DNA from: Thalassotalea nanhaiensis
Lineage (GTDB): Bacteria; Pseudomonadota; Gammaproteobacteria; Enterobacterales; Alteromonadaceae
Length of the DNA stretch: 64,000 nucleotides
Assembly: GCF_031583575.1 (NCBI RefSeq)
Contig: NZ_CP134146.1
Span: 4,154,001-4,218,000, forward strand
Reading direction: 5' to 3'
Shown: piece by piece, positions 1-64,000 of the stretch
How positions within the stretch are numbered: the first letter of the stretch is position 1
Layout: each line of letters starts with the position of its first letter
Made by a program: the position numbers and the translations under genes
Notes under the pieces: generated by a model
The model's database searches: none
Seen by the model: the letters and a program-made list of their open reading frames with translations, nothing else
Told to the model about the DNA's origin: nothing

Positions 1-1013
1 TTTGTGTCTTCATGTGACTCAATACTGACATTACGGCTTGAGCTACTTCGACTACGAGATACTGAGGTTGTTTTAGAGCCACTTGATTTCGATGCCGTTG
101 CACTCTTTTGCATACTATCGCTGACGCTTTGTAACACTGAGACTAGATCTTTGGCTTTAGAATACTTCAAATAATAAACACGGGTATTACCTGATGATTC
201 CAATTCGCTGTCTAACTTTTCAATTAAACGTGCAATACGGTCACGAGCTTGACCTTCACCACTAATAATTACAGAGTTGGTTCTGTCATCGGCAACAATT
301 TTAGGAATTAAAAAAGCTGGAGTGTCAGATTTACCAGATTTTGGTTTATTGATATTTTCAATAATACGTACCATTTCACCTGCTGAAGCATATTTTAACT
401 TCACTATCTGTACGTCTTGGTCGCCGGCTCTGTCAACTCGAGTGATAATGTTTACTAAACGGTTTACTACTGCAGCGGTACCAGTAAGCATGATTACGTT
501 TGATGGTTCATAGTGAACTACGTTACCGCCACCAGCCTGGTCACTTAATTGACGTAGTAATGGTGATAATTCACGAACAGAAACATTCTTTACTTCGACA
601 ACACGGGTAACCATTTCGTCACCAATGCCAGGGTTATTATCTCCAACAACAGGAATAGAAGCACTTTTGGCATCTTTATTTGGAATTACTTTTACGACGT
701 TATTTTCCATTTCAACAACGGCAAAACCATAAACTTCCAGAACGTTTAAGAAAAATTGATAATACTGTTCTTCGGTTAACAGATCATAACTGCGCACGTT
801 AATTTTACCGCGAACTTTTGGATCAACGATGATCGTTTTCTTTAAATTTTTACCAACAATATTGATAAACTCAGTTATTTCAGTGCCTTTAAAGTTTGGT
901 GAATATTGAGCTGCCGACGCCGACGCTATACATAAAGTACAGGCCATAGTTATTGCTGCTAATATATTTGCTGATGCACGTTTAAACTGTTTCGCGCTAA
1001 GGTTCATGCGCAT
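1..1013 (-). CDS. gspD: Type II secretion secretin GspD, N-terminal part (cut by window edge)
   Basis: This is the outer-membrane secretin of the type II secretion system, which forms the channel for folded periplasmic proteins. No stop codon occurs before the left edge, so about 337 N-terminal residues are visible. A signal peptide ending near SASA-AQ is followed by the N0 domain (FKGTEITEFINIVGKNLKK) and by repeated N1/N2-type segments such as VVEVKNVSVRELSPLLRQL and VKLKYASAGEMVRIIENI. A Ser/Lys-rich linker (KSSGSKTTSVSRSSRSSR) is typical of GspD N2-N3 regions. The ATG at 1013 has GGAG six bases upstream; a second ATG lies two codons inside. It starts 12 bases after gspC, so the two are co-transcribed. 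The family assignment is firm; the C-terminal barrel is outside the window. Confidence 0.95.
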   Translation of the reverse strand, partial: MRMNLSAKQFKRASANILAAITMACTLCIASASAAQYSPNFKGTEITEFINIVGKNLKKTIIVDPKVRGKINVRSYDLLTEEQYYQFFLNVLEVYGFAVVEMENNVVKVIPNKDAKSASIPVVGDNNPGIGDEMVTRVVEVKNVSVRELSPLLRQLSDQAGGGNVVHYEPSNVIMLTGTAAVVNRLVNIITRVDRAGDQDVQIVKLKYASAGEMVRIIENINKPKSGKSDTPAFLIPKIVADDRTNSVIISGEGQARDRIARLIEKLDSELESSGNTRVYYLKYSKAKDLVSVLQSVSDSMQKSATASKSSGSKTTSVSRSRSSSSRNVSIESHEDT

Positions 1014-1025
1014 GAAACTCTCCAT

Positions 1026-1982
1026 TTAATTATTTAAGCCTAAAGAAACGTCGTGTAATTCACCGTCTCGTTCTACTAATATGTCTACATGTTCTGCTTT
1101 ACGCAGTTCGATAAGCGCTTTTTGAGCTTCTCGCATGTCGGTTAAGTCTTTACCATTAATTTGTACGGCAATATCTCCCGGTAATAAGCCAACTCCTGCA
1201 AAAAACTCCGGATCTTTACTCGGCATTAATCGATAACCTTTTACTTTGCCGTCTTTTCGGTACGGTGAGACTTTTATGTAATCAGTTAATTTACCAGGGT
1301 TGTCTAAAATATCTGCTCTTGCTTTAGCAACTCGTTCTTTTATGCGGGCACTCTTTTCTGAGTTTGACGCGTTTTTATTCGTTAAACTCGTTTTAGTTTT
1401 AATTTTATTATTTACAAGTTTAGGACCCGTGTCGGTTGCCATAACTTCACGAGCGTTCCCTTTGGTATATTCAAAACCATCAAGCATCAAGGTTTCCATA
1501 CGACCTGATGATTCTATAATAACTCTATCGTTTTGCACCTGTTTCAAAATTGCTCTGGTGCCTTCGATCTTGTCATCAATACCATAGGTTTCTTGTTTGC
1601 CTTTTGACTCAATTATAGCAGCAGCCGTTGTCGGGTCGTCAGAAGCAACTAACCCAGTTAACGTAAGCTTTAAACGAGTTTCTGGTGCTGATTCAATTTT
1701 TTCTATTTTTTTAACTACCGGCTGCTCTTTATTAAATTCACCAAACAAATTTAAACTACGGATGGCTGAAGTATTAACTTGTTTACTCGACGCCGAGGCA
1801 GATGATTTAACCACAGTTGCAGATGACTTGGTTGTTGCTTCTGGATAAAGTACCCAAGTGAAATTAGCACTCCAATAAGCGATATAAATTACAAGTAAAG
1901 ATATTAACGCTTGCGTTAGTCGCTTTTGTGGCACTTGTTGCCATAAAGACTGTAACCGAATTGTAATTTGCGCTAATTCCAT
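1026..1982 (-). CDS. gspC: Type II secretion inner-membrane protein GspC
   Basis: GspC links the inner-membrane platform of the type II secretion system to the GspD secretin. The 318-residue protein has a short cytoplasmic N-terminus and one membrane segment (ALISLLVIYIAYWSANFTWV, about residues 25-45). A periplasmic homology region (LNLFGEF, then LTLTGLVAS) follows, and a C-terminal PDZ-type domain (SPYRKDGKVKGYRLMP, GLLPGDIAVQINGKDLTD). I chose the ATG at 1982, starting MELAQI; a longer reading from a TTG at 2045 adds 21 residues that look non-coding. It is the first gene of the gsp operon and gspD follows after 12 bases. The C-terminal domain is PDZ-like rather than coiled-coil. Confidence 0.95.
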   Translation of the reverse strand: MELAQITIRLQSLWQQVPQKRLTQALISLLVIYIAYWSANFTWVLYPEATTKSSATVVKSSASASSKQVNTSAIRSLNLFGEFNKEQPVVKKIEKIESAPETRLKLTLTGLVASDDPTTAAAIIESKGKQETYGIDDKIEGTRAILKQVQNDRVIIESSGRMETLMLDGFEYTKGNAREVMATDTGPKLVNNKIKTKTSLTNKNASNSEKSARIKERVAKARADILDNPGKLTDYIKVSPYRKDGKVKGYRLMPSKDPEFFAGVGLLPGDIAVQINGKDLTDMREAQKALIELRKAEHVDILVERDGELHDVSLGLNN

Positions 1983-2323
1983 GATGTTTTTTAAATACTT
2001 ATATAAAGGTAAAAATTTTAACTGCTCCTGATAATACGTGAGCAAGAGCGCCGCAACAAGTTAGATTGAGCATTTTTTTTGTCTTATTCCATAGGTTTAC
2101 AGTTGGTTTACATATTTCATGTAATCTATAGTTTACAGACAAGCCCAACCACAACAGATTAACACAATAATTACCAAAGCAACCCTGCATTTACATAAAC
2201 AAATTCAGCAGAGAACTCAGCAGTTTGTTTTTTAACCAACCTTTGGCATAAAATACTGTCTTTAGTGTAGAGAATTATCACTAATTGTGTTAACTTTCGC
2301 GCAAATTTACTGGGGTTTTAAGT
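1983..2323. other. Divergent intergenic region between gspC and hslR
   Basis: These 341 bases separate the leftward gsp operon from rightward hslR and should carry promoters for both. Short open frames across it have no recognisable protein character. I see no convincing -35/-10 pair, heat-shock sigma-32 element or terminator. The stretch just before hslR contains TGGGG upstream of the ATG, which may serve as a ribosome-binding site. Confidence 0.5.
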
Positions 2324-2737
2324 ATGAGTAGGCAGCAAGATAAAAATTTATCAAATACCGAACACTTTCGTCTTGATAAGTGGTTATGGGCTGCTCGTTT
2401 TTATAAAACTCGTGCAATTGCCAAACAAATGATTGATGGCGGCAAAGTGTTTTACAATGGCCAACGCAGTAAATCGAGTAAAAATGTTGTTGTTGGCGAT
2501 AAAATCAGAATTCGTCAGGGTTTTGATGAAAAAGAAGTCACTGTTATCGCTTTAGCAGACCGACGCCGAGATGCAACGTTCGCTCAAACCCTTTATGAAG
2601 AAACAAAACAAAGTATTGAGACCCGTGAAAAAGTCAGTACTGCAAGAAAGCAAGGCATATTATTAAGCCCTGCTAGTGATAGTAAACCAGATAAAAAACA
2701 GCGTCGAAAATTACGTGAATTTAAAGAAAGGATATAA
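2324..2737 (+). CDS. hslR: Heat-shock protein 15 (Hsp15), ribosome-associated S4 RNA-binding protein
   Basis: Hsp15 binds free 50S subunits that carry a stalled nascent chain and helps recycle them. The 137-residue protein starts its S4 RNA-binding domain at about residue 16 (RLDKWLWAARFYKTR) and continues through GGKVFYNGQRSKSSK to about residue 66. The C-terminal third is highly basic (KKQRRKLREFKERI), as is normal for the family. It lies 3 bases upstream of hslO, so the two are translationally close and probably one operon. The hslR-hslO-pckA order matches E. coli. Confidence 0.95.
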   Translation: MSRQQDKNLSNTEHFRLDKWLWAARFYKTRAIAKQMIDGGKVFYNGQRSKSSKNVVVGDKIRIRQGFDEKEVTVIALADRRRDATFAQTLYEETKQSIETREKVSTARKQGILLSPASDSKPDKKQRRKLREFKERI

Positions 2738-2740
2738 TTA

Positions 2741-3598
2741 GTGACCACCAAAACTGATGTATTAAATCGTTATTTGTTTGATAACACCCATGCTCGTGGT
2801 GAGTTAGTACAGCTAGACAATAGTTTTAAAGAGATCATAACCAACCATGACTACCCAGCAGCCGTAACAGAATTGCTTGGACAGTTAATGGCGGCGACTT
2901 GTTTGTTAACGGCAACATTGAAATTTGAAGGTGAAATTTCAGTGCAAATCCAAGGAAATGGCCCTGTTAAATATGCCGTGATCAATGGTGACAATTTGCA
3001 GCAAATGCGTGGCATCGCTAGCATTGAAGGCGAGATAAACGGCTCAAGTTTGCACGAATTAATGGGCAAAGCCAATATGGTCATTACCATTATCCCTAAG
3101 CAAGGTGAACGATATCAAGGTGTGGTTGCGCTTGAAGGTGAAACTTTAGCACAGTGCTTAGAACATTACTTTGCCACATCAGAGCAGCTTGCTACTAAAA
3201 TTTGGCTATTTGCAGATGCCGATAAAATTCAAGCCGCGGGTTGTTTACTGCAAGTCGTTCCTGATTCAGACGATAAACAACAACAAATGAGTGATTTTGA
3301 ACATATAAGTCAGCTTACGGCGACGATTAAGGCCGAAGAATTATTTACTTTAGAGGCAAATGAAGTACTTTATCGCTTGTATAACCAAGAGCAAGTAAGA
3401 CTTTTTGATCCACAAGTGGTAAGTTTCGTGTGTGGTTGCTCTGAAGATAAATGTTTAGCTGCTATTGCCAATATGGGTAAAGATGCAATTATTGATCATT
3501 TGAATGAACACAAACAGTTCAACATTACTTGTGATTTTTGCAAAACTAACTATCAATTTGACCAAGCAAAATTAAACCCGTTACTTAACCCTAATTAA
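2741..3598 (+). CDS. hslO: Redox-regulated holdase chaperone Hsp33
   Basis: Hsp33 is a cytoplasmic chaperone switched on by oxidation of a C-terminal zinc centre. The 285-residue protein has the N-terminal substrate-binding core (MAATCLLTATLKFEGEISVQ). The redox switch is intact: C231-G-C233 followed after 30 residues by C264-D-F-C267, i.e. CXC-X30-CXXC. The start is a GTG at 2741, four bases after the hslR stop. A terminator-like hairpin follows the stop codon. Confidence 0.96.
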   Translation: MTTKTDVLNRYLFDNTHARGELVQLDNSFKEIITNHDYPAAVTELLGQLMAATCLLTATLKFEGEISVQIQGNGPVKYAVINGDNLQQMRGIASIEGEINGSSLHELMGKANMVITIIPKQGERYQGVVALEGETLAQCLEHYFATSEQLATKIWLFADADKIQAAGCLLQVVPDSDDKQQQMSDFEHISQLTATIKAEELFTLEANEVLYRLYNQEQVRLFDPQVVSFVCGCSEDKCLAAIANMGKDAIIDHLNEHKQFNITCDFCKTNYQFDQAKLNPLLNPN

Positions 3599-3616
3599 CG
3601 AGTATTTTAATTTAAT

Positions 3617-3674
3617 AAAAGGCGTTATCAATTCAGCTAACACTCCCATTTTAGCTATTGCTAACGCCTTTTTT
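3617..3674 (+). terminator. Rho-independent terminator after hslO
   Basis: The outer stem AAAGGCGTTA pairs with TAACGCCTTT, and a second inner stem AGCTAA (3635-3640) pairs with TTAGCT (3651-3656). A T run follows at 3669-3674. The two-part stem compensates for the unusually long 34-base interior. Its position directly after hslO-hslR fits an operon end. Confidence 0.8.
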
Positions 3675-3803
3675 GTAATCCCTCCAAAAAACTTTCAACA
3701 ATCACTACATTTACCTTTTAATCTCTTTACAATTTCGTTACTATTCGGTTTATACAAATGTTTTTTAGACCTTTTACTCTAACGCGGCCAGGAGCTTGTC
3801 AAA

Positions 3804-5411
3804 ATGACTACTGCGAAGACCATCGATTTATCGCAATACGGTATCACCCAAACAGCTGAGATTGTTTACAATCCTTCTTACGAATTGTTATTCGAAGAAG
3901 AGACTAAAGATAGCCTTGAAGGCTATGAAAAAGGAACCGTCACTAAATCAGGTGCTGTTGCTGTAGATACTGGTATTTTTACAGGGCGCTCTCCTAAAGA
4001 TAAATACATTGTTCGTGATGACGTGAGTCGTGACACTGTATGGTGGTCTGATCAAGGTAAGAATGATAACAAACCAATGACACCTGAAACATGGTCACAC
4101 ATTAAAGGTTTAGTTACTGAGCAACTTTCAGGTAAACGCTTATTTGTAGTTGATACATTCTGTGGTGCTAACGATGATACTCGTCTAAAAGTTCGTTTTA
4201 TTACTGAAGTTGCGTGGCAAGCGCATTTCGTAAAAAATATGTTTATTCGTCCAACCGATGCAGAGCTTGAGAACTACGAGCCTGATTTCATCGTGATGAA
4301 CGGTGCTAAAACCAATAACCAAAACTGGCAAGAACACGGTCTAAATTCTGAGAACTTTGTTGCTTTTAACTTAACTGAAAAAATGCAATTAATTGGTGGT
4401 ACTTGGTACGGCGGTGAAATGAAAAAAGGTATGTTCTCTATGATGAACTACCTATTGCCTCTTAAAGGCATTGCTTCAATGCATTGTAGTGCCAACGTTG
4501 GCAAAGATGGCGACACTGCTATTTTCTTCGGTTTATCTGGTACTGGTAAAACAACATTATCAACAGATCCTAAGCGTCAGCTAATTGGCGATGACGAACA
4601 TGGTTGGGATGACAACGGCGTATTTAACTTTGAAGGTGGTTGTTACGCTAAAACCATCAACCTAAGCGCCGAAAACGAACCAGATATCTTTAATGCTATC
4701 CGCCGTGATGCATTATTAGAAAACGTGGTAGTAAATGCTGATGGTGAAATAGATTACGACAATGGCTCTAAAACAGAGAACACTCGTGTTTCTTACCCAA
4801 TTCACCACATTGAAAATATTGTTAAACCAGTTTCCAAAGCTGGTCATGCTAAAAAAGTTATTTTCTTAACCGCTGATGCGTTTGGTGTATTGCCACCTGT
4901 TGCAAAATTAACGCCTGCACAAACTGAATATTACTTCTTGTCAGGTTTTACCGCTAAATTAGCAGGTACTGAACGCGGTATTACAGAGCCAACACCAACT
5001 TTCTCAAGTTGTTTTGGCGCGGCATTTTTAAGCCTGCACCCAACTCAATATGCTGAAGTATTGGTTAAACGCATGCAAGCCGCAGGTGCTGAAGCTTACT
5101 TGGTAAATACAGGTTGGAATGGCACTGGCAAGCGTATTTCTATTAAAGATACTCGCGCAATAATTGACGCCATTTTAGATGGTTCAATTGATAATGCTGA
5201 AGTTCATACATTACCAATGTTTAATCTAACGGTACCAACAGCACTACAAGGCGTAGATAGCAACATCCTTGATCCACGTGATACTTACGGCGATGCAAGT
5301 GAATGGAATACCAAAGCAGAAGACTTAGCAAAACGCTTTGTGAACAACTTTGATAAATTTACTGACAATGATCACGGTGCCGGTTTAGTTGCAGCGGGTC
5401 CGCAATTATAA
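3804..5411 (+). CDS. pckA: Phosphoenolpyruvate carboxykinase (ATP)
   Basis: This enzyme converts oxaloacetate and ATP to phosphoenolpyruvate, CO2 and ADP, the first committed step of gluconeogenesis. At 535 residues it has normal length. The kinase-1a P-loop [11 protein letters not shown] begins at residue 243, and the ATP-type signatures [14 protein letters not shown] (N-terminal) and [10 protein letters not shown] are present. AGGAG lies upstream of the ATG. It is monocistronic, bounded by the hslO terminator and its own hairpin at 5439. The hslO-pckA-envZ/ompR neighbourhood is conserved with enterobacteria. Confidence 0.97.
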
Positions 5412-5438
5412 AACTTTAACCTTAAAGTTTATTGATTA

Positions 5439-5466
5439 ACAAAACCTGCTTATGCAGGTTTTGTTG
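5439..5466 (+). terminator. Rho-independent terminator after pckA
   Basis: A perfect 11-base stem, ACAAAACCTGC with GCAGGTTTTGT, closes a TTAT loop 28 bases after the pckA stop. The 3' arm supplies a T-rich run (TTTTGTTGTTT). Confidence 0.85.
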
Positions 5467-5612
5467 TTTCTGGAAACAACAAATGATCGAAATTGATTTA
5501 AACATGGAAAAATTAACAAATCCGTCTAGACTTTCAGATCTATTCTCTTAACTTTGGAGTGAGTGCGCCCCCGTACGGAAAGCTTTAAAACGGATTTTGA
5601 TTTGCCCCTCAT

Positions 5613-5960
5613 ATGATTATGACCATATTAGACAGACAGGTATCATTACAACAAAACCTATATTTTGCGTTACAGCGATATCGAATTTTTTGGTTTATTT
5701 TACTGTTAACCGCTACATTAGATTACGTAACCACCCTGCAGTTTATGCTCAATGACAGTATTGCTTTGGAAGCTAATTTAGTAATTCGCTATTTAGCTTA
5801 CGAATTTGGAATATTTTCAGGAGTAATGATAGGAAAATCGTTGCAAGTTGTCTCTGCAATGGCGTTTTGTGCATTATCAAGAGAGCTATCAAGAGCGGTA
5901 TTGCTGTTAATTATATTATTGAATTGTCTGGCTATCTTTATAAATACCGCGTTTAGTTAA
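5613..5960 (+). CDS. Small four-helix membrane protein of unknown function (DUF5658-like)
   Basis: This 115-residue protein is predicted to be mostly membrane-embedded, with hydrophobic stretches IFWFILLLTATLDYVTTLQFML, LAYEFGIFSGVMIGK and AVLLLIILLNCLAIFI. The phrase LDYVTTLQF followed by EANLVIRYL resembles the DUF5658 group, from memory and not verified. The start is the ATG at 5613; an in-frame ATG two codons later is equally possible. It sits alone between pckA and the convergent envZ, separated from pckA by a terminator, so it probably has its own promoter. No function can be assigned. Confidence 0.65.
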   Translation: MIMTILDRQVSLQQNLYFALQRYRIFWFILLLTATLDYVTTLQFMLNDSIALEANLVIRYLAYEFGIFSGVMIGKSLQVVSAMAFCALSRELSRAVLLLIILLNCLAIFINTAFS

Positions 5961-5982
5961 TCACTTTTAAAAGTTTCGACCG

Positions 5983-7275
5983 TTAATTTAATGGCAACTC
6001 AACAGTTGCCACTAAACCGCCAGTGCTGCGATTTTTTAATGACACTTTACCGCCATGGCCATCAACTATTCGCTTTATAATCGCCAAACCTAAGCCACTT
6101 CCATCAGTCCCTCTTGCTGTATCGCCTTGGGTGAAAGGTTGGAATAAGCGTTCTATTTCACTATCGCTAATGCCAGGGCCATTATCGGCAACATTAAAGT
6201 AAGCTCTATTGGTTTCTTTATTAATGCCACTGCTAATTTCAATATCATTGCTTGAATATTTAAAGGCATTTTGAATTAAGTTTGCTAATACTCGTTTCAT
6301 TGCAGCATATACCATCGGGATCTCAGCACTTTGGCCAAGCTGTAAGTGAATATTTTTACCTTCAACGCCTTCGAGTTCAACAACATCTTTTATCATTTTA
6401 TTGAAATCAATCGGTTGTGTTTTATCCATCATGTCATGACGAATATAATCAATAAATTGATCAATGATAGCATTCATGTCATCAATATCTTTTTCGATAC
6501 CATCTTTTAGATAATCTTCATCTTCACTCATCATTTCGCTGGCAAGACGAATGCGAGTTAATGGGGTACGCAAGTCGTGAGATATACCCGCCATTAATAA
6601 GCTGCGATCAGCCTCTAATTGTTTGATACCTTTTGACATATGGTTGAAAGCCCGGGTTACAGCGGTTACTTCTGTTGACCCTTGCTCTTTTAATGGGTCT
6701 GGGATTTGACCTTTACCCACGTCAATAGCGGCTTTTTGTAACGCCTTTAATGGACGGTTTAATTGTCTAATGAACAACCAACCACCAGCAACACTCAAAA
6801 CACCAATTAACACTAAATAGAAAATCAAAGGGTAAAAGCTGGCTTCATCTAAGCCGTGTAAAGGAATTTTGACCCATAATCTTGGCGCTTGCGGCGGCCT
6901 GATCCAAAACAAGTATTCATCACCTTGTGAAATCCTAACTTCAGCTTCACCTTCAAGTAACTCACTCATTTGCATAGACAAGTACGGGTAATACGACGCG
7001 TCAGCCAAACCCAACATTAATGCATCTTGTTCACGGTAAACACCAATGCCTGTTTCTTTATGAAACGCTTCCGCCAATTTAGGATTGAATTTTGAATTAC
7101 CACCATCAATAAATACAACTTTTACTTGCTTGGCAAGTAGCTGATTTATTTGTTCAAGGTTTGGTTTAATAACGTAAATTGCCACCGAAAGGTATGACAC
7201 TACTTGGTTAATTAATAATAAAAAACCAATTAATAATACGGTTTGGCCAAAGGCACTACGTGGTAATATTTTCAT
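5983..7275 (-). CDS. envZ: Osmosensor histidine kinase EnvZ
   Basis: EnvZ is an inner-membrane sensor kinase that phosphorylates and dephosphorylates OmpR. The 430-residue protein has an N-terminal membrane segment ([18 protein letters not shown]), a periplasmic domain, a second membrane segment ([17 protein letters not shown]) and a HAMP linker with the phosphoacceptor H233 in [11 protein letters not shown]. The HATPase domain has an N-box ([10 protein letters not shown]), DNGPGIS and the GSGLGLAI G2 box. It is encoded 15 bases downstream of ompR and is co-transcribed with it. A convergent 22-base gap separates it from the small membrane protein gene. Confidence 0.95.
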
Positions 7276-7290
7276 CTGAAATTAGATAGA

Positions 7291-8016
7291 CTAGTTTACT
7301 ACACTGCCGTCAGGTACAAACACATAGCCAAGTCCCCACACGGTTTGAATATAACGTGGATTAGCGGGATCTTGTTCAAGCATTCTGCGTAAACGAGATA
7401 CTTGCACATCAATACTGCGCTCTAAAGCCGAATAATCTCTACCACGCGCTAAATTCATCAACTTATCACGAGATAATGGCTCTCTAGGGTGAGTAATCAA
7501 GGCTTTTAATACTGCAAATTCACCACTCGTTAGTGGCATAGACAAGTCACCCTTAGACATTTCTCTAGTTGCTAAGTTTAAGGCAAACTCGCCAAACTCA
7601 ATAACCTCTTCTTCCAGTGACGGGGCGCCTGGCGCTTCTTGAGTTTTTCGTCGTAATACTGCTTTTACTCGCGCAAGCAATTCTCTAGGATTAAAAGGTT
7701 TCGGCATATAATCATCCGCACCAAGTTCTAGGCCGATAATACGATCGACTTCATCACCCTTGGCGGTCAACATGATAATTGGAATTTGATTTTCTTCTTG
7801 GCGTAATCGACGACAAATAGACAAGCCATCTTCACCGGGTAACATTAAATCAAGTACAAGCAGATGAAAATTTTCACGTTCTAACAATCTATCCATTTGT
7901 TCAGAATTGGCAGCACTTCTTACCACGAAGCCTTGCTCAACTAAATAGCGTTCTAACAATGCGCGTAACCGCATATCATCATCTACTACTAATATTTTTG
8001 GGGTTTCCTGTCCCAT
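7291..8016 (-). CDS. ompR: Response regulator OmpR
   Basis: This OmpR/PhoB-type regulator is the partner of EnvZ. The receiver domain has the acidic pocket VVDDD (residues 10-14), the phosphoacceptor D56 in LVLDLMLPGEDG, and the conserved Lys in DDYMPKPF. The C-terminal winged-helix DNA-binding domain ends with the characteristic IQTVWGLGYVFVPDG. At 241 residues it is essentially E. coli length. It is the first gene of the ompR-envZ operon, and its promoter should lie in the 187 bases between it and greB. Confidence 0.96.
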   Translation of the reverse strand: MGQETPKILVVDDDMRLRALLERYLVEQGFVVRSAANSEQMDRLLERENFHLLVLDLMLPGEDGLSICRRLRQEENQIPIIMLTAKGDEVDRIIGLELGADDYMPKPFNPRELLARVKAVLRRKTQEAPGAPSLEEEVIEFGEFALNLATREMSKGDLSMPLTSGEFAVLKALITHPREPLSRDKLMNLARGRDYSALERSIDVQVSRLRRMLEQDPANPRYIQTVWGLGYVFVPDGSVVN

Positions 8017-8203
8017 ATGAGCCTCTATCTTTAATGTTATCTTATTAATATAGTATCGACTATAAGCTAATTTTGTTATTTTTCAAAAGCTAATAATACT
8101 TTTCGACAAGCTAGTTTGTTACAAGTTATGAATGAAATTAATGATATTTCCAGTACTGGAGCCCAGTTGCAGTAAATTTTACATCATCGGTTTTGTTTTA
8201 CTC

Positions 8204-8680
8204 TTAACGTTGATATTCAATTTTATTGATAAACCAGACCATTGGGCCTTCCGGTGTCATCACTTCAACTTCATCGTCTACTTCTTTTTTTAATAATGCC
8301 CGCGCCATCGGCGAGTCGATAGAAATATAGTCTTTAGCGTCACCGTATATTTCTTCCGGACCTACAATGCGAAATGATTTAGTATCACCTTGCTCATTTT
8401 CTATTTCGACCCGAGCACCGAAAAATACTTTGCCGTCTTGTTGTGGCGAATAATCAACAATTTTTAAATCTGGCAGCAATTTTCGTAAAAAGCGTACGCG
8501 GCTGTCTATTTGTCGCAGCACACGTTTATTAAAATGATAATCGGCGTTTTCCGAACGGTCACCAAGACTTGCCGCCCAAGACACGATTTTAGTAATTTCA
8601 GGTCTCTTTACTCGCCACAGGTAATCTTCTTCTTTTTGCAGCTTTTGATAGCCTTCACGAGTTATTAATTTGGTTTTCAC
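8204..8680 (-). CDS. greB: Transcript cleavage factor GreB
   Basis: GreB enters the secondary channel of RNA polymerase and stimulates cleavage of backtracked RNA. The 158-residue protein has the N-terminal coiled coil with the Gre signature (KTKLITREGYQKLQKEEDYL and AASLGDRSENADYH) and a C-terminal FKBP-like domain (VGPEEIYGDAKDYISIDSPM). The WRVKRPEITK segment and overall length favour GreB over GreA. The ompR-greB-tex order matches E. coli, with tex divergent here. Confidence 0.95.
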   Translation of the reverse strand: MKTKLITREGYQKLQKEEDYLWRVKRPEITKIVSWAASLGDRSENADYHFNKRVLRQIDSRVRFLRKLLPDLKIVDYSPQQDGKVFFGARVEIENEQGDTKSFRIVGPEEIYGDAKDYISIDSPMARALLKKEVDDEVEVMTPEGPMVWFINKIEYQR

Positions 8681-8720
8681 AAGTTAAACTTCTTAAATTT
8701 GTTCTGTTCATTAACTAACA

Positions 8721-8756
8721 ATTTGACAATATACTGGCAAATTGACAGTGTTCTAT
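8721..8756 (+). repeat. Copy 1 of a short dispersed direct repeat
   Basis: The 21 bases from 8721 match 12381-12401 with only two differences, sharing AATATACTGGCAAA. Both copies are followed by an identical ten-base AGTGTTCTAT, after 5 bases here and 9 bases at the other site. This copy lies 41 bases upstream of greB and directly before the palindromic repeat at 8786. Function is unknown. Confidence 0.5.
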
Positions 8757-8785
8757 GGGTATTTTTACTTGGTGCCGTGCATAGT

Positions 8786-8872
8786 CCTGCACTTTGAATG
8801 GCAACGGGTATACAATGCAGATATAATTTTATTTAGATAACAGTATATACCCATGCGATTTCAAAAAGCAGG
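8786..8872. repeat. Imperfect palindromic intergenic repeat upstream of tex
   Basis: The left arm 8786-8813 and right arm 8843-8872 are imperfect reverse complements that share CCTGC, TTTGAA and GGGTATAC blocks, enclosing a 29-base AT-rich loop. A third half-unit occurs at 21368-21393. A TATAAT at 8822-8827 lies in the loop, so the tex promoter may be embedded in the element. The structure resembles REP/BIME-like or small non-autonomous palindromic elements; the identification as a family is inference. Confidence 0.6.
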
Positions 8873-8906
8873 CTCGCGTGGGATTTAAAATCAGGATTAT
8901 TGATTA

Positions 8907-11228
8907 ATGATAAACATTTCGCAAACCATTGCCGAAGAATTAAAGGTTAACACCAACCAGATTAATGCAGCAATAGCATTGCTTGATGATGGCTCCACTG
9001 TGCCATTTATTGCCCGTTACCGTAAAGAAGCAACCCAGGGATTGGATGACAACCATTTGCGCCACTTAGAGCAACGTTTAACGTATTTGCGCGAACTGGA
9101 AGATCGCAAAAATTTAGTATTAAAGAACATAAAAGAGCAAGGTAAGTTAACTGATTCATTAAAACAACAAATCCATAGCGTCGATAATAAGACTGAGTTG
9201 GAAGATTTATACCTACCATTTCGCCCTAAACGTCGAACTAAAGGGCAAATAGCAATAGAGGCTGGCCTAGAGCCGTTAGCAAACAAGCTCTATCAGGATT
9301 GGTCATTAGACCCTGAACAAGCAGCGGCTAGTTTCATTAATACAGATACAAACTTCAGTGACGCTAAAGCCGTTTTAGAAGGTGCTTGTTATATCTTAAT
9401 GGAGCGTTTAAGCGAAAATGCCTCGTTAATACAGAAGTTGCGTAAACATTTAATTAAACAAGCATACCTAACCAGTAATGTCGTTAAGGGTAAAGAAAAG
9501 GCTGCACAGAAGTTCAAAGATTACTTTGAACATTCTGAAATGCTGGCCAAGGTACCATCACATCGTGCTTTGGCTATGCTAAGAGGCCGAAATGAAGGTT
9601 TGTTACAGTTAAACCTAGATGTAGATCCAGGTTTTGAAAAAAATGCCGAATCGAGTTGTGAGCAAATTATTCGCGACCATTTCAGTCTACGTTTATCAGC
9701 ACAGCCCGCAGCTCAGTGGCTTAATAAGGTTGTACGTTTAACCTGGCGAGTAAAACTTGCCTTATCGCTTGAAAATGAGTTATTAACGGCAATGCGTGAA
9801 CGTGCAGAAGCCGCAGCAATAAAAGTTTTTGCCGATAATTTGAAAGATTTATTAATGGCTGCCCCTGGCGGCGCTAAAGTGACCATGGGTATTGATCCGG
9901 GCATACGTACTGGTTGTAAAATAGCCATTGTTGATGGAACATCTAAATTACTCTACACCACCACCATCTACCCTCATGAGCCACAAAAACATTGGGATAA
10001 ATCAATACGGACTATTTCTACCTTAGTGCAACAATACAAAGTCGAGCTTATTGCCATAGGTAACGGTACCGGTTCACGTGAAACCGACAAACTGGCAGGT
10101 GAAGCAATTGCAAAACTGTCAGCAAATAAACCAAATAAAATTATTGTTTCTGAAGCGGGAGCCAGCATTTATTCCGCGTCAGAATTCGCTGCAAATGAGT
10201 TTCCTGACTTGGATGTTTCATTGCGTGGCGCGGTGTCAATTGGCCGTCGTTTACAGGACCCGCTTGCTGAATTGGTAAAAATCGAAGCAAAAGCCATTGG
10301 TGTTGGTCAATACCAACATGATGTAAGCCAAAGCCAGTTAAGCAAAACCCTTGATGGCGTGGTAGAGGATTGTGTAAATGCTGTCGGTGTTGATCTTAAC
10401 AGTGCGTCTGTACCATTACTTAACCGCGTGTCTGGGTTATCTAAAACAATGGCGCAAAACATTGTTCAATACCGTGAGCAGAATGGTCGATTTGAAAAAC
10501 GTAATGAATTGAAAAAAGTAGCTCGTTTAGGACCAAAAGCGTTTGAACAAGCAGCAGGTTTCTTACGTATTAATAACGGTAAAAATTTACTCGACAGCTC
10601 TGGTGTTCACCCGGAAAGTTATAGTGTGGTAGAAAGTATTATTGATAAATCTGCGGTAACGATTAATGACTTAATTGGCGACTCTAATTTATTAAATGCC
10701 TTAAACCCAGAAGAATTTACCAATGAACAATTTGGATTGCCGACCGTTAAAGACATCATCAGCGAATTAGACAAGCCAGGCAGAGATCCTCGTCCAGAAT
10801 TTAAAACGGCAACCTTCAAAGAAGGTGTGAATACCATCAACGATCTTGAGCTTAATATGACCCTTGAAGGCGTTATTTCAAATGTGACCAACTTTGGTGC
10901 TTTTGTCGACATTGGCGTTCATCAAGACGGTTTGGTTCATATCTCTTCTTTGACCAATAAGTTTGTGAGCGACCCTCGTGAAATTGTCAAAGCTGGTGAT
11001 ATTGTAAAGGTAAAAGTTTTGGAAGTTGATCCAAGTAGAAAACGCATTAGCTTAACCATGCGACTTGAAGAATCTGCCAATAGTAATAACCAACATAAAG
11101 CCAAGCAGCATAACAAGCCAAAACAACAACCCACTAAAAACCATGCGGCAAAGCAAAAGCCACAACAACCGCAAAATAGCATGATGGGCAATGCCTTTGC
11201 TGATGCATTTGCGAAAGCAAAGAAATAG
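8907..11228 (+). CDS. tex: Tex/YhgF family RNA-binding transcription accessory protein
   Basis: Tex is a cytoplasmic nucleic-acid-binding protein needed for normal gene expression in several bacteria. The 773-residue product has the helical N-terminal region ([28 protein letters not shown]). A YqgF/RuvC-like domain starts around residue 325 ([18 protein letters not shown]). Tandem helix-hairpin-helix motifs follow at about 500-555 ([19 protein letters not shown]), then an S1 domain at about 655-720 ([16 protein letters not shown]). The last 50 residues are a Lys/Gln/Asn-rich low-complexity tail. The glycerate kinase gene starts 8 bases after the stop. Confidence 0.95.
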
Positions 11229-11236
11229 AGTTTGGC

Positions 11237-12370
11237 TTGAAAATAGTTATCGCTCCAGATTCATTTAAAGAAAGCTTAACCGCCTTAGAAGTTGCTCATG
11301 CTATTGAGGCAGGGTTTAAGCAAGTATTTCCCGATGCAAAGTACGTAAAGATACCAATGGCCGATGGCGGGGAAGGCACCGTACAGGCACTTGTCGATGC
11401 AACCAAGGGCAATATAGTGCGTACCTCGGTAAAGGGTCCTCTACATGCACAGGTTGATAGTTTTTATGGCATTTTAGGGGATGGTGAAACCGCAGTGATA
11501 GAAATGGCCGCTGCGTCTGGTTTACACCTAATTGATGAAAGTGAGAAGGATGCCAAACTTACTTGCAGTTATGGCACTGGACAACTCATTAATGATGCTT
11601 TGGATAAAGGCATTAGAAAATTTGTCATTGGCCTTGGAGGCAGTGCAACAAATGATGGTGGCGCTGGTATGTTAACTGCGCTTGGCGCTGTATTAACAGA
11701 TAGCAATGGTAAACAAATACCAGCAGGCGGAATACATCTTCATCGACTCAATCACATAGATCAAACCAACATTCACCCACAACTAAGCCGCGCGACATTT
11801 CTTGTAGCTTGCGACGTAAGTAACCCATTATGTGGTGATTACGGTGCAAGTGCAGTTTTTGGTTCACAAAAAGGTGCATCAAAAACAGACATCGCGGAGT
11901 TGGATAAAAATTTATTACACTTTGGTCAAAAATTAGAAGCCGTAAGTAAAAAAACTATCGTTAATTTTTCAGGTTCTGGCGCTGCAGGTGGCATGGGTGC
12001 AAGTTTATTAGCCATATGTAATGCGCAGCTGCAATCCGGAATAGAGCTAGTTACTAGCACCCTAGATTTAGCTGATAAAGTGAAAAACGCTGACTTAGTG
12101 ATAACAGGTGAAGGAAGGATTGATGGCCAATCGGTATTTGGTAAAACACCTGTTGGTGTTGCTAAAGTGGCTAAGCAGCACGATTGCGCTGTTATCGCAA
12201 TTTCCGGTTCGGTTACGGATGATTATGATGTGGTCTTTCAACATGGCATAGACGCTGTTTTTCCCATTATTTCCGAGCCTTGCAGCTTATCCGAAGCATT
12301 AGCAAAAGGCGCCATAAATATTAAACGTACAGCATTTAACATAGCTAACACGCTAAAGCTAAACAATTGA
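11237..12370 (+). CDS. Glycerate kinase (GlxK/GarK family)
   Basis: The enzyme phosphorylates D-glycerate, probably to 2-phosphoglycerate as in GarK/GlxK. The 377-residue protein has the family N-terminus KIVIAPDSFKESLTA, the MADGGEGTVQALVDAT motif, the GLGGSATNDGGAGML glycine-rich stretch, and VITGEGRIDGQSVFGKTP near the C-terminus. The start is a TTG at 11237: the conserved N-terminus begins exactly there and no ATG is available. It follows tex by 8 bases and is likely read from the same transcript, although no functional link to Tex is known. Confidence 0.93.
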   Translation: MKIVIAPDSFKESLTALEVAHAIEAGFKQVFPDAKYVKIPMADGGEGTVQALVDATKGNIVRTSVKGPLHAQVDSFYGILGDGETAVIEMAAASGLHLIDESEKDAKLTCSYGTGQLINDALDKGIRKFVIGLGGSATNDGGAGMLTALGAVLTDSNGKQIPAGGIHLHRLNHIDQTNIHPQLSRATFLVACDVSNPLCGDYGASAVFGSQKGASKTDIAELDKNLLHFGQKLEAVSKKTIVNFSGSGAAGGMGASLLAICNAQLQSGIELVTSTLDLADKVKNADLVITGEGRIDGQSVFGKTPVGVAKVAKQHDCAVIAISGSVTDDYDVVFQHGIDAVFPIISEPCSLSEALAKGAINIKRTAFNIANTLKLNN

Positions 12371-12380
12371 TTTATAACAG

Positions 12381-12420
12381 ATTTAAAAATATACTGGCAA
12401 AGTACAAATGAGTGTTCTAT
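12381..12420 (+). repeat. Copy 2 of a short dispersed direct repeat
   Basis: This copy matches 8721-8741 at 19 of 21 bases and then repeats AGTGTTCTAT (12411-12420). It lies 40-80 bases upstream of the FMN reductase start, so it could contain promoter or operator elements. The differing spacer lengths argue against a rigid protein-binding site. Confidence 0.5.
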
Positions 12421-12459
12421 TGTAATATTTGGCCTGAATTATTATTGAAATTGTTCATT

Positions 12460-13041
12460 ATGAGTAAAATATTAGCGTTTTCTGGCAGCGCCAGAAAAAA
12501 CTCTTTTAACCAACAATTAGTATCAATAGCCGCTAGAGGAGCACAAGCTGCTGGCGCTGACGTTACGGTAATTAATTTGAAAGATTTTCCCATGCCTATT
12601 TTCAATCAGGATGATGAAACTGAACATGGTATGCCAGAAATCGCACAACAGCTTAAAAAACTTATCAGTGAGCATGATGGCTTTCTGATCGCCTCGCCTG
12701 AATACAACAGCTCATGTAGTCCGCTATTAATTAATGCCATTACTTGGGCATCTAGGGCAAACACACCTGACGAAGTACCATTAAGTGCATTTCAAGGTAA
12801 ATATGCTTCGATTATGGCTGCATCTCCTGGAGCTTTAGGGGGCTTGCGTGGTTTGGTCACATTACGGATGTTACTAGGTAATATCGATGTCACCGTGTTG
12901 CCTGAACAAATTGCCATAGGCAAAGCTTATTCGGCATTTGAGCAAGGTAAAATTAGTGATGAAATCAAACATAATCGAGCGAGGGAGATAGGTGCAAACC
13001 TACATACATTATTAACCAAGCTCAAACCTGAAGTTGAATAG
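12460..13041 (+). CDS. NAD(P)H-dependent FMN reductase, flavodoxin-like fold
   Basis: A 193-residue member of the NADPH-dependent FMN reductase family (ChrR/YieF-like quinone and flavin reductases). The N-terminus KILAFSGSARKNSFNQQL contains the FMN phosphate-binding loop GSARKNS. SPEYNSSCSPLLINAITW is the family's second signature, and AASPGALGGLRG is a third flavin-contact segment. I start it at the ATG at 12460, because the 16 residues read from an upstream alternative codon are not family-like. The physiological substrate (chromate, quinone or free FMN) cannot be decided from sequence. Confidence 0.9.
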   Translation: MSKILAFSGSARKNSFNQQLVSIAARGAQAAGADVTVINLKDFPMPIFNQDDETEHGMPEIAQQLKKLISEHDGFLIASPEYNSSCSPLLINAITWASRANTPDEVPLSAFQGKYASIMAASPGALGGLRGLVTLRMLLGNIDVTVLPEQIAIGKAYSAFEQGKISDEIKHNRAREIGANLHTLLTKLKPEVE

Positions 13042-13066
13042 AAATAACTATTTATTGCTCGAAATA

Positions 13067-13102
13067 TTGCCAACGTTCAAAAAACGTACTACATTACATA
13101 GT
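13067..13102 (+). promoter_or_regulatory. Candidate promoter and operator of the BlaI-type gene
   Basis: TTGCCA (13067-13072) and TACATT (13090-13095) are spaced by 17 bases and form a plausible sigma-70 promoter. The -10 overlaps ACTACATTACATAGT (13088-13102), whose ends ACTA/TAGT are inverted and which contains two TACA half-sites like those of BlaI/MecI operators. The half-sites are direct rather than inverted, so autoregulation here is a guess. Confidence 0.35.
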
Positions 13103-13130
13103 CTTATAGAATAAAAAAAAAGAGTAGGAT

Positions 13131-13511
13131 ATGACTAGTATTGCTGTTAGCAAAAAACCAACATCAGCAGAACTCAATTTACTGGCAACCCTATGGGAAA
13201 TTGGCCCTGCTACTGTCCGTCAAGTACATGAAGCTGTTTCTCAAAAACAAAACAGCGGTTACACTACCGTATTAAAAATACTACAAATAATGTTTAATAA
13301 GGGCTTTGTCGAACGTGATGAAAGTATGAGAGCCCATGTCTATTCAGCAAAAGTTAGTGCTGACCAAACACAGGCAGACCTTATTGAAGATTTAATTAAT
13401 TCCGCGTTTTCAGGCTCTAGTAAACAGCTAGTGTTACAGGCATTGAATCAAATTAAATCTAAAACAGACGTTGCTGATATTATGCAGGTACTAGAACAAC
13501 AATTAGCTTAG
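13131..13511 (+). CDS. BlaI/MecI/CopY-family transcriptional repressor
   Basis: The 126-residue protein has the BlaI/MecI winged-helix signature: PTSAELNLLATLWEIGPATVRQVHEAV, then GYTTVLKILQIMFNKGFVERDE. Its C-terminal helices would form the dimerisation region where these repressors are cleaved by BlaR1/MecR1 proteases. No M56-type BlaR1 peptidase gene is adjacent, which is the usual arrangement, so the inducing signal is unknown. It is convergent with the Spy-like gene and probably a single-gene unit. Confidence 0.88.
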   Translation: MTSIAVSKKPTSAELNLLATLWEIGPATVRQVHEAVSQKQNSGYTTVLKILQIMFNKGFVERDESMRAHVYSAKVSADQTQADLIEDLINSAFSGSSKQLVLQALNQIKSKTDVADIMQVLEQQLA

Positions 13512-13527
13512 CATTGATTAACTAACG

Positions 13528-14028
13528 TTAAACTTTAGGCTTATCTTTTTGTTGTTTTCTTTGTTTCATTTTCTCCTTCCTTAGCTGCCTTTTTTCCATG
13601 TGCTGTTGCTTTAACTCAGCGAGCTTTTCTTTCTGCTCAACTGTTAACAATTGATACATTTGGTGCATGCTCTTGGCTGAAATCAAGCTTGATTTTGCCT
13701 GATGCTCTGCTTTTTCTTGTTGTAATAAAATGAATGCATTTTCATCAAAGGTTTCAGCTTGAATAAGAGCCGTAAACTCTTCTTTATTTGCTTTTCGGTC
13801 ACCTTTCTCTGCCATTAACGCCTGCATTTGTTCTTTTTTAGCGAGCTGAATATCTTTAACTTGTTGTTGTTGCTCTTCAGTTAAGTCCAACTTACTCATA
13901 ACCCAGCGCATATCATCTCTTTTATCACCGCCTCTGTGAGAGCCACCTTGATCTTTTGCTGCTGCAGTAAAGCTTAATGCGCCAATAGCACAAACTAATA
14001 ATACAAATTTCGATAATTGTTTTGTCAT
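13528..14028 (-). CDS. Periplasmic Spy/CpxP-like LTxxQ-motif protein
   Basis: The 166-residue protein has a cleavable signal peptide (KFVLLVCAIGALSFTAAA) and a highly charged, helical mature part. Two LTxxQ-type motifs are present: LTEEQQQQVKDIQ and LTVEQKEKLAEL, the hallmark of CpxP and Spy. These proteins act in the periplasm as chaperones or as negative regulators of the CpxA sensor. It is divergent from the CpxR/CpxA pair with a candidate CpxR box between them, which mirrors the cpxP-cpxRA layout of E. coli. CpxP versus Spy cannot be settled by eye. Confidence 0.85.
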   Translation of the reverse strand: MTKQLSKFVLLVCAIGALSFTAAAKDQGGSHRGGDKRDDMRWVMSKLDLTEEQQQQVKDIQLAKKEQMQALMAEKGDRKANKEEFTALIQAETFDENAFILLQQEKAEHQAKSSLISAKSMHQMYQLLTVEQKEKLAELKQQHMEKRQLRKEKMKQRKQQKDKPKV

Positions 14029-14099
14029 GTTGTATTTTCCTTTATTAAGATTTCATAATTATAGTAGCTAATATCAATGCAAAGTTGTGCAAAGCAAAC

Positions 14100-14115
14100 G
14101 TAAAGATTAGGTAAA
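14100..14115 (+). promoter_or_regulatory. Candidate CpxR-binding box
   Basis: GTAAA at 14100-14104 is repeated at 14111-14115 with six bases between, close to the E. coli CpxR consensus of two direct GTAAA repeats about five bases apart. It lies in the divergent region, 72 bases upstream of the Spy/CpxP-like start and 67 bases upstream of cpxR, so it could control both. Confidence 0.6.
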
Positions 14116-14181
14116 GTCTGTGACGAATATCAAATAAATCGCTATGATAAAATCAAGCACGTTTAAATATAAAGTAACCCC

Positions 14182-14886
14182 ATGACTAATAAACACTTAT
14201 TGCTAATTGACGATGACCAAGAGTTGGTCGAACTACTGACTGAGTTTTTAACAAGCGAAGGCTTTCGAGTAAGTAGCGCTTTGGATGGCATTAGCGGATT
14301 AGAAAAGGCCAAAACAGAACAATACAGCTTAATTTTACTCGATGTGATGTTACCCGGCTTAAATGGATTTGAATTATTAAAAGCGCTAGGCGATAAACAC
14401 CACACCCCCATATTAATGTTAACGGCTAAAGGTGATGACACCGATAGAGTATTAGGTTTAGAGCTGGGCGCCGACGATTACCTACCCAAGCCATATAACC
14501 CCAGTGAATTACTTGCGCGTATTAAAGCTATATTGCGCCGCATTGATATCATTCAAAATAAAGATAAAGCCGTTACGCTTGAGCATAATAATGTATTAGT
14601 AAAAGGCGCAAGTAGAGAAGTATTTTGTCATGACCAGTTAGTGCTACTTACTGGAACAGAATTTGAAATGCTACATTTATTAATGGAAAACTTAGATACA
14701 ATCGTGTCTAAAGAACAACTTTCAGAGCAGATATTAGGTCGTTCACTTTGTGCTTATGACAGAAGTATCGATATGCACATCTCAAACATTCGTAAAAAAC
14801 TGCAATCGCATGCCCAATTAGATAAGATAAAAACTATTCGCGGTGTGGGTTATGTTTTTATGAGTGGAGATGAAAGTGTCGTTTAA
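14182..14886 (+). CDS. cpxR: CpxR-like envelope-stress response regulator
   Basis: A 234-residue OmpR/PhoB-family regulator. The receiver domain shows LIDDD (residues 8-12), the phosphoacceptor D54 in ILLDVMLPGLNG and the Lys of DDYLPKPYNPSEL. The winged-helix domain ends IKTIRGVGYVFMSGD. The assignment to CpxR rests on context: a divergent Spy/CpxP-like gene, a GTAAA-type box between them, and a CpxA-like kinase overlapping its 3' end. OmpR itself is already present at 7291. Confidence 0.85.
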   Translation: MTNKHLLLIDDDQELVELLTEFLTSEGFRVSSALDGISGLEKAKTEQYSLILLDVMLPGLNGFELLKALGDKHHTPILMLTAKGDDTDRVLGLELGADDYLPKPYNPSELLARIKAILRRIDIIQNKDKAVTLEHNNVLVKGASREVFCHDQLVLLTGTEFEMLHLLMENLDTIVSKEQLSEQILGRSLCAYDRSIDMHISNIRKKLQSHAQLDKIKTIRGVGYVFMSGDESVV

Positions 14887-16279
14887 AAAGGTTTTTAGTT
14901 CATTAACCTTAAAAGTCTTTCTAGGTTTCTGGATTATTGCTCTGTCTGCAATGTTTATCACTCGCTGGATCTCTATACAATTTATTGAATTTGATCGCGT
15001 ATCAGCAATAACACCAACCCAACAACAACAAATAGATAAAATCAGCAGCCGTGTTGAAGGTTTATCTAAACGCTCCAATATAAATATCATTAACCTTATT
15101 AATGAGAAAGATAGGCGAATGCCAAAAGAGGTGTGGCTTAAATCTCGAGCAAACAATAAAATTTTCACTAATTCCAGATATGCAAGACCTGACGTTTTTG
15201 AAGCCATTGCCAAGCAGAAGTTTACTCAAGCCGTTGTTACCAACATACGCGGCTATGAATTAATTGGTCCTATTCAAATAACTCAAAGAAGACAACAATT
15301 TAACTTATTTATAGGCAAACTTCATCGCCCTAAGGATATAGCAGGCTTTTTACATGGCATGCCAATCTGGCTGCGGGTATTTACTATGATATTCGTTACC
15401 GGTGGATTAATTTGGTTACTGTCATGGTATTTGATCAGGCCTTTGAAAAAGTTAACACAAGCTAGCCACCGTTTCGGCGGTGGTGATTTAACCGTAAGAC
15501 TGCCTGAATTTAATCAACGTAACGATGAAATTGGTAATTTAGGGCAAGCATTTAATGACATGGCTGAACATTTAGAAAGTTCTATTGGTGCGCAGCAACG
15601 TTTGCTTGGTGATGTTTCTCACGAATTAAGGTCACCATTAACCCGTTTACAATTAGCGTTATCTTTAGCAAACAAAGTAGAGAATAAGCCGGAAGAACTA
15701 ACAAAATATTTTGATCGCTTCAAAATAGAAATAAACCGCTTGGACGAAATGATTGCCCAAGCTTTGCAATTATCTAGAATTGAAAATCAACTGCAACAAA
15801 TAAACTTGCAGCAGATGTGTTTAACCGACTTAGTGGAACAACTCATTATTGATATAGAGTTACCACTAAAACAAAAACAGATTAGCCTTAACTTTAAATG
15901 TGATAAACGTTATCACATAACTGCCGACGTTAATCAATTAACCAGTGCTATTGAAAATATTATTAATAACGCCATTCGATACAGTCCTGAAAGCTCCATT
16001 ATTGAAGTTGTATTAACCGCTAAGGCTAATTTAATAATACTTACTATAAGTGACCAAGGCCGAGGTGTTCCAATCAATCAACTGGAACAAATATTTACGC
16101 CATTTTATCGCACTGCACAGGCTCGAGACAGAGTGAGTGGCGGTACAGGTTTAGGTCTTGCGATAGCAAGTAAAGCTATTCTAGCTCATCATGGTAAAAT
16201 TTATGCGCAAGCAGCCACAGCTAATGAAGACTATCCGGGATTGAAAGTTACCATCGAATTGCCTTATCCTAGTATCTGA
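14876..16279 (+). CDS. cpxA: CpxA-like envelope-stress sensor histidine kinase
   Basis: This inner-membrane sensor kinase is the partner of the adjacent CpxR-like regulator. It has an N-terminal membrane segment (KVFLGFWIIALSAMFITRW), a periplasmic sensor region, a second membrane segment (VFTMIFVTGGLIWLLSWYL), and a HAMP domain. The phosphoacceptor is H249 in DVSHELRSPLTRLQ, followed by an HATPase domain (NIINNAIRYSP, DQGRGVP, GTGLGLAIA). The GTG at 14876 has GGAG six bases upstream; ATG at 14870 and GTG at 14864 are in-frame alternatives. The gene overlaps the end of cpxR, indicating translational coupling. Confidence 0.88.
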   Translation: MSFKKVFSSLTLKVFLGFWIIALSAMFITRWISIQFIEFDRVSAITPTQQQQIDKISSRVEGLSKRSNINIINLINEKDRRMPKEVWLKSRANNKIFTNSRYARPDVFEAIAKQKFTQAVVTNIRGYELIGPIQITQRRQQFNLFIGKLHRPKDIAGFLHGMPIWLRVFTMIFVTGGLIWLLSWYLIRPLKKLTQASHRFGGGDLTVRLPEFNQRNDEIGNLGQAFNDMAEHLESSIGAQQRLLGDVSHELRSPLTRLQLALSLANKVENKPEELTKYFDRFKIEINRLDEMIAQALQLSRIENQLQQINLQQMCLTDLVEQLIIDIELPLKQKQISLNFKCDKRYHITADVNQLTSAIENIINNAIRYSPESSIIEVVLTAKANLIILTISDQGRGVPINQLEQIFTPFYRTAQARDRVSGGTGLGLAIASKAILAHHGKIYAQAATANEDYPGLKVTIELPYPSI

Positions 16280-16309
16280 CTTAGTGCGAAATTTCGAATT
16301 GGTAAATCA

Positions 16310-17368
16310 ATGCGCATATTTCTTATTTTAATCTATACAGCCCTGTTAGGAAGTATGCCAGCAATGAGCTCTCCGTTTCGCTTTACCCAAGAACATGAAT
16401 TAATCGCACAGCAATCTGTTATTGAAGCATTTTGGCAAAGCGGAGAATTTGCAAGCTTTAAAAGCTATGATCAACTTGATATCCACTATGCGCTATTTTT
16501 TAGCCCTACAAACACTCAGTGCATTGTTGTTTCTTTAGGACGATCTGAAAGCTACTTAAAATATAAAGAACTGATTTTTGATCTAGCAAACAATGGTTAT
16601 AACGTGGCGATTATAGATCATCGCGGACAAGGTTTATCTGAACGAGAGCTTACAGATAAGAGTAAAGGCTACGTTGGTGATTTTAATGATTACGTCGTCG
16701 ATATGCACCAATGGCTAGAAAATATTGTTAAACCAAAATGTAATCATGACCTATTCATGTTGGCTCATTCTATGGGAGGCACAATAGCAACACGATATGT
16801 TCAGCAATTTCCTCAAACATTTAATGCGCTAGTGCTATCTTCTCCTATGATAGCCATTGACGGCGGCCACATACCTGATTGGCTAAGCAAGGCTGTGATT
16901 AAAACCAGCCATTTTATAAACGCTCTATTTACTGAACAGTCAGCGTATTTCTTTGGTTACGGGCCTTATAAAGAAAAAGTTTTTGCTGGCAATGACTTAA
17001 TGCAGTCTGAAATTCGCTTTCAACTATTTAAACAAACCTATGAGCAAAACCCTCAACTACAACTTGGGGGAGTTACTTTCTCTTGGCTAAACAGTGCAAT
17101 AGAAACAGAAAAACTAATTTTTGAAAATTTAGCTGATATGCAAACACCAATACTACTGCTACAGTCTGAACATGACACTGTGGTGAGTAATGTTAAACAA
17201 CTGCATTTTTGTCAGCAGTTAAATGCTTTGCATCCGCAATCATGCCCAAATGGCCAACCCGTTGTGATAAAGTCGGCGCTACACGAATTACTGTTTGAAA
17301 AAGATGAAATTCGTAATGAAGCTTTAAACCAAGCACTAACCTGGTTTAATCAACATGGCCAAAATTAA
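16310..17368 (+). CDS. Secreted alpha/beta hydrolase, lysophospholipase-like (PldB type)
   Basis: The 352-residue protein begins with a signal peptide (MRIFLILIYTALLGSMPAMS), unlike cytoplasmic monoacylglycerol lipases. The alpha/beta-hydrolase core shows VAIIDHRGQGLSER, the nucleophile elbow LAHSMGGTIA (the Ser in AHSMGG), and late-chain acidic and His candidates in LLLQSEHDTVV and KSALHELLFE. This pattern matches the PldB/monoglyceride lipase family. It lies 30 bases after cpxA and may be co-transcribed, which would place a membrane-lipid hydrolase under envelope-stress control. The substrate is not certain. Confidence 0.8.
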   Translation: MRIFLILIYTALLGSMPAMSSPFRFTQEHELIAQQSVIEAFWQSGEFASFKSYDQLDIHYALFFSPTNTQCIVVSLGRSESYLKYKELIFDLANNGYNVAIIDHRGQGLSERELTDKSKGYVGDFNDYVVDMHQWLENIVKPKCNHDLFMLAHSMGGTIATRYVQQFPQTFNALVLSSPMIAIDGGHIPDWLSKAVIKTSHFINALFTEQSAYFFGYGPYKEKVFAGNDLMQSEIRFQLFKQTYEQNPQLQLGGVTFSWLNSAIETEKLIFENLADMQTPILLLQSEHDTVVSNVKQLHFCQQLNALHPQSCPNGQPVVIKSALHELLFEKDEIRNEALNQALTWFNQHGQN

Positions 17369-17387
17369 CTAATTATCATTCTGATTG

Positions 17388-18290
17388 TTAAGCTTTTTCG
17401 CGACAAAGTTCTCTTGGCACTACAGAATGTGGGTCTTGATGAATAAGCACTTCTGTATGTTCAAATTGTGCCAATAATGCCTGCTCAATTTGTTCCGCTA
17501 TTTTATGTGCTTCAACTAACACTAGTTGATCAGGTAACTCCAGATGAAATTGAATGAACTTCATTTTACCTGCTTGTCGCGTCCTTAATTCATGAAAGCC
17601 AAGGGCGTCTGTATTAGCGTTAATAATATCTTTGATAATACGTAAATCACTTTCATCCAACTCTTTGTCCATAAGATCATGCACACTGTGATAGATAATT
17701 TGTACAGCACCGACAATCAGAAATATACCAACTAAAATTGTAAAAATACCATCGGCATAAACCATATTAAATTGGCTTAACAGTAAGGCAACAATAACGC
17801 CAAGGTTTAAAAATAAATCGCTTTGGTAATGCAATGAGTCAGCGGCAATTGCTACAGATTTAGTTCGACTTATCACATATTTTTGTAAAATGACTAACGC
17901 CAAAGTTAATACTATAGCTAAGATACTGACACCAATTGCCACGTTACTATGCTCTATTGGGGTTGGATTAAACACCCGATCGGCGCCATGAAACATTAAC
18001 AATATTGCCGAGCCTAGTACAAATGATGATTGCATTAGTGCAGCCAAATTTTCAGCTTTACCATGCCCAAATTTATGCTCTTCATCTGCAGGAGCCAAAG
18101 AGAATCGCAAAATAATAAAACTGGTTAAAGATGCAAAGACATCCAACAGTGAATCCGTTGCAGAGGCCAACATTGCCGCAGAATTTGAGATCCACCAAGC
18201 ATAAATTTTAGTGGTTACCAAAATGAACGCGACAGCAACAGCTGCTTTACTGGCTAACTTCACTAAACTTTCATAATCTTTATTTTGCAT
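17388..18290 (-). CDS. fieF: Cation diffusion facilitator, FieF/YiiP-like Zn/Fe efflux transporter
   Basis: FieF exports divalent metals (Zn, Fe, Cd) from the cytoplasm using the proton gradient. The 300-residue protein has six membrane helices. The metal site of TM2 is D46-x3-D50 ([11 protein letters not shown]), and [12 protein letters not shown] in TM5 supplies the His/Asp pair. FGHGKAEN is the cytoplasmic loop signature, and the C-terminal domain has the metallochaperone-like fold ([18 protein letters not shown]). It is convergent with the lysophospholipase gene with a 19-base gap. Confidence 0.92.
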
Positions 18291-18403
18291 TTACTACTGA
18301 TCTCAAAACTTTTTATAATTTATTTTACATCATATCGATTGGTAAGGTGAATAAGTCATTGTATAATCCATCACTTATATTCATAATTTTTATGCGAATC
18401 ACT

Positions 18404-18868
18404 ATGCTTGATATTGTTCTTTTTGAACCAGAAATTCCACAAAATACCGGAGCTATTATCCGTTTATGCGCCAACAGTGGCTTTCGCTTACATTTAATAG
18501 AGCCTTTAGCGTTCGATATCGATGATAAAAAATTGCGCCGTGCCGGCTTGGACTATCATGAATTTGCTAATTTAAAGCTGCATAAAAATTACAATGAATT
18601 CATCAAACAAGAACAACCTAAACGTATTTTTGCCTCAACGACTAAAGCGACACGTTTTCATGGTGATGTAAGCTTTGCAGAAGGTGATTATATTATTTTT
18701 GGCTCAGAAACTCGTGGTCTACCTGATGCAGTAAGAGATTTGATCCCTGATGAGCATAAAATTCGAATTCCAATGGTAGAAGATTCACGCAGTATGAACT
18801 TGGCGAATTCAGTATCAGTGATGGTGTATGAATCTTGGCGTCAGTTTGGCTTTAAAGGCGCAGTTTAA
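18404..18868 (+). CDS. trmL: tRNA (cytidine/uridine-34-2'-O)-methyltransferase TrmL
   Basis: TrmL methylates the ribose of the wobble base in leucine tRNAs. The product starts [20 protein letters not shown], almost the E. coli N-terminus, and carries the SPOUT knot motifs FGSETRGLP and [19 protein letters not shown] chose the ATG at 18404 (154 residues); upstream ATG 18392 and a TTG further up give extra residues without family similarity. It lies next to gpsA as in E. coli, but on the opposite strand and without cysE between them. Confidence 0.93.
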
Positions 18869-18928
18869 ACTGTAACGTATCTCGTACCTAAAGTAGCTGC
18901 ACAGATACTTTCACTGAATTACAGAATT

Positions 18929-18957
18929 AAAAAAACGTCCCTCGGGACGTTTTTTTA
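18929..18957. terminator. Bidirectional terminator between trmL and gpsA
   Basis: ACGTCCC and GGGACGT form a strong stem with a two-base TC centre. It is flanked by an A run on the left and seven Ts on the right, so it can terminate both rightward trmL and the leftward yibN-grxC-secB-gpsA operon. Confidence 0.9.
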
Positions 18958-18977
18958 TTGAAAATAGCTTATAAAAA

Positions 18978-19982
18978 TTATTCGCTTTTTCTGTCTCTCC
19001 CTAATAGCGCAATTGCCGCATCTTGTGCCGGTTTACCTTGATATAGCACTTGATAAATTTGCTCAACAATAGGCATTTCAACATTATGGCGTTTTGCCAA
19101 CATGTGCACTTCTTTAGTATTACGGTAACCTTCGACTACTTGGCCAATACTTTCAATGGCATTATCAACAGTTTCACCTGCACCAAGAGCTAGACCAAAG
19201 CGCCGATTACGTGACTGATTATCAGTACAAGTAAGCACTAAATCACCTAGACCAGCCATCCCCATAAAGGTAGAAGCCTGCGCTCCAACAGCAGCACCTA
19301 AGCGCGTCATCTCAGCTAAACCACGAGTTATAAGAGCGGTACGAGCATTTGCGCCAAAACCGATGCCATCAGCAATACCTGCACCAATAGCAATTACATT
19401 TTTAACTGCACCACCAAGCTGAACACCAATAAAGTCTTCATTTTTATAAACCCGGAAAGTTCGTTCACAATGCAACAAGTCAGATAGCGTATCAGCAAAG
19501 TCATCATCGGTAGATGCAAGTGATATTGCCGTAGGTAATCCTGCCGCCATCTCTTTCGCAAACGTTGGTCCAGACAAAACAGCTAAACTTACATTATCAC
19601 CAAGAACCTCTGCAGCAACATCTTGTAAAAGGCGTCCCTCTTGTGGATCTAGGCCTTTTGTTGCCCAAGCCAATTTATGCTCGTTAGTCAAAAATGGTTT
19701 AATTTGCATTAACATATCGACAAAAGCATGGCTTGGCACGACTAATAAAATATTAGTGCTCGCCTTAATAGCAATTTCGATGTCAGTTTCTAAAACTAAT
19801 GAATCGGGAAAAGTAAAACCAGGAAGATATTTTTCATTACTGCGTGCTGCAGTCATATCATTTACATGAGTTGCACTTCTGCCCCATAACAAGGTTTTAT
19901 GAGCATTGCGTGCAAGGCAAAAAGCTAGAGCAGTGCCATACGACCCTGCTCCAATAACACTAATGTCAGCAGAAACTGACAT
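18978..19982 (-). CDS. gpsA: Glycerol-3-phosphate dehydrogenase [NAD(P)+]
   Basis: GpsA reduces dihydroxyacetone phosphate to sn-glycerol-3-phosphate for phospholipid synthesis. The 334-residue protein has the Rossmann nucleotide loop [12 protein letters not shown] at the N-terminus, the [16 protein letters not shown] motif, and the substrate-domain signature [16 protein letters not shown] with the catalytic Lys. [10 protein letters not shown] is also present. It begins three bases after the secB stop and is the last gene of the yibN-grxC-secB-gpsA transcript. Confidence 0.96.
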
Positions 19983-19985
19983 AAA

Positions 19986-20492
19986 TTATGCGTCAGCCTT
20001 TGGTGCTTCTGCTTGCGCTTCAGCTGCACGTTTTTGTACGTATGAAGCGAATAATGCGTCAAAGTTAACTGGCGCTAAGTTTAATTGTGGGAAAGTACCA
20101 CGAGAAACTAGGCTGCTTACAACTTCACGAGCATATGGGAATAATGTATTAGGGCAGAAAGAACCTAATGTGTGAGCAATTTGTGGCTCTGGCATGTTAC
20201 CAATAGTGAAAATACCCGCTTGTTGTACTTCACATAAAAATGCAACTTCTTCGCCTAAGTTAGCAGTAACTGTAAGGGCAAGGATAACTTCAAATGTGCC
20301 TTCAGCTAGTTTGTTAGAACGTGTATCAAGGTCTAATTTGATTTCAGGCTGCCATTCTTTTTGAAAAATAGCTGGACCAGCTGGTGATTCAAAAGATACA
20401 TCTTTCGTGTAAATGCGTTGAATAGCAAATTGTGGTTGTGCTTGTTGTTCGTCGGCGCCGTTAGCAGCCGGAGTTTGATTTTCTTCAGACAT
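19986..20492 (-). CDS. secB: Protein-export chaperone SecB
   Basis: SecB is a homotetrameric cytoplasmic chaperone that keeps preproteins unfolded and hands them to SecA. The 168-residue protein contains [16 protein letters not shown] at the N-terminus, the [14 protein letters not shown] strand, and the conserved [23 protein letters not shown] segment. A Gln/Ala-rich N-terminal extension and an Ala/Glu-rich tail are typical. It sits between grxC and gpsA as in E. coli. Confidence 0.97.
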
Positions 20493-20559
20493 TATCTGTA
20501 CTTCCTAATTTATTTTAAATTTCGCTGCTAAACAGCTGTTCTAAACTTATTATTTGTTA

Positions 20560-20817
20560 TTAATTTACTAATAACGCATCTAATTTTTGCGAATAATGCA
20601 GGTCCATCAAATCATCACAACCGCCAATAACTTGGTCGTTGATGAAAATTTGCGGCACTGTCATTCCGCCATTACTGCGTTGAATCATTTCGGCACGTTT
20701 TTCTGGCTGCAAATCGATGCTTATCTCTTCAAAATCAACGTTTTTTTGTGTCAAAATAGACTTAGCTCTTACACAAAACCCACACGTCATTCGGGTATAA
20801 ATTACAACATTTGCCAT
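20560..20817 (-). CDS. grxC: Glutaredoxin 3 (GrxC)
   Basis: An 85-residue glutaredoxin for glutathione-dependent disulfide reduction. The active site is C12-G-F-C15 within TRMTCGFCVRAK. TVPQIFINDQVIGGCDDL supplies the cis-Pro and glutathione-binding loop. The usual glutaredoxin site is CPYC, so CGFC is a variant that may shift redox potential. It belongs to the yibN-grxC-secB-gpsA operon. Confidence 0.94.
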   Translation of the reverse strand: MANVVIYTRMTCGFCVRAKSILTQKNVDFEEISIDLQPEKRAEMIQRSNGGMTVPQIFINDQVIGGCDDLMDLHYSQKLDALLVN

Positions 20818-20840
20818 CAGTTTGCCTTACTTGAAACTAG

Positions 20841-21266
20841 CTATTTAGCTACTGGTAAATTAGCACCTTGCCATGCGGCAAAACCACCTTTTAGAATGCT
20901 TACTTGCTCAAAGCCTGCTTTCGCTAGATTGCTCGCAGCTTTGCTAGCAGTCATTCCAGCAGCACATACAACTATAATGGGATTACCTTTTTCTTTTTCA
21001 AGGCTTGCAAGCTCATTGTTGTTAATTTTTTCCATAGATACTTGCTTTGAACCAATAATATGGCCCTTTTTAAAGTCAGCATCGCTACGAATATCAACAA
21101 TTACACCGTCTTCACGGTTTACCAATAACGTTAGCTGTTGGTTATTAACTTCTTTGATATTTGACAATTTACTTTTGATGGTGATTACCAACAACATAGT
21201 GACAATTGCCAACCATGCCATGCTTAGTACTGGATTATTTCCAGCAAATTCAATGTATTGTTCCAT
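20841..21266 (-). CDS. Membrane-anchored rhodanese-domain protein (YibN-like)
   Basis: The 141-residue protein has an N-terminal membrane anchor (LSMAWLAIVTMLLVITI) and a single rhodanese domain: DGVIVDIRSDADFKKGHI, then the active-site loop with C101 in VVCAAGMTASKAA, and ILKGGFAAW near the end. The gene order rhodanese-grxC-secB-gpsA is the same as yibN-grxC-secB-gpsA in E. coli. The sulfur acceptor is unknown. Confidence 0.9.
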   Translation of the reverse strand: MEQYIEFAGNNPVLSMAWLAIVTMLLVITIKSKLSNIKEVNNQQLTLLVNREDGVIVDIRSDADFKKGHIIGSKQVSMEKINNNELASLEKEKGNPIIVVCAAGMTASKAASNLAKAGFEQVSILKGGFAAWQGANLPVAK

Positions 21267-21367
21267 AGTACTACTTACTCTGTGTTTAATATCAATTTCT
21301 ATTTATTGATATAACATTTATTTTTAATGTAAAACAGACCTGCTGCCCACCGATTTCAAGGGGACAA

Positions 21368-21393
21368 GTATACCCGTGCTACCTCAAAGTGCA
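21368..21393 (+). repeat. Half-unit of the palindromic repeat seen upstream of tex
   Basis: GTATACCCGTGCTACCTCAA and the following AGTGCA resemble the reverse complement of 8786-8813, sharing GTATACCCGT and TCAAAGTGCA, as well as the right arm at 8843-8872. It stands alone in the divergent yibN-gpmI region, with no obvious inverted partner. Shared sequence at two unrelated intergenic sites suggests a genome-wide family. Confidence 0.5.
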
Positions 21394-21550
21394 AGAAACA
21401 TGCATCTAGAGCTGGTACAAGCATACTCTTTTGAGCATTAATTAAAAAAATACTCGCTGATTTGCTCTCAACTATAGCCCTGAGGACTGATATTTAATAG
21501 TATTAGGTCTTATTCATCAAAAAAACTCACGGTATTCACAAGGCAGTCTC

Positions 21551-23095
21551 ATGAACAACAAAAAATCTATGGTGTTATTAATTCTCGATGGTTGGGGATA
21601 TCGTGAAAATAGCGAATCAAATGCTATTTTTCATGCAAAAACACCGGTGATGGATGATTTAATGAAAAATTACCCTAGCATGTTAATTGAAACATCCGGG
21701 ATGGCTGTAGGTTTGCCTGATGGGCAAATGGGTAATTCTGAAGTTGGTCATGTAAATTTAGGCGCAGGTCGAATTGTTTATCAGGATTTTACTCGCATCA
21801 CTAAGTCTATCGAAACTGGCGAGTTCAACCAAAACCAAGTTCTGATTAATGCAATTGATAAAGCCGCAACAAACGATAAAGCTTTGCATGTATTTGGTTT
21901 GATGTCACCAGGTGGTGTGCACAGTCATGAAGAACATATTTTAGCCTTGTTGGATATGGCAAAAGCTCGCGGCGCCGAGAAGGTTTACTTACATGCATTT
22001 TTAGATGGCCGAGATACTCCGCCACGCAGTGCAGAGTCGACACTTGCCAAGGCTGAGCAAAAGTTTGCCGAGTTAGGTAATGGTCAAGTTGCTTCAATTA
22101 TCGGCCGTTATTTTGCTATGGACAGAGATCAGCGCTGGGAACGTGTTGAAGCCGCTTATAATTTATTAGTAAGCGGTGAGTCATTATATACTGCGGACAG
22201 CGCAATTGCCGGCTTGAAAGCAGCCTACGAACGTGATGAAAACGATGAATTTGTTTCTGCCACTAATATTCCAGATAGTAATGGTAATGCTATTACAGTG
22301 AACGATGGTGACTCACTAATCTTTATGAACTTTAGAGCCGATAGAGCTCGTCAATTTAGTCGCTGCTTTACTGAAGCTGATTTTTCAGGGTTTGAACGTA
22401 AGTCTAAACCTGAACTTGCTGATTTTGTTATGCTTACCGAATATGCTGCCGATATTAATGCACCAGCAGCTTTCCCGCCTGAACCTTTGCATAATGTAAT
22501 GGGCGAATGGTTAGAGAAACATGATAAAACCCAATTAAGGATTTCTGAAACAGAAAAATATGCTCACGTGACGTTTTTCTTTAGTGGTGGTAAAGAAGAT
22601 ACCTTTGCTGGCGAACAGCGAATTTTAATTCCTTCTCCACAAGTTGCTACGTACGATCTGCAACCAGAAATGAACTCAACGTTGTTAACCGACAAACTTG
22701 TCGCGGCAATTGATAGTGGCGAACACGACTTAATAGTATGTAATTACCCTAATGGTGACATGGTAGGCCACACGGGGAAATTTGATGCTGCAGTGCAAGC
22801 CTGTGAAGCTGTTGATCATTCTATTGGTCGAGTTGTTGAAGCATTAAAGCGCAACGGCGGAGAATGCTTAATTACTGCCGATCACGGTAACGCTGAAATG
22901 ATGGTAAATGCCACAAGTGGACAGGCGCATACTGCTCATACATGTGAGCCGGTACCTCTTATTTACGTTGGCAGAAATGCATCTGTATCTAAAACAGGGG
23001 CATTAAGTGATATTTCACCAACCTTGTTGCACCTAATGGCAATGGAGCAACCGAGTGAAATGACCGGTACCCCATTAATGACTTTAAATGATTAA
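21551..23095 (+). CDS. gpmI: 2,3-bisphosphoglycerate-independent phosphoglycerate mutase
   Basis: This Mn-dependent enzyme interconverts 3- and 2-phosphoglycerate in glycolysis and gluconeogenesis. The 514-residue protein carries the metal Asp D13 in [10 protein letters not shown] and the catalytic Ser S63 in [17 protein letters not shown]. The second metal cluster is in [11 protein letters not shown] and [15 protein letters not shown] lies upstream of the ATG. The gpmI-envC pair, divergent from yibN, is the E. coli arrangement. Confidence 0.97.
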
Positions 23096-23101
23096 ACTTT
23101 A

Positions 23102-24277
23102 GTGAGCTTGTTGTACTCATTTATTCATAAACAACACCGCACGGTGAAAAGGACATTTAAGTCTTTACCACTGTGTGTGATGTGTTGTTTGTGGCTAAAT
23201 TCAGCAACTGTGTTTGCTCAAAACAATGAGACTACAAAAGATCTATCCTCAGTAAAGCAAAAAATAGAACAACAAAAAGCAGCCATTAAACTCACCAATA
23301 AGCAGCAACAAGAAATTCAACAACAGCTTAAAAAAGATGATTTAGCCATTGCAAAAACTGCCGCAAAAATGAATGAAACTCGCGGCAAGCAAAAACAAAC
23401 TCAAGAAAAAATAAAGCAGCTGAATAAACAGCAGCAAGTTTTAGAAACCAAAAAGAAACAACAAGAAGATGTGCTCGCTGAACAAATTCGCAGTGCTTAC
23501 TCTGCCGGACATCACGACTACCTTAAGTTGCTACTCAATCAGCAGGGTCCTAGTAAAGTTCAACGTACTCTCACCTATTATCAATATTTGAATGATGCTC
23601 GCATGACCAGCATTGAAAATTTTGAACAAGTATTAATTGAACTTAGTAAAATTGAAGAACAACAGCAACAACAAGCCGAACAGCTACAGGTATTAGTGGC
23701 AGAGCAAAAAGAGCAAAAACAAGCGATTGAAGTAAAGCAACAAGAGCGTAAACAAACACTTAAAAGCTTAAATTCGCAAATACTATCGAGTAAACAGCGC
23801 CTTAATAAGTTAGAAAGCGAAGAAAAATCATTAATTCAAACCTTAGCCAGAATTCAAGCGCAACTGCAAAAAGAAAAAGAACTGAAAGGCTTAAGTAAGC
23901 TTAAAAAGAAACTGAAATGGCCAGTAAAAGGTCGAATTGCTCATAGTTTTGGTACGAAAAAGCAAGGATACTTACGCTGGAAAGGTGTGCTGTTAAATGC
24001 AGGAGTAGGCAAAAGTGTTAAAACCATACACAACGGCACTGTCTTATTCGCCGACTGGCTAAAAGGCTATGGTTTAGTCATAGTGATTGATCATGGTGAA
24101 GGTTATATGAGCTTATATGGCCATAACCAAACACTATTAAAAGGCGTAGGCGATCGCGTTGAAATTGGTGAGCCTATCGCCTTAGTTGGCCAAAGTGGTG
24201 GTCAAAGCCAATCGGGATTGTATTTTGAAATCCGTCATAAAGGTAAGCCAGTAAACCCAAAACTTTGGTGTAGATAA
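23102..24277 (+). CDS. envC: Murein hydrolase activator EnvC
   Basis: EnvC is a periplasmic activator of the AmiA/AmiB amidases at the division septum. The protein has a signal peptide (CVMCCLWLNSATVFAQ), long Gln/Lys-rich coiled coils (about residues 50-265) and a C-terminal LytM domain (KGRIAHSFGTKK to VNPKLWCR). The LytM metal site is degenerate: the usual first His is replaced in RWKGVLLNAG, as expected for an activator rather than a peptidase. The coordinate given uses a GTG at 23102, 6 bases after gpmI; a GTG at 23144 nearer the signal peptide is also possible. Confidence 0.93.
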   Translation: MSLLYSFIHKQHRTVKRTFKSLPLCVMCCLWLNSATVFAQNNETTKDLSSVKQKIEQQKAAIKLTNKQQQEIQQQLKKDDLAIAKTAAKMNETRGKQKQTQEKIKQLNKQQQVLETKKKQQEDVLAEQIRSAYSAGHHDYLKLLLNQQGPSKVQRTLTYYQYLNDARMTSIENFEQVLIELSKIEEQQQQQAEQLQVLVAEQKEQKQAIEVKQQERKQTLKSLNSQILSSKQRLNKLESEEKSLIQTLARIQAQLQKEKELKGLSKLKKKLKWPVKGRIAHSFGTKKQGYLRWKGVLLNAGVGKSVKTIHNGTVLFADWLKGYGLVIVIDHGEGYMSLYGHNQTLLKGVGDRVEIGEPIALVGQSGGQSQSGLYFEIRHKGKPVNPKLWCR

Positions 24278-24279
24278 AC

Positions 24280-24311
24280 CGACACACTAGTGTCGTCTTG
24301 AACGGGGTTCA
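24280..24311. other. Pair of small hairpins between convergent envC and RDD gene
   Basis: CGACAC-ACTA-GTGTCG (24280-24295) is followed by TGAAC-GGG-GTTCA (24299-24311). Neither is followed by a clear T run, so termination activity is uncertain. Confidence 0.35.
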
Positions 24312-24335
24312 GGCTCTCAAATTAGAATACTCTAT

Positions 24336-24905
24336 TTAACTATTTGAACTGGCAAGTTCTTTTCTAGGCTCTTTTACGATAACAACCGTACCCGCTAACA
24401 AATCTTGCGCAGCTTGATTGCGTTTGGTAAACATCATCACAACGAATTCACTCAATAACCAATAACCAAACAGTTGTGCACATAACGCTGACACTTCAGG
24501 GTTAAAGCTGGCTAAATACGCTTCACGTTGATGAAATCCTAAGCTTGCATAATGGCTAAAGTCCATTGAAAATAATGCAGTTAAAGCAAAAGCAGCACCA
24601 AATACAGCAAAACCAAGATCAATAGAACTGCGCTTGAAAGAAGTATTGAAATCAAAACGACCTAAGTCTTTATTAACAACTATTAAGCCTAAAAAATGCT
24701 TACCAAATGTAGCGCCATACTTACCATTGAAGTAATAACCATAATACCAGTAAGCAAAATGACTAAAAATTATTGCGATAAAAGCAAAAGATATATGTAC
24801 GAAAGACAAACTTGAAATTAGCAGCATTAGGATCAAAATAATTAAACCATCAATCACATTAGCCATCATACGTTGCCAAATATTTGCATAAACTATTGGT
24901 TTCAT
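24336..24905 (-). CDS. RDD-family membrane protein
   Basis: A 189-residue integral membrane protein of the RDD family, with MANVIDGLIILILMLL at the start (the Arg-Asp-Asp region, here R-MMANVID) and YNGKYGATFGKHFLGLIVV-type loop residues. About three to four membrane helices are visible. The family is poorly understood; some members act as ion antiporters, others accompany secretion or sorting systems. The adjacent upstream gene encodes a PEP-CTERM protein on the same strand, but a 228-base gap separates them, so an operon is uncertain. Confidence 0.8.
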   Translation of the reverse strand: MKPIVYANIWQRMMANVIDGLIILILMLLISSLSFVHISFAFIAIIFSHFAYWYYGYYFNGKYGATFGKHFLGLIVVNKDLGRFDFNTSFKRSSIDLGFAVFGAAFALTALFSMDFSHYASLGFHQREAYLASFNPEVSALCAQLFGYWLLSEFVVMMFTKRNQAAQDLLAGTVVIVKEPRKELASSNS

Positions 24906-25133
24906 TTTTAGTTGCCTTTAAACTGTACACTATTCATAGTTCACAATACTGCTAGTGCCAACTGTAATCAAGGTGTAACTAAAAAATATTTGTCTGTAAC
25001 CCACGTTTTTAAAGGGCTTGTTACTAAACGGTAAAGTAATTGTTAACCGAACATGGTCCTTTTTAAAAAATGTAAATAGGCTTACTTTCATTGTTTAAAG
25101 AAAGGGATTTAAAAGTGAGAGAATAATAAATAA

Positions 25134-25853
25134 TCAAATATTTTTATATTTTACCGCTAGTCCTAATATGGCTATAGCAAATAACAACAAAGTACCAGGC
25201 TCTGGTACCGGAACGCCAGCAGGACCAACACGTTCATCATAACCAACGTAAACAGCATCAAGTAAGTGCCCAGTTGTATCTGTTGCAGCACTTAATGACG
25301 TTAATTTAAGTGTGTAAGAACCGCCGTCACCAATAAAACCAGAAGAAAACATTGTCCAGGCATCTTTATCTGTATTTGAGTAAATTTGAGTAAAAATATT
25401 AGGTGAGCCAATATTAATAACTTCCACCATAAAGCGACCGTCGTTATTGCCACGAGCACGATAATCAAAACCAAATATATAATGACTATTTAAAACAGTA
25501 GAAAATGTTTGTGAAATACTAAAGTATTCATCACTAGCTTGCCCAGGGTGAGCATTAAGCTCAGCGAGTTGATCACCATGAGTGGCTGGGGTACCAAAAA
25601 GACCATTCCAAATTTCAATTCGACCATCTTTTATTTCTGCTCCTGAACTGTCAACTATCGCACTACTCTCCCAGCCAATCACATCATCAGCAGCATAATG
25701 CCGCCAAGATGTACCGGGAATGCTAGGTTCTTCAAAACTACCATTAATTAAAAGGTTAGTGGCATCACTATATATAAGGCCTGCTGTTGCAGTATTGATT
25801 ATTGCGGCAATAGCAATATAGGAAAAGAGCAAAAAACACTTTATTATTTTCAT
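25134..25853 (-). CDS. PEP-CTERM-sorted extracellular protein (DUF642-like jelly roll)
   Basis: The 239-residue protein has a signal peptide (LFSYIAIAAIINTATAG) and a beta-rich middle with LLINGSFEEPSIPG, THGDQLAELNAHPG and ISQTFSTVLNSHYIFGFDYR, resembling DUF642/galactose-binding-like domains. It ends with a sorting signal: VPEP (from about residue 216), a hydrophobic stretch GTLLLFAIAILGLAV and a short basic tail KYKNI. This is the PEP-CTERM signal recognised by exosortases, so it is a likely substrate of the XrtA encoded at 56011. I use the ATG at 25853; a TTG 30 bases upstream is less likely. It is the only PEP-CTERM protein I can identify in the window. Confidence 0.9.
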   Translation of the reverse strand: MKIIKCFLLFSYIAIAAIINTATAGLIYSDATNLLINGSFEEPSIPGTSWRHYAADDVIGWESSAIVDSSGAEIKDGRIEIWNGLFGTPATHGDQLAELNAHPGQASDEYFSISQTFSTVLNSHYIFGFDYRARGNNDGRFMVEVINIGSPNIFTQIYSNTDKDAWTMFSSGFIGDGGSYTLKLTSLSAATDTTGHLLDAVYVGYDERVGPAGVPVPEPGTLLLFAIAILGLAVKYKNI

Positions 25854-26176
25854 ATTTAATATCAGCTTTATTATTAGATTCAATTTTTCTTCAGTATGTT
25901 CCCTCTCACGGATGCAACATGTAGTCCAAGTTTATAATTCATTGATATTACTTAAATAAAGCTCAGCTAATCAATTTAAACTCTAAAAAGTGTAAAATTT
26001 CCTGACGATTAAAAATGAGCGTAACCTAGCAGACCTACCTGATCCTAAATAAACCAACTTCAAGCTATGCCAGATTAAAACTCTTCAAGTAAAATAAATG
26101 TAATAATTTAGTTTACTACTCGATTTTCATTTTCAATATTGCTATTCTAAATTTAACAAGCAAGGCTTTAAGCCTG
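25854..26176. other. Divergent intergenic region between PEP-CTERM gene and yibQ
   Basis: The 323 bases contain no plausible gene. I looked on the PEP-CTERM strand for a sigma-54 -24/-12 element, as described for some PEP-CTERM genes; the closest match (TGGCAT then TTG near 26070) has the wrong spacing. A small hairpin occupies the yibQ ribosome-binding site and is listed separately. Confidence 0.5.
26163..26175 (+). promoter_or_regulatory. Hairpin covering the yibQ ribosome-binding site
   Basis: AGGCT-TTA-AGCCT forms a five-pair stem ending one base before the ATG at 26177, and includes the AAGG that would serve as Shine-Dalgarno. If it folds in the mRNA it would reduce translation initiation. 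Confidence 0.35.
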
Positions 26177-26995
26177 ATGCATTTTATAAAAATAAGAATT
26201 TTCCTAGTGCGCATATTTTTTTCTTTGTTTATTTTTGTAGTCGTTAATCTATTTGCAACAAGTGCTAATGCACAAGGCAAAGACAAAATAGCCATTGTTA
26301 TTGATGACATCGGTTATAGATCAACTGACAAAACCGCCTTACAACTTCCAAAACAAGTTACTTTTTCTGTACTGCCCCATACACCATTTGGTCGTGAGTT
26401 AGCCGTTCAAGGTAATCAGCAACAACGTGAAATTTTATTACATGTGCCAATGGAATCTATAAACAACTTATTACTTGGGCCTGGGGCATTAACAAGTAAC
26501 ATGGATGAAGCCAATGTTAAGAAAACATTAGCGGCATCTATTGCTGATATTCCTCATGTCATCGGCATCAATAATCATATGGGCAGTTTACTTACCCAAA
26601 AATCTGCCCCAATGTCTTGGACTATGCAGTTTTTAAAAGAAAACGATTTATTTTTCTTAGACTCAAGAACCAGCAAATATTCACAAGCCGAATATATAGC
26701 GCAACGTATAGGTGTTCCAAGTTTACACCGCCACATTTTTTTGGATAATAAAGTTGATGAACGCTACATTGAGCAACAATTTAATAAACTGATCCGCAGC
26801 AGTAAAAAAAATGGTGCGGTTGTAGCCATCGCCCATCCACACCCTGCAACAGTAAGAGTATTAAAGAAAATGATCCCAACTCTTGCTGAGCGCAACATTG
26901 AGTTAGTTACAATTTCTCAATTATTGCCATTAGAAACGCCAAGTCAAATTAGCCAACAAAAAATAGAATTAACTGACCAACATCAAGGTGAATAA
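26177..26995 (+). CDS. Divergent polysaccharide deacetylase family protein (YibQ)
   Basis: The 272-residue protein has an N-terminal signal peptide (FSLFIFVVVNLFATSANAQ) and the divergent polysaccharide deacetylase domain (IAIVIDDIGYRSTDK, HVPMES, GINNHMGSLLT, VVAIAHPHPATV). In E. coli yibQ lies directly after gpmM-envC; here it is separated from envC by the RDD and PEP-CTERM genes on the other strand. The last 13 bases overlap the convergent protease gene. Its substrate is unknown; genomic association suggests a role in the cell envelope. Confidence 0.9.
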   Translation: MHFIKIRIFLVRIFFSLFIFVVVNLFATSANAQGKDKIAIVIDDIGYRSTDKTALQLPKQVTFSVLPHTPFGRELAVQGNQQQREILLHVPMESINNLLLGPGALTSNMDEANVKKTLAASIADIPHVIGINNHMGSLLTQKSAPMSWTMQFLKENDLFFLDSRTSKYSQAEYIAQRIGVPSLHRHIFLDNKVDERYIEQQFNKLIRSSKKNGAVVAIAHPHPATVRVLKKMIPTLAERNIELVTISQLLPLETPSQISQQKIELTDQHQGE

Positions 26996-27765
26996 ATATT
27001 GAGTTTTTGCTCTTGAATTAATTCATTCAAAAATTTTATTGGTATTGCATAGGTAATGCCACTTGGGTTGGTTATTGCAGACTCTTTAGTTTTCTGAACA
27101 AACACCTTATTTATCACCGCAACAACCTCGCCATTAGATTGTAGATAAACGGGACTACCACTATTCCCCGGATATGCCGTGGCATCAAGTTGATAAACCA
27201 GATATGGATTTTTTAAAACCTTCACCATTGACGGACTCAACTGTGTTGAAGCCATAACAGGAATAACTACAGGTGTAATACTGGCAACAATACCTTTGTG
27301 AGTAACCGGATATAAACCCAATACTGCTCCAATAGGAAAACCAGTAAAAGCTATTGACTCACCCTCGGCAATGAACTGATCTTGATGAAGCTTTAATGTG
27401 GGTAATTTAGGACCGTTTTGTTTAAGAATGGCAATGTCATGCCGCTTTGAATAGGCAACAACTTCTATATTTCGCACTTCACTTTTCTTACCAAAGCCAA
27501 CAAAAATGACTCGCTTTTGTTTCGCTTCAATTTTAATGTCTTGGGCAAGCACATGATAATTAGTGACAATATAATGACCATTGCCAATGACAAAACCTGT
27601 ACCATGCAAACGGCTTTGTGGGCGAGCGTTAGCTTGATGAATGCCCACCCCTACAATAGCCGGTTTTACTTGAGCGATTGTTTGTACTAGCTGTTCATTA
27701 GCAGTTACTACGCCAGAAATACCGCAGAATAATATTAAGCAGATTATGATGGGGTTTATCCTCAT
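26983..27765 (-). CDS. Secreted trypsin-like serine protease without PDZ domain
   Basis: The 260-residue protein has a signal peptide (IICLILFCGISGVVTA) and one trypsin-like domain with an apparent complete triad: H71 (TNYHVLA), D110 (HDIAIL) and S202 (GNSGSP). GTGFVIGNGHYIV is the usual DegP/S1C entry. There is no C-terminal PDZ domain, so it is shorter than DegP/DegQ. It starts three bases after the PrsT stop and must be translationally coupled to it, which suggests a role in the PEP-CTERM system such as processing or quality control. That role is inference. Confidence 0.88.
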   Translation of the reverse strand: MRINPIIICLILFCGISGVVTANEQLVQTIAQVKPAIVGVGIHQANARPQSRLHGTGFVIGNGHYIVTNYHVLAQDIKIEAKQKRVIFVGFGKKSEVRNIEVVAYSKRHDIAILKQNGPKLPTLKLHQDQFIAEGESIAFTGFPIGAVLGLYPVTHKGIVASITPVVIPVMASTQLSPSMVKVLKNPYLVYQLDATAYPGNSGSPVYLQSNGEVVAVINKVFVQKTKESAITNPSGITYAIPIKFLNELIQEQKLNIYSP

Positions 27766-27768
27766 GCG

Positions 27769-30495
27769 TTAATCTACCAACAGTTGCTCAACTTGCCTTT
27801 TTTCAGGACCATCATTAATCATTGCCAAAACGGCTCTCGAATCATCCATCCTATTAAGATAAATCAATAACTGAGCATAGTGCAGCATGATCTCTTGATT
27901 CTTAGGATCAATTTCTTGCGCTTGAATTAGCAATTTTTCTGCAGCAGCGTACTCCTTCATTTTCATATGTGCTACCGCTAGTGTATCTAATACTTGTGGC
28001 TGCTCAGGAGCTAAATTGGCAGCTTTTTTGGCTGTATCTAAACCTAACTGATATTCACCAGCTTGAATTGCAGACCACGCTAAATTATTTAGTACAATAA
28101 CGTTATCAGGTCGCTCTTCAGCAAGCTTTTGATAGAATACTAGAGATTGGTGAGGATCTTCTTCAACATTTAACTCTGCTAACAAATTTTCTAAAGGCAA
28201 GTTGCTGCCATACTCTTGCAGCGCAGAATTTACAACTTTTATGGCTAATTGAGTTTCATTTAATCGTTGCAACAGTTTGGCATACATAAACGAATTAGCT
28301 AAATCAGGGTTTAATTGATGCAACTGCATCGCATAGGGTTTGGCCGCTTCAAAGTCGCCTTTTCCTTGATAATACAAATTATTAACGCCAAAGTATAAAT
28401 TTTGATCAACATCCCCAGGGCGAACGCTAGCTAATACTTCTCCAGCTCGGTCAAACGATTTTGAAAAAATTAAATAGTTTACTTCAAATAATAATAGGTT
28501 TTTGTTTAAGGGAAATTTTTGTTGAGTCTTTTTTACTTCCGTATAGGCCTGTTGATACTTTTGCTGAGCTTCAAGTGCGTATAGTAAGCCAGTGTAAGCA
28601 GGTAAAGCATTAGGTGTTCTAAGAATTAATTTATTAAATAATCCCTCTGCGGCGGCATAATCACTAGCTCTAAGCGCCATTTTCGCATACACAGCAAGAT
28701 AGGCTGGATTATCGTTAGCCTCATTAGCTAACTCCTTTAAAAACTCAACTGCCTGAGTACGTTGGCCAACATTTTCCATCGCTTTTGCTTGTGCAACTTT
28801 AAATACAATGGAAGACTTAGTAGCCAAAAACTTAGTAACTTTTTGTTTGTCATCAAATTTATTTGCTAGACTGACCAAAAGATCAATACTAGCCAAATGA
28901 TTTTCATTTATAGACAATAACTGGGTTAAGCGATTATAGGCTGCCTCAAGCTTATTAGCTTTCATATCAAGTAGCGCTAAATTAAATAACCCTCCAACAC
29001 TTTCACTATCTTTAACTAGCGCCTTTTTGAAAGATGCTTCAGCTTGGGTAAGCATATTTTGTTTTCGCCAAACTAAACCTTGGGCTAAGTAACCTGAATC
29101 TTTATCGGGAAATTGGTTTATCCATTCGTTAGCCACTGTCATGGCTTTATCAAATTCATTTTTTTGCAAATAATTATATAGGAGGGCTAAACGCGCTTTA
29201 TCATAGCTTGGGTCTATATCAATGGCTTGTTGTAAATCTTCAATGCCTGAAAAATCATTCAATGACAGTTTAAATGTTCCTCGTCTACTCAAATTAGCCG
29301 CATTCTCGATATCAATATCGTCCATTTTATTAATATATTCTTTAGCTTTAGTTACTTCACCAGTTCGAATCAACGCTAAACTCGCATTGGCTAATAAATT
29401 AAAATCTTTTTCATTGATATCGTCTATTGCATCAATGGTAGTTATCGCTTCTTGGGTATAACCTAATTGTAATCTAACAATAGCCAACAACTGAGCACCA
29501 AAATGATTAGGAGCCATTTGCTTTTCAATTGCCGACAAATGATGAAAAGCCATTTCAATATTATTAGATTTATAATGCCCTATACCAGCGATTAGATTGG
29601 CTTTAAACAGACTAGGTTGGTTGGTTAATGCAATGCCTGCGTATTCTGCAGCTTCTTTATATTTTGATTCTCTTAACGTTAATTCAGCTTTGGTCTCATT
29701 AGCAATTGAAGATGCAGGAAAGCGATTGAGCAGTTTGTCAGTTTCAGACTCTGCTTCGGTGTATTTTTCAGCTTTCATTAAGGCAGATATAAAGCTTAAC
29801 TTCACTAAATAATTAGTTGGAAAAACCTCAAGGTAAGCCTTAAACTCAAGCAATGCCACATCATGATTTTTGGCCAACATATTTAAATTTGCATAAACTA
29901 ACTTAGCATCTAAAAATTCGGAATCTCTTTCCATTAAGCCTTTTGTTAAAACAATGGCTTCGTCGACTTGATCATTATTCGCAGCCACCCAACCTTTAGC
30001 TAATTGGTAATAAAAATTTTCATTCGGTTCATGCGCCAACACTTGGCTTAGCAATGGCATACCATTTTGCGTATCGCCCAAAATAGTTAAACCAATTCCT
30101 GCAATAGCATTAGCTTCTACTTGCCCTTCAAAATTTAATTGAACAATAAGGTTTAAGTGTTCTAGTAATGAATTTCGATCACCTAAAATTAAGTCACTTC
30201 GAATAAGTAAAGGGACAACGAGGTTGGCATCAAAATTTAGCTCAAGGCTGCGCAAAAACTCCTTTTTAGCGCCAGAGCTATCACCAGTATGCAAGTAACT
30301 TTTAGCCAACAAGAAACGGCTCTTTCCGTCATCAGGCTGCTGCTGAATGGCATTTTTAAGCTCAATGATGGCAGATTGGTAATCTTTACTCGAAATAAAT
30401 TCACTTGCAGCAACTTTATACTCATCAGCTGACTTCTGTTGGCTACAGGCAAAAAGAAACACTGAAATGATTATAAAAACTATTTTATTGTTCAT
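27769..30495 (-). CDS. prsT: PEP-CTERM system TPR-repeat lipoprotein PrsT
   Basis: A 908-residue lipoprotein with a signal peptide and lipobox L14-F-A-C17, followed by continuous TPR repeats (for example SAIIELKNAIQQQPDDGKSR and VLNNLAWSAIQAGEYQLGLD). Length, lipobox and TPR content fit the PrsT family (TIGR02917, from memory), found almost only in genomes with exosortase/PEP-CTERM systems and usually near EPS loci. It is thought to be periplasmic and to assist sorting or EPS assembly. It forms an operon with the downstream protease. The companion regulators PrsK and PrsR are not in the window. Confidence 0.92.
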   Translation of the reverse strand: MNNKIVFIIISVFLFACSQQKSADEYKVAASEFISSKDYQSAIIELKNAIQQQPDDGKSRFLLAKSYLHTGDSSGAKKEFLRSLELNFDANLVVPLLIRSDLILGDRNSLLEHLNLIVQLNFEGQVEANAIAGIGLTILGDTQNGMPLLSQVLAHEPNENFYYQLAKGWVAANNDQVDEAIVLTKGLMERDSEFLDAKLVYANLNMLAKNHDVALLEFKAYLEVFPTNYLVKLSFISALMKAEKYTEAESETDKLLNRFPASSIANETKAELTLRESKYKEAAEYAGIALTNQPSLFKANLIAGIGHYKSNNIEMAFHHLSAIEKQMAPNHFGAQLLAIVRLQLGYTQEAITTIDAIDDINEKDFNLLANASLALIRTGEVTKAKEYINKMDDIDIENAANLSRRGTFKLSLNDFSGIEDLQQAIDIDPSYDKARLALLYNYLQKNEFDKAMTVANEWINQFPDKDSGYLAQGLVWRKQNMLTQAEASFKKALVKDSESVGGLFNLALLDMKANKLEAAYNRLTQLLSINENHLASIDLLVSLANKFDDKQKVTKFLATKSSIVFKVAQAKAMENVGQRTQAVEFLKELANEANDNPAYLAVYAKMALRASDYAAAEGLFNKLILRTPNALPAYTGLLYALEAQQKYQQAYTEVKKTQQKFPLNKNLLLFEVNYLIFSKSFDRAGEVLASVRPGDVDQNLYFGVNNLYYQGKGDFEAAKPYAMQLHQLNPDLANSFMYAKLLQRLNETQLAIKVVNSALQEYGSNLPLENLLAELNVEEDPHQSLVFYQKLAEERPDNVIVLNNLAWSAIQAGEYQLGLDTAKKAANLAPEQPQVLDTLAVAHMKMKEYAAAEKLLIQAQEIDPKNQEIMLHYAQLLIYLNRMDDSRAVLAMINDGPEKRQVEQLLVD

Positions 30496-30626
30496 TTGAC
30501 TTCCTTGCGTTTGTTTAAATAGTTGAAATTTGAAGACAACTTAAACATTCAAAGAAAGTATAGGTGAAGTTTTAAGAATTAGATCCTTGAAGGTTTTATT
30601 TTTGTATTAAAGACCACCTACTATTA

Positions 30627-32885
30627 TTAATTTCGTGTATTAATAACAAACTTACTAAATTTCATTCCCTGATATGCTGAATGATCTGTGACTAAAAGCA
30701 AAACATCACTCCAGACTTGCAATTCTGCTAATGATAAACGTTCACATGCCCACTCCATAACTAATGGGTCATGGTATTTTACCTTGATACCTGAATTCAA
30801 GAGCTCTTGTAAAAGTGCATATGCTGGGGATTCTCTGCAATCATCAACATCAGCTTTGTATGCAACACCTAATATTCCGACCTTTCCCCCATTTATTTTT
30901 TTTAAATACTTCTTAACTTGGTCAGCGAAAACAACAGGACGATGGTCATTGATATGTCTTGCAAGGCGAACCAACTCTCCTGATTCGGTGTTTTCAATTA
31001 AAAACCAAGGATCTACAGGGATGCAATGCCCCCCCACACCTGGCCCAGGGGAGAGAACGTTCACTCGTGGATGTTTATTAGCAAGGTTTATTACGTGCTG
31101 AACATCCACTTCTAACTCATGGCAAATTTCAGCAAGTTCATTAGCAAAAGCAATATTTACATCTCTAGAGGTATTTTCTACTAGCTTTACGCATTCAGCA
31201 GTTGTTGTGTCAGTGATAAATATTTGGCCATTTGAAAATGTTTTATAAATATTTTTCACTAAATTAGCTGCTATTGAGTTTTCAGAGCCCACAACCCTAT
31301 CGTTATTTTTCAATTCAAACAGAGTATTCCCAGGAATTGCCCTTTCTGGACAATGTACGACATTTAACTCAAGGTTATGTTTAAGTAATTTACTTTGTAT
31401 TTCTTTTGAAGTTCCAGGGCTAATTGTCGATTCAATAATTAATGTTTGTCCATTTCTAGCGACCAAAACTAACTGCTCTATAGCTTTATTTAAAAAACTC
31501 AAGTCGCACTTATTTTCTAGCTGTGGCGTTGGCACTGCAAGTAGGTATGTGTTAGAGGATTTTAGTGTTGTTGTTGCGCGCAGAAATCCGGTAGATATTA
31601 CCTTTTGTAATAGCTTTTCTAAGCCCATTTCTTTATAAGGGCATTTTGAACTGTTGATCATATCAACTCTATCAGTACTAATATCAATGCCTTTTACTTG
31701 ATAACCTGCCTCTGCAAGCAAACAAGCTATGGGCAAGCCCATATAACCAAGGCCAATAACCGATATATCTTCATTTCTAGGTATTATATCTTCTGATTGA
31801 GGGAGTAATGACTTTTCCAAGATAGATATTATTCGACCTGCAACCTTGCCATCACCAAACGGGTTTTCCCATGAATAATTTTCATCATCCATCCATTTTT
31901 TCATCGCATTTAAAGCCAACTCTTTGTTTCTACCGACTAATACATTCGCGCCAACATTTACAGACTCAGGTCTCTCGGTATTTTCTCGAAGGGTTATACA
32001 AGGAACTCCAAGTAAACAAGCCTCTTCTTGAATACCTCCTGAATCAGTTAAGATCAATTTAGCGTGTTGTTGTAGCTGAATAAAATCAAAATAACCGATT
32101 GGTGGGGTTAGTAATAAAAAATCTGGTACTTTAAGGTCAAACTCTTTTAACTTACTAACTGTCCTTGGGTGTATAGGCCAAACAATTGGCTTAAAAAAAT
32201 GCTGGTGTAAATGTGTAAGTAAAACAAGTAATTCTTCTAGATGGGATTTAATGTCAACGTTAGAGGCACGGTGAGCAGTAATTAGAAAATACTCTCCTTT
32301 ATCCAGCTTCAAGCTCTCTAAAATACTACTATTATTCTGTGAAATTTCTAAATGTTGGAATAATGAATCGGAAACTGTATTGCCAACCGCATAAATTTTA
32401 TTATTTGAGATGCCTTCATCAATCAATATCGCTTCTTGCGCTGGTCCAACTGCAAATAAAAAATCACTGATGTGGTCGGTTAATATTCGATTTGTTTCTT
32501 CGGGCATCATCCGATCATAACTACGTAGTCCAGCTTCAATATGCCCAACCTTTATGTTCAGCTTTGATGCTGCTAAAGCGCCAGCAAGTACAGTATTAGT
32601 ATCTCCTTGTACTAAAACCACATCAGGTTTTTCTTTTACTAAAATTGGCTCCATTTTAATTAAAATATTACCGGTTTGATTGCTGTGTAATCCAGAGCCT
32701 ACATTTAAATTATAATCTTGCGTAGGTAGCTGTAACTCTTCAAAGAAAATTTTATCCATTTCTTCTGAATAATGCTGGTTAGAATGGATGATGAAAAAGG
32801 GGAGCAGGCGCTTTTGACACTCTCTTATCACCGGAGCCATTTTTATTATTTCGGGTCTGGTACCAACAACAATCCCTATTTTCAT
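30627..32885 (-). CDS. Bifunctional WecB-WecC fusion: UDP-GlcNAc 2-epimerase / UDP-ManNAc dehydrogenase
   Basis: One 752-residue frame contains two normally separate enzymes. Residues about 1-360 are a UDP-GlcNAc 2-epimerase (GIVVGTRPEIIKMAPVI, GHIEAGLRS, LTDSGGIQEEACLLGVP). Residues about 370-752 are a UDP-sugar 6-dehydrogenase of the WecC type: Rossmann loop SVIGLGYMGLPIA, catalytic C621 in GGHCIPVDPW, and GILGVAYKADVDDCRESPA. Together they would make UDP-ManNAc from UDP-GlcNAc and oxidise it to UDP-ManNAcA. The junction (SLLPQSEDIIPRNEDISVIG) is a short linker without an internal start that would suggest two proteins. A glycosyltransferase gene lies 26 bases upstream on the same strand. 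Confidence 0.92.
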   Translation of the reverse strand: MKIGIVVGTRPEIIKMAPVIRECQKRLLPFFIIHSNQHYSEEMDKIFFEELQLPTQDYNLNVGSGLHSNQTGNILIKMEPILVKEKPDVVLVQGDTNTVLAGALAASKLNIKVGHIEAGLRSYDRMMPEETNRILTDHISDFLFAVGPAQEAILIDEGISNNKIYAVGNTVSDSLFQHLEISQNNSSILESLKLDKGEYFLITAHRASNVDIKSHLEELLVLLTHLHQHFFKPIVWPIHPRTVSKLKEFDLKVPDFLLLTPPIGYFDFIQLQQHAKLILTDSGGIQEEACLLGVPCITLRENTERPESVNVGANVLVGRNKELALNAMKKWMDDENYSWENPFGDGKVAGRIISILEKSLLPQSEDIIPRNEDISVIGLGYMGLPIACLLAEAGYQVKGIDISTDRVDMINSSKCPYKEMGLEKLLQKVISTGFLRATTTLKSSNTYLLAVPTPQLENKCDLSFLNKAIEQLVLVARNGQTLIIESTISPGTSKEIQSKLLKHNLELNVVHCPERAIPGNTLFELKNNDRVVGSENSIAANLVKNIYKTFSNGQIFITDTTTAECVKLVENTSRDVNIAFANELAEICHELEVDVQHVINLANKHPRVNVLSPGPGVGGHCIPVDPWFLIENTESGELVRLARHINDHRPVVFADQVKKYLKKINGGKVGILGVAYKADVDDCRESPAYALLQELLNSGIKVKYHDPLVMEWACERLSLAELQVWSDVLLLVTDHSAYQGMKFSKFVINTRN

Positions 32886-32911
32886 TTTTAACCTTTCTTA
32901 TTAAAAAATAA

Positions 32912-34006
32912 TCATAAAGCTTTAAACTTACTGACTTGGTATATTTCCATGTATTTGTTAACCATGCTTTCTATTGAGTAACTTTCTTTCACTAAACGAT
33001 ATGCGTTGCTCGCTTTTTCTAATCTAGATTGCTTATCTTGAAAAGCAGAAATTATTGCATCTGCCAGCTTCGCCACATTATTAGGCTCAACAAACCATGC
33101 TTCTTTAGGTGTAATGAATGTTGAAATACCACCAACGTCAGTGCAAACGACGGGAACCCTTTTAGCCATAGCTTCTAAAATAGTAAGTGGCATAGCTTCA
33201 TAATTTGATGATAGTAAAAAAACGTCAGAATTTTCTAAAAACGCATCTACATCTTCTTGATACCCCTTTAGGCTGATTGAATTTTCAGCATTCTTCTCCT
33301 TTATATATCCTTCCATTTCATCAAATAACGGACCATCCCCAATTATGTCTAATTTAGTTAATTTAAGCCTTGGCTCAATAGTTTTCGCCTTTAAGTAGGA
33401 GTCTATTAATAATTTTTGATTTTTTACCGACTCTAATCGGCCAACTGTAACAAATGACTTAACTGAGTCACTTGGTTCAAAAGTATAAGGTTTAACTTTT
33501 ACCCCATTAAAAACTAAAAAAAGATTCTTTTTCTTTACCCTTATTACATCTTTAATCCATTGATAAAGATCTAAAGATACAACTATGTACCTATTTATCA
33601 ATTTAGCGACAAAGTAACGAAAAATATTATGCTGTATATTTTTACCATCTGGGTCATCGCCACCTCGACCATGATCACTATGAATTAATAACCCAACACC
33701 TAAAAATTTAGCCGTTAGCTGGTATTCAATAGTGCCAAAATTATAAGTATGAAAAACATCTGGTTTTAAATTTTTAAGTAATTGGTATAGCTTTTTATGT
33801 GAGCTAAAGTCATTTCCCTGTTTTTTTTCTAACTGATAAATGGCGCACTTTTCTTGTAATTGTTCAGCCATAGATAAATCATCAGTTAACGAAATAATAA
33901 TATGCTCAACATCAAATTCATTTGAGTAATTAACTAGATTAACTATAACTTTTTCTAAGCCACCGCAACCAAAGCTGTATACTAAATGTACGACTTTAGT
34001 GGTCAT
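32912..34006 (-). CDS. Glycosyltransferase family 4, PEP-CTERM/EPS-associated (TIGR03088-like)
   Basis: A 364-residue GT-B glycosyltransferase. The N-terminus VVHLVYSFGCGGLEKVIVNLV, the HSDHGRGGDDPDG segment and SLDLYQWIKDVI resemble the 'stp2' sugar transferases linked to exosortase EPS loci (TIGR03088, from memory). The C-terminal GT4 donor site is DVFLLSSNYEAMPLTILEAMA. The cytoplasmic enzyme should add a sugar to the lipid-linked repeat unit. It is the first gene of a two-gene unit with the WecB-WecC fusion. Confidence 0.88.
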   Translation of the reverse strand: MTTKVVHLVYSFGCGGLEKVIVNLVNYSNEFDVEHIIISLTDDLSMAEQLQEKCAIYQLEKKQGNDFSSHKKLYQLLKNLKPDVFHTYNFGTIEYQLTAKFLGVGLLIHSDHGRGGDDPDGKNIQHNIFRYFVAKLINRYIVVSLDLYQWIKDVIRVKKKNLFLVFNGVKVKPYTFEPSDSVKSFVTVGRLESVKNQKLLIDSYLKAKTIEPRLKLTKLDIIGDGPLFDEMEGYIKEKNAENSISLKGYQEDVDAFLENSDVFLLSSNYEAMPLTILEAMAKRVPVVCTDVGGISTFITPKEAWFVEPNNVAKLADAIISAFQDKQSRLEKASNAYRLVKESYSIESMVNKYMEIYQVSKFKAL

Positions 34007-34154
34007 TTATTTCTAGTCTCCAAGAATATACTCGCAAATGATTAACTAAAAATTTCTCTTTAAACAAAAACTTTTCTATATTCATACTAGTAAGAGATAA
34101 AGAATTTATAAAACTTTTCTCAAAGAAAGTTAATTGTTTTTTAGGAAAATAGAT

Positions 34155-35321
34155 TTGAATATACACAACAGCATAGAACATCAACCTTTACAGGTTAAGT
34201 GTATTGAAATTTCAAAATCCGAGATTCCATCTATTCAACAAAAGTGGCTTATACTCGCAGAAAAAACAGAGACTCAGTTTTTTTTATCTTGGCGTTGGAT
34301 AGCTAATTGGCTAAATCAAGTAATTGATGATAATAAAATAGTGTTAGTAAGCGCCCACAGTTACACATCTGAAATAATTGCGCTCGGGCTATTTGTTGAA
34401 AAGAAAAGTAACAAATTGGGTCTTATTCCATGCACGCAGTGGTTTTTGCACCGAACAGGTAAGCGCAATTATGACCAAATTTGGATAGAAAATAACAATT
34501 TTTTGATTGCAAAAGGCTATGAAGAAAGCGCATTAACCAATATTTGGAGATATTTATCTCAAAGCCAGCCTCATGTGGATGAGTTTATTATTTCGGTCAG
34601 TAAAGGAAAAACTACCAATCAAAAACACCTACCCAATAGTTACTCTCTTTATAAGAGTGATCTTCACAGTGGTTACAAAGTTAACCTGCATAATTATAAA
34701 GATTTAAATGATTATTTATCACAGCTATCTAAAAATACTCGCCAACAAGTTAACCGAAGTATAAGTTTATTAAATAAATCTGCAGCAATAGAATTAAAGA
34801 TATGGAATACAGATCAATTTAGTATTTTAAATAAACACAAACATCTACACATAAAGAAATGGAAGAATACAAACACGCCCAGTGGCTTTAGTAATCCATT
34901 GTTTGAAGAGTTTCATCAACAATTAAACTCAGCTCAAGATTTTGCTTATAGTCAAAATATTTATACTCTAGTTGCAGAGATAAATTCAGGTGAAGCCATT
35001 CTAGGTTGCGCGTATTATTTGGTTGATCATGGCCATATCTATTTCTATTTAGCCTGCTTATCAAAGATTGAAAACAATAAGCTGAAACTCGGTTTGGCTA
35101 TTCATGCCAAAGTAATAGAATGGCTAATACTAAATAAGCCAGAGATTAATGTTTATGACTTTTTAGCGGGTGATGCTAGGTACAAAAAATCCTTAGCACA
35201 AACAACAGAAGCTTACTGTAATTTAATAATTTATAAAAAAAATTATAAATATTTACTCAGTGTTACTTTCAAAAGCATTAAAGACCGTTTATGGAAGATT
35301 TTTAACAATTACAGGGCCTAA
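34155..35321 (+). CDS. GNAT/CelD-like acyltransferase-fold protein
   Basis: The predicted 388-residue protein matches the pattern of GNAT-type proteins in polysaccharide loci (CelD/BcsL, FemAB-like): FFLSWRWIANWLNQV near the N-terminus, LSKNTRQQVNRSI in the middle, and FYLACLSKIENNKLKLGLAIHAKVIEWL, then YDFLAGDARYKKSLA at the C-terminus. No ATG is available; the TTG at 34155 has AGGA eight bases upstream, and a TTG at 34134 is an alternative. It is convergent with the FemAB gene and overlaps it by 33 bases. The substrate is unknown; acylation of an amino sugar is a reasonable guess. Confidence 0.75.
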   Translation: MNIHNSIEHQPLQVKCIEISKSEIPSIQQKWLILAEKTETQFFLSWRWIANWLNQVIDDNKIVLVSAHSYTSEIIALGLFVEKKSNKLGLIPCTQWFLHRTGKRNYDQIWIENNNFLIAKGYEESALTNIWRYLSQSQPHVDEFIISVSKGKTTNQKHLPNSYSLYKSDLHSGYKVNLHNYKDLNDYLSQLSKNTRQQVNRSISLLNKSAAIELKIWNTDQFSILNKHKHLHIKKWKNTNTPSGFSNPLFEEFHQQLNSAQDFAYSQNIYTLVAEINSGEAILGCAYYLVDHGHIYFYLACLSKIENNKLKLGLAIHAKVIEWLILNKPEINVYDFLAGDARYKKSLAQTTEAYCNLIIYKKNYKYLLSVTFKSIKDRLWKIFNNYRA

Positions 35322-36335
35322 ACGATTGGTGATAAGCAGTGGCAATTTTTTCCAAACTTTAATCGCTAAATTAAACCTAGGATTTGCCGGAGATAAATCG
35401 GGAGCACCTTTCGAACCTTCAGCCCAATTGTACCAATAACATTGCTTAGGAATAGCCCCCCATTGTTTTTTAAAACGAAAGGTTCCAGAATCGACAGTAC
35501 ATCTGCCAAAATCAAACTGCAAACAATTATAATCAATTGCACGCTCTATCATTTTCCAATATAGAAGCATATTAACTGAAATATGATTAGCTTTGCTTAA
35601 TGTTGCGGCCCAAGGTACCTCAAACTTTCGATTGTAAAAAAACACAAACCCAGCAGACACCGGTTTACCTTGCCAATAAATAACGGTAATCAAGCTAGCT
35701 TTAGGAAAAGCATTTAACATGTTTTCGAAGAATAATTTACTATAAACGGGGGTTCCAAGGTCGCGCATTTTTTCACAAAATACCCGATAAAAGTCATCTA
35801 ACAAGTCTAAATGCCCAAACTCTACTTGCACTTCTTCTTTTGTTGCTCTCTTTATTTGAGATTTTAACTTAGAAGAAAAAATTTTCTGAAGTTGCTCATT
35901 GGTTTTAGGTAAAGATAAAACCATATTTACTTTATGTTTATTTAAAGTCAGCAACTTATTGCTTACAGGAAGCGTATCTCGCAGCTGTAAATGTTTAACT
36001 TTGTATGTTTTACTCCATTCAATTGCTTTATCAATTAAAAGCTCTCGAACTTCTTCGCAATCACTTAATGCACCTCCATAATTGAAATAAGGAAGCGACA
36101 ACATATGGTTGCCAAAAAGAGTACTAGATAAATTGATCATTGGTAGGATGCCTTTAACTTGACCAGAACAGTTAAAGGCAATTATGTAACAGCTTGAATG
36201 GTTAAATGTTTCACCAATTATTTGCTGCCACTCAGTTAAATGGTAAATAGTAAATTGGGCATGTTGTTGTGCGTAATGATCCCACTTATCAAAATCTTTT
36301 GGACTAAGTTGTTCAATACGATAATTAGAGACCAT
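35289..36335 (-). CDS. FemAB-family protein, XrtA/PEP-CTERM-associated
   Basis: The 348-residue protein has the FemAB/GNAT double-domain pattern seen in XrtA loci (TIGR03019, from memory): TIYHLTEWQQIIGETFNH, LPYFNYGGALSDC, LKSQIKRATKEEVQVEFG, VPWAATLSKANHISVNMLLYW, and the late DFGRCTVDSGTFRFKKQWGA. Such proteins may transfer an aminoacyl or acyl group to the polysaccharide. The gene lies 5 bases after the beta-helix gene on the same strand. Family association supports this gene belonging to the XrtA system although it is 20 kb from xrtA. Confidence 0.88.
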   Translation of the reverse strand: MVSNYRIEQLSPKDFDKWDHYAQQHAQFTIYHLTEWQQIIGETFNHSSCYIIAFNCSGQVKGILPMINLSSTLFGNHMLSLPYFNYGGALSDCEEVRELLIDKAIEWSKTYKVKHLQLRDTLPVSNKLLTLNKHKVNMVLSLPKTNEQLQKIFSSKLKSQIKRATKEEVQVEFGHLDLLDDFYRVFCEKMRDLGTPVYSKLFFENMLNAFPKASLITVIYWQGKPVSAGFVFFYNRKFEVPWAATLSKANHISVNMLLYWKMIERAIDYNCLQFDFGRCTVDSGTFRFKKQWGAIPKQCYWYNWAEGSKGAPDLSPANPRFNLAIKVWKKLPLLITNRLGPVIVKNLP

Positions 36336-36340
36336 ATACG

Positions 36341-37360
36341 TTATTTTTCAGCATCCCCCACAAGTTGAATATATGTTTTCAAGCGTTCAATATCATCAAC
36401 TTCTGGAATATAAGGGTAAGGTTGCAATTTTGCAGAGCTTCTATTTTTATACCAGGTATTAGTTTTTAAAAATTCTTTTTTATCTAGGGGATCACCTACG
36501 ATTATATTATTTGCGACAATGACTTCATCCGCCAAACGATGTTTAAGTATTACATTTGCTTTTTTCCTGTCTAGTAGTAGTAAATTACCGGTAACCTCAA
36601 TTTTATTAACCTCGGTTTTTACTGGAACTTTTTTCTCCAAACCATAAGCTAGTAGCTGACTATTTGAAGTATTTACACCTTGCTCTAAAATGCTATTTCT
36701 AATAATAAGCTCGCCATAATTAGCTGCATCAACCAAGCGACTGTCTTTACCATCAATAGATGCTAGCAATGAATATTCAATAACCGTTTTTTTCGACCTT
36801 GTTTTGACAGCGCTTCCCTGCTTTTTAGTTGATAAAAATTCACTATATTTAATTGAAAGTAAATCAGCCTTCACATAAATAGCATGGCTATAACCACCTC
36901 TATTCCCTAACCGCTCAAAGCGTGAGTATTCTATATTAACAATGCCAGCATCCTTAGACGTCATCAGGCCAGAATGACTATCATGCGCATACAGCCCTCT
37001 TACGGTAAGATTTCGCCCTTCAAAGCGAATACATGCACCGTTACCGTCTTTAACCTGTATGTTTCTACATTCAATGTTTTCAATAAATATGTTATCCCCC
37101 TTTAGTACTAAAGCTGCTTTACCATTAACAGAGGCATTATCAAAAACAACTCCCTTTTCCCCTAAAATTTCTATATTACTAGCCTTTAAGTTTACACCTT
37201 GGGTATAAACTCCTTTAGATAAAAATATTTTACTTCCATCTTTTATGCTTTTCTTCGCCAGCTTAAATGAAGTAAAGGCCACGCCATCAACAATGACTTG
37301 CTTAGCCTGTACGGGAAAACAAAAAGCAATAAACCAAAATGTAACTATAATTAATTTCAT
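36341..37360 (-). CDS. Secreted right-handed parallel beta-helix protein
   Basis: The 339-residue protein has a signal peptide (LIIVTFWFIAFCFPVQA) and repeating beta-helix coils (IFIENIECRNIQVKDGNG, NLTVRGLYAHDSHSGLM, VIEYSLLASIDGKDSRLVD, LIIRNSILEQGVNTSN). Such folds occur in polysaccharide lyases, pectate-lyase-like enzymes and mannuronan epimerases. The short proteins in EPS loci may edit or hold the nascent chain in the periplasm. I cannot point to a catalytic triad. It is probably co-transcribed with the FemAB gene. Confidence 0.78.
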   Translation of the reverse strand: MKLIIVTFWFIAFCFPVQAKQVIVDGVAFTSFKLAKKSIKDGSKIFLSKGVYTQGVNLKASNIEILGEKGVVFDNASVNGKAALVLKGDNIFIENIECRNIQVKDGNGACIRFEGRNLTVRGLYAHDSHSGLMTSKDAGIVNIEYSRFERLGNRGGYSHAIYVKADLLSIKYSEFLSTKKQGSAVKTRSKKTVIEYSLLASIDGKDSRLVDAANYGELIIRNSILEQGVNTSNSQLLAYGLEKKVPVKTEVNKIEVTGNLLLLDRKKANVILKHRLADEVIVANNIIVGDPLDKKEFLKTNTWYKNRSSAKLQPYPYIPEVDDIERLKTYIQLVGDAEK

Positions 37361-37451
37361 AAGCTGTTAATAAGTTTGAGAATAGTTGTTTGATCACGTT
37401 CATTAAAAGCATTAACAAGTCTAAGCCTTAATAAAATGAAAAATAAATGAA

Positions 37452-38408
37452 ATGCTAGATTTCCTATTATCACTTTTTTATTATCGTTCAAAACTCAAAT
37501 TTAGCGAGTATCCGTTAGCGATCTTGTATTTTCATCATGTACTAGACAAGCCTAACCCATACCACTCTGATGATTTTGATAAAGATGAGTTCGCTCAATT
37601 AATAGAGCACCTCTCAAATCATTTCAATATTTTAAAACTAAACAGCGCACTGGCTTTATTGGCAGAAGGAAATCTACCAACTAAAGCTTTAGTTTTAACA
37701 TTCGATGATGGCTACCAGGATAATTTTATTAATGCTTTGCCTGTACTAGAAAAACATAGGTGTGCAGCAACTTTTTTCATCGCTTCAAAAGGAATTGAAC
37801 AGGGCTATTTATGGAATGATCAAGTTCAGCAATTAATCATAGCTACTGAAGCTGAAAAGATAAGTAAAGAAATTACAGGGGTGGTGCTCCCATTGCATTC
37901 TAAACAAGAAAAAATTCAAAGTTTTAATGCTTTGATTACTTACTTAAAATTTTTAGATCAAAACACTCGAACAATGAAGATTAAGCTACTTGAAGATGAA
38001 TTAGGCGCTGTTATTTATAAAAGAACCATGATGACAGCATCACAAGTTAAGCAGCTTACAGATAAAGGTTTCATGCTTGGCGCACACACACACAACCACA
38101 CAATTTTATCTACTGAAACAAAGCAAGTTACTATAGATGAACTTCAAACCAACAAGGTTTATTTAGAAACATTAACCCGTAAAGAAATTGACTCTATTGC
38201 TTTTCCAAATGGTTTATATAATAGAGATTACAATAAAGAGCATTGTGGTGCTGCCAAGCAATTAAAATTTAGATTTGGATTTTCTACAAATGATGGCGGG
38301 GCATTTCAACACACACCAAAATTTGCCTTACCAAGGTTTATGCCGTTTAGAAGGAACTTATCTTTGTTTTCACTATCAATTGCAAAAATTGCGAGTGAAA
38401 ATGGCTAA
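37452..38408 (+). CDS. Polysaccharide deacetylase (NodB domain)
   Basis: A 318-residue protein with the NodB homology domain: LYFHHVLDKPNPYHSDDF near the start, the metal and catalytic motif LTFDDGYQDNF with D85-D86, and GFMLGAHTHNHTILS, the second metal motif with two His. A hydrophobic N-terminus (LLSLFYY) may be a weak anchor rather than a cleaved signal. It would remove acetyl groups from a sugar of the EPS. It overlaps the following glycosyltransferase by 8 bases. Confidence 0.88.
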   Translation: MLDFLLSLFYYRSKLKFSEYPLAILYFHHVLDKPNPYHSDDFDKDEFAQLIEHLSNHFNILKLNSALALLAEGNLPTKALVLTFDDGYQDNFINALPVLEKHRCAATFFIASKGIEQGYLWNDQVQQLIIATEAEKISKEITGVVLPLHSKQEKIQSFNALITYLKFLDQNTRTMKIKLLEDELGAVIYKRTMMTASQVKQLTDKGFMLGAHTHNHTILSTETKQVTIDELQTNKVYLETLTRKEIDSIAFPNGLYNRDYNKEHCGAAKQLKFRFGFSTNDGGAFQHTPKFALPRFMPFRRNLSLFSLSIAKIASENG

Positions 38409-39630
38409 AACAATCTTAATGGTCGCTTTTGATTTTCCACCAAGCAATGCTGCATCGGTACAAAGAACCTTAAAGTTTTTCCAATATTTAAATGAGTTTG
38501 GCTGGACAACTATCATGCTAACAGCCAAGCAAAGTGCATACGTTCATTTAGATAATTCCCCTCCAATAAAGCTAAACGACAATCAATTTATATACAGAGC
38601 CAAAGCTTTTGATGTAATGCGTCACCTATCAATCAGAGGTAAGCACTTCAATTGGATGAAAACTCCAGATAGATGGGGAACATGGATCCCATTTGCTTTG
38701 TATAAAGGTAAAAAAATAATCCTACAACATAAACCAGATATCATTTGGTCAACCTACCCGATACCCAGCGCACATTATATTGCGAGTAAACTTTCTGATT
38801 ATGGAAGCATTCCTTGGGTAGCAGATTATAGAGATCCTGCTCCTTATATCCATACAACGAATGGAAAATTTCTAGATGGCATCCATAAAAAAATAGACGA
38901 TTTAACAATATCTAAAGCTAGAAAAGTTATTTTTGCAACAAGCGCAACTAAAGATAAATATGAAGAACAGTACAGTGAAAGTGAACAATTTTCAGTTATT
39001 GAAAATGGCTATGATGAAGATAATTTTAGAAAAGCAAAAGCGTTAGAAAAATCGCACCCTAATATTTTTTCAGATGGAAAGTTTAGCCTTTATTATGCTG
39101 GTGCATTATATCAAGAAGGTAGAGATCCTATACCTATATTTGAGGCTTTATCGCAATTAAAAGCTAAAAATGAAATTGATAGCAGCAACTTTGAATTAAT
39201 ATTTCAAGGTGCTGGTGATGGTACAGTCTTTGAAGACACGTTAAAACAATTGAACGTTGATGATTTAGTTTCATTTATAAAACCAACGGACTTTCTTTTA
39301 GCTATAGTAAATATGACAAGAGCAGATGCATTATTATTGATACAAGATGAAAGATTTAACCTGCAAGTTCCCGGGAAAATTTATGAGTATTTAGGTTCTA
39401 ATAAGCCAATATTGATTAAAACTCCAGAGGGTAGTTCAACAGCCCAAGTAGCGAATTTATATAAGTGTTGTTTATTATTCTCAAATCAAAACATTTATGA
39501 GTTAATTTTGAATACTTCAATACAACAAGGCTTTAACAAAATGGAGCCCTCACATCTCACTGGTAATTTTTCAAGGAAAGATAGGGCCAAGACATTAAAT
39601 GAACTTTTAAATTCAATAATACAAACTTGA
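38401..39630 (+). CDS. Glycosyltransferase, GT4 family
   Basis: I start this 409-residue protein at the ATG at 38401, where KTILMVAFDFPPSNAASVQ begins a normal GT-B N-terminus; a longer reading from 38275 overlaps 134 bases of the deacetylase and is not family-like. WVADYRDPAPY, SVIENGYDEDNFR and VPGKIYEYLGSNKPILI are typical features of EPS-locus GT4 enzymes. The ATGGCTAA overlap indicates translational coupling to the deacetylase. Donor and acceptor sugars are unknown. Confidence 0.88.
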   Translation: MAKTILMVAFDFPPSNAASVQRTLKFFQYLNEFGWTTIMLTAKQSAYVHLDNSPPIKLNDNQFIYRAKAFDVMRHLSIRGKHFNWMKTPDRWGTWIPFALYKGKKIILQHKPDIIWSTYPIPSAHYIASKLSDYGSIPWVADYRDPAPYIHTTNGKFLDGIHKKIDDLTISKARKVIFATSATKDKYEEQYSESEQFSVIENGYDEDNFRKAKALEKSHPNIFSDGKFSLYYAGALYQEGRDPIPIFEALSQLKAKNEIDSSNFELIFQGAGDGTVFEDTLKQLNVDDLVSFIKPTDFLLAIVNMTRADALLLIQDERFNLQVPGKIYEYLGSNKPILIKTPEGSSTAQVANLYKCCLLFSNQNIYELILNTSIQQGFNKMEPSHLTGNFSRKDRAKTLNELLNSIIQT

Positions 39631-39697
39631 ATTAATTACCTCTTAAAACTAACTTCTCTATTTTATTTTTAAATATATATCTTCTTTTTTCTGTTAT

Positions 39698-40699
39698 TTA
39701 ACCCAGCAAAAACGTAAAAATGGCAATGCTTACGAGAGTAAATATCAAAGGTGCCCAAGAAGTAGTGAACGAATGTTTTGTTAATCTTATATACATTTCA
39801 ATAATTAACATATGACTTAAATATAATGTAAATGTATAAGATGAAAGTCCACGGATTAATCCTTTGATTTTAGAGCTTAAATTAAAATTAATTCCATTTA
39901 CACTTGCAAAATTAATGCAAATCAATAAACAAAATATATAGTCCGATAGTACTCTGTCAGCACTAGCTAATGCTCCGAGAGAATCGGGCCAATGGCTTAC
40001 CGTATAGTGTCTTAATGATTCAATTGCACCTGAAGATTTAAAGAAAACAAATAAACTAAGGGACAAAATAAATAAAAACCAAGCAAGTGATCTTTTTAAT
40101 TTTAAATGTTGATTCAATTTATAAAGAAGTACTCCTGAATACCAGATAGGAAAAAGAAGTGTCAGTCGAAAGCCTAAGAATAAAAACAATAAAACTAAAA
40201 GTACAATTTTTTTCCAACCTTGGCAAAAAAAGCCAATAGCAAATATAACGTAATACCAAACCTCATAACTTAGGGACCAATAAGGAGTGATTAAAAATGG
40301 TTTTTCGTAAAATGATGCTACCTCGCCTAAAAACAGGAGATGGAAAGGAATATAGATCTGAGGTTTATTAATTTGATAAAAATCAGAAAATGCTTCCGGA
40401 ACAAAATAAGCCCCAAAAAAACCGAAAATAAAGGCAAGTAGAATTACGGGCAATGCAACAGAGTATATTCTAGAAGCTCTAGCTACAAAATAATCTTTTA
40501 GATTCGTATTTTTTATTTTTGTGGTGTAAGAGATAACATAACCAGACAGGACAAAGAATATAATGACGGCCTCACGACCATATTCAAATATAGATAAATC
40601 TAAAGGGATCAAACCACTAGTCAGTATATGCGAATGAACTACCATCAGGGCGGCAACAAATCTAATGAAATCAAAATATATAGAGAGTGTGTTATTCAC
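39698..40699 (-). CDS. Acyltransferase 3 family membrane protein (OafA-like), copy 2
   Basis: The 333-residue integral membrane protein begins LSIYFDFIRFVAALMVVHSH, the acyltransferase-3 signature with the catalytic-type His at the end. IFFVLSGYVISY and RIYSVALPV follow, and about ten membrane helices. It would O-acetylate or otherwise acylate sugars of the EPS. It overlaps the preceding acyltransferase gene by four bases and is clearly paralogous to it. The C-terminus (SIAIFTFLLG) is short, lacking the extra tail of its neighbour. Confidence 0.9.
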   Translation of the reverse strand: MNNTLSIYFDFIRFVAALMVVHSHILTSGLIPLDLSIFEYGREAVIIFFVLSGYVISYTTKIKNTNLKDYFVARASRIYSVALPVILLAFIFGFFGAYFVPEAFSDFYQINKPQIYIPFHLLFLGEVASFYEKPFLITPYWSLSYEVWYYVIFAIGFFCQGWKKIVLLVLLFLFLGFRLTLLFPIWYSGVLLYKLNQHLKLKRSLAWFLFILSLSLFVFFKSSGAIESLRHYTVSHWPDSLGALASADRVLSDYIFCLLICINFASVNGINFNLSSKIKGLIRGLSSYTFTLYLSHMLIIEMYIRLTKHSFTTSWAPLIFTLVSIAIFTFLLG

Positions 40700-41757
40700 A
40701 AATAGCCCTTAACTAATTTTGATTTCAACAATTTTTTTATCCTACTTTTTTGTTTTTCACAAAGCCTACCGATTGTACATACAATAAAAAATGTGAAGAA
40801 TATTAAAGAAAAAATATAAGTTGGTTCAGATTTATCTCCATTATAAATTGCTGCTAATACCTGTAAAATTGGCCGATGAAATAGATATAAAGCAAAAGTT
40901 AAACTTCCGAGCCATCGAATTAATTTTTTATACTTATAAAGGTAATGTTTACAGTAAACGATTAAATACTTGCTCAAATAAAGATGTAGGGAAAACATAA
41001 TTGCATCAAAATAGTCCCCTAAAATACTTTTCCTTTCAATAAATGAAAGAGTAAAGTCCATATCTCTAACGGTAGGGCTTAGGCAGAATAAAAACACAAG
41101 CGATATTAATGAAAATATGGCCAAGAGCCAGTCAGGGATGTTTGTCAAGGGCTTATCTTGTAAACGATATAATACCCCCCCTAGTAACCAGATTGGAAAA
41201 AGTGCGAGTATTGTTGGCCCAGCTAACAGGGTAATTAAAAGAAAAACTAGCCATTTAACTTTTGATCTTAAATAAAATAATACACCAAAAAAAATGTAAT
41301 AAACCCACTCAAAAGTAATCGACCAAAAAGGTCCATTGATTCCAGGGTTTAAGTTTAAATCCCAGACATTTTGTATTAAAAAAAAGGATAAAACGTAGTG
41401 AGCAACTTGTGATCCTTCAGGGTATGGCCATGAAGCATTATAATAAAAATCTGGGTTAATTTTTATCCCTATATAATCACAAATTACAGTTAATACCAGA
41501 GCAGGAATGATTACAGAATACAATCTAGATATCCTTGCTAAACTATAACTCCTGATTCCTTTCTCATGATTTTCAGACACATAAGAAATAACAAAACCTG
41601 ACAGTACAAAGAAAACCATAACTGCAGACTGTGAATAATTTTTAAATTGCCATAAAAATCCACCTGAAATATCTTGGCTAGCTAAATGAGAAAAGAACAC
41701 AACTAAGGCAGCTAGGAACCTTATGAGATCAAGGTAAATAGATAGGCTTTTACTCAC
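40696..41757 (-). CDS. Acyltransferase 3 family membrane protein (OafA-like), copy 1
   Basis: The 353-residue protein starts LSIYLDLIRFLAALVVFFSH, and shares VFFVLSGFVISY and RISRLYSVIIPALVL with the next gene, so the two are tandem duplicates that diverged. It also has a basic C-terminal tail (KQKSRIKKLLKSK). It overlaps the upstream glycosyltransferase by eight bases and the downstream paralogue by four, in an asnB-GT-oafA-oafA operon. Two acylation positions or two acyl donors are plausible. Confidence 0.9.
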   Translation of the reverse strand: MSKSLSIYLDLIRFLAALVVFFSHLASQDISGGFLWQFKNYSQSAVMVFFVLSGFVISYVSENHEKGIRSYSLARISRLYSVIIPALVLTVICDYIGIKINPDFYYNASWPYPEGSQVAHYVLSFFLIQNVWDLNLNPGINGPFWSITFEWVYYIFFGVLFYLRSKVKWLVFLLITLLAGPTILALFPIWLLGGVLYRLQDKPLTNIPDWLLAIFSLISLVFLFCLSPTVRDMDFTLSFIERKSILGDYFDAIMFSLHLYLSKYLIVYCKHYLYKYKKLIRWLGSLTFALYLFHRPILQVLAAIYNGDKSEPTYIFSLIFFTFFIVCTIGRLCEKQKSRIKKLLKSKLVKGYL

Positions 41758-42925
41758 TAATAACCTCGATTATTTGTTGTGCACACCAATCCCAATTAAA
41801 AACATTAAAAGCTTTAGATATGCCCTCTCTGTTGGGAGGAAACAAAAATTGATTAGTTAAGCCTTTTATTAATCCACTATCATCTCCTACATCAACCATT
41901 ACCCCTAGATTAGGTAAACTATTCATTATGTCTGAAACACCGCCTACACTAGCAGCAACAACAGGAGTTCCACATGCAAGAGCTTCATTTAATACATTAG
42001 GGCTACCCTCTCCACGACTAGATAAGCAAAAAACATCTGCCGCATTATACCAATGGATTAATTCATTATTTTTCACTGAATTTATAAAAACTACAGAATT
42101 AGCTATACCTTCCTTAATGATTAATGCGTCCAATTCTTTTTTATAATTTCCTTCAGGTCCGGCTGATCCTAAAATGTAATATTTAACATTCTCACATCCT
42201 TTGGTTTGTTGAACTTCTCGTATTTGTTTAATTACAATATCAAAGCCTTTACGATAGATGTAAGAACCAACACCTAGTATTATTTTTTCATTTTTACTAA
42301 TGCCTAGTAAATCCCGGCAAAAATTTTTGTCTATATAATAAAATGCCCCGGTATCTACACCATTTCTAACGATGGTGGTTTTATCTTTTGTATTGGATAA
42401 TTGATTAGATTTATCTGCCATTTCTTGGCTAAGAGAGATTATATGATTTGCTTTTTTTAAGTAATGTTGAACAACATATTTTCGAATACCAAAGTCTTGC
42501 TCATGAAAAGCTTCCATGCCTCGCAGCGTTACATTAAATGGCTTTTTATATTTTTTCGATAGATAATTCCCAGTAGGCAAGTCAGGAAATGTCCAGTGCA
42601 AATCGATTAAGTTAAATTCAAAACCTATTTCTTTAACTACTTTTTCAATCGCCCATTTGTATGTGAAAATTTCTATAAACTTAAAAATCTTTGGAAATGA
42701 AAGGAAACGGGGATGATATACCGTTATACCATTTATGGTTTCTTGTGGGAGAATATTTTTATTTTTAATAACAGCATTTAAAAAAGGGAAATATGGTACA
42801 GGGTTAATTACTGTGACATCTGTATATTTGCTCATTGCTTTTAGGCGATTATGAACAAAAACCCCATGATTAGGTTTATCAGAACTTGGATATAAGTAAC
42901 TTATTGCAAGAATCTTAAGGTTCAT
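41750..42925 (-). CDS. Glycosyltransferase family 4
   Basis: The 391-residue protein has LAISYLYPSSDKPNHGVFVH at the N-terminus, the GT-B linker VRNGVDTGAFYYID and the donor motif DVFCLSSRGEGSPNVLNEAL followed by GTPVVAASVGGVSD. The ATG at 42925 lies two bases after the asnB stop; an upstream alternative would overlap asnB by 25 bases and adds no family sequence. It is in the asnB-led operon. Confidence 0.9.
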   Translation of the reverse strand: MNLKILAISYLYPSSDKPNHGVFVHNRLKAMSKYTDVTVINPVPYFPFLNAVIKNKNILPQETINGITVYHPRFLSFPKIFKFIEIFTYKWAIEKVVKEIGFEFNLIDLHWTFPDLPTGNYLSKKYKKPFNVTLRGMEAFHEQDFGIRKYVVQHYLKKANHIISLSQEMADKSNQLSNTKDKTTIVRNGVDTGAFYYIDKNFCRDLLGISKNEKIILGVGSYIYRKGFDIVIKQIREVQQTKGCENVKYYILGSAGPEGNYKKELDALIIKEGIANSVVFINSVKNNELIHWYNAADVFCLSSRGEGSPNVLNEALACGTPVVAASVGGVSDIMNSLPNLGVMVDVGDDSGLIKGLTNQFLFPPNREGISKAFNVFNWDWCAQQIIEVISE

Positions 42926-42927
42926 AA

Positions 42928-44802
42928 TTAATCTGTATTCTGCTTCAACCACTCTTCGAGCACAATTAATTGCCAGAGTGTTCGGTGATGATCAGACTTA
43001 TTACCATTGTGCTCATCAATTAATTCTTTAATTTTACCGACTTTAAAATATTGATGAACTTTAGCATTATCGGATAGTAAAACTTCCTCAACATAACCTT
43101 TCAGTTCATGTTGAAACATTAATTTTAAGGGTGTTGGAAAGCCCTTTTTTTTTCGGTAAATAATATTTTTAGGTAAAATACCTTCCATCATTTTTTTAAG
43201 TATGTACTTTCCTTGCCTTTGTTTAATCTTATATTTACTAGGTATAGTAGCTGCGAACTCCACTAGCCGGTAATCAAGAAATGGTACTCGCAACTCGACA
43301 GATGCAGCCATACTCATTCGATCAGCCTTAATGAGCAGATCATCCACTAACCAAGTTTTAGTATCAAAATAGAGCATTCTATTTAGTAAGTTTTGCCCTT
43401 TTGTTTTATCTAAAATACCTGTTTGGTATTTCTTTCTTGAAAGGTTTTTTTCTGTTATTTCAGCTTTGAATTTGTCTTGGTAAAGTAGTTCTTTATATGA
43501 ATTACTATAAGTCGATACTCCCTTATACCTTTGCTCAAAAGGAAGTGATGCTAAATATAAATACTTAGAGAGCTTATGATTCTCTCCTAAATGCCTTTTA
43601 GATAATTTACTTATCCAGTTCGTTACTGTTGTTCCTAAGGTTTTATGAAAACCTTCAATAATATACATGTACTGATACAAGTCATAGCCTGCAAATATTT
43701 CATCAGAACCTTCTCCTGAAAGTGCTACGGTTACTTGCTCTTTAGCAAGTTTGGATACAAAAAACAAAGAAATGGCAGCCGCTTCAGTAACAGGTTCATC
43801 CATTAATCGAATGTACTCAGGTATAAACTTTTTGAATTGTTGAGGGGTTATTTTAATTTCGTGATGATCTGTTTTAAATTTTTCAGCAACTTGTTTGGCA
43901 TAAATACTTTCATCATATTCAGAGCCAAAATCATAAGATATGGAAAACGTTTTTAAAGGCTCTTTAACTTTATCTGCCAATAAGCCAACAACCGCACTTG
44001 AATCTATTCCACCACTTAAAAAGATACCAAGTGGCACATCGCTTCGTAACCTTAAATTAATTGAGTTTTCTAAAAGAGATTTACTTTGTGATAAGTAATA
44101 TTCAAAACCTTTATCCGTAGTGTTTTCAAAGCTTAAATCCCAATACTGGGTAATGCTTAGTTTTTCATCTTTAAACACTGCATAATGCGCAGGCAGAAGC
44201 CTCATAATGCCTTTATGAAGGGTGTTTTCACCAGGGATATATCCAAAACTCATGTAGTCATCAATAAGGTTTTTATTAACTTTAGGTTTTGTTTTCAGTC
44301 CAGCTAGTATTGCTTTAACTTCAGATGAGAAAATGAATTGATTCTCTATTAAAGAATAATATAAAGGTTTAATACCTAACCGATCTCTTGCAAGGAAGAG
44401 TTCTTCAGACCTTCCATCCCAAATTACAAATGAAAACATACCATTAAAGTGTTCTAAACAGCCATGTCCATATTCTATATAAGCTTTTACAATAACTTCA
44501 GTATCTGTTTTGGTATGGAATTTATAACCTTTTGTTTCTAATTCAGAGCGAATTTCAAGGTAATTGTATACTTCACCGTTGTAGGTAATAACACAGTTAT
44601 GATCTTTATCTTCAAAAGGTTGACGACCTGCAGCAGTGGTATCAATAACGCTTAATCTTAAATGAGCAAACATGAGATTCCCTCCCTCATGACACCACAG
44701 CCCTTTATCATCAGGCCCTCTGTAATGCATAGTATTGAGAATTGAAATTAGTGTATTTTTATTTAATTCTTCAACACAACTCATCCCATAAATAGCACAC
44801 AC
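42928..44802 (-). CDS. asnB: Glutamine-dependent asparagine synthase-like amidotransferase
   Basis: The 624-residue protein begins with the N-terminal nucleophile Cys2 (MCAIYGMS) and the class-II glutaminase motifs HYRGPDDKG and ITYNGEVYNYLEIR. The synthetase domain has the PP-loop LSGGIDSSAVVGLL and SGEGSDEIFAGYDLY. In EPS loci such proteins are thought to amidate uronic acids or aminoacyl substituents rather than to make free asparagine. A second paralogue is encoded at 53271. It leads the asnB-GT-oafA-oafA operon and is divergent from the sulfotransferases. Confidence 0.92.
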   Translation of the reverse strand: MCAIYGMSCVEELNKNTLISILNTMHYRGPDDKGLWCHEGGNLMFAHLRLSVIDTTAAGRQPFEDKDHNCVITYNGEVYNYLEIRSELETKGYKFHTKTDTEVIVKAYIEYGHGCLEHFNGMFSFVIWDGRSEELFLARDRLGIKPLYYSLIENQFIFSSEVKAILAGLKTKPKVNKNLIDDYMSFGYIPGENTLHKGIMRLLPAHYAVFKDEKLSITQYWDLSFENTTDKGFEYYLSQSKSLLENSINLRLRSDVPLGIFLSGGIDSSAVVGLLADKVKEPLKTFSISYDFGSEYDESIYAKQVAEKFKTDHHEIKITPQQFKKFIPEYIRLMDEPVTEAAAISLFFVSKLAKEQVTVALSGEGSDEIFAGYDLYQYMYIIEGFHKTLGTTVTNWISKLSKRHLGENHKLSKYLYLASLPFEQRYKGVSTYSNSYKELLYQDKFKAEITEKNLSRKKYQTGILDKTKGQNLLNRMLYFDTKTWLVDDLLIKADRMSMAASVELRVPFLDYRLVEFAATIPSKYKIKQRQGKYILKKMMEGILPKNIIYRKKKGFPTPLKLMFQHELKGYVEEVLLSDNAKVHQYFKVGKIKELIDEHNGNKSDHHRTLWQLIVLEEWLKQNTD

Positions 44803-44883
44803 TCAAATTTATCCTTACATTAGTGATTTATAAATTTTCTTATATACTTACAAACTATAGTCAATAAATTTTTATATGCTGAA

Positions 44884-45714
44884 GTGGTATTAATTTTGAA
44901 TAAATTTATTTTTTTAATTGGTGCAGCAAAAAGTGGTACAACACTGCTTGCGACAATATTAAATAAGCATCCTGAGATTTGTTTAAGCTCCCCGAAAGAA
45001 ACTAATTTTTTTACGAACAAATGTTATAAACCTAATAGTCATAAGACATATTTAAAAGCGTTTCACAAAAAGGAATGTAAATACTTATTAGATGCCTCGA
45101 CATCTTATTCTGCTGGTTGGAATCAAAGTTCAAAAAACATTGCGGAAAGAATTGCTAGACATTACCCACAAGCCATAATTATCTATATATTTAGAAACCC
45201 TGTAAAAAGAGCTTGGTCCTCGTATTGGCATGCGAGAAGAGTAGGTAGTGAAGTGCGTACACCTGATGAAGCCTTTAAAGATTTTAATAGCTCTCATATC
45301 CAGGCAAGCCTTTATTATGATCGATTGCAAGATTATTTAACATATTTTAAGAGAGAACAAATAACACTAATTTCTTTCGAAGACTTTATTCAGGATCCAG
45401 AAAAACATACAAATCAGATTTTAAAAAAAATAAAACTTGATAAGATTAATATCTCAAAGTCAGAGCTAACAAAAAAAGTTAATAAATCCTATAGATGGAG
45501 AAAAAAAACAAGCTATTTAAACAAAATACCAATTAAATATTTAAAATCTATAAACAAATACCTAACATTATTTTTGCCTGTATTCATTCACCAATTAATT
45601 AAAAATATCGTTAGCAAAGAAATTCCTAGAATAGATCCCATCAATAAGGATTACCTAGAATCTCAACTGTTAGATAAATATGAGATGTTTTTAACTGAAT
45701 TATCTAATGGTTAA
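44884..45714 (+). CDS. Sulfotransferase (PAPS-dependent)
   Basis: The 276-residue protein has the 5'-phosphosulfate loop FLIGAAKSGTTLLATIL near the N-terminus and the 3'-phosphate-binding motif YIFRNPVKRAWSSYWH. SPKETNFF and ISFEDFIQDPEKH are also typical. It would transfer sulfate from PAPS to a sugar of the EPS, probably in the cytoplasm. The start is a GTG at 44884, with TTG 44896 as an alternative. The gene is markedly A-rich compared with the backbone genes, and overlaps the next gene by eight bases. Confidence 0.88.
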   Translation: MVLILNKFIFLIGAAKSGTTLLATILNKHPEICLSSPKETNFFTNKCYKPNSHKTYLKAFHKKECKYLLDASTSYSAGWNQSSKNIAERIARHYPQAIIIYIFRNPVKRAWSSYWHARRVGSEVRTPDEAFKDFNSSHIQASLYYDRLQDYLTYFKREQITLISFEDFIQDPEKHTNQILKKIKLDKINISKSELTKKVNKSYRWRKKTSYLNKIPIKYLKSINKYLTLFLPVFIHQLIKNIVSKEIPRIDPINKDYLESQLLDKYEMFLTELSNG

Positions 45715-46534
45715 TATTAAGAAAACAACTCAGTCGGTTTCGAATGCGAGTAAGTTAATAAAACCCATATTTCAGCGTTTTTTTTATCCAAAAGGATATG
45801 AAAAATGTTTAATCATTATGGGGTGCCAGAGATCCGGTACAACTATTATATCTCGGGTTTTCGATCGCATTTTATATGCAAAAGTGTTTGGTGAGTTTAG
45901 TATTTTATCTATTGATGATCCTAATAGAATTAGATTGAACAATATTAATAATGTCATCGCTCAAGTACAAAAGAGTCACAGTCCATTAATTGTTTTAAAA
46001 CCATTAGTTGAAAGCCATAAGGCGAACCTCCTATTGAGCCAAATACAAAATGCTTGCGTTTTATGGGTATTTAGACATTACTTAGATGTTGGTTTATCTG
46101 ACATTAAGAAATTCTCTAAAAATCCTGGACATAGCAATTTATTACCTATTATAAATAAAGATAAGAATAATTGGAGATGTGAAAATATTTCACATAAAAC
46201 CACTTCAATTATTAATTCCCTTTATTCCAAAGACTTATCGCCTTTAGATTGCGCCTGTTTATTTTGGTATGTAAGAAATATACTGTTCTTTGAGCAAAGC
46301 TTAGATACTAATAGCAAGGTTTTCCTCTGGGATTATGACAAATTTGTCCAAGATCCATCGCAACACATTAAAGATCTACTAACAAAGATGTCATTACCGA
46401 CTGTACCTAAAAAAATAACACAAGATGTATTTATCAATACTATCAATAGAAACCAAAAAATTAACAGCAATATTAAAGAACTTTGTGATGATTTGTTTGA
46501 TCGCTTGTCACTTCACACCAAATCCCTTAAATGA
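45707..46534 (+). CDS. Sulfotransferase-like protein
   Basis: The 275-residue protein has its own P-loop-like 5' motif CLIIMGCQRSGTTIISRVFD and a 3'-type motif VFRHYLDVGLSDIKKF. VFLWDYDKFVQDPSQHI near the C-terminus is a common sulfotransferase motif. Because it has a separate PAPS site, it is a second enzyme and not a broken half of the preceding gene. Its last 27 bases overlap the convergent flippase gene. Confidence 0.82.
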   Translation: MVNIKKTTQSVSNASKLIKPIFQRFFYPKGYEKCLIIMGCQRSGTTIISRVFDRILYAKVFGEFSILSIDDPNRIRLNNINNVIAQVQKSHSPLIVLKPLVESHKANLLLSQIQNACVLWVFRHYLDVGLSDIKKFSKNPGHSNLLPIINKDKNNWRCENISHKTTSIINSLYSKDLSPLDCACLFWYVRNILFFEQSLDTNSKVFLWDYDKFVQDPSQHIKDLLTKMSLPTVPKKITQDVFINTINRNQKINSNIKELCDDLFDRLSLHTKSLK

Positions 46535-47947
46535 GACCTTTAATTTAATTAAATCATCAAAGTAATAATAAAAATAGGTAATTGAAATAAAAATGGTTCC
46601 AATAATCACTTTTATAATTAAAGAAATTATCGGAAGAGTATTCGATAAGAAAAAATGATTCACACAATAAACAATAAACATCATAAGTATCGAAGTCATT
46701 AAAGGAGAAAATCGACTTAATAAATAACGTCTATCAAGCTTGAATTTATTGGCTAAGTTAAGAGTATTAATTACAAAAGCTATAGAAAAGCCTATAAGCC
46801 AAGCCCAAGCGGTAGAGATTAGTCCAAATTGCACTCCAATTGAAATTGAAATAATCAAAATAGTAGCTGTGATACTGGTATTAACAAGAGCAAAATTAGC
46901 TTTCCCCATAGCATTAGCAAAATTTTGAAATAATGAGTTAATCATTCTAAATGGAAGAATAACCGCTAAAATAGATATTATTGCTGCCGTTCCGTGCCAA
47001 TTCGAACCTAAAATCACTTTTTGAATTTCTTCTGCAACAACTGAAATTCCAAAAAATACTGGAAATATCAAAAGTGACATTACCCTTATAGCTTGGTATA
47101 GATAATATTTTGCATCATTGTTAGAGCCACTTATACTTACAAACGCTGAAAATCCAACCTGATTTAATATGGATGATGCTTTATTCATAGGCATTGCAGC
47201 GATTTCATTTGCAACATTATATAAACCTAGAGAATTAGTGCCTAAGAATTTTCCAATAATTAAGCTGTCTAATTTATTATAAACAAACCAAATTATTCCA
47301 TTTAGCTGCATTTTAAGAGCAAAATTTAGAATTGGTTTCACCAATGAAAAATTGAAAGTTATGCCATAAGCAGTTTTCTTAAAGTAATTTATCGATATTA
47401 CGGAGGCTAAAATCTGAACGATTCGTGCGATAACGAGAGACCAAAAACCATAACCCAACAAAGCAAAAGTCAATGCCGTAAATATGGATGAGAATGACGA
47501 TATGATCTCACTATAGGCCTGTAATTTAAAATTCATCTCTTTTTGGATGTAAGCATTGGGAACAACATTGAAACTAAGTAATGGCGTAAAAATAGCCATC
47601 ACATATAAAACGTATTCAATTTCATTGTTTTTAAAAAATACAGCAATATCCTTTGCAAAAAAAGAAATGAGCAAGCTATACAGAAAATACATAAAAAGTG
47701 AAATAGTGAAAATTTGCCTGGCGGCTTGGGTCGTTATATTTTTCATTTTCACAAGAGCAGAAACAAAGCCGTTTACTGCAAAGATACTAATAAAAGCAAA
47801 GAAAACAGTTACTAAAGCAACTACCCCATAATCGGCAGGAGTTAATAGTCTAATGACCCAAAAAGTGACTATCCAAGAAATAGTCTGAGAACAAAATTTG
47901 GATAAAAAAGACCATTTCAATCCATGCAATACTTTAGCTTTAAGCAT
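46508..47947 (-). CDS. Wzx/MOP-family polysaccharide flippase
   Basis: The 479-residue membrane protein has about 14 predicted helices and the WzxC/MviN-type pattern: LHGLKWSFLSKFCSQTISWI, RLLTPADYGVVALVTVF, and YNKLDSLIIGKFLGTNSLGLYNVA, the conserved lipopolysaccharide-flippase segment. It should move the undecaprenyl-linked repeat unit across the inner membrane. It is the last gene of the xrtA operon, joined to the upstream sulfotransferase by a one-base TAATG overlap. Confidence 0.92.
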   Translation of the reverse strand: MLKAKVLHGLKWSFLSKFCSQTISWIVTFWVIRLLTPADYGVVALVTVFFAFISIFAVNGFVSALVKMKNITTQAARQIFTISLFMYFLYSLLISFFAKDIAVFFKNNEIEYVLYVMAIFTPLLSFNVVPNAYIQKEMNFKLQAYSEIISSFSSIFTALTFALLGYGFWSLVIARIVQILASVISINYFKKTAYGITFNFSLVKPILNFALKMQLNGIIWFVYNKLDSLIIGKFLGTNSLGLYNVANEIAAMPMNKASSILNQVGFSAFVSISGSNNDAKYYLYQAIRVMSLLIFPVFFGISVVAEEIQKVILGSNWHGTAAIISILAVILPFRMINSLFQNFANAMGKANFALVNTSITATILIISISIGVQFGLISTAWAWLIGFSIAFVINTLNLANKFKLDRRYLLSRFSPLMTSILMMFIVYCVNHFFLSNTLPIISLIIKVIIGTIFISITYFYYYFDDLIKLKVSFKGFGVK

Positions 47948-48879
47948 TAGATAGCTTTATTAAAAATAGAATGAAAAAACTCCTTTAATTTTTTTAATAC
48001 AAATTTAATAGGCCATATTAATAAATAAAGTGAAATCCAAACTCTATCCCAATATGATAAAGCTATGTCGCTGTGATAACCAAAATATTCCATTTCATTT
48101 TTTGCAATATAATGAAATATTTTCTTCCTATTGAGTGACCAATTAGAGAATCGATTTAAAGGATCAAATTTATTTTCTTTCGATACGGGCTTCCAATGCA
48201 TTGCTTTTGAAGAAGACTTTAAGTCTGAAGAACCTGAAACAGGCAATGACTTTAACTTACTAAAGTCAAAGTCATTTAAAGATAAGCCTAAATACTCAAT
48301 CATTTTTTTGAATTGATTTTCAGGCTCTACAATTAAATTTTCAAATTTTATTAACAAAAATGTATCAAAGTTTATATCATTCATTTTTTTAAATTTTTTA
48401 ATCTTCTTTGCGTTAAGTTTCCATTGAATCGCTGCCAGTTCGAAATCCCAAGAAAAAGATTTTTCTCCTGAAGCCACAACAGACCTTCCATCTCTCATGA
48501 TCATAATAAATTTGCAATTTTTAAAAAAAAGACTGTATTTATCAATGCCTTTGAGTGAAGGGGTTTTAGATATAATATATTCAATTTCATTTTTAGGATT
48601 AGAGTTTTTGACTTGTAATTTTAAAAAATCCTGTATCCCCTGACCTAAACATTGCATTAATAAATCCTTATGATTAGTTTCTGCATTTCTAAACCAATAA
48701 GGATCCCAGTTATTGGAAACTCTCTGGGAATATCTAAAAAGAATATCTAATTGAGAAATAACAAAATCTTCCCAAACTGGTCCAGGGGCGTAGCAACTTG
48801 TGTGTAACCTCAGCATATTTTGTAAAAAATTGGTTCCACACCTTGGCATAACACCCAAAACAAAGCATACCTTCAACAT
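47947..48879 (-). CDS. Sulfotransferase-family protein
   Basis: The 310-residue protein has a 5' motif with unusual residues, FVLGVMPRCGTNFLQNML (Cys where Ser is usual, Asn for Thr), and a clear 3' motif IMIMRDGRSVVASGEKSF. FLLIKFENLIVEPENQF is a usual sulfotransferase region. It is encoded within the xrtA operon, between the small Tat protein and the flippase. The altered loop may change donor or acceptor preference; activity is unproven. Confidence 0.82.
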   Translation of the reverse strand: MLKVCFVLGVMPRCGTNFLQNMLRLHTSCYAPGPVWEDFVISQLDILFRYSQRVSNNWDPYWFRNAETNHKDLLMQCLGQGIQDFLKLQVKNSNPKNEIEYIISKTPSLKGIDKYSLFFKNCKFIMIMRDGRSVVASGEKSFSWDFELAAIQWKLNAKKIKKFKKMNDINFDTFLLIKFENLIVEPENQFKKMIEYLGLSLNDFDFSKLKSLPVSGSSDLKSSSKAMHWKPVSKENKFDPLNRFSNWSLNRKKIFHYIAKNEMEYFGYHSDIALSYWDRVWISLYLLIWPIKFVLKKLKEFFHSIFNKAI

Positions 48880-48908
48880 TTACCCACTCCGGAAATTTAA
48901 ATCCTCAC

Positions 48909-49253
48909 TTAAATTTCAGCAATTAATTTATAACCTAATGCAGCTAAAACAATAGATTCAGTTTCACTCAAAACAAGCCCCTTATAACTTACAGTTCTAG
49001 ATTCTTGAAAATCTCTCTTAATTAACTTTTCATAATCACTTTGAGCTTTAAAGGGTACTTTCAAAAGTTGACCTTTTAGATCAATGGTCCCTGTATTATT
49101 TAATTTCCACCAATGATAGAAATCTATAAAATAAGTTCGTTTATCATCGGGTATATTATGTAAAAAATCAGAAAAAAGATGAACGGGAAGTAAAGTTGAA
49201 AAAAAAGTCATACCACTATACTTTACAAATATTCGTCTAGACTTATTTTCCAA
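48909..49253 (-). CDS. Small Tat-signal protein, possible partner subunit of the GMC oxidoreductase
   Basis: The 114-residue protein begins ENKSRRIFVKYSGMTFFSTL, a twin-arginine signal (SRRIFVK) followed by a moderate hydrophobic stretch. The remainder (YFIDFYHWWKLNNTGTIDLK, LVLSETESIVLAALG) has no clear motif. Its gene overlaps the GMC oxidoreductase by 11 bases. In gluconate, sorbitol and fructose dehydrogenases, a small Tat-signal subunit carries a signal-less flavoprotein across the membrane. The arrangement here is the same, so I infer a chaperone/subunit role. Confidence 0.7.
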   Translation of the reverse strand: MENKSRRIFVKYSGMTFFSTLLPVHLFSDFLHNIPDDKRTYFIDFYHWWKLNNTGTIDLKGQLLKVPFKAQSDYEKLIKRDFQESRTVSYKGLVLSETESIVLAALGYKLIAEI

Positions 49254-50835
49254 AATATTTAACCTTTAAAAGTTTTGCTAATCTGATAGACAAACTAACA
49301 ATGGTAAGAGTAGGAGGTACATGACCCCCTGTTGGAAATACTGAACTTCCACCAATATATAAATTTTCAGTTCCGAAGACTTTATGATTTTTATCTACCA
49401 CACCATCTGTTTCATTATTTGCCATACGCGTTGTTCCCATATGATGATTTCCAAATCCAATTTGATCATTGAAAATACGCTCGCTTCTTTCTTTAAGTAA
49501 ACGGACTCGTCCTATAGAATTTGTCCCAACTTCGTTAGCAAATATCGTTAAAGATTTCCAAATATTATTAATATCTGAGCTTTTTAATTCCCAATGAATA
49601 TTTATTTTAGGTATTCCAAAAACATCAACTTCATTGCCAAGACAAATCTTATTATCCCTATGGGGTGTTTGCTCAATCATCATTGGGATCTGAAACCCTG
49701 CCATTTGTTTAGATGAATCAAATAAAGAATGATCAAACGATTTTCTAGAAATAGCTTCTGCTACCATGTCAAAGTCTAGTACAAAGTTTAATAAATGATC
49801 GGGTAATTGATCCGGAAACTCACCTTCCTGTAAGGCATCTTTTAAAATATGAAATGATGATATACCATCAGAAAGCATATATTCGGTCGACTTAACTAGA
49901 GGTAACCGTAGGTTAGTAGTCAAGTTATCTTTTAAAGATCGCTCACTTAGCTGAAAATAACTCAAAATACGTCTATCATATTCATTTACCCCAGAAAATA
50001 AGGGAAAATCACTTAAACTATTAGAGAACAACTGAGCTCCCTTAACTGTCGGGTGATCCATAAAGTACCGTCCTACATTTCCAGTTATATTTCCCAATTT
50101 ATTCTGATATTTATCATTAAAAAATAGAAGCATTCTCGCATTTTCTATCCCACCTAAACAAAGAACAAAGTCGTTTGCTGAAACCGAAAAATTGTCAGCC
50201 TGTAAAGCGTTGAATGAAAGATTAGAAACTTTTTTGTTTTCTAAAGAATATTCCATATCTACTAGATTAGCATTTTTAATAAGGTGTATTTTAGAAGAAT
50301 TAATTAATTGAGTTGCGTTACTCAAATAAAAGTTTGTAGGCGGTTGAGCAGCCTTAGCTATGCCTATTTCAAGTGCTGAACCCTGTATCCCCCAATCTTT
50401 TTGATGATATTTTTTCATCCACTTATCTGGTAAAAAGCCATCATTTCCTACACCACAATAAGTCGAAGCTTTGTAATAGTAGGGCTCAATGTCATCAAAA
50501 GAAATAGGCCAACCACTGTTAGGTATCCAGTTTCTATATTCAAAGTCAATAGGGGAAAGTGGTGACGTATTATTTGCCCAATGGTTACTCGCTCCTCCTA
50601 AAAACCTTAATCTTGAAATCAATGGATCAGGAAAGTGCTCTGGGAACGACTCAGCCTGATAGAGTTGTTGAGTTTTATCAACATAATGGTCACTTCCTGA
50701 TTCAACAAGAACAATTTTTGAAAAAAAAGGCTCTAATTCCAATGCTAAAACTATCCCAGCGGGCCCTGCTCCAACTATGCATATATCAGCTTCTATCTGA
50801 CTTCCTGCAATTAATGATTTTCCATCACTTATCAT
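49243..50835 (-). CDS. GMC-family FAD-dependent oxidoreductase
   Basis: The 530-residue protein starts near the FAD dinucleotide motif ADICIVGAGPAGIVLALEL and has the GMC signatures LGGASNHWANNT and NHHMGTTRMANN. C-terminal SSVFPTGGHVPPTLTIV follows the family pattern, except that the usual NPTLTI reads PPTLTI, so the Asn of the active-site His/Asn pair appears replaced by Pro. No signal peptide is visible. It would oxidise an alcohol group of a sugar or lipid-linked glycan. I use the ATG at 50835. It sits between the O-antigen-ligase-like and Tat genes in the xrtA operon. Confidence 0.85.
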   Translation of the reverse strand: MISDGKSLIAGSQIEADICIVGAGPAGIVLALELEPFFSKIVLVESGSDHYVDKTQQLYQAESFPEHFPDPLISRLRFLGGASNHWANNTSPLSPIDFEYRNWIPNSGWPISFDDIEPYYYKASTYCGVGNDGFLPDKWMKKYHQKDWGIQGSALEIGIAKAAQPPTNFYLSNATQLINSSKIHLIKNANLVDMEYSLENKKVSNLSFNALQADNFSVSANDFVLCLGGIENARMLLFFNDKYQNKLGNITGNVGRYFMDHPTVKGAQLFSNSLSDFPLFSGVNEYDRRILSYFQLSERSLKDNLTTNLRLPLVKSTEYMLSDGISSFHILKDALQEGEFPDQLPDHLLNFVLDFDMVAEAISRKSFDHSLFDSSKQMAGFQIPMMIEQTPHRDNKICLGNEVDVFGIPKINIHWELKSSDINNIWKSLTIFANEVGTNSIGRVRLLKERSERIFNDQIGFGNHHMGTTRMANNETDGVVDKNHKVFGTENLYIGGSSVFPTGGHVPPTLTIVSLSIRLAKLLKVKYFGK

Positions 50836-52135
50836 TAATCTGAACCTTAGAATAGCTCTTAATATGGTCACTTATTAACGTAATCAATGCCATCAACCAA
50901 ATAGTGACCTCTAAAACTTTATTGTTTGTTCCTTGACCTGCAATTTGAAGTAATAAAAGTGATAATGTAGTAGCAAGTAGCATCACACTATAGAAAAAAT
51001 CATCTTTATTCACTTCACAATTATTTTTAATTACATTAATTTTTAAGAATAAAATTAAAATCAAATAAAAATAAATTGTAGCCCCTATCAACCCGTGATC
51101 AACAAGCATGCTCATTGCTAGATTGTGTGACGCTCTGATTGATGCATTATTATTCTGTGCAGTTGGTTTAGTGAGGAATTCTTCCTGAAGATATAATGGG
51201 CTTAAAAGTAAAGTCCCCCTATTCCCATATCCTATTATTGGCCTCTCTTTGAACATTGAAAGCTGAGCTTTAATAACCTCAATTCTAGATAAAGCACTCC
51301 GGTCAATTTTTGGTTGAAAAACACTACTTTCATTACTACTAATTTGCTCGAACCTTTGAATGATTTGAGGCCCTAAAAGAGAAAAAAATAGAATTCCTCC
51401 TAAAGAAAGGTAGATTATGAATTGTTTTTTTACATCTCTAGGAATATAAAAAAGAGAAAACAATGCAATACAAAATAGTGATATTAAAACCGTTCGGCTT
51501 TCTGTTTGCATAATGATTTCAAGTAAAATGATTACCAATGGAATTAGTAACCAATTCAATTTTTTCAAATTACACAATAATAAATAAGAGCTTAAAATGA
51601 GAATCACTGCAACATGCTGAGCTATAAGGTTCGCACTAGCAATGCTTGCCCCCCCAACACCTTCTAACCTCCCACTAGTATTAATTAGACCTAGATACCC
51701 AAAGTAAGTGCATCCAATTGCATTTATTAAAATAAAAAATATCAATTCCCCTTTATTCGTTATGCAGTTTCTTATTAGAACAAATAAGAGTATAAATTTT
51801 AAAAATAATTCGATATATCGAAGATGTAAGTAAAAATCTATAGCCCAAAACATTTGTAAACAGATATAACACCAAAATAGCAGTAATAATTTACTTTCTT
51901 TATTATCAAGCCAATCTATTTTGAGTTTTGAGTTAAAAATTAAAGCTATAAAAGTGATTACAGCTGCAATCAGAGACCAACGAAAATCTGGTAATTCAAC
52001 TCCCCACCAACGACTAGGAGGGTGCATATAAAAAGCTACAAAATAAGAAAATAGCCCCCAAAGGGGTTTACTTGTGAAAGCTTTAATTAAGCCCATCACA
52101 TATAAAAATATGAAAATCAAAGCACTTATGCTCAT
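50825..52135 (-). CDS. O-antigen ligase/polymerase-like membrane protein, XrtA-associated
   Basis: The 436-residue protein has about 10-12 membrane helices and the Wzy/WaaL-type large loop with QTESRTVLISLFCIALFSLF and RASHNLAMSMLVDHGLIGA. The YFVAFYMHPPSRWWGVELPD entry is like the exosortase-A-associated 'O-glycosylation ligase' group (TIGR03097, from memory). It may polymerise the repeat unit or transfer it to PEP-CTERM proteins. It overlaps the upstream glycosyltransferase by four bases and the GMC gene by 11. Confidence 0.88.
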   Translation of the reverse strand: MSISALIFIFLYVMGLIKAFTSKPLWGLFSYFVAFYMHPPSRWWGVELPDFRWSLIAAVITFIALIFNSKLKIDWLDNKESKLLLLFWCYICLQMFWAIDFYLHLRYIELFLKFILLFVLIRNCITNKGELIFFILINAIGCTYFGYLGLINTSGRLEGVGGASIASANLIAQHVAVILILSSYLLLCNLKKLNWLLIPLVIILLEIIMQTESRTVLISLFCIALFSLFYIPRDVKKQFIIYLSLGGILFFSLLGPQIIQRFEQISSNESSVFQPKIDRSALSRIEVIKAQLSMFKERPIIGYGNRGTLLLSPLYLQEEFLTKPTAQNNNASIRASHNLAMSMLVDHGLIGATIYFYLILILFLKINVIKNNCEVNKDDFFYSVMLLATTLSLLLLQIAGQGTNNKVLEVTIWLMALITLISDHIKSYSKVQINDK

Positions 52136-53274
52136 TCAATATCTCTTGGTTTATTTTCAATAATATTCACAATATTCTTTGTATTTTCCTGCCATATGAA
52201 GCTATTTCGATTAAGACTCTCTCGCCCTTCAAACCTTTTATTAATCAAAGTATTAAACTTTTCTACAGCACAATTAAGTTTAACTACAAAATCAGATTTC
52301 ACATTTTTATTAAAAAGCAATGCAGATTCATCTGTTAATATTTCTTTTATATTGTCGCAATCTGGTGCAATGATTAAACAACCTACTGCCATGTATTCAA
52401 ACAGTTTGAGAGGTGAAGCGTAGTGAGTAACATTCGGCTGTAAAGCGATATCAAATTGCTTTATTTGTTCGAGTGTTTGCTTACGATTTAACAGGCCTGT
52501 AAAAATTACTTTTTCTTTTATGCCAAGGTTTTCAGCCTGTTGTTTAAGTTCTGGCAATATATCGCCATCACCTATACAAATTAATTTTAGTGATTTTTTT
52601 TTGTGCTTTGCTATAGCTTCTATGGCTTTGTCTAAGCCATGCCAACGGTGAATAAAACCAACAAAACCTATAATTATTTCTTCTTTATCTTCATGGCTTG
52701 TTATTGGTGTAAGGCTTTCAAGAAAGTGCTTATTTACACCATTATGGATAACTGTAATGTTTTTTTCTTTAACGCCAGCCTTTATTAAGTAGTCCGCCAG
52801 CACTCTACTTACCGGCAAAGTATGTGTTGCATTTTGCCATGTATAGCGTTCTATTTTTGTAGCTAGCCAGGTTAATGCTAATCCTGAATATTTACGTCGT
52901 TCATAAACAAGTGGTGCATTAACTTCTAGCATGATCGGGATATTGAATAGCTTGCTTGCCCAAATTCCTGCCGGTTGATAAAGGTTGTAGCGTTCATAGA
53001 TAAAATCAGGTTTAAATGTTTTAATCGCTACGGCTAATTTGATAAAAATCCAAATTGAATAGCTAAGTTCAAGCATTTCATATAGTGCTTGAGGGAGGAG
53101 TTTTTTTAACTTTGTTACAATGCCCCCATCATGACCAAACTTAGTCTTTTGGTTTATTGAAGGAGCAACAAATATCAATTCGTGACCCTGCTCTATAAAT
53201 GCATTTGAGAGCTCTTCAACATGAACATATTGTCCATCTTTTGATGCTATTCGATGATGATAGAGTATTTTCAT
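52132..53274 (-). CDS. Glycosyltransferase family 4, XrtA-locus type
   Basis: The 380-residue protein starts KILYHHRIASKDGQYVHVEE, as in exosortase-A-associated GT4 enzymes, and contains TVIHNGVNKHFLESLTP and the donor motif DIALQPNVTHYASPLKLFEYMA. It overlaps both neighbours by four bases, a typical operon arrangement. It would extend the lipid-linked sugar chain on the cytoplasmic side. Confidence 0.9.
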   Translation of the reverse strand: MKILYHHRIASKDGQYVHVEELSNAFIEQGHELIFVAPSINQKTKFGHDGGIVTKLKKLLPQALYEMLELSYSIWIFIKLAVAIKTFKPDFIYERYNLYQPAGIWASKLFNIPIMLEVNAPLVYERRKYSGLALTWLATKIERYTWQNATHTLPVSRVLADYLIKAGVKEKNITVIHNGVNKHFLESLTPITSHEDKEEIIIGFVGFIHRWHGLDKAIEAIAKHKKKSLKLICIGDGDILPELKQQAENLGIKEKVIFTGLLNRKQTLEQIKQFDIALQPNVTHYASPLKLFEYMAVGCLIIAPDCDNIKEILTDESALLFNKNVKSDFVVKLNCAVEKFNTLINKRFEGRESLNRNSFIWQENTKNIVNIIENKPRDIE

Positions 53275-55175
53275 AAACTTTCTTCTTTACTCAAGAAGGC
53301 TTCAAAGATTAGCAGTGCCCATATGAATACACCGTGATTCTGTTGTCTATTTTGGTGTTCCTCAATTAAAGACTTAACTTGACTAATATTGAAAATATCA
53401 GCATTTACAAAAGCATTAGTGAATATTTTATTCTCTAATGTTTCTATTGGAATCTGTCTCATCCACTCATCTAATGGTGAAGTGAAACTCATCTTTTTTC
53501 GTTCTAAAACAAACTCTGGGACTAATCCTTTTAATGATTTGACTAAAACTTGTTTTACTTTGCTACCTCTTAAATTGAGTTTAGGTGCTAAACCAAGTCC
53601 CCATTCCACAATTTTATGATCTAGAAATGGTACTCTTACTTCTAAAGAATTAGCCATACTTGCTCGGTCAGCTTTGGTCAAAATATCTCCAGGGAGATAG
53701 GTTTTAAAATCGATATATTGTATTTGTTTCAGTGTAGGTAAATGATTTACTTGCTTAGCTAATAATTTAAATTCATCCTCTGAGCTGTAACCTGCAAGTT
53801 TTTCTTTAAATTGATAGGAATAAACTTGCTGTAGCAGTTCTGAATTGATTATAGACATTGCGCGATGAAAACTAGTTATCGGGTTATTCACCAAGGCTTG
53901 GAAAGTAGATTTTGCACGTAAAAAACGAGGTGCTCTATCAAGTTTAGGGTATATTTTTGCTAAGAAACTAAAAAATGGTTTGCGAATAAAGCCAGGTATA
54001 ACACCTCTAAATCGCTCTTCCAATTGCAGCATTTGATAATTTCTATAGCCTAAAAAGAGTTCATCACTACCGTCACCAGAGAGCGCAACTTTTACTTTTT
54101 CTCTAGTCGTTTTACTTAATATCAAAGTTGGGATTGCGGAATTATCAGCAAAAGGCTCATCAAAAACATCTATTACGTTAGCAACTAACGATAAGTCATT
54201 TACTGAAACGTTGGTTTCAAAGTGAGTAGTATTGAAATATTTAGCAACTTGCTCTGCATAATAAGATTCATCATATTTTAATAAGTCAAAGCCTATTGAG
54301 CAGGTTGTTACAGGCTCTGGCTTTATTTGACTGATCAATGCAACTAACGCCGAAGAGTCAACACCGCCGGACAGAAAAACGCCTAATGGCACATCAGCTA
54401 TAAGATGCTTTTTAATTGCCTCATTTAACTTTAACTGAACCGTTTCTTGATCAAAATTTTGACTATCTACATTTATATAATCGAGTGGGTCCCAATAGCA
54501 TTTATTTATTAATTGCTCAGGTTTGTTTTGATCTAATAAAATGTAATGCCCAGGTAAAATCTTATATATTGATTTATAAATAGATTTTGGCTCAAGAATA
54601 TAGCCAAGAGAGAAATAGTCTTCTATAGCTTGCGAATTGAGAGCTAACGATATTTTATCGTTACATTTTAATGCCTTGATTTCTGAGGAGAATAAAAACG
54701 ATTGATCATCAGCCTTAGAGTAATGTAAAGGTTTGATACCCAACCTGTCTCGTGCAGCAAAGAGGTGTTTGTTCTTTTTATCCCATAGAACAAAAGCAAA
54801 CATACCCTGTAATTTTTTTACGCAATCAGCATGCCATTCGAGCCACGCATTTACAATAACTTCAGTGTCACTTTCAGTGTTAAATACATAGCCTTTTTCG
54901 CGCAGCTCGGCTCTTAATTCAATATAATTATATATCTCTCCATTAAAGGTTATACCAATAGTTTGAGTGTCGTCGAATAGAGGCTGTCTACCACCTTCAA
55001 TATCAATAATTGATAGCCTGGTATGTGCTAATGCTATGTTTTTATTTCCATCATCTTGCCAAATATTGCTATCATCCGGACCTCTGTGGTTCTGACTATT
55101 ATTCATTTTATTCAATAGCTTGAGATCTACCTCATATTGAATGTCATGATTAAAAATAGCCACAATCCCACACAT
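53271..55175 (-). CDS. XrtA/PEP-CTERM system amidotransferase (asparagine synthase-like)
   Basis: The 634-residue protein has Cys2 as nucleophile (MCGIVAIFN), the glutaminase motifs NHRGPDDSN and ITFNGEIYNYIELR, and the synthetase motifs LSGGVDSSALVALI and SGDGSDELFLGYRNY. Its position next to xrtA fits the exosortase-A amidotransferase family (TIGR03108, from memory). The likely job is amidation of a uronic acid in the repeat unit. A second family member at 42928 is encoded in another operon. Confidence 0.92.
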   Translation of the reverse strand: MCGIVAIFNHDIQYEVDLKLLNKMNNSQNHRGPDDSNIWQDDGNKNIALAHTRLSIIDIEGGRQPLFDDTQTIGITFNGEIYNYIELRAELREKGYVFNTESDTEVIVNAWLEWHADCVKKLQGMFAFVLWDKKNKHLFAARDRLGIKPLHYSKADDQSFLFSSEIKALKCNDKISLALNSQAIEDYFSLGYILEPKSIYKSIYKILPGHYILLDQNKPEQLINKCYWDPLDYINVDSQNFDQETVQLKLNEAIKKHLIADVPLGVFLSGGVDSSALVALISQIKPEPVTTCSIGFDLLKYDESYYAEQVAKYFNTTHFETNVSVNDLSLVANVIDVFDEPFADNSAIPTLILSKTTREKVKVALSGDGSDELFLGYRNYQMLQLEERFRGVIPGFIRKPFFSFLAKIYPKLDRAPRFLRAKSTFQALVNNPITSFHRAMSIINSELLQQVYSYQFKEKLAGYSSEDEFKLLAKQVNHLPTLKQIQYIDFKTYLPGDILTKADRASMANSLEVRVPFLDHKIVEWGLGLAPKLNLRGSKVKQVLVKSLKGLVPEFVLERKKMSFTSPLDEWMRQIPIETLENKIFTNAFVNADIFNISQVKSLIEEHQNRQQNHGVFIWALLIFEAFLSKEESL

Positions 55176-55185
55176 AAAAGTCCCT

Positions 55186-55998
55186 TTACCTGATCCTGTT
55201 TAAACGCTGATATAAATTATCTAATCCCCAAAAATATTTATGCTTTCGCATTAAATAAACTAGACCTTTAAGATGATGAAGATGAAACATTGATAATCTA
55301 AATCCTCTTGATAATTCCTGAGCATCATGAACTACCTCAACATCTGGTAGGTAAGTAATTTTATAACCTTGTTCCCACACGCGAATACAGTAGTCGACAT
55401 CTTCAGGTGAGTAGAAAATATTTTCATCAAATAATCCTGTGTCCATAAACGCTTTTTGTGAAATCATCCAACATGCCGAAATAGCGTAATCAACGGAAAT
55501 TGGAGCTTTTGCGCTTTGAAGATAATTAGTAATTTTTTCAAATTTTTTTAAAAACAAGAAACGTTTGATTTTATGGATTAATGTAGGAAATTTATCGCAA
55601 GACATTTGAAAATTGCCATTTCGATAAAATAATCTCGGGACTGCAATTCCAGTTTCAGGGTTGTGCTTTAAATAATTAATCAAGGAGGTTATCGCCTGAG
55701 AGGTTACATAAGCATCTGAATCTATAATCAGAATATATTCGCCTTTAACTTGTCTCAGGGCTGCATTGCGTGAATACGTAGTGCCTTTATTTTCATTAAA
55801 TAGAATAGTCGATATTAAATGTTCGTTTTTATGTTGAAAAGATTCAATTAGCTCTACACTGCCATCAGTTGATCCATTATCCACAACAAAAATTTCATTT
55901 GCCATTTCTAAGGGTTTTAATGCTTCGATAAGATGTAGCAGGCATCGCTCTAATGGTGTAATAGAGTTATATGACAGTATCACGACAGAAATATACAT
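55186..55998 (-). CDS. Glycosyltransferase family 2
   Basis: The 270-residue protein has a GT-A core: ISVVILSYNSITPLERCL, IFVVDNGSTDGSVEL, and YILIIDSDAYVTS with the metal-binding DSD. FYSPEDVDYCIRVWEQGYK gives the family's ED motif. The ATG at 55998 has GGTGG about eight bases upstream; a GTG directly after the xrtA stop is a possible earlier start. It lies between xrtA and the amidotransferase. Confidence 0.9.
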   Translation of the reverse strand: MYISVVILSYNSITPLERCLLHLIEALKPLEMANEIFVVDNGSTDGSVELIESFQHKNEHLISTILFNENKGTTYSRNAALRQVKGEYILIIDSDAYVTSQAITSLINYLKHNPETGIAVPRLFYRNGNFQMSCDKFPTLIHKIKRFLFLKKFEKITNYLQSAKAPISVDYAISACWMISQKAFMDTGLFDENIFYSPEDVDYCIRVWEQGYKITYLPDVEVVHDAQELSRGFRLSMFHLHHLKGLVYLMRKHKYFWGLDNLYQRLNRIR

Positions 55999-56010
55999 TA
56001 TAGAGGCCAC

Positions 56011-57501
56011 CTAGTTGGCATGATTCACCTCAACTAAAAGTAGTTCTTGTAAGTTATTTTGCATATATTTATCTAATGTTTCATTTGCACCCAACGAATT
56101 ATCCATTGATAAAATAAACGCTTTACCACCTAAGTCTGAGAAGGTTAATTTGTTATATAACTGCAACGCTTTTACGTGTAATTTATTCGCTAAAAATGAA
56201 TTGCCAACTTGATAAATAAGTCGAATTATTCTTTCTTTTCCTAATGAATTAACAATTAGAATCTGTTGATAAACAATCTGTTTTCCTGTTGCGAGTTCAA
56301 CCTCCCCATTCGATATATCACTAATAGTCCAAATTGTTTCATCAAAAAGTTTGTTCTGAAAACTAATCAATTCCTTACGATCAGTTTCAAAATAATAAGT
56401 TGCAGTAAACACATCTATAAAACTTCCTTTAGTGCTTACTTTTTTATAATCCAATGAATCAGCATGTGGAAAAGTTGGTTGCCATTGTAAAGGTGGGAAA
56501 TCCTTTTGTTTGCCATTATCGAGGGTAACTAATTCAGCTTTGATATCGTTTTCTTTTTGTTTATATATATAATTTAAAAATGGTCCAAAACTCATAAAAA
56601 TCAACGTTAAAAAGATAAACCAGTAAGAAGGAAAGTTTACGTTTTTCTTAAAGTTAGATTCTTTGATGTCATACTGAGGCAGTTCTTTATCAGATAAACG
56701 ATTTCCAATGACAAATAAAATTAATAAAATCACACAGAAGAAAAACCAACCATAAACCAAATGATCAAAGCCAACTGCAGCTTGCATGTCTGAAAGATAG
56801 CCTATTAGAATGATTAAAAAGGCCCTAATTCCATTTCCTACTATTGAGACAACAAAGCACAATGTTATGAACAGGGCTTTTTTCCAGAACCCCGTTAAAA
56901 ACAGGTAAGAATATAAAACCCCGATGGTCACTGTAGAAATTAAAAATCTTATCCCACTGCAGGCCTCTGAGACCACGAACTTCCCGTTAGGGATCTGTAT
57001 GTACATTCCATCTCTATAAATCGGAATGTTTAATATTTTAGTCAGTCCAACAGAGATATCAGCTGTGATAAATAATAAATAAGGGATCAGAAAGTCGCCA
57101 ACAGGAATTGCAAATAGCAGAAAGAACAAGGGAAATTTCAAGGTTTTAGTTAGATCTAGACCTAAAAGTGCTAAGCAGATAGATGTGGGGATTAAAAATA
57201 AAAAAAACTGTTCAACAATATTGATGCCTGAAAGGGTTCCTACAAACCACATAATAGAAATAATAAGAGTTAAAAATACTCCTAGCCAAGATGGCCCAAA
57301 TATAACTTCTTGTAGCTTATGCTTTTGTTGGTAAATCAGCCAAATTACTAAGGGAATAATAAAGAATCCATGGCTGTAGGTATTCGACTGAGTCCATGTA
57401 TTTAGGAGCTTTTGAAACGTTGAATAAAAGATACTTATATAAAAGCCTGAAAATATGGCTAATGCTACAAATAACTGCGGACGAATGGTTTTACTATCCA
57501 T
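56011..57501 (-). CDS. xrtA: Exosortase A with C-terminal EpsI domain
   Basis: XrtA is the inner-membrane transpeptidase-like enzyme that recognises and probably cleaves PEP-CTERM signals. The 496-residue protein has about eight membrane helices. The exosortase active-site residues are visible: C181 in VVSEACSGIRFL, R226 in VGNGIRAFLI and H247 in GFDHLVYGWF. The periplasmic C-terminal half (about 330-496) is the EpsI domain often fused to XrtA. The ATG at 57501 has GGGAG upstream and overlaps the deacetylase stop by eight bases. A substrate is encoded at 25134. Confidence 0.96.
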   Translation of the reverse strand: MDSKTIRPQLFVALAIFSGFYISIFYSTFQKLLNTWTQSNTYSHGFFIIPLVIWLIYQQKHKLQEVIFGPSWLGVFLTLIISIMWFVGTLSGINIVEQFFLFLIPTSICLALLGLDLTKTLKFPLFFLLFAIPVGDFLIPYLLFITADISVGLTKILNIPIYRDGMYIQIPNGKFVVSEACSGIRFLISTVTIGVLYSYLFLTGFWKKALFITLCFVVSIVGNGIRAFLIILIGYLSDMQAAVGFDHLVYGWFFFCVILLILFVIGNRLSDKELPQYDIKESNFKKNVNFPSYWFIFLTLIFMSFGPFLNYIYKQKENDIKAELVTLDNGKQKDFPPLQWQPTFPHADSLDYKKVSTKGSFIDVFTATYYFETDRKELISFQNKLFDETIWTISDISNGEVELATGKQIVYQQILIVNSLGKERIIRLIYQVGNSFLANKLHVKALQLYNKLTFSDLGGKAFILSMDNSLGANETLDKYMQNNLQELLLVEVNHAN

Positions 57502-58384
57502 CACAACTCCCAAGTATTACATCTTGCTTCGGATAAATTGGAAATGTTGAATTTGTAAGATAAACATCTTTCATTGTCGAAAAATTAAAATCTTGGATTA
57601 ACAAACGAAGCTTATTCTCCATCCGATTTAAATTCGTATAATGTCTAATTTTTGATAATAAAGGAGCGTTGCTTATGCGAGGTTGGTTAGGGTCAATCTC
57701 CCATGGGTGAAAATAAAAATTATATGGATGAGTTTCGTGCTGATGGTATGAATTAATCCTATTTTTTGAAAAAAAATAGGGATATAAACGAAAATAGCCG
57801 CCACCACCAATACCTACATTTTTATTACCCTTTTTGATAGTTGAAATTGGGATTTCTAATATGCCCTCTTTTCTAGAGTGAGGGAATCTCGGCCAGGATG
57901 GCTCTCCATATAAGTCATGACAAATAGGGTAGGTGCTCGAACTATATTTTATCCCCAATTCTGCCAATACTTGATAAGCCCATACTGTTGTTTCATTAAT
58001 AGAAAAACTCGGAGCTCTATAACCTAATATTTTATCGCCAATTATGTCTTCTATAGTAGATATGCTTCTTGAGACATCAAAAATATATTCATCTCGAGTT
58101 TGCTCTGTAATACGGGTATGTTCGAAGCCATGACTAGCAATTTCATGGCCTGAATTATGTATCGTGCGGATCAAATCTGGATATGCTCTGGCAACCCAGC
58201 CTAAAATAAAAAAAGTAGCTTTTACGTTATGCTGAGCGAACAAATTTAGGATCTTTTTAGTATTATATTCAACCGTAGGCTTTAATGTTTTCCAATCATT
58301 TTTATCTATGGTTTTGGCAAAAGCCGACACATGAAAATAATCTTCAACATCCACTGTCATAGCGTTTTTTACTTTAGCAGACAC
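57494..58384 (-). CDS. XrtA-associated polysaccharide deacetylase (DUF3473 type)
   Basis: The 296-residue protein begins KNAMTVDVEDYFHVSAFAK, the characteristic N-terminus of deacetylases in exosortase loci (TIGR03006, from memory). It contains the NodB core KATFFILGWVARAYPDL and SGHEIASHGFEHTRI, then YRAPSFSI and the C-terminal domain HPYNFYFHPWEID. It should remove acetyl groups from lipid-linked or nascent EPS. The start is a GTG at 58384, five bases after the sugar-transferase stop. Confidence 0.94.
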   Translation of the reverse strand: MSAKVKNAMTVDVEDYFHVSAFAKTIDKNDWKTLKPTVEYNTKKILNLFAQHNVKATFFILGWVARAYPDLIRTIHNSGHEIASHGFEHTRITEQTRDEYIFDVSRSISTIEDIIGDKILGYRAPSFSINETTVWAYQVLAELGIKYSSSTYPICHDLYGEPSWPRFPHSRKEGILEIPISTIKKGNKNVGIGGGGYFRLYPYFFSKNRINSYHQHETHPYNFYFHPWEIDPNQPRISNAPLLSKIRHYTNLNRMENKLRLLIQDFNFSTMKDVYLTNSTFPIYPKQDVILGSCDG

Positions 58385-58389
58385 AGTAT

Positions 58390-59772
58390 TTACCGACCTT
58401 TCCCAAATAGCACCACTTCTGCAGTCTGTATTAAAATAAGCAAATCAAGCATGAAACTTCGATGTTTAATGTAATACAAATCAAACTTTAATTTTTCTTG
58501 TGCATCTTTATCGTCAGCCCCATAAGGATATTTCAATTGTGCCCATCCGGTAATCCCAGCTTTTACATTATGTCGTTCATTATAATAAGGGATAATTTTC
58601 CTAAATTTTTCAACAAATTCAGGGCGTTCCGGCCTTGGACCTACAAAGCCCATATCACCTGCAAGTACATTATATATTTGCGGAAGCTCATCAATTCTAT
58701 ATTTACGTAGATAGTGTCCAACTTTAGTCACCCTTGGGTCACTTATGGATGTACATTCAGCGCCGTTAGGTTCAGAATCTTCTTGCATACTGCGAAATTT
58801 AACCATGTTAAAAATTCGCCCATTTAAGCCTACCCTCTCTTGCCAAAAAAAAGCTGGTGAAAATAAACCATTTTCAATCTTTATTGCAAAATATGCCATA
58901 AGCATGAATGGCCAAGTAATAACTAAAAGTATTAAAGATAAGCAGGCATTGAACAACCAATCTAATGAATTTCTAAGATCATTATTGGATGTAAAGCCTT
59001 CTGAATAAATCACCCAACTTGGATAAATTAAGTTTACGGCTATTTGCCCTGTTTCTCTTTCAATAAAATCCAAAATGTCTGAAACTAGTACTCCCCTAAT
59101 CTTACAAGCGAACAGCTCATCAACAGGTAAATTCTCACGCCTCTCATCTGTCGCTACGACAATTTCATGTATATGATTATTCAGTACATATTCAATGATA
59201 CTAGTGTCTAACTTTATTAAATTATCTTCATTAATAAAGACTTCTGTATCACCCGGCATAGAAACAAAGCCAAGTAAATTAAAACCTTTTCGATCAATCT
59301 CTCGGCGCATTCTCTTTTCAATAATCAATGCTCTTTGCCCGACACCAAGAACTAAAACATTGCTCCGCGCCAAACCCAACACGTTAAATGCAATCAAGAT
59401 CAGGCGAAAACTAGCCGATAAAATTAAACTGAACAAGCAAGCATTAAAGAGGATTTGACCATGATAAAGCGGCGATTGAATAAATATCTGTAGTATATTT
59501 AACAGCACGAAACTGATGATAATCGCTAAAATCAAACGTTGAGCGATACCACCAAATTTCTCCCTTAGTTTTGATTTATACAAGCCTAACCCTAAACAAG
59601 AAAGTTGTAAGGTTATGGTAAAAATCACACCCTTACTGATAAAGTCAAATTGTAGGAACTGCTCAAAAGATTCAATTGATGCAAGCGTGAAGCTCCCGAA
59701 AAAAATGAGGACATCAACAAACAGTAAAATCTTTAACATCAAAGATAAGTAATGTGAGTTATTATTTTTCAC
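58390..59772 (-). CDS. Initiating undecaprenyl-phosphate sugar transferase, PEP-CTERM type
   Basis: The 460-residue protein has N-terminal membrane helices, a nucleotide-binding-like middle region (NVLVLGVGQRALIIEKRM) and a C-terminal WbaP/PssY-type catalytic domain: FSPAFFWQERVGLNG, MVKFRSMQEDSE, LRKYRIDELPQIYNVL, MGFVGPRPERPEF and KAGITGWAQL. It corresponds to the EpsB-like sugar transferases of exosortase loci (TIGR03013, from memory). It starts EPS synthesis by moving a sugar-phosphate to undecaprenyl phosphate. It is the first gene of the long xrtA operon; its promoter must lie in 59773-59938. Confidence 0.94.
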   Translation of the reverse strand: MKNNNSHYLSLMLKILLFVDVLIFFGSFTLASIESFEQFLQFDFISKGVIFTITLQLSCLGLGLYKSKLREKFGGIAQRLILAIIISFVLLNILQIFIQSPLYHGQILFNACLFSLILSASFRLILIAFNVLGLARSNVLVLGVGQRALIIEKRMRREIDRKGFNLLGFVSMPGDTEVFINEDNLIKLDTSIIEYVLNNHIHEIVVATDERRENLPVDELFACKIRGVLVSDILDFIERETGQIAVNLIYPSWVIYSEGFTSNNDLRNSLDWLFNACLSLILLVITWPFMLMAYFAIKIENGLFSPAFFWQERVGLNGRIFNMVKFRSMQEDSEPNGAECTSISDPRVTKVGHYLRKYRIDELPQIYNVLAGDMGFVGPRPERPEFVEKFRKIIPYYNERHNVKAGITGWAQLKYPYGADDKDAQEKLKFDLYYIKHRSFMLDLLILIQTAEVVLFGKGR

Positions 59773-59938
59773 CCTTAAACCGCCTTGTATTGTTTTTAAT
59801 AAGCCTATCCATAACCTTTTTAATAATAGACCAACTTAATAAAGATGAGCTTATTTCACTCATTTTTTGGTTAAAAAAGCATCTATGAACTAGTATTTTT
59901 AATGTAAAAATAATTAAATTAAGAGTAAGGCTAAAAAT
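59773..59938. promoter_or_regulatory. Divergent promoter region of the xrtA operon and export operon
   Basis: These 166 AT-rich bases separate the first genes of the two divergent EPS operons and must contain both promoters. I see no sigma-54 -24/-12 motif or clear inverted repeat. Confidence 0.5.
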
Positions 59939-60577
59939 ATGACAAAAGGATTTTCTCTCTTATATTCAAGAATGTTAGCTACTTTGTTGTGTTTTATAAT
60001 TTATGGTTGCAGTTCAACACATACGTTACCAACAGCTACCATTTACCCGGCAAAAACAGATACGGCTGCGGCGTATAACTATTTGATTGGCCCTGGTGAT
60101 CAATTAAATATTTTTGTGTGGCGTAATCCAGAAGTTTCCGGCAGTTTTATTGTGCGACCTGACGGCAAAATTACTACCTCATTAGTTGAAGATATTTCCG
60201 CTTCGGGTAAAACCCCTACCCAACTTGCTAGGCTAATTGAGAAACGATTATCAACATACTTACGTGAGCCTATTGTTACTGTAACGATAAATAACTTTGT
60301 CGGTCCTTTTAGTGAACAAATTCGTGTTATTGGCGAAGCAACTCAACCTAGGGCGGTTAACTATGGTCAGAATATGACCTTACTTGATGTGATGATTGCA
60401 GTTGGTGGCTTGACAGATTTTGCTGACGGTAATGATGCCATATTAGTACGAATCGAAAATGGCAGGCAAAAACAATATCAATTAAACATTGAAGACCTAA
60501 TAAAGTCAGGTGATATCAAAGCTAATGTGGATGTCTTACCAGGTGATATTATCGTTATTCCAGAAGCATGGTTTTAA
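59939..60577 (+). CDS. EPS export outer-membrane lipoprotein (Wza-like, XrtA-associated)
   Basis: The 212-residue protein has a lipoprotein signal ending at C24 (FIIYGCSS) and polysaccharide-export domains: YLIGPGDQLNIFVWRNPEVS, VRPDGKITTSLVEDISASG, and later VIGEATQPRAVNYGQNMTLLDVM. It is shorter than Wza and matches the exosortase-associated export proteins (TIGR03027, from memory). It would form or seed the outer-membrane channel for the EPS. It starts the export operon. Confidence 0.94.
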   Translation: MTKGFSLLYSRMLATLLCFIIYGCSSTHTLPTATIYPAKTDTAAAYNYLIGPGDQLNIFVWRNPEVSGSFIVRPDGKITTSLVEDISASGKTPTQLARLIEKRLSTYLREPIVTVTINNFVGPFSEQIRVIGEATQPRAVNYGQNMTLLDVMIAVGGLTDFADGNDAILVRIENGRQKQYQLNIEDLIKSGDIKANVDVLPGDIIVIPEAWF

Positions 60578-60598
60578 ACAATAAAAAGATTACTTTGA

Positions 60599-62200
60599 AT
60601 GCATGAGCAAATTGAAAAATTTAAAGAAACATTACTAGGTGTTTGGGCAAAAAAACACTATGTAATTATTTCCACATGGCTGATCTGTCCTATAGGTTGG
60701 CTAGGTGTTGCTTCATTACCCGATCAGTATAAAGCTTCGGCAAGAGTTTATGTAGATACACAATCTTTATTACGCCCCCTAATGAAAGGCTTAATGGTTG
60801 AAACTGATCCCAACACTCAAATTAGATTAATGATAAAGACCTTGTTAAGTCGCCCTAACCTTGAACGTATTGTACGTATGACCGATTTAGACTTACAAGC
60901 CCAAAACAATGATGAATTCGAAAAGTTAATTGAAAACTTAAAAGAAGATATCATCATTGATAGTGCAGGTAGAGAAAATATCTACACACTTTCAATTACA
61001 GAGAAAGATCCACAACTTGCTAAAAATATTGTGCAAGCAGCGTTAACCGTTTTTATCGAAAACACTTTAGGTGAAACCCGCAGCGATACCGATACTGCTC
61101 AACAGTTTCTACAACAACAAATATCTGATTACGAACAACGATTAATTGCCGCTGAAAAACGCCTTACTGAGTTTAAACAGAAATACAGCGGAGTAATGCC
61201 AAATGATACCGGCGGTTTTTATACTGCCTTAAATAGTGCAAATTCAAAGTTAAAGGCAACTAAATTAGAATTATTAGAAGCACAAACTCAACTCAAATCA
61301 GCAAAAGCACAGCTTTCAAAAGAAAGATCTGTAGGTAAAAATATTTCTGAAAACATCATTAATGACAGCACAATTGCAACTACTTATGATGACCGTATTG
61401 TACAATTACAAACCGACTTAGATGCATTGTTAATCAGCTACACCGAACGCCATCCAGATGTTCGCGAGTTAAACCGTCGCTTAAACGAGCTTACGTCGCT
61501 AAGAAAAAAAGAGCTAGAAGAGTATTATCAAGCGTTATCCGATAATGAAGAAAGCGGTAACGTTACAGGCAATAATTCATCTAATAACAATCCTGTTTAT
61601 CAAGAAATGCGCATTCAAATAAATCAGTTAGAAAACTTGGTGGCATCACTCAATGTACGAGTTGAAGATTATCAAAACCAAGTAAACCAACTGAATGCAA
61701 AGATACATATTTTGCCTGAAGTAGAAGCCGAATTAGTGGCATTAAATCGAGACTATGCAATTAATAAGAAAAAGTACGAAGAATTATTATCAAGAAGAGA
61801 AACCGCTGCTTTAGCAAAACAAGCAGATGCAACCTCGGATAAAATACAATTTAGAGTTATCGATCCAGCAAGAGCTCCTCTTAAACCTACAGGGCCATAT
61901 CGTATTGCTTACTTTTTTGCAGTTTTTCTCATAGGTATTGTCGCAGGAACGGGCGTAGCTGTGTTAATGATTCAAATTACCCCTTTAGTGGTTTCAACAA
62001 CACAATTAAGTAGAGAGCTGCAGTTACCAATATTTGGAGTTGTTAGTGCTACTGAAAAATTACATTTAAAAAGTGTTTATAAAAAGAAAACACGCTGGTT
62101 TATCACTTCTAATCTAATGCTTATTATTTTATTAATTGTATTTATTACTTACTTTTTGGCACCTGAACTTATTCAGCCACAATTGAAAAGGATTTTCTAA
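60599..62200 (+). CDS. XrtA-associated chain-length determinant protein (Wzz-like)
   Basis: The 533-residue protein has an N-terminal Wzz domain (GVWAKKHYVIISTWLICPIG, SARVYVDTQSLLRPLM), a long periplasmic coiled coil (about 170-390) and a C-terminal membrane segment (IAYFFAVFLIGIVAGTGVAV). An additional membrane segment is at the very end (SNLMLIILLIVFITYFLAPE). This matches the exosortase-associated chain-length family (TIGR03007, from memory). It regulates EPS polymer length with the next gene's kinase, which begins two bases after its stop. Confidence 0.94.
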   Translation: MHEQIEKFKETLLGVWAKKHYVIISTWLICPIGWLGVASLPDQYKASARVYVDTQSLLRPLMKGLMVETDPNTQIRLMIKTLLSRPNLERIVRMTDLDLQAQNNDEFEKLIENLKEDIIIDSAGRENIYTLSITEKDPQLAKNIVQAALTVFIENTLGETRSDTDTAQQFLQQQISDYEQRLIAAEKRLTEFKQKYSGVMPNDTGGFYTALNSANSKLKATKLELLEAQTQLKSAKAQLSKERSVGKNISENIINDSTIATTYDDRIVQLQTDLDALLISYTERHPDVRELNRRLNELTSLRKKELEEYYQALSDNEESGNVTGNNSSNNNPVYQEMRIQINQLENLVASLNVRVEDYQNQVNQLNAKIHILPEVEAELVALNRDYAINKKKYEELLSRRETAALAKQADATSDKIQFRVIDPARAPLKPTGPYRIAYFFAVFLIGIVAGTGVAVLMIQITPLVVSTTQLSRELQLPIFGVVSATEKLHLKSVYKKKTRWFITSNLMLIILLIVFITYFLAPELIQPQLKRIF

Positions 62201-62202
62201 TT

Positions 62203-63093
62203 ATGTCTACAATTGAGCAAGCATTGGCGAAGAAATTAGCGGAAAGAGAAAGCCAGCATAGTGAAGAAAAGCAACCTGATAATTCCGCAGAAGTAAGTGG
62301 TATCCATAAAGAACAGGTAATCACTTCGACAGAAAGTACTGCAAATAATTACTTCGAAATTGATACACAAAAATTGTCTAACAATGATTTTATTATTCAA
62401 GATATAGAGGATAGCAAGCAAACATTAATTGCCGAGTTTCGACAAATTAAACGTAAGCTTTTAAATAATGCATTTGGCGCAGTTGCTAAAACACTACAAA
62501 ATCCAAACTTGATCATGATCACCAGCCCGAAAGCGAATGAAGGCAAAACTTTTATCGCTTTGAATCTAGCGTTAAGTATTGCTCAAGAACAAGATAAAAC
62601 CGTGTTATTAATTGATGCTGATGTACTAAGACCAAGTGTATTGAATGAGTGTGGAGTTAAGTCAAAACCAGGTTTAATTGAATACCTTCTGAATGATTCT
62701 AAAGACATTAGAGATATTATTTATCACACCAATATAGATAATCTTAAAATAATACCGGCAGGTACTCCTCATCATTTATCCAATGAATTACTCGCCAGCG
62801 AGCGAATGGCTAAACTGGCCCAAGAGTTATCCTCACGGTACCCAGACAGGGTTGTTATTTTTGATTCGCCACCATTACTTGGCATTTCAGAGACATCAGT
62901 ATTGGCACAACTTATGGGCCAAGCATTAATCGCCGTTGAAGAAAATAGAACCTCTTTACATGATGTACAACAGGCAAGTGCATTATTACACGATGAGCTA
63001 GCCAAAGGACTGGTATTAAACAAAGCATTTCACGCACAAAAGGAACTATATGGTTATTACGGTTACGGATACGGTAAAAGAACACCTCAATAA
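62203..63093 (+). CDS. XrtA-associated tyrosine autokinase
   Basis: The 296-residue protein is a separate BY-kinase domain. The Walker A motif is SPKANEGKTFIALN with K115; Walker A' is TVLLIDADVLRPS; Walker B is VVIFDSPPLLG. The C-terminus carries a tyrosine cluster (YGYYGYGYG) for autophosphorylation. The charged N-terminal 80 residues resemble the exosortase-type kinases (TIGR03018, from memory). It works with the chain-length protein to control EPS assembly. Its last 44 bases are also read in another frame by the next gene. Confidence 0.94.
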   Translation: MSTIEQALAKKLAERESQHSEEKQPDNSAEVSGIHKEQVITSTESTANNYFEIDTQKLSNNDFIIQDIEDSKQTLIAEFRQIKRKLLNNAFGAVAKTLQNPNLIMITSPKANEGKTFIALNLALSIAQEQDKTVLLIDADVLRPSVLNECGVKSKPGLIEYLLNDSKDIRDIIYHTNIDNLKIIPAGTPHHLSNELLASERMAKLAQELSSRYPDRVVIFDSPPLLGISETSVLAQLMGQALIAVEENRTSLHDVQQASALLHDELAKGLVLNKAFHAQKELYGYYGYGYGKRTPQ

Positions 63094-64000
63094 TTTTTGT
63101 TTTATTGCCGTTTGTATACTGATAATTTTTCCAAGCCATGCGAGTGAGTGGCGGGTTCAACCACGCATAGATTTTACAGAAATTTTTACCGATAACGTTG
63201 AGCTAGTTCCCGGTAATGCCGACAACAGTTTCGTTTCATTATTATCACCAGGTATCAATATATTTTATCAGTCTGGTGGCGCAAATTTAGAATTAGACTA
63301 TGCCTATACACAAACACTCTATACCCATGATCACGATCTGGATGATAACTACAATAGTCTTACATCTTCAGGTTCTATTGACTTATGGCCCGATGGATTG
63401 GCATTTGATTTTTCCGCATCTATTAGAAATGTTAGTCAAAATACTGCTCGAAACTCTCTAGCAGATCTTGTATCTGCTGATACGGTTGAATATAAAAACT
63501 ATCGAGCTGGTTTTTCATATAAAGCCGAGTCCTCAAGCTTCAAGATTGACTCAAAAATATCGTTCATACTAGATGAGGCTGAAGATGAAGTTGGCGACCG
63601 AGATGGTTATAACGCATATATAAAAAGTGAGAGTGGTAGCAATTCGCGCTATGTATTCTGGAATTTAGACAGCCAATATACCGATTATGAAAACAATGAA
63701 CGCAAAGGTCGCTTTTATACGGCTGATGCAACTATTGGCTACATTACAAATTGGAAACTAAATCCATTTATCCGGTTTTATGAAGAAGATACCAGTGGCA
63801 ACCTTAGAGACAGTAAAATACAAGGTACGTCCTCCATTGGAGCTGGCATACGTTGGCTGGCATCCGAACATTTAATTTTAGATGTAGCATATAACTCTGT
63901 TGACGAAAAAAGTGATGCTCAAGGGAAGGTTTCAGACAAACAAGATGACTATGTAAGCGGCTCAATAAACTGGCAACCATCTGCTCGCACCGATTTTTTC
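63050..64000 (+). CDS. XrtA-associated outer-membrane beta-barrel protein, N-terminal part (cut by window edge)
   Basis: A frame with no stop runs from the ATG at 63050 to the right edge (317 codons). AAGGA lies just upstream of the ATG. The N-terminus has a signal peptide (FCFIAVCILIIFPSHA-SEW) followed by QPRIDFTEIFTDNVELVP and alternating beta strands (NLELDYAYTQTLYTHDHD, SKIQGTSSIGAGIRWLASEH). It resembles the outer-membrane family next to exosortase kinases (TIGR03016, from memory). The start lies inside the kinase gene, overlapping 44 bases out of frame. It probably helps move the EPS through the outer membrane. Confidence 0.88.
   Translation, partial: MVITVTDTVKEHLNNFCFIAVCILIIFPSHASEWRVQPRIDFTEIFTDNVELVPGNADNSFVSLLSPGINIFYQSGGANLELDYAYTQTLYTHDHDLDDNYNSLTSSGSIDLWPDGLAFDFSASIRNVSQNTARNSLADLVSADTVEYKNYRAGFSYKAESSSFKIDSKISFILDEAEDEVGDRDGYNAYIKSESGSNSRYVFWNLDSQYTDYENNERKGRFYTADATIGYITNWKLNPFIRFYEEDTSGNLRDSKIQGTSSIGAGIRWLASEHLILDVAYNSVDEKSDAQGKVSDKQDDYVSGSINWQPSARTDFF

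Follow-up and report, generated by a model that had tools for sequence, protein, structure and literature searches.

The window analysed here, 64,000 nucleotides of the complete 4.31 Mb genome of Thalassotalea nanhaiensis, contains, inside an exosortase A/EPS cluster, a gene for a GMC-family flavoprotein that lacks a signal peptide and, directly downstream, a gene for a small protein with a twin-arginine signal. On balance, the two proteins appear to form a FAD-dependent dehydrogenase of that cluster that acts on a sugar or glycan in the periplasm, the flavoprotein being the catalytic subunit and the small protein the export subunit. The small protein is a member of a real family for which there is no Pfam or NCBIfam model.

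The GMC gene (49243..50835, minus strand) starts with the ATG at 50835, terminates with the stop codon ending at 49243 and encodes 530 amino acids; no signal peptide was found in the N-terminus of the protein by sequence inspection. A match to GMC_oxred_C (PF05199, E 5e-18), a GAGPAG stretch near the N-terminus that corresponds to the dinucleotide-binding GxGxxG motif, and the catalytic histidine place this protein in the GMC oxidoreductase superfamily. The gene of the small partner (48909..49253, minus strand), with AAAGG 9 nt upstream of the TTG start codon at 49253 and a stop codon ending at 48909, encodes 114 amino acids; the twin-arginine motif, SRRIFVK, occupies residues 5-11 (49221..49241, minus strand), and no obvious signal-peptidase site is present. 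The GMC gene overlaps by 11 bases both with the ligase gene (50825-50835) and with the small gene (49243-49253). The preliminary description was accurate on the coordinates, the length of the small protein, the signal and the exact extent of both overlaps. Its claim that these are real operon members agrees with the recovery of the small protein by a held-out family HMM and by a whole-genome search (see below), as well as with the dN/dS values in two Colwellia MAGs, ~0.07 for the GMC gene and ~0.19 for the small gene, which indicate purifying selection on both. The nearest relatives of the window GMC protein are encoded in Colwellia MAGs.

The pair is embedded in an XrtA/PEP-CTERM exopolysaccharide system that is carried on the 25-64 kb part of the window, encodes PrsT, FemAB, XrtA, an XrtA-type deacetylase, an amidotransferase, a chain-length determinant, the priming transferase EpsB_2 and a PEP-CTERM protein, and agrees in these genes with the XrtA/PEP-CTERM EPS system described previously (PMC1569441; TIGR03109, TIGR03097, TIGR03006). 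The minus-strand genes are tightly packed from 58384 down to 46508. These include the genes for the XrtA-system polysaccharide deacetylase (57494..58384, minus strand; TIGR03006, 390 bits), exosortase XrtA with a C-terminal EpsI-like domain (56011..57513, minus strand; TIGR03109, 298 bits, where the cut-off is 208), the XrtA/PEP-CTERM system amidotransferase (53271..55175, minus strand; TIGR03108, 776 bits, slightly below the cut-off) and, upstream of and overlapping the GMC gene, a Wzy_C/PEP_O_lig-type O-glycosylation ligase (50825..52135, minus strand). Directly downstream of the small gene, the same operon contains a sulfotransferase gene (47947..48879, minus strand; Sulfotransfer_3, E 2.5e-17), followed by one for a Wzx-like flippase; glycosyltransferases, which like the flippase act on the cytoplasmic side, are encoded in the operon as well.

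Scanning the genome collection with a single sequence retrieved no relatives, and an alignment-based scan was needed; this search yielded 80 GMC loci, to which loci from relatives and plasmids were added. Likewise, with the window small protein as the sole query, nothing was retrieved from 60 relatives, because the small family is too divergent. However, when 7181 ORFs were searched with an HMM of the small family that was built without the window protein and its near relatives, the window protein was recovered with E 1e-5, and clear non-members set in at E ~0.1; in a whole-genome search with the family, the window protein is the sole hit below E 0.1. Members of the family were found, in MAGs or genomes, in Pseudomonadota, Bacteroidota, Myxococcota, Cyanobacteriota, Gemmatimonadota, Actinomycetota and Deinococcota. 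A pair of arginines lies near the N-terminus of 52 of the 58 small proteins, and an alignment of 52 members shows R6 and R7 in at least 90% of them. The proteins share the ending DFxxG-xV-xxxGWxLSxTEA, represented in the window protein by DFQESRTVSYKGLVLSETES (residues 81-100; 48954..49013, minus strand), for which a helix, a beta hairpin and a helix are predicted. Two members, L170 (1195-2580) and L171 (1468-2592), carry long C-terminal extensions on the small-family domain, and both genes still adjoin a GMC gene.

Comparisons with characterized proteins placed the small family in no known group. No family match was obtained when nine members were scanned against Pfam and NCBIfam, the window protein alone matched no Pfam, NCBIfam or PDB family, and a PDB sequence search with the family returned generic Tat signals only. 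The predicted structure of the window protein (pLDDT 82, pTM 0.69) combines helices with a beta hairpin (residues 87-96) and ends in a helix; with the signal helix as part of the query, Foldseek and VIA-align found nothing above Z 2.9. No cofactor motif was detected in the small protein. Two candidate relationships were tested with shallow and later deeper alignments and rejected. Gluconate 2-dehydrogenase subunit 3 (PF13618) is a small subunit that partners GMC dehydrogenases, and some members of that family carry an RR signal, but the present small family shows neither a Pfam match nor profile-profile similarity to it. Against 28 members of the FAD-SLDH family (PF12318), hhalign aligned only the RR stretch, and the mature part of the small protein scored a probability of 1%.

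The tight association of the small gene with the GMC gene holds far beyond the window. A small-family ORF lies directly upstream or downstream of the GMC gene in 60 of the 90 related loci. The two proteins are a pair conserved in many genomes, and the outcome that the preliminary description named as a refutation, a small protein unrelated in other genomes, was not borne out. In 369 gammaproteobacterial genomes, the small family produced 19 hits in 16 genomes, and 15 of the 16 clear intact hits adjoin a GMC gene; in G375, the small-family copy is unlinked, with a GMC gene elsewhere in the genome, whereas the hits in G215 and G503 are, respectively, broken by stops and probably spurious. The distance matrices of the GMC and small proteins are correlated (r 0.77, n=58, permutation maximum 0.20), as expected of co-inherited partners, which alone is no proof of contact. 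Taken together, the tight pairing and the correlated divergence point to a physical partnership.

The presence of the partner is associated with a particular histidine of the GMC protein. His85 (codon 50581..50583, minus strand) aligns exactly with the flavin-linked His105 of the FAD-glucose dehydrogenase of Burkholderia cepacia (BcGDH), the reported site of FAD attachment (PMC6719666). The equivalent of His85 is retained in 64 of the 65 GMC proteins with a partner versus 4 of the 35 without one. The four exceptions are L040, L143, L023 and L154. The L040 GMC protein (9854-11488), with no small partner in its locus, has an N-terminal RR stretch of its own, MNRRELITAWVAALFAT, which, judging from the sequence, is possibly a natural transfer of the signal onto the enzyme; in the genome of L143 (G375), the small partner is unlinked; and for L023 and L154, no explanation was found. 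On a tree of 100 GMC proteins, the partner label requires 8 changes and accordingly is clustered, so that the association with His85 is not phylogenetically independent; an independent-pairs test provided one usable pair only. As a separate observation, a set of Burkholderiaceae relatives (L030, L036, L064, L072, L075, L085 and L088) have no small partner and contain cysteine in place of His85; most of these GMC genes are located near the EPS-cluster genes Wza and CpsD, and those of L085 and L088 near CpsD only.

The distribution of export signals within the pair is that of a Tat hitchhiker system, a cofactor-containing enzyme without a signal and a partner with a twin-arginine signal: the GMC proteins begin with MIxDAR and have no signal, which resides in the small protein, and a TatC gene is present in the genome. 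Together with the conserved pairing and the natural exceptions, this arrangement makes export of the flavoprotein and the small protein as a complex likely.

The structural model of the GMC protein (pLDDT 94.6) matches GMC structures with Z 30-35. The closest solved fold is that of the fructose dehydrogenase (FDH) large subunit (Z 35.5, rmsd 4.3, 439 aligned residues, 22% identity), followed by the BcGDH alpha subunit (Z 32.7) and then by pyranose and glycoside oxidases; these best matches to the predicted model favour a sugar-type substrate, without pinpointing the substrate itself. The catalytic histidine, His464 (codon 49444..49446, minus strand; aligned with BcGDH His476), is invariant. 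The asparagine of the His/Asn catalytic pair (BcGDH Asn519) is replaced by Pro507 (codon 49315..49317, minus strand), a hallmark of the exosortase-associated clade to which the window protein belongs, whereas most other members of the pair family retain Asn at this position; hence, the chemistry in this clade may differ. Pyridoxine 4-oxidase presumably has a proline at the same position, for which a paper search gave no confirmation. The only cysteines of the window GMC protein, at 19, 127, 226 and 398, form no cluster for a 3Fe-4S center. No cytochrome c gene adjoins the window pair. Only in two distant lineages, L005 (3054-3728) and L078 (2282-2740), does a gene for a single-heme cytochrome c lie beside the pair; these cytochromes possibly are the electron acceptors, which fits a periplasmic dehydrogenase.

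Hitchhiker-type GMC dehydrogenases as such are already known (PMC6719666, PMC8630023), the large subunits of FDH and FAD-glucose dehydrogenase having hitchhiker small subunits (PMC6719666). The preliminary description held that the pair copies the layout of periplasmic sugar dehydrogenases, and this comparison stands in part: the fold is indeed nearest to FDH and FAD-glucose dehydrogenase, but the small subunit has no detectable homology to theirs and the 3Fe-4S cysteines are missing. FDH consists of three subunits and contains a triheme cytochrome. The closest match by Z is to the large subunit of the membrane-bound FDH of Gluconobacter japonicus (PDB 7w2j, 9jqa), which, apart from the low sequence identity, differs in that FDH oxidises a free sugar. 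BcGDH, a gamma-alpha-beta complex (PDB 6a2u; PMC6719666), resembles the window pair in combining a signal-less GMC subunit with a small subunit that bears an export signal, in the His105 and His476 positions, and in the overall fold. The two systems differ in the Asn519 to Pro507 replacement; in the 3Fe-4S center, which direct-electron-transfer FAD dehydrogenases of the BcGDH/FDH type bind through clustered cysteines of their catalytic subunit (PMC6719666); in the small subunits, which are not detectably homologous; and in that no multiheme cytochrome gene adjoins the window pair. The GmcA/GmcB system of verrucomicrobial methanotrophs (PMC8630023) also combines a large GMC protein with a small subunit said to be Tat-exported, but is assigned to short-chain alcohols.

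The window GMC protein falls within a clade of ten genomes with an SH-aLRT support of 99, namely, the window, two Colwellia MAGs, Paraglaciecola chathamensis, L016-L019, G404 and G362. All ten members have the small partner and the Pro507 signature, and in all ten a Wzy_C/PEP_O_lig-type ligase is encoded within 1.4 kb of the GMC gene, either upstream or downstream; with the same model, a PEP_O_lig-type ligase was found near the GMC gene in none of the 81 other loci. TIGR03097, the model of the exosortase A-associated O-glycosylation ligase, matches the clade ligases that were scanned, with scores that exceed the cut-off in some and fall short of it in others. XrtA-type exosortase hits are present in all ten clade genomes, although those in G362 and G575 are weak or partial. 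In six of these (G000, G570, G571, G127, G573 and G404), the XrtA hit is on the contig of the pair, within ~20 kb, contrary to the second refuting outcome of the preliminary description, a GMC gene never near xrtA; the other four clade genomes are fragmented.

Outside the clade, XrtA-type hits occur in 10 of 24 other GMC-bearing genomes that were examined, and beside the pair only in G576 (L078); in a separate lineage, Jannaschia (L011), the pair adjoins XrtD. Among 197 relatives, GMC hits were obtained in 5 and XrtA-type hits in 118, so that the pair is uncommon even where XrtA is widespread. Thus, the exosortase link is real for the window clade and for at least two further independent cases, and the pair is encoded together with xrtA in several lineages, as would be a component of the XrtA/PEP-CTERM system; it is not a rule for the pair family, most members of which lie outside exosortase loci, so that the placement given in the preliminary description applies to the clade of the window and fails for the majority of the family. 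The same description considered a GMC pair to be unreported in XrtA systems, and the open literature is in accord: the founding description of PEP-CTERM (PMC1569441) mentions no oxidoreductase or GMC gene, and we found no open-access paper in which 'GMC oxidoreductase' and 'exosortase' appear together. In the open literature, we found no description of the small-subunit family, its coupling to the PEP_O_lig-type ligase, or its placement in exosortase clusters.

Under the reading that we prefer, the GMC subunit would fold in the cytoplasm and bind FAD, probably covalently via His85; the small protein would then bind it, and the twin-arginine signal would take the folded complex through the Tat pore, with the flavoprotein as the hitchhiker, a role suggested by the distribution of signals, the conserved pairing and the natural exceptions. 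In the periplasm, the enzyme would oxidise a sugar hydroxyl of the glycan handled by the neighbouring ligase/polymerase, before, during or after transfer of the glycan to its acceptor, and pass the electrons to quinone or a c-type cytochrome; here, it is the conserved gene neighbourhood and the fold that point to periplasmic glycan oxidation. A sugar or glycan is the probable substrate class, whereas the chances that the substrate is the cluster's own polymer seem evenly balanced. The preliminary description put forward a glycan or a polyprenyl-linked alcohol as the putative substrate in the periplasm. Weighing against the preferred reading are the TTG start and the missing signal-peptidase site of the small protein, the lack of a cytochrome c gene beside the window pair, the proline at the catalytic Asn position, the phylogenetic clustering of the His85 association, the location of most of the pair family outside exosortase loci and the rarity of the pair among XrtA-bearing relatives. 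More tentatively, the exosortase A clusters of this clade might contain a dedicated module of a ligase, an exported GMC enzyme and a Tat carrier that oxidises a surface glycan in the periplasm, installing carbonyls that would alter or cross-link the polymer, or alter or cross-link the attachment of the polymer to PEP-CTERM proteins. If this three-gene module is real, it includes a carrier family unrelated by sequence to the known GMC hitchhiker subunits. More generally, the occurrence of the pair in exosortase clusters suggests that exopolysaccharide or PEP-CTERM maturation includes an oxidation step in the periplasm, and naming the small family could enable annotation pipelines to identify GMC enzymes that are exported but at present appear to be cytoplasmic.

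Other explanations of the pair differ in the substrate or in the location of the enzyme. A Tat-exported two-subunit dehydrogenase could oxidise free sugars or alcohols for respiration and owe its place in the EPS cluster solely to regulation or history, given that the known hitchhiker-type enzymes, BcGDH and FDH as well as GmcA/GmcB (PMC8630023), act on small substrates, that the pair family is mostly found outside EPS clusters, and that two loci have a cytochrome c gene next to the pair. We regard this as rather unlikely for the window pair: the ligase, GMC and small genes stay together in ten genomes despite differing gene orders, and the presence of XrtA-type hits in every clade genome exceeds the expectation for a catabolic passenger. 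It is improbable that the enzyme stays in the cytoplasm or at the inner leaflet, with the N-terminus of the small protein serving as a membrane anchor, and oxidises intermediates linked to a lipid or nucleotide before they are flipped. The RR pair, which is conserved family-wide, would be superfluous in an anchor, the partnerless L040 enzyme has its own RR signal, and a cytochrome c gene lies beside the pair in two distant members, even if the hydrophobic stretch that follows SRR has no clear cleavage site and the glycosyltransferases and flippase of the operon work on the cytoplasmic side. Finally, we give very little credence to the small protein being a maturation or electron-transfer subunit that is exported alone, with no carrier function and with the GMC protein working elsewhere; its fold matches no known hitchhiker (in a model that includes the signal helix) and profile comparison with known small subunits aligns the RR stretch only, but it lacks a cofactor motif, its close pairing with the GMC protein and the correlated divergence of the two speak for physical partnership, and known hitchhiker systems likewise combine a signal-less GMC protein with a partner that is exported (PMC6719666).

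Several other features of the cluster were observed. Three sulfotransferase-family occurrences were detected (44884-46534, plus strand, and 47947-48879, minus strand), which suggests that the cluster polymer is sulfated; in L078 and L011, too, sulfotransferases are encoded next to the GMC pair. Two asparagine-synthase-like amidotransferases related to TIGR03108 (42928-44802 and 53271-55175, minus strand) are encoded in this single XrtA cluster. Finally, one ORF of 752 amino acids (30627-32885, minus strand) encodes a WecB-type UDP-GlcNAc 2-epimerase (1-358) fused to a WecC-kind nucleotide-sugar dehydrogenase (372-746), enzymes that usually are products of separate genes.
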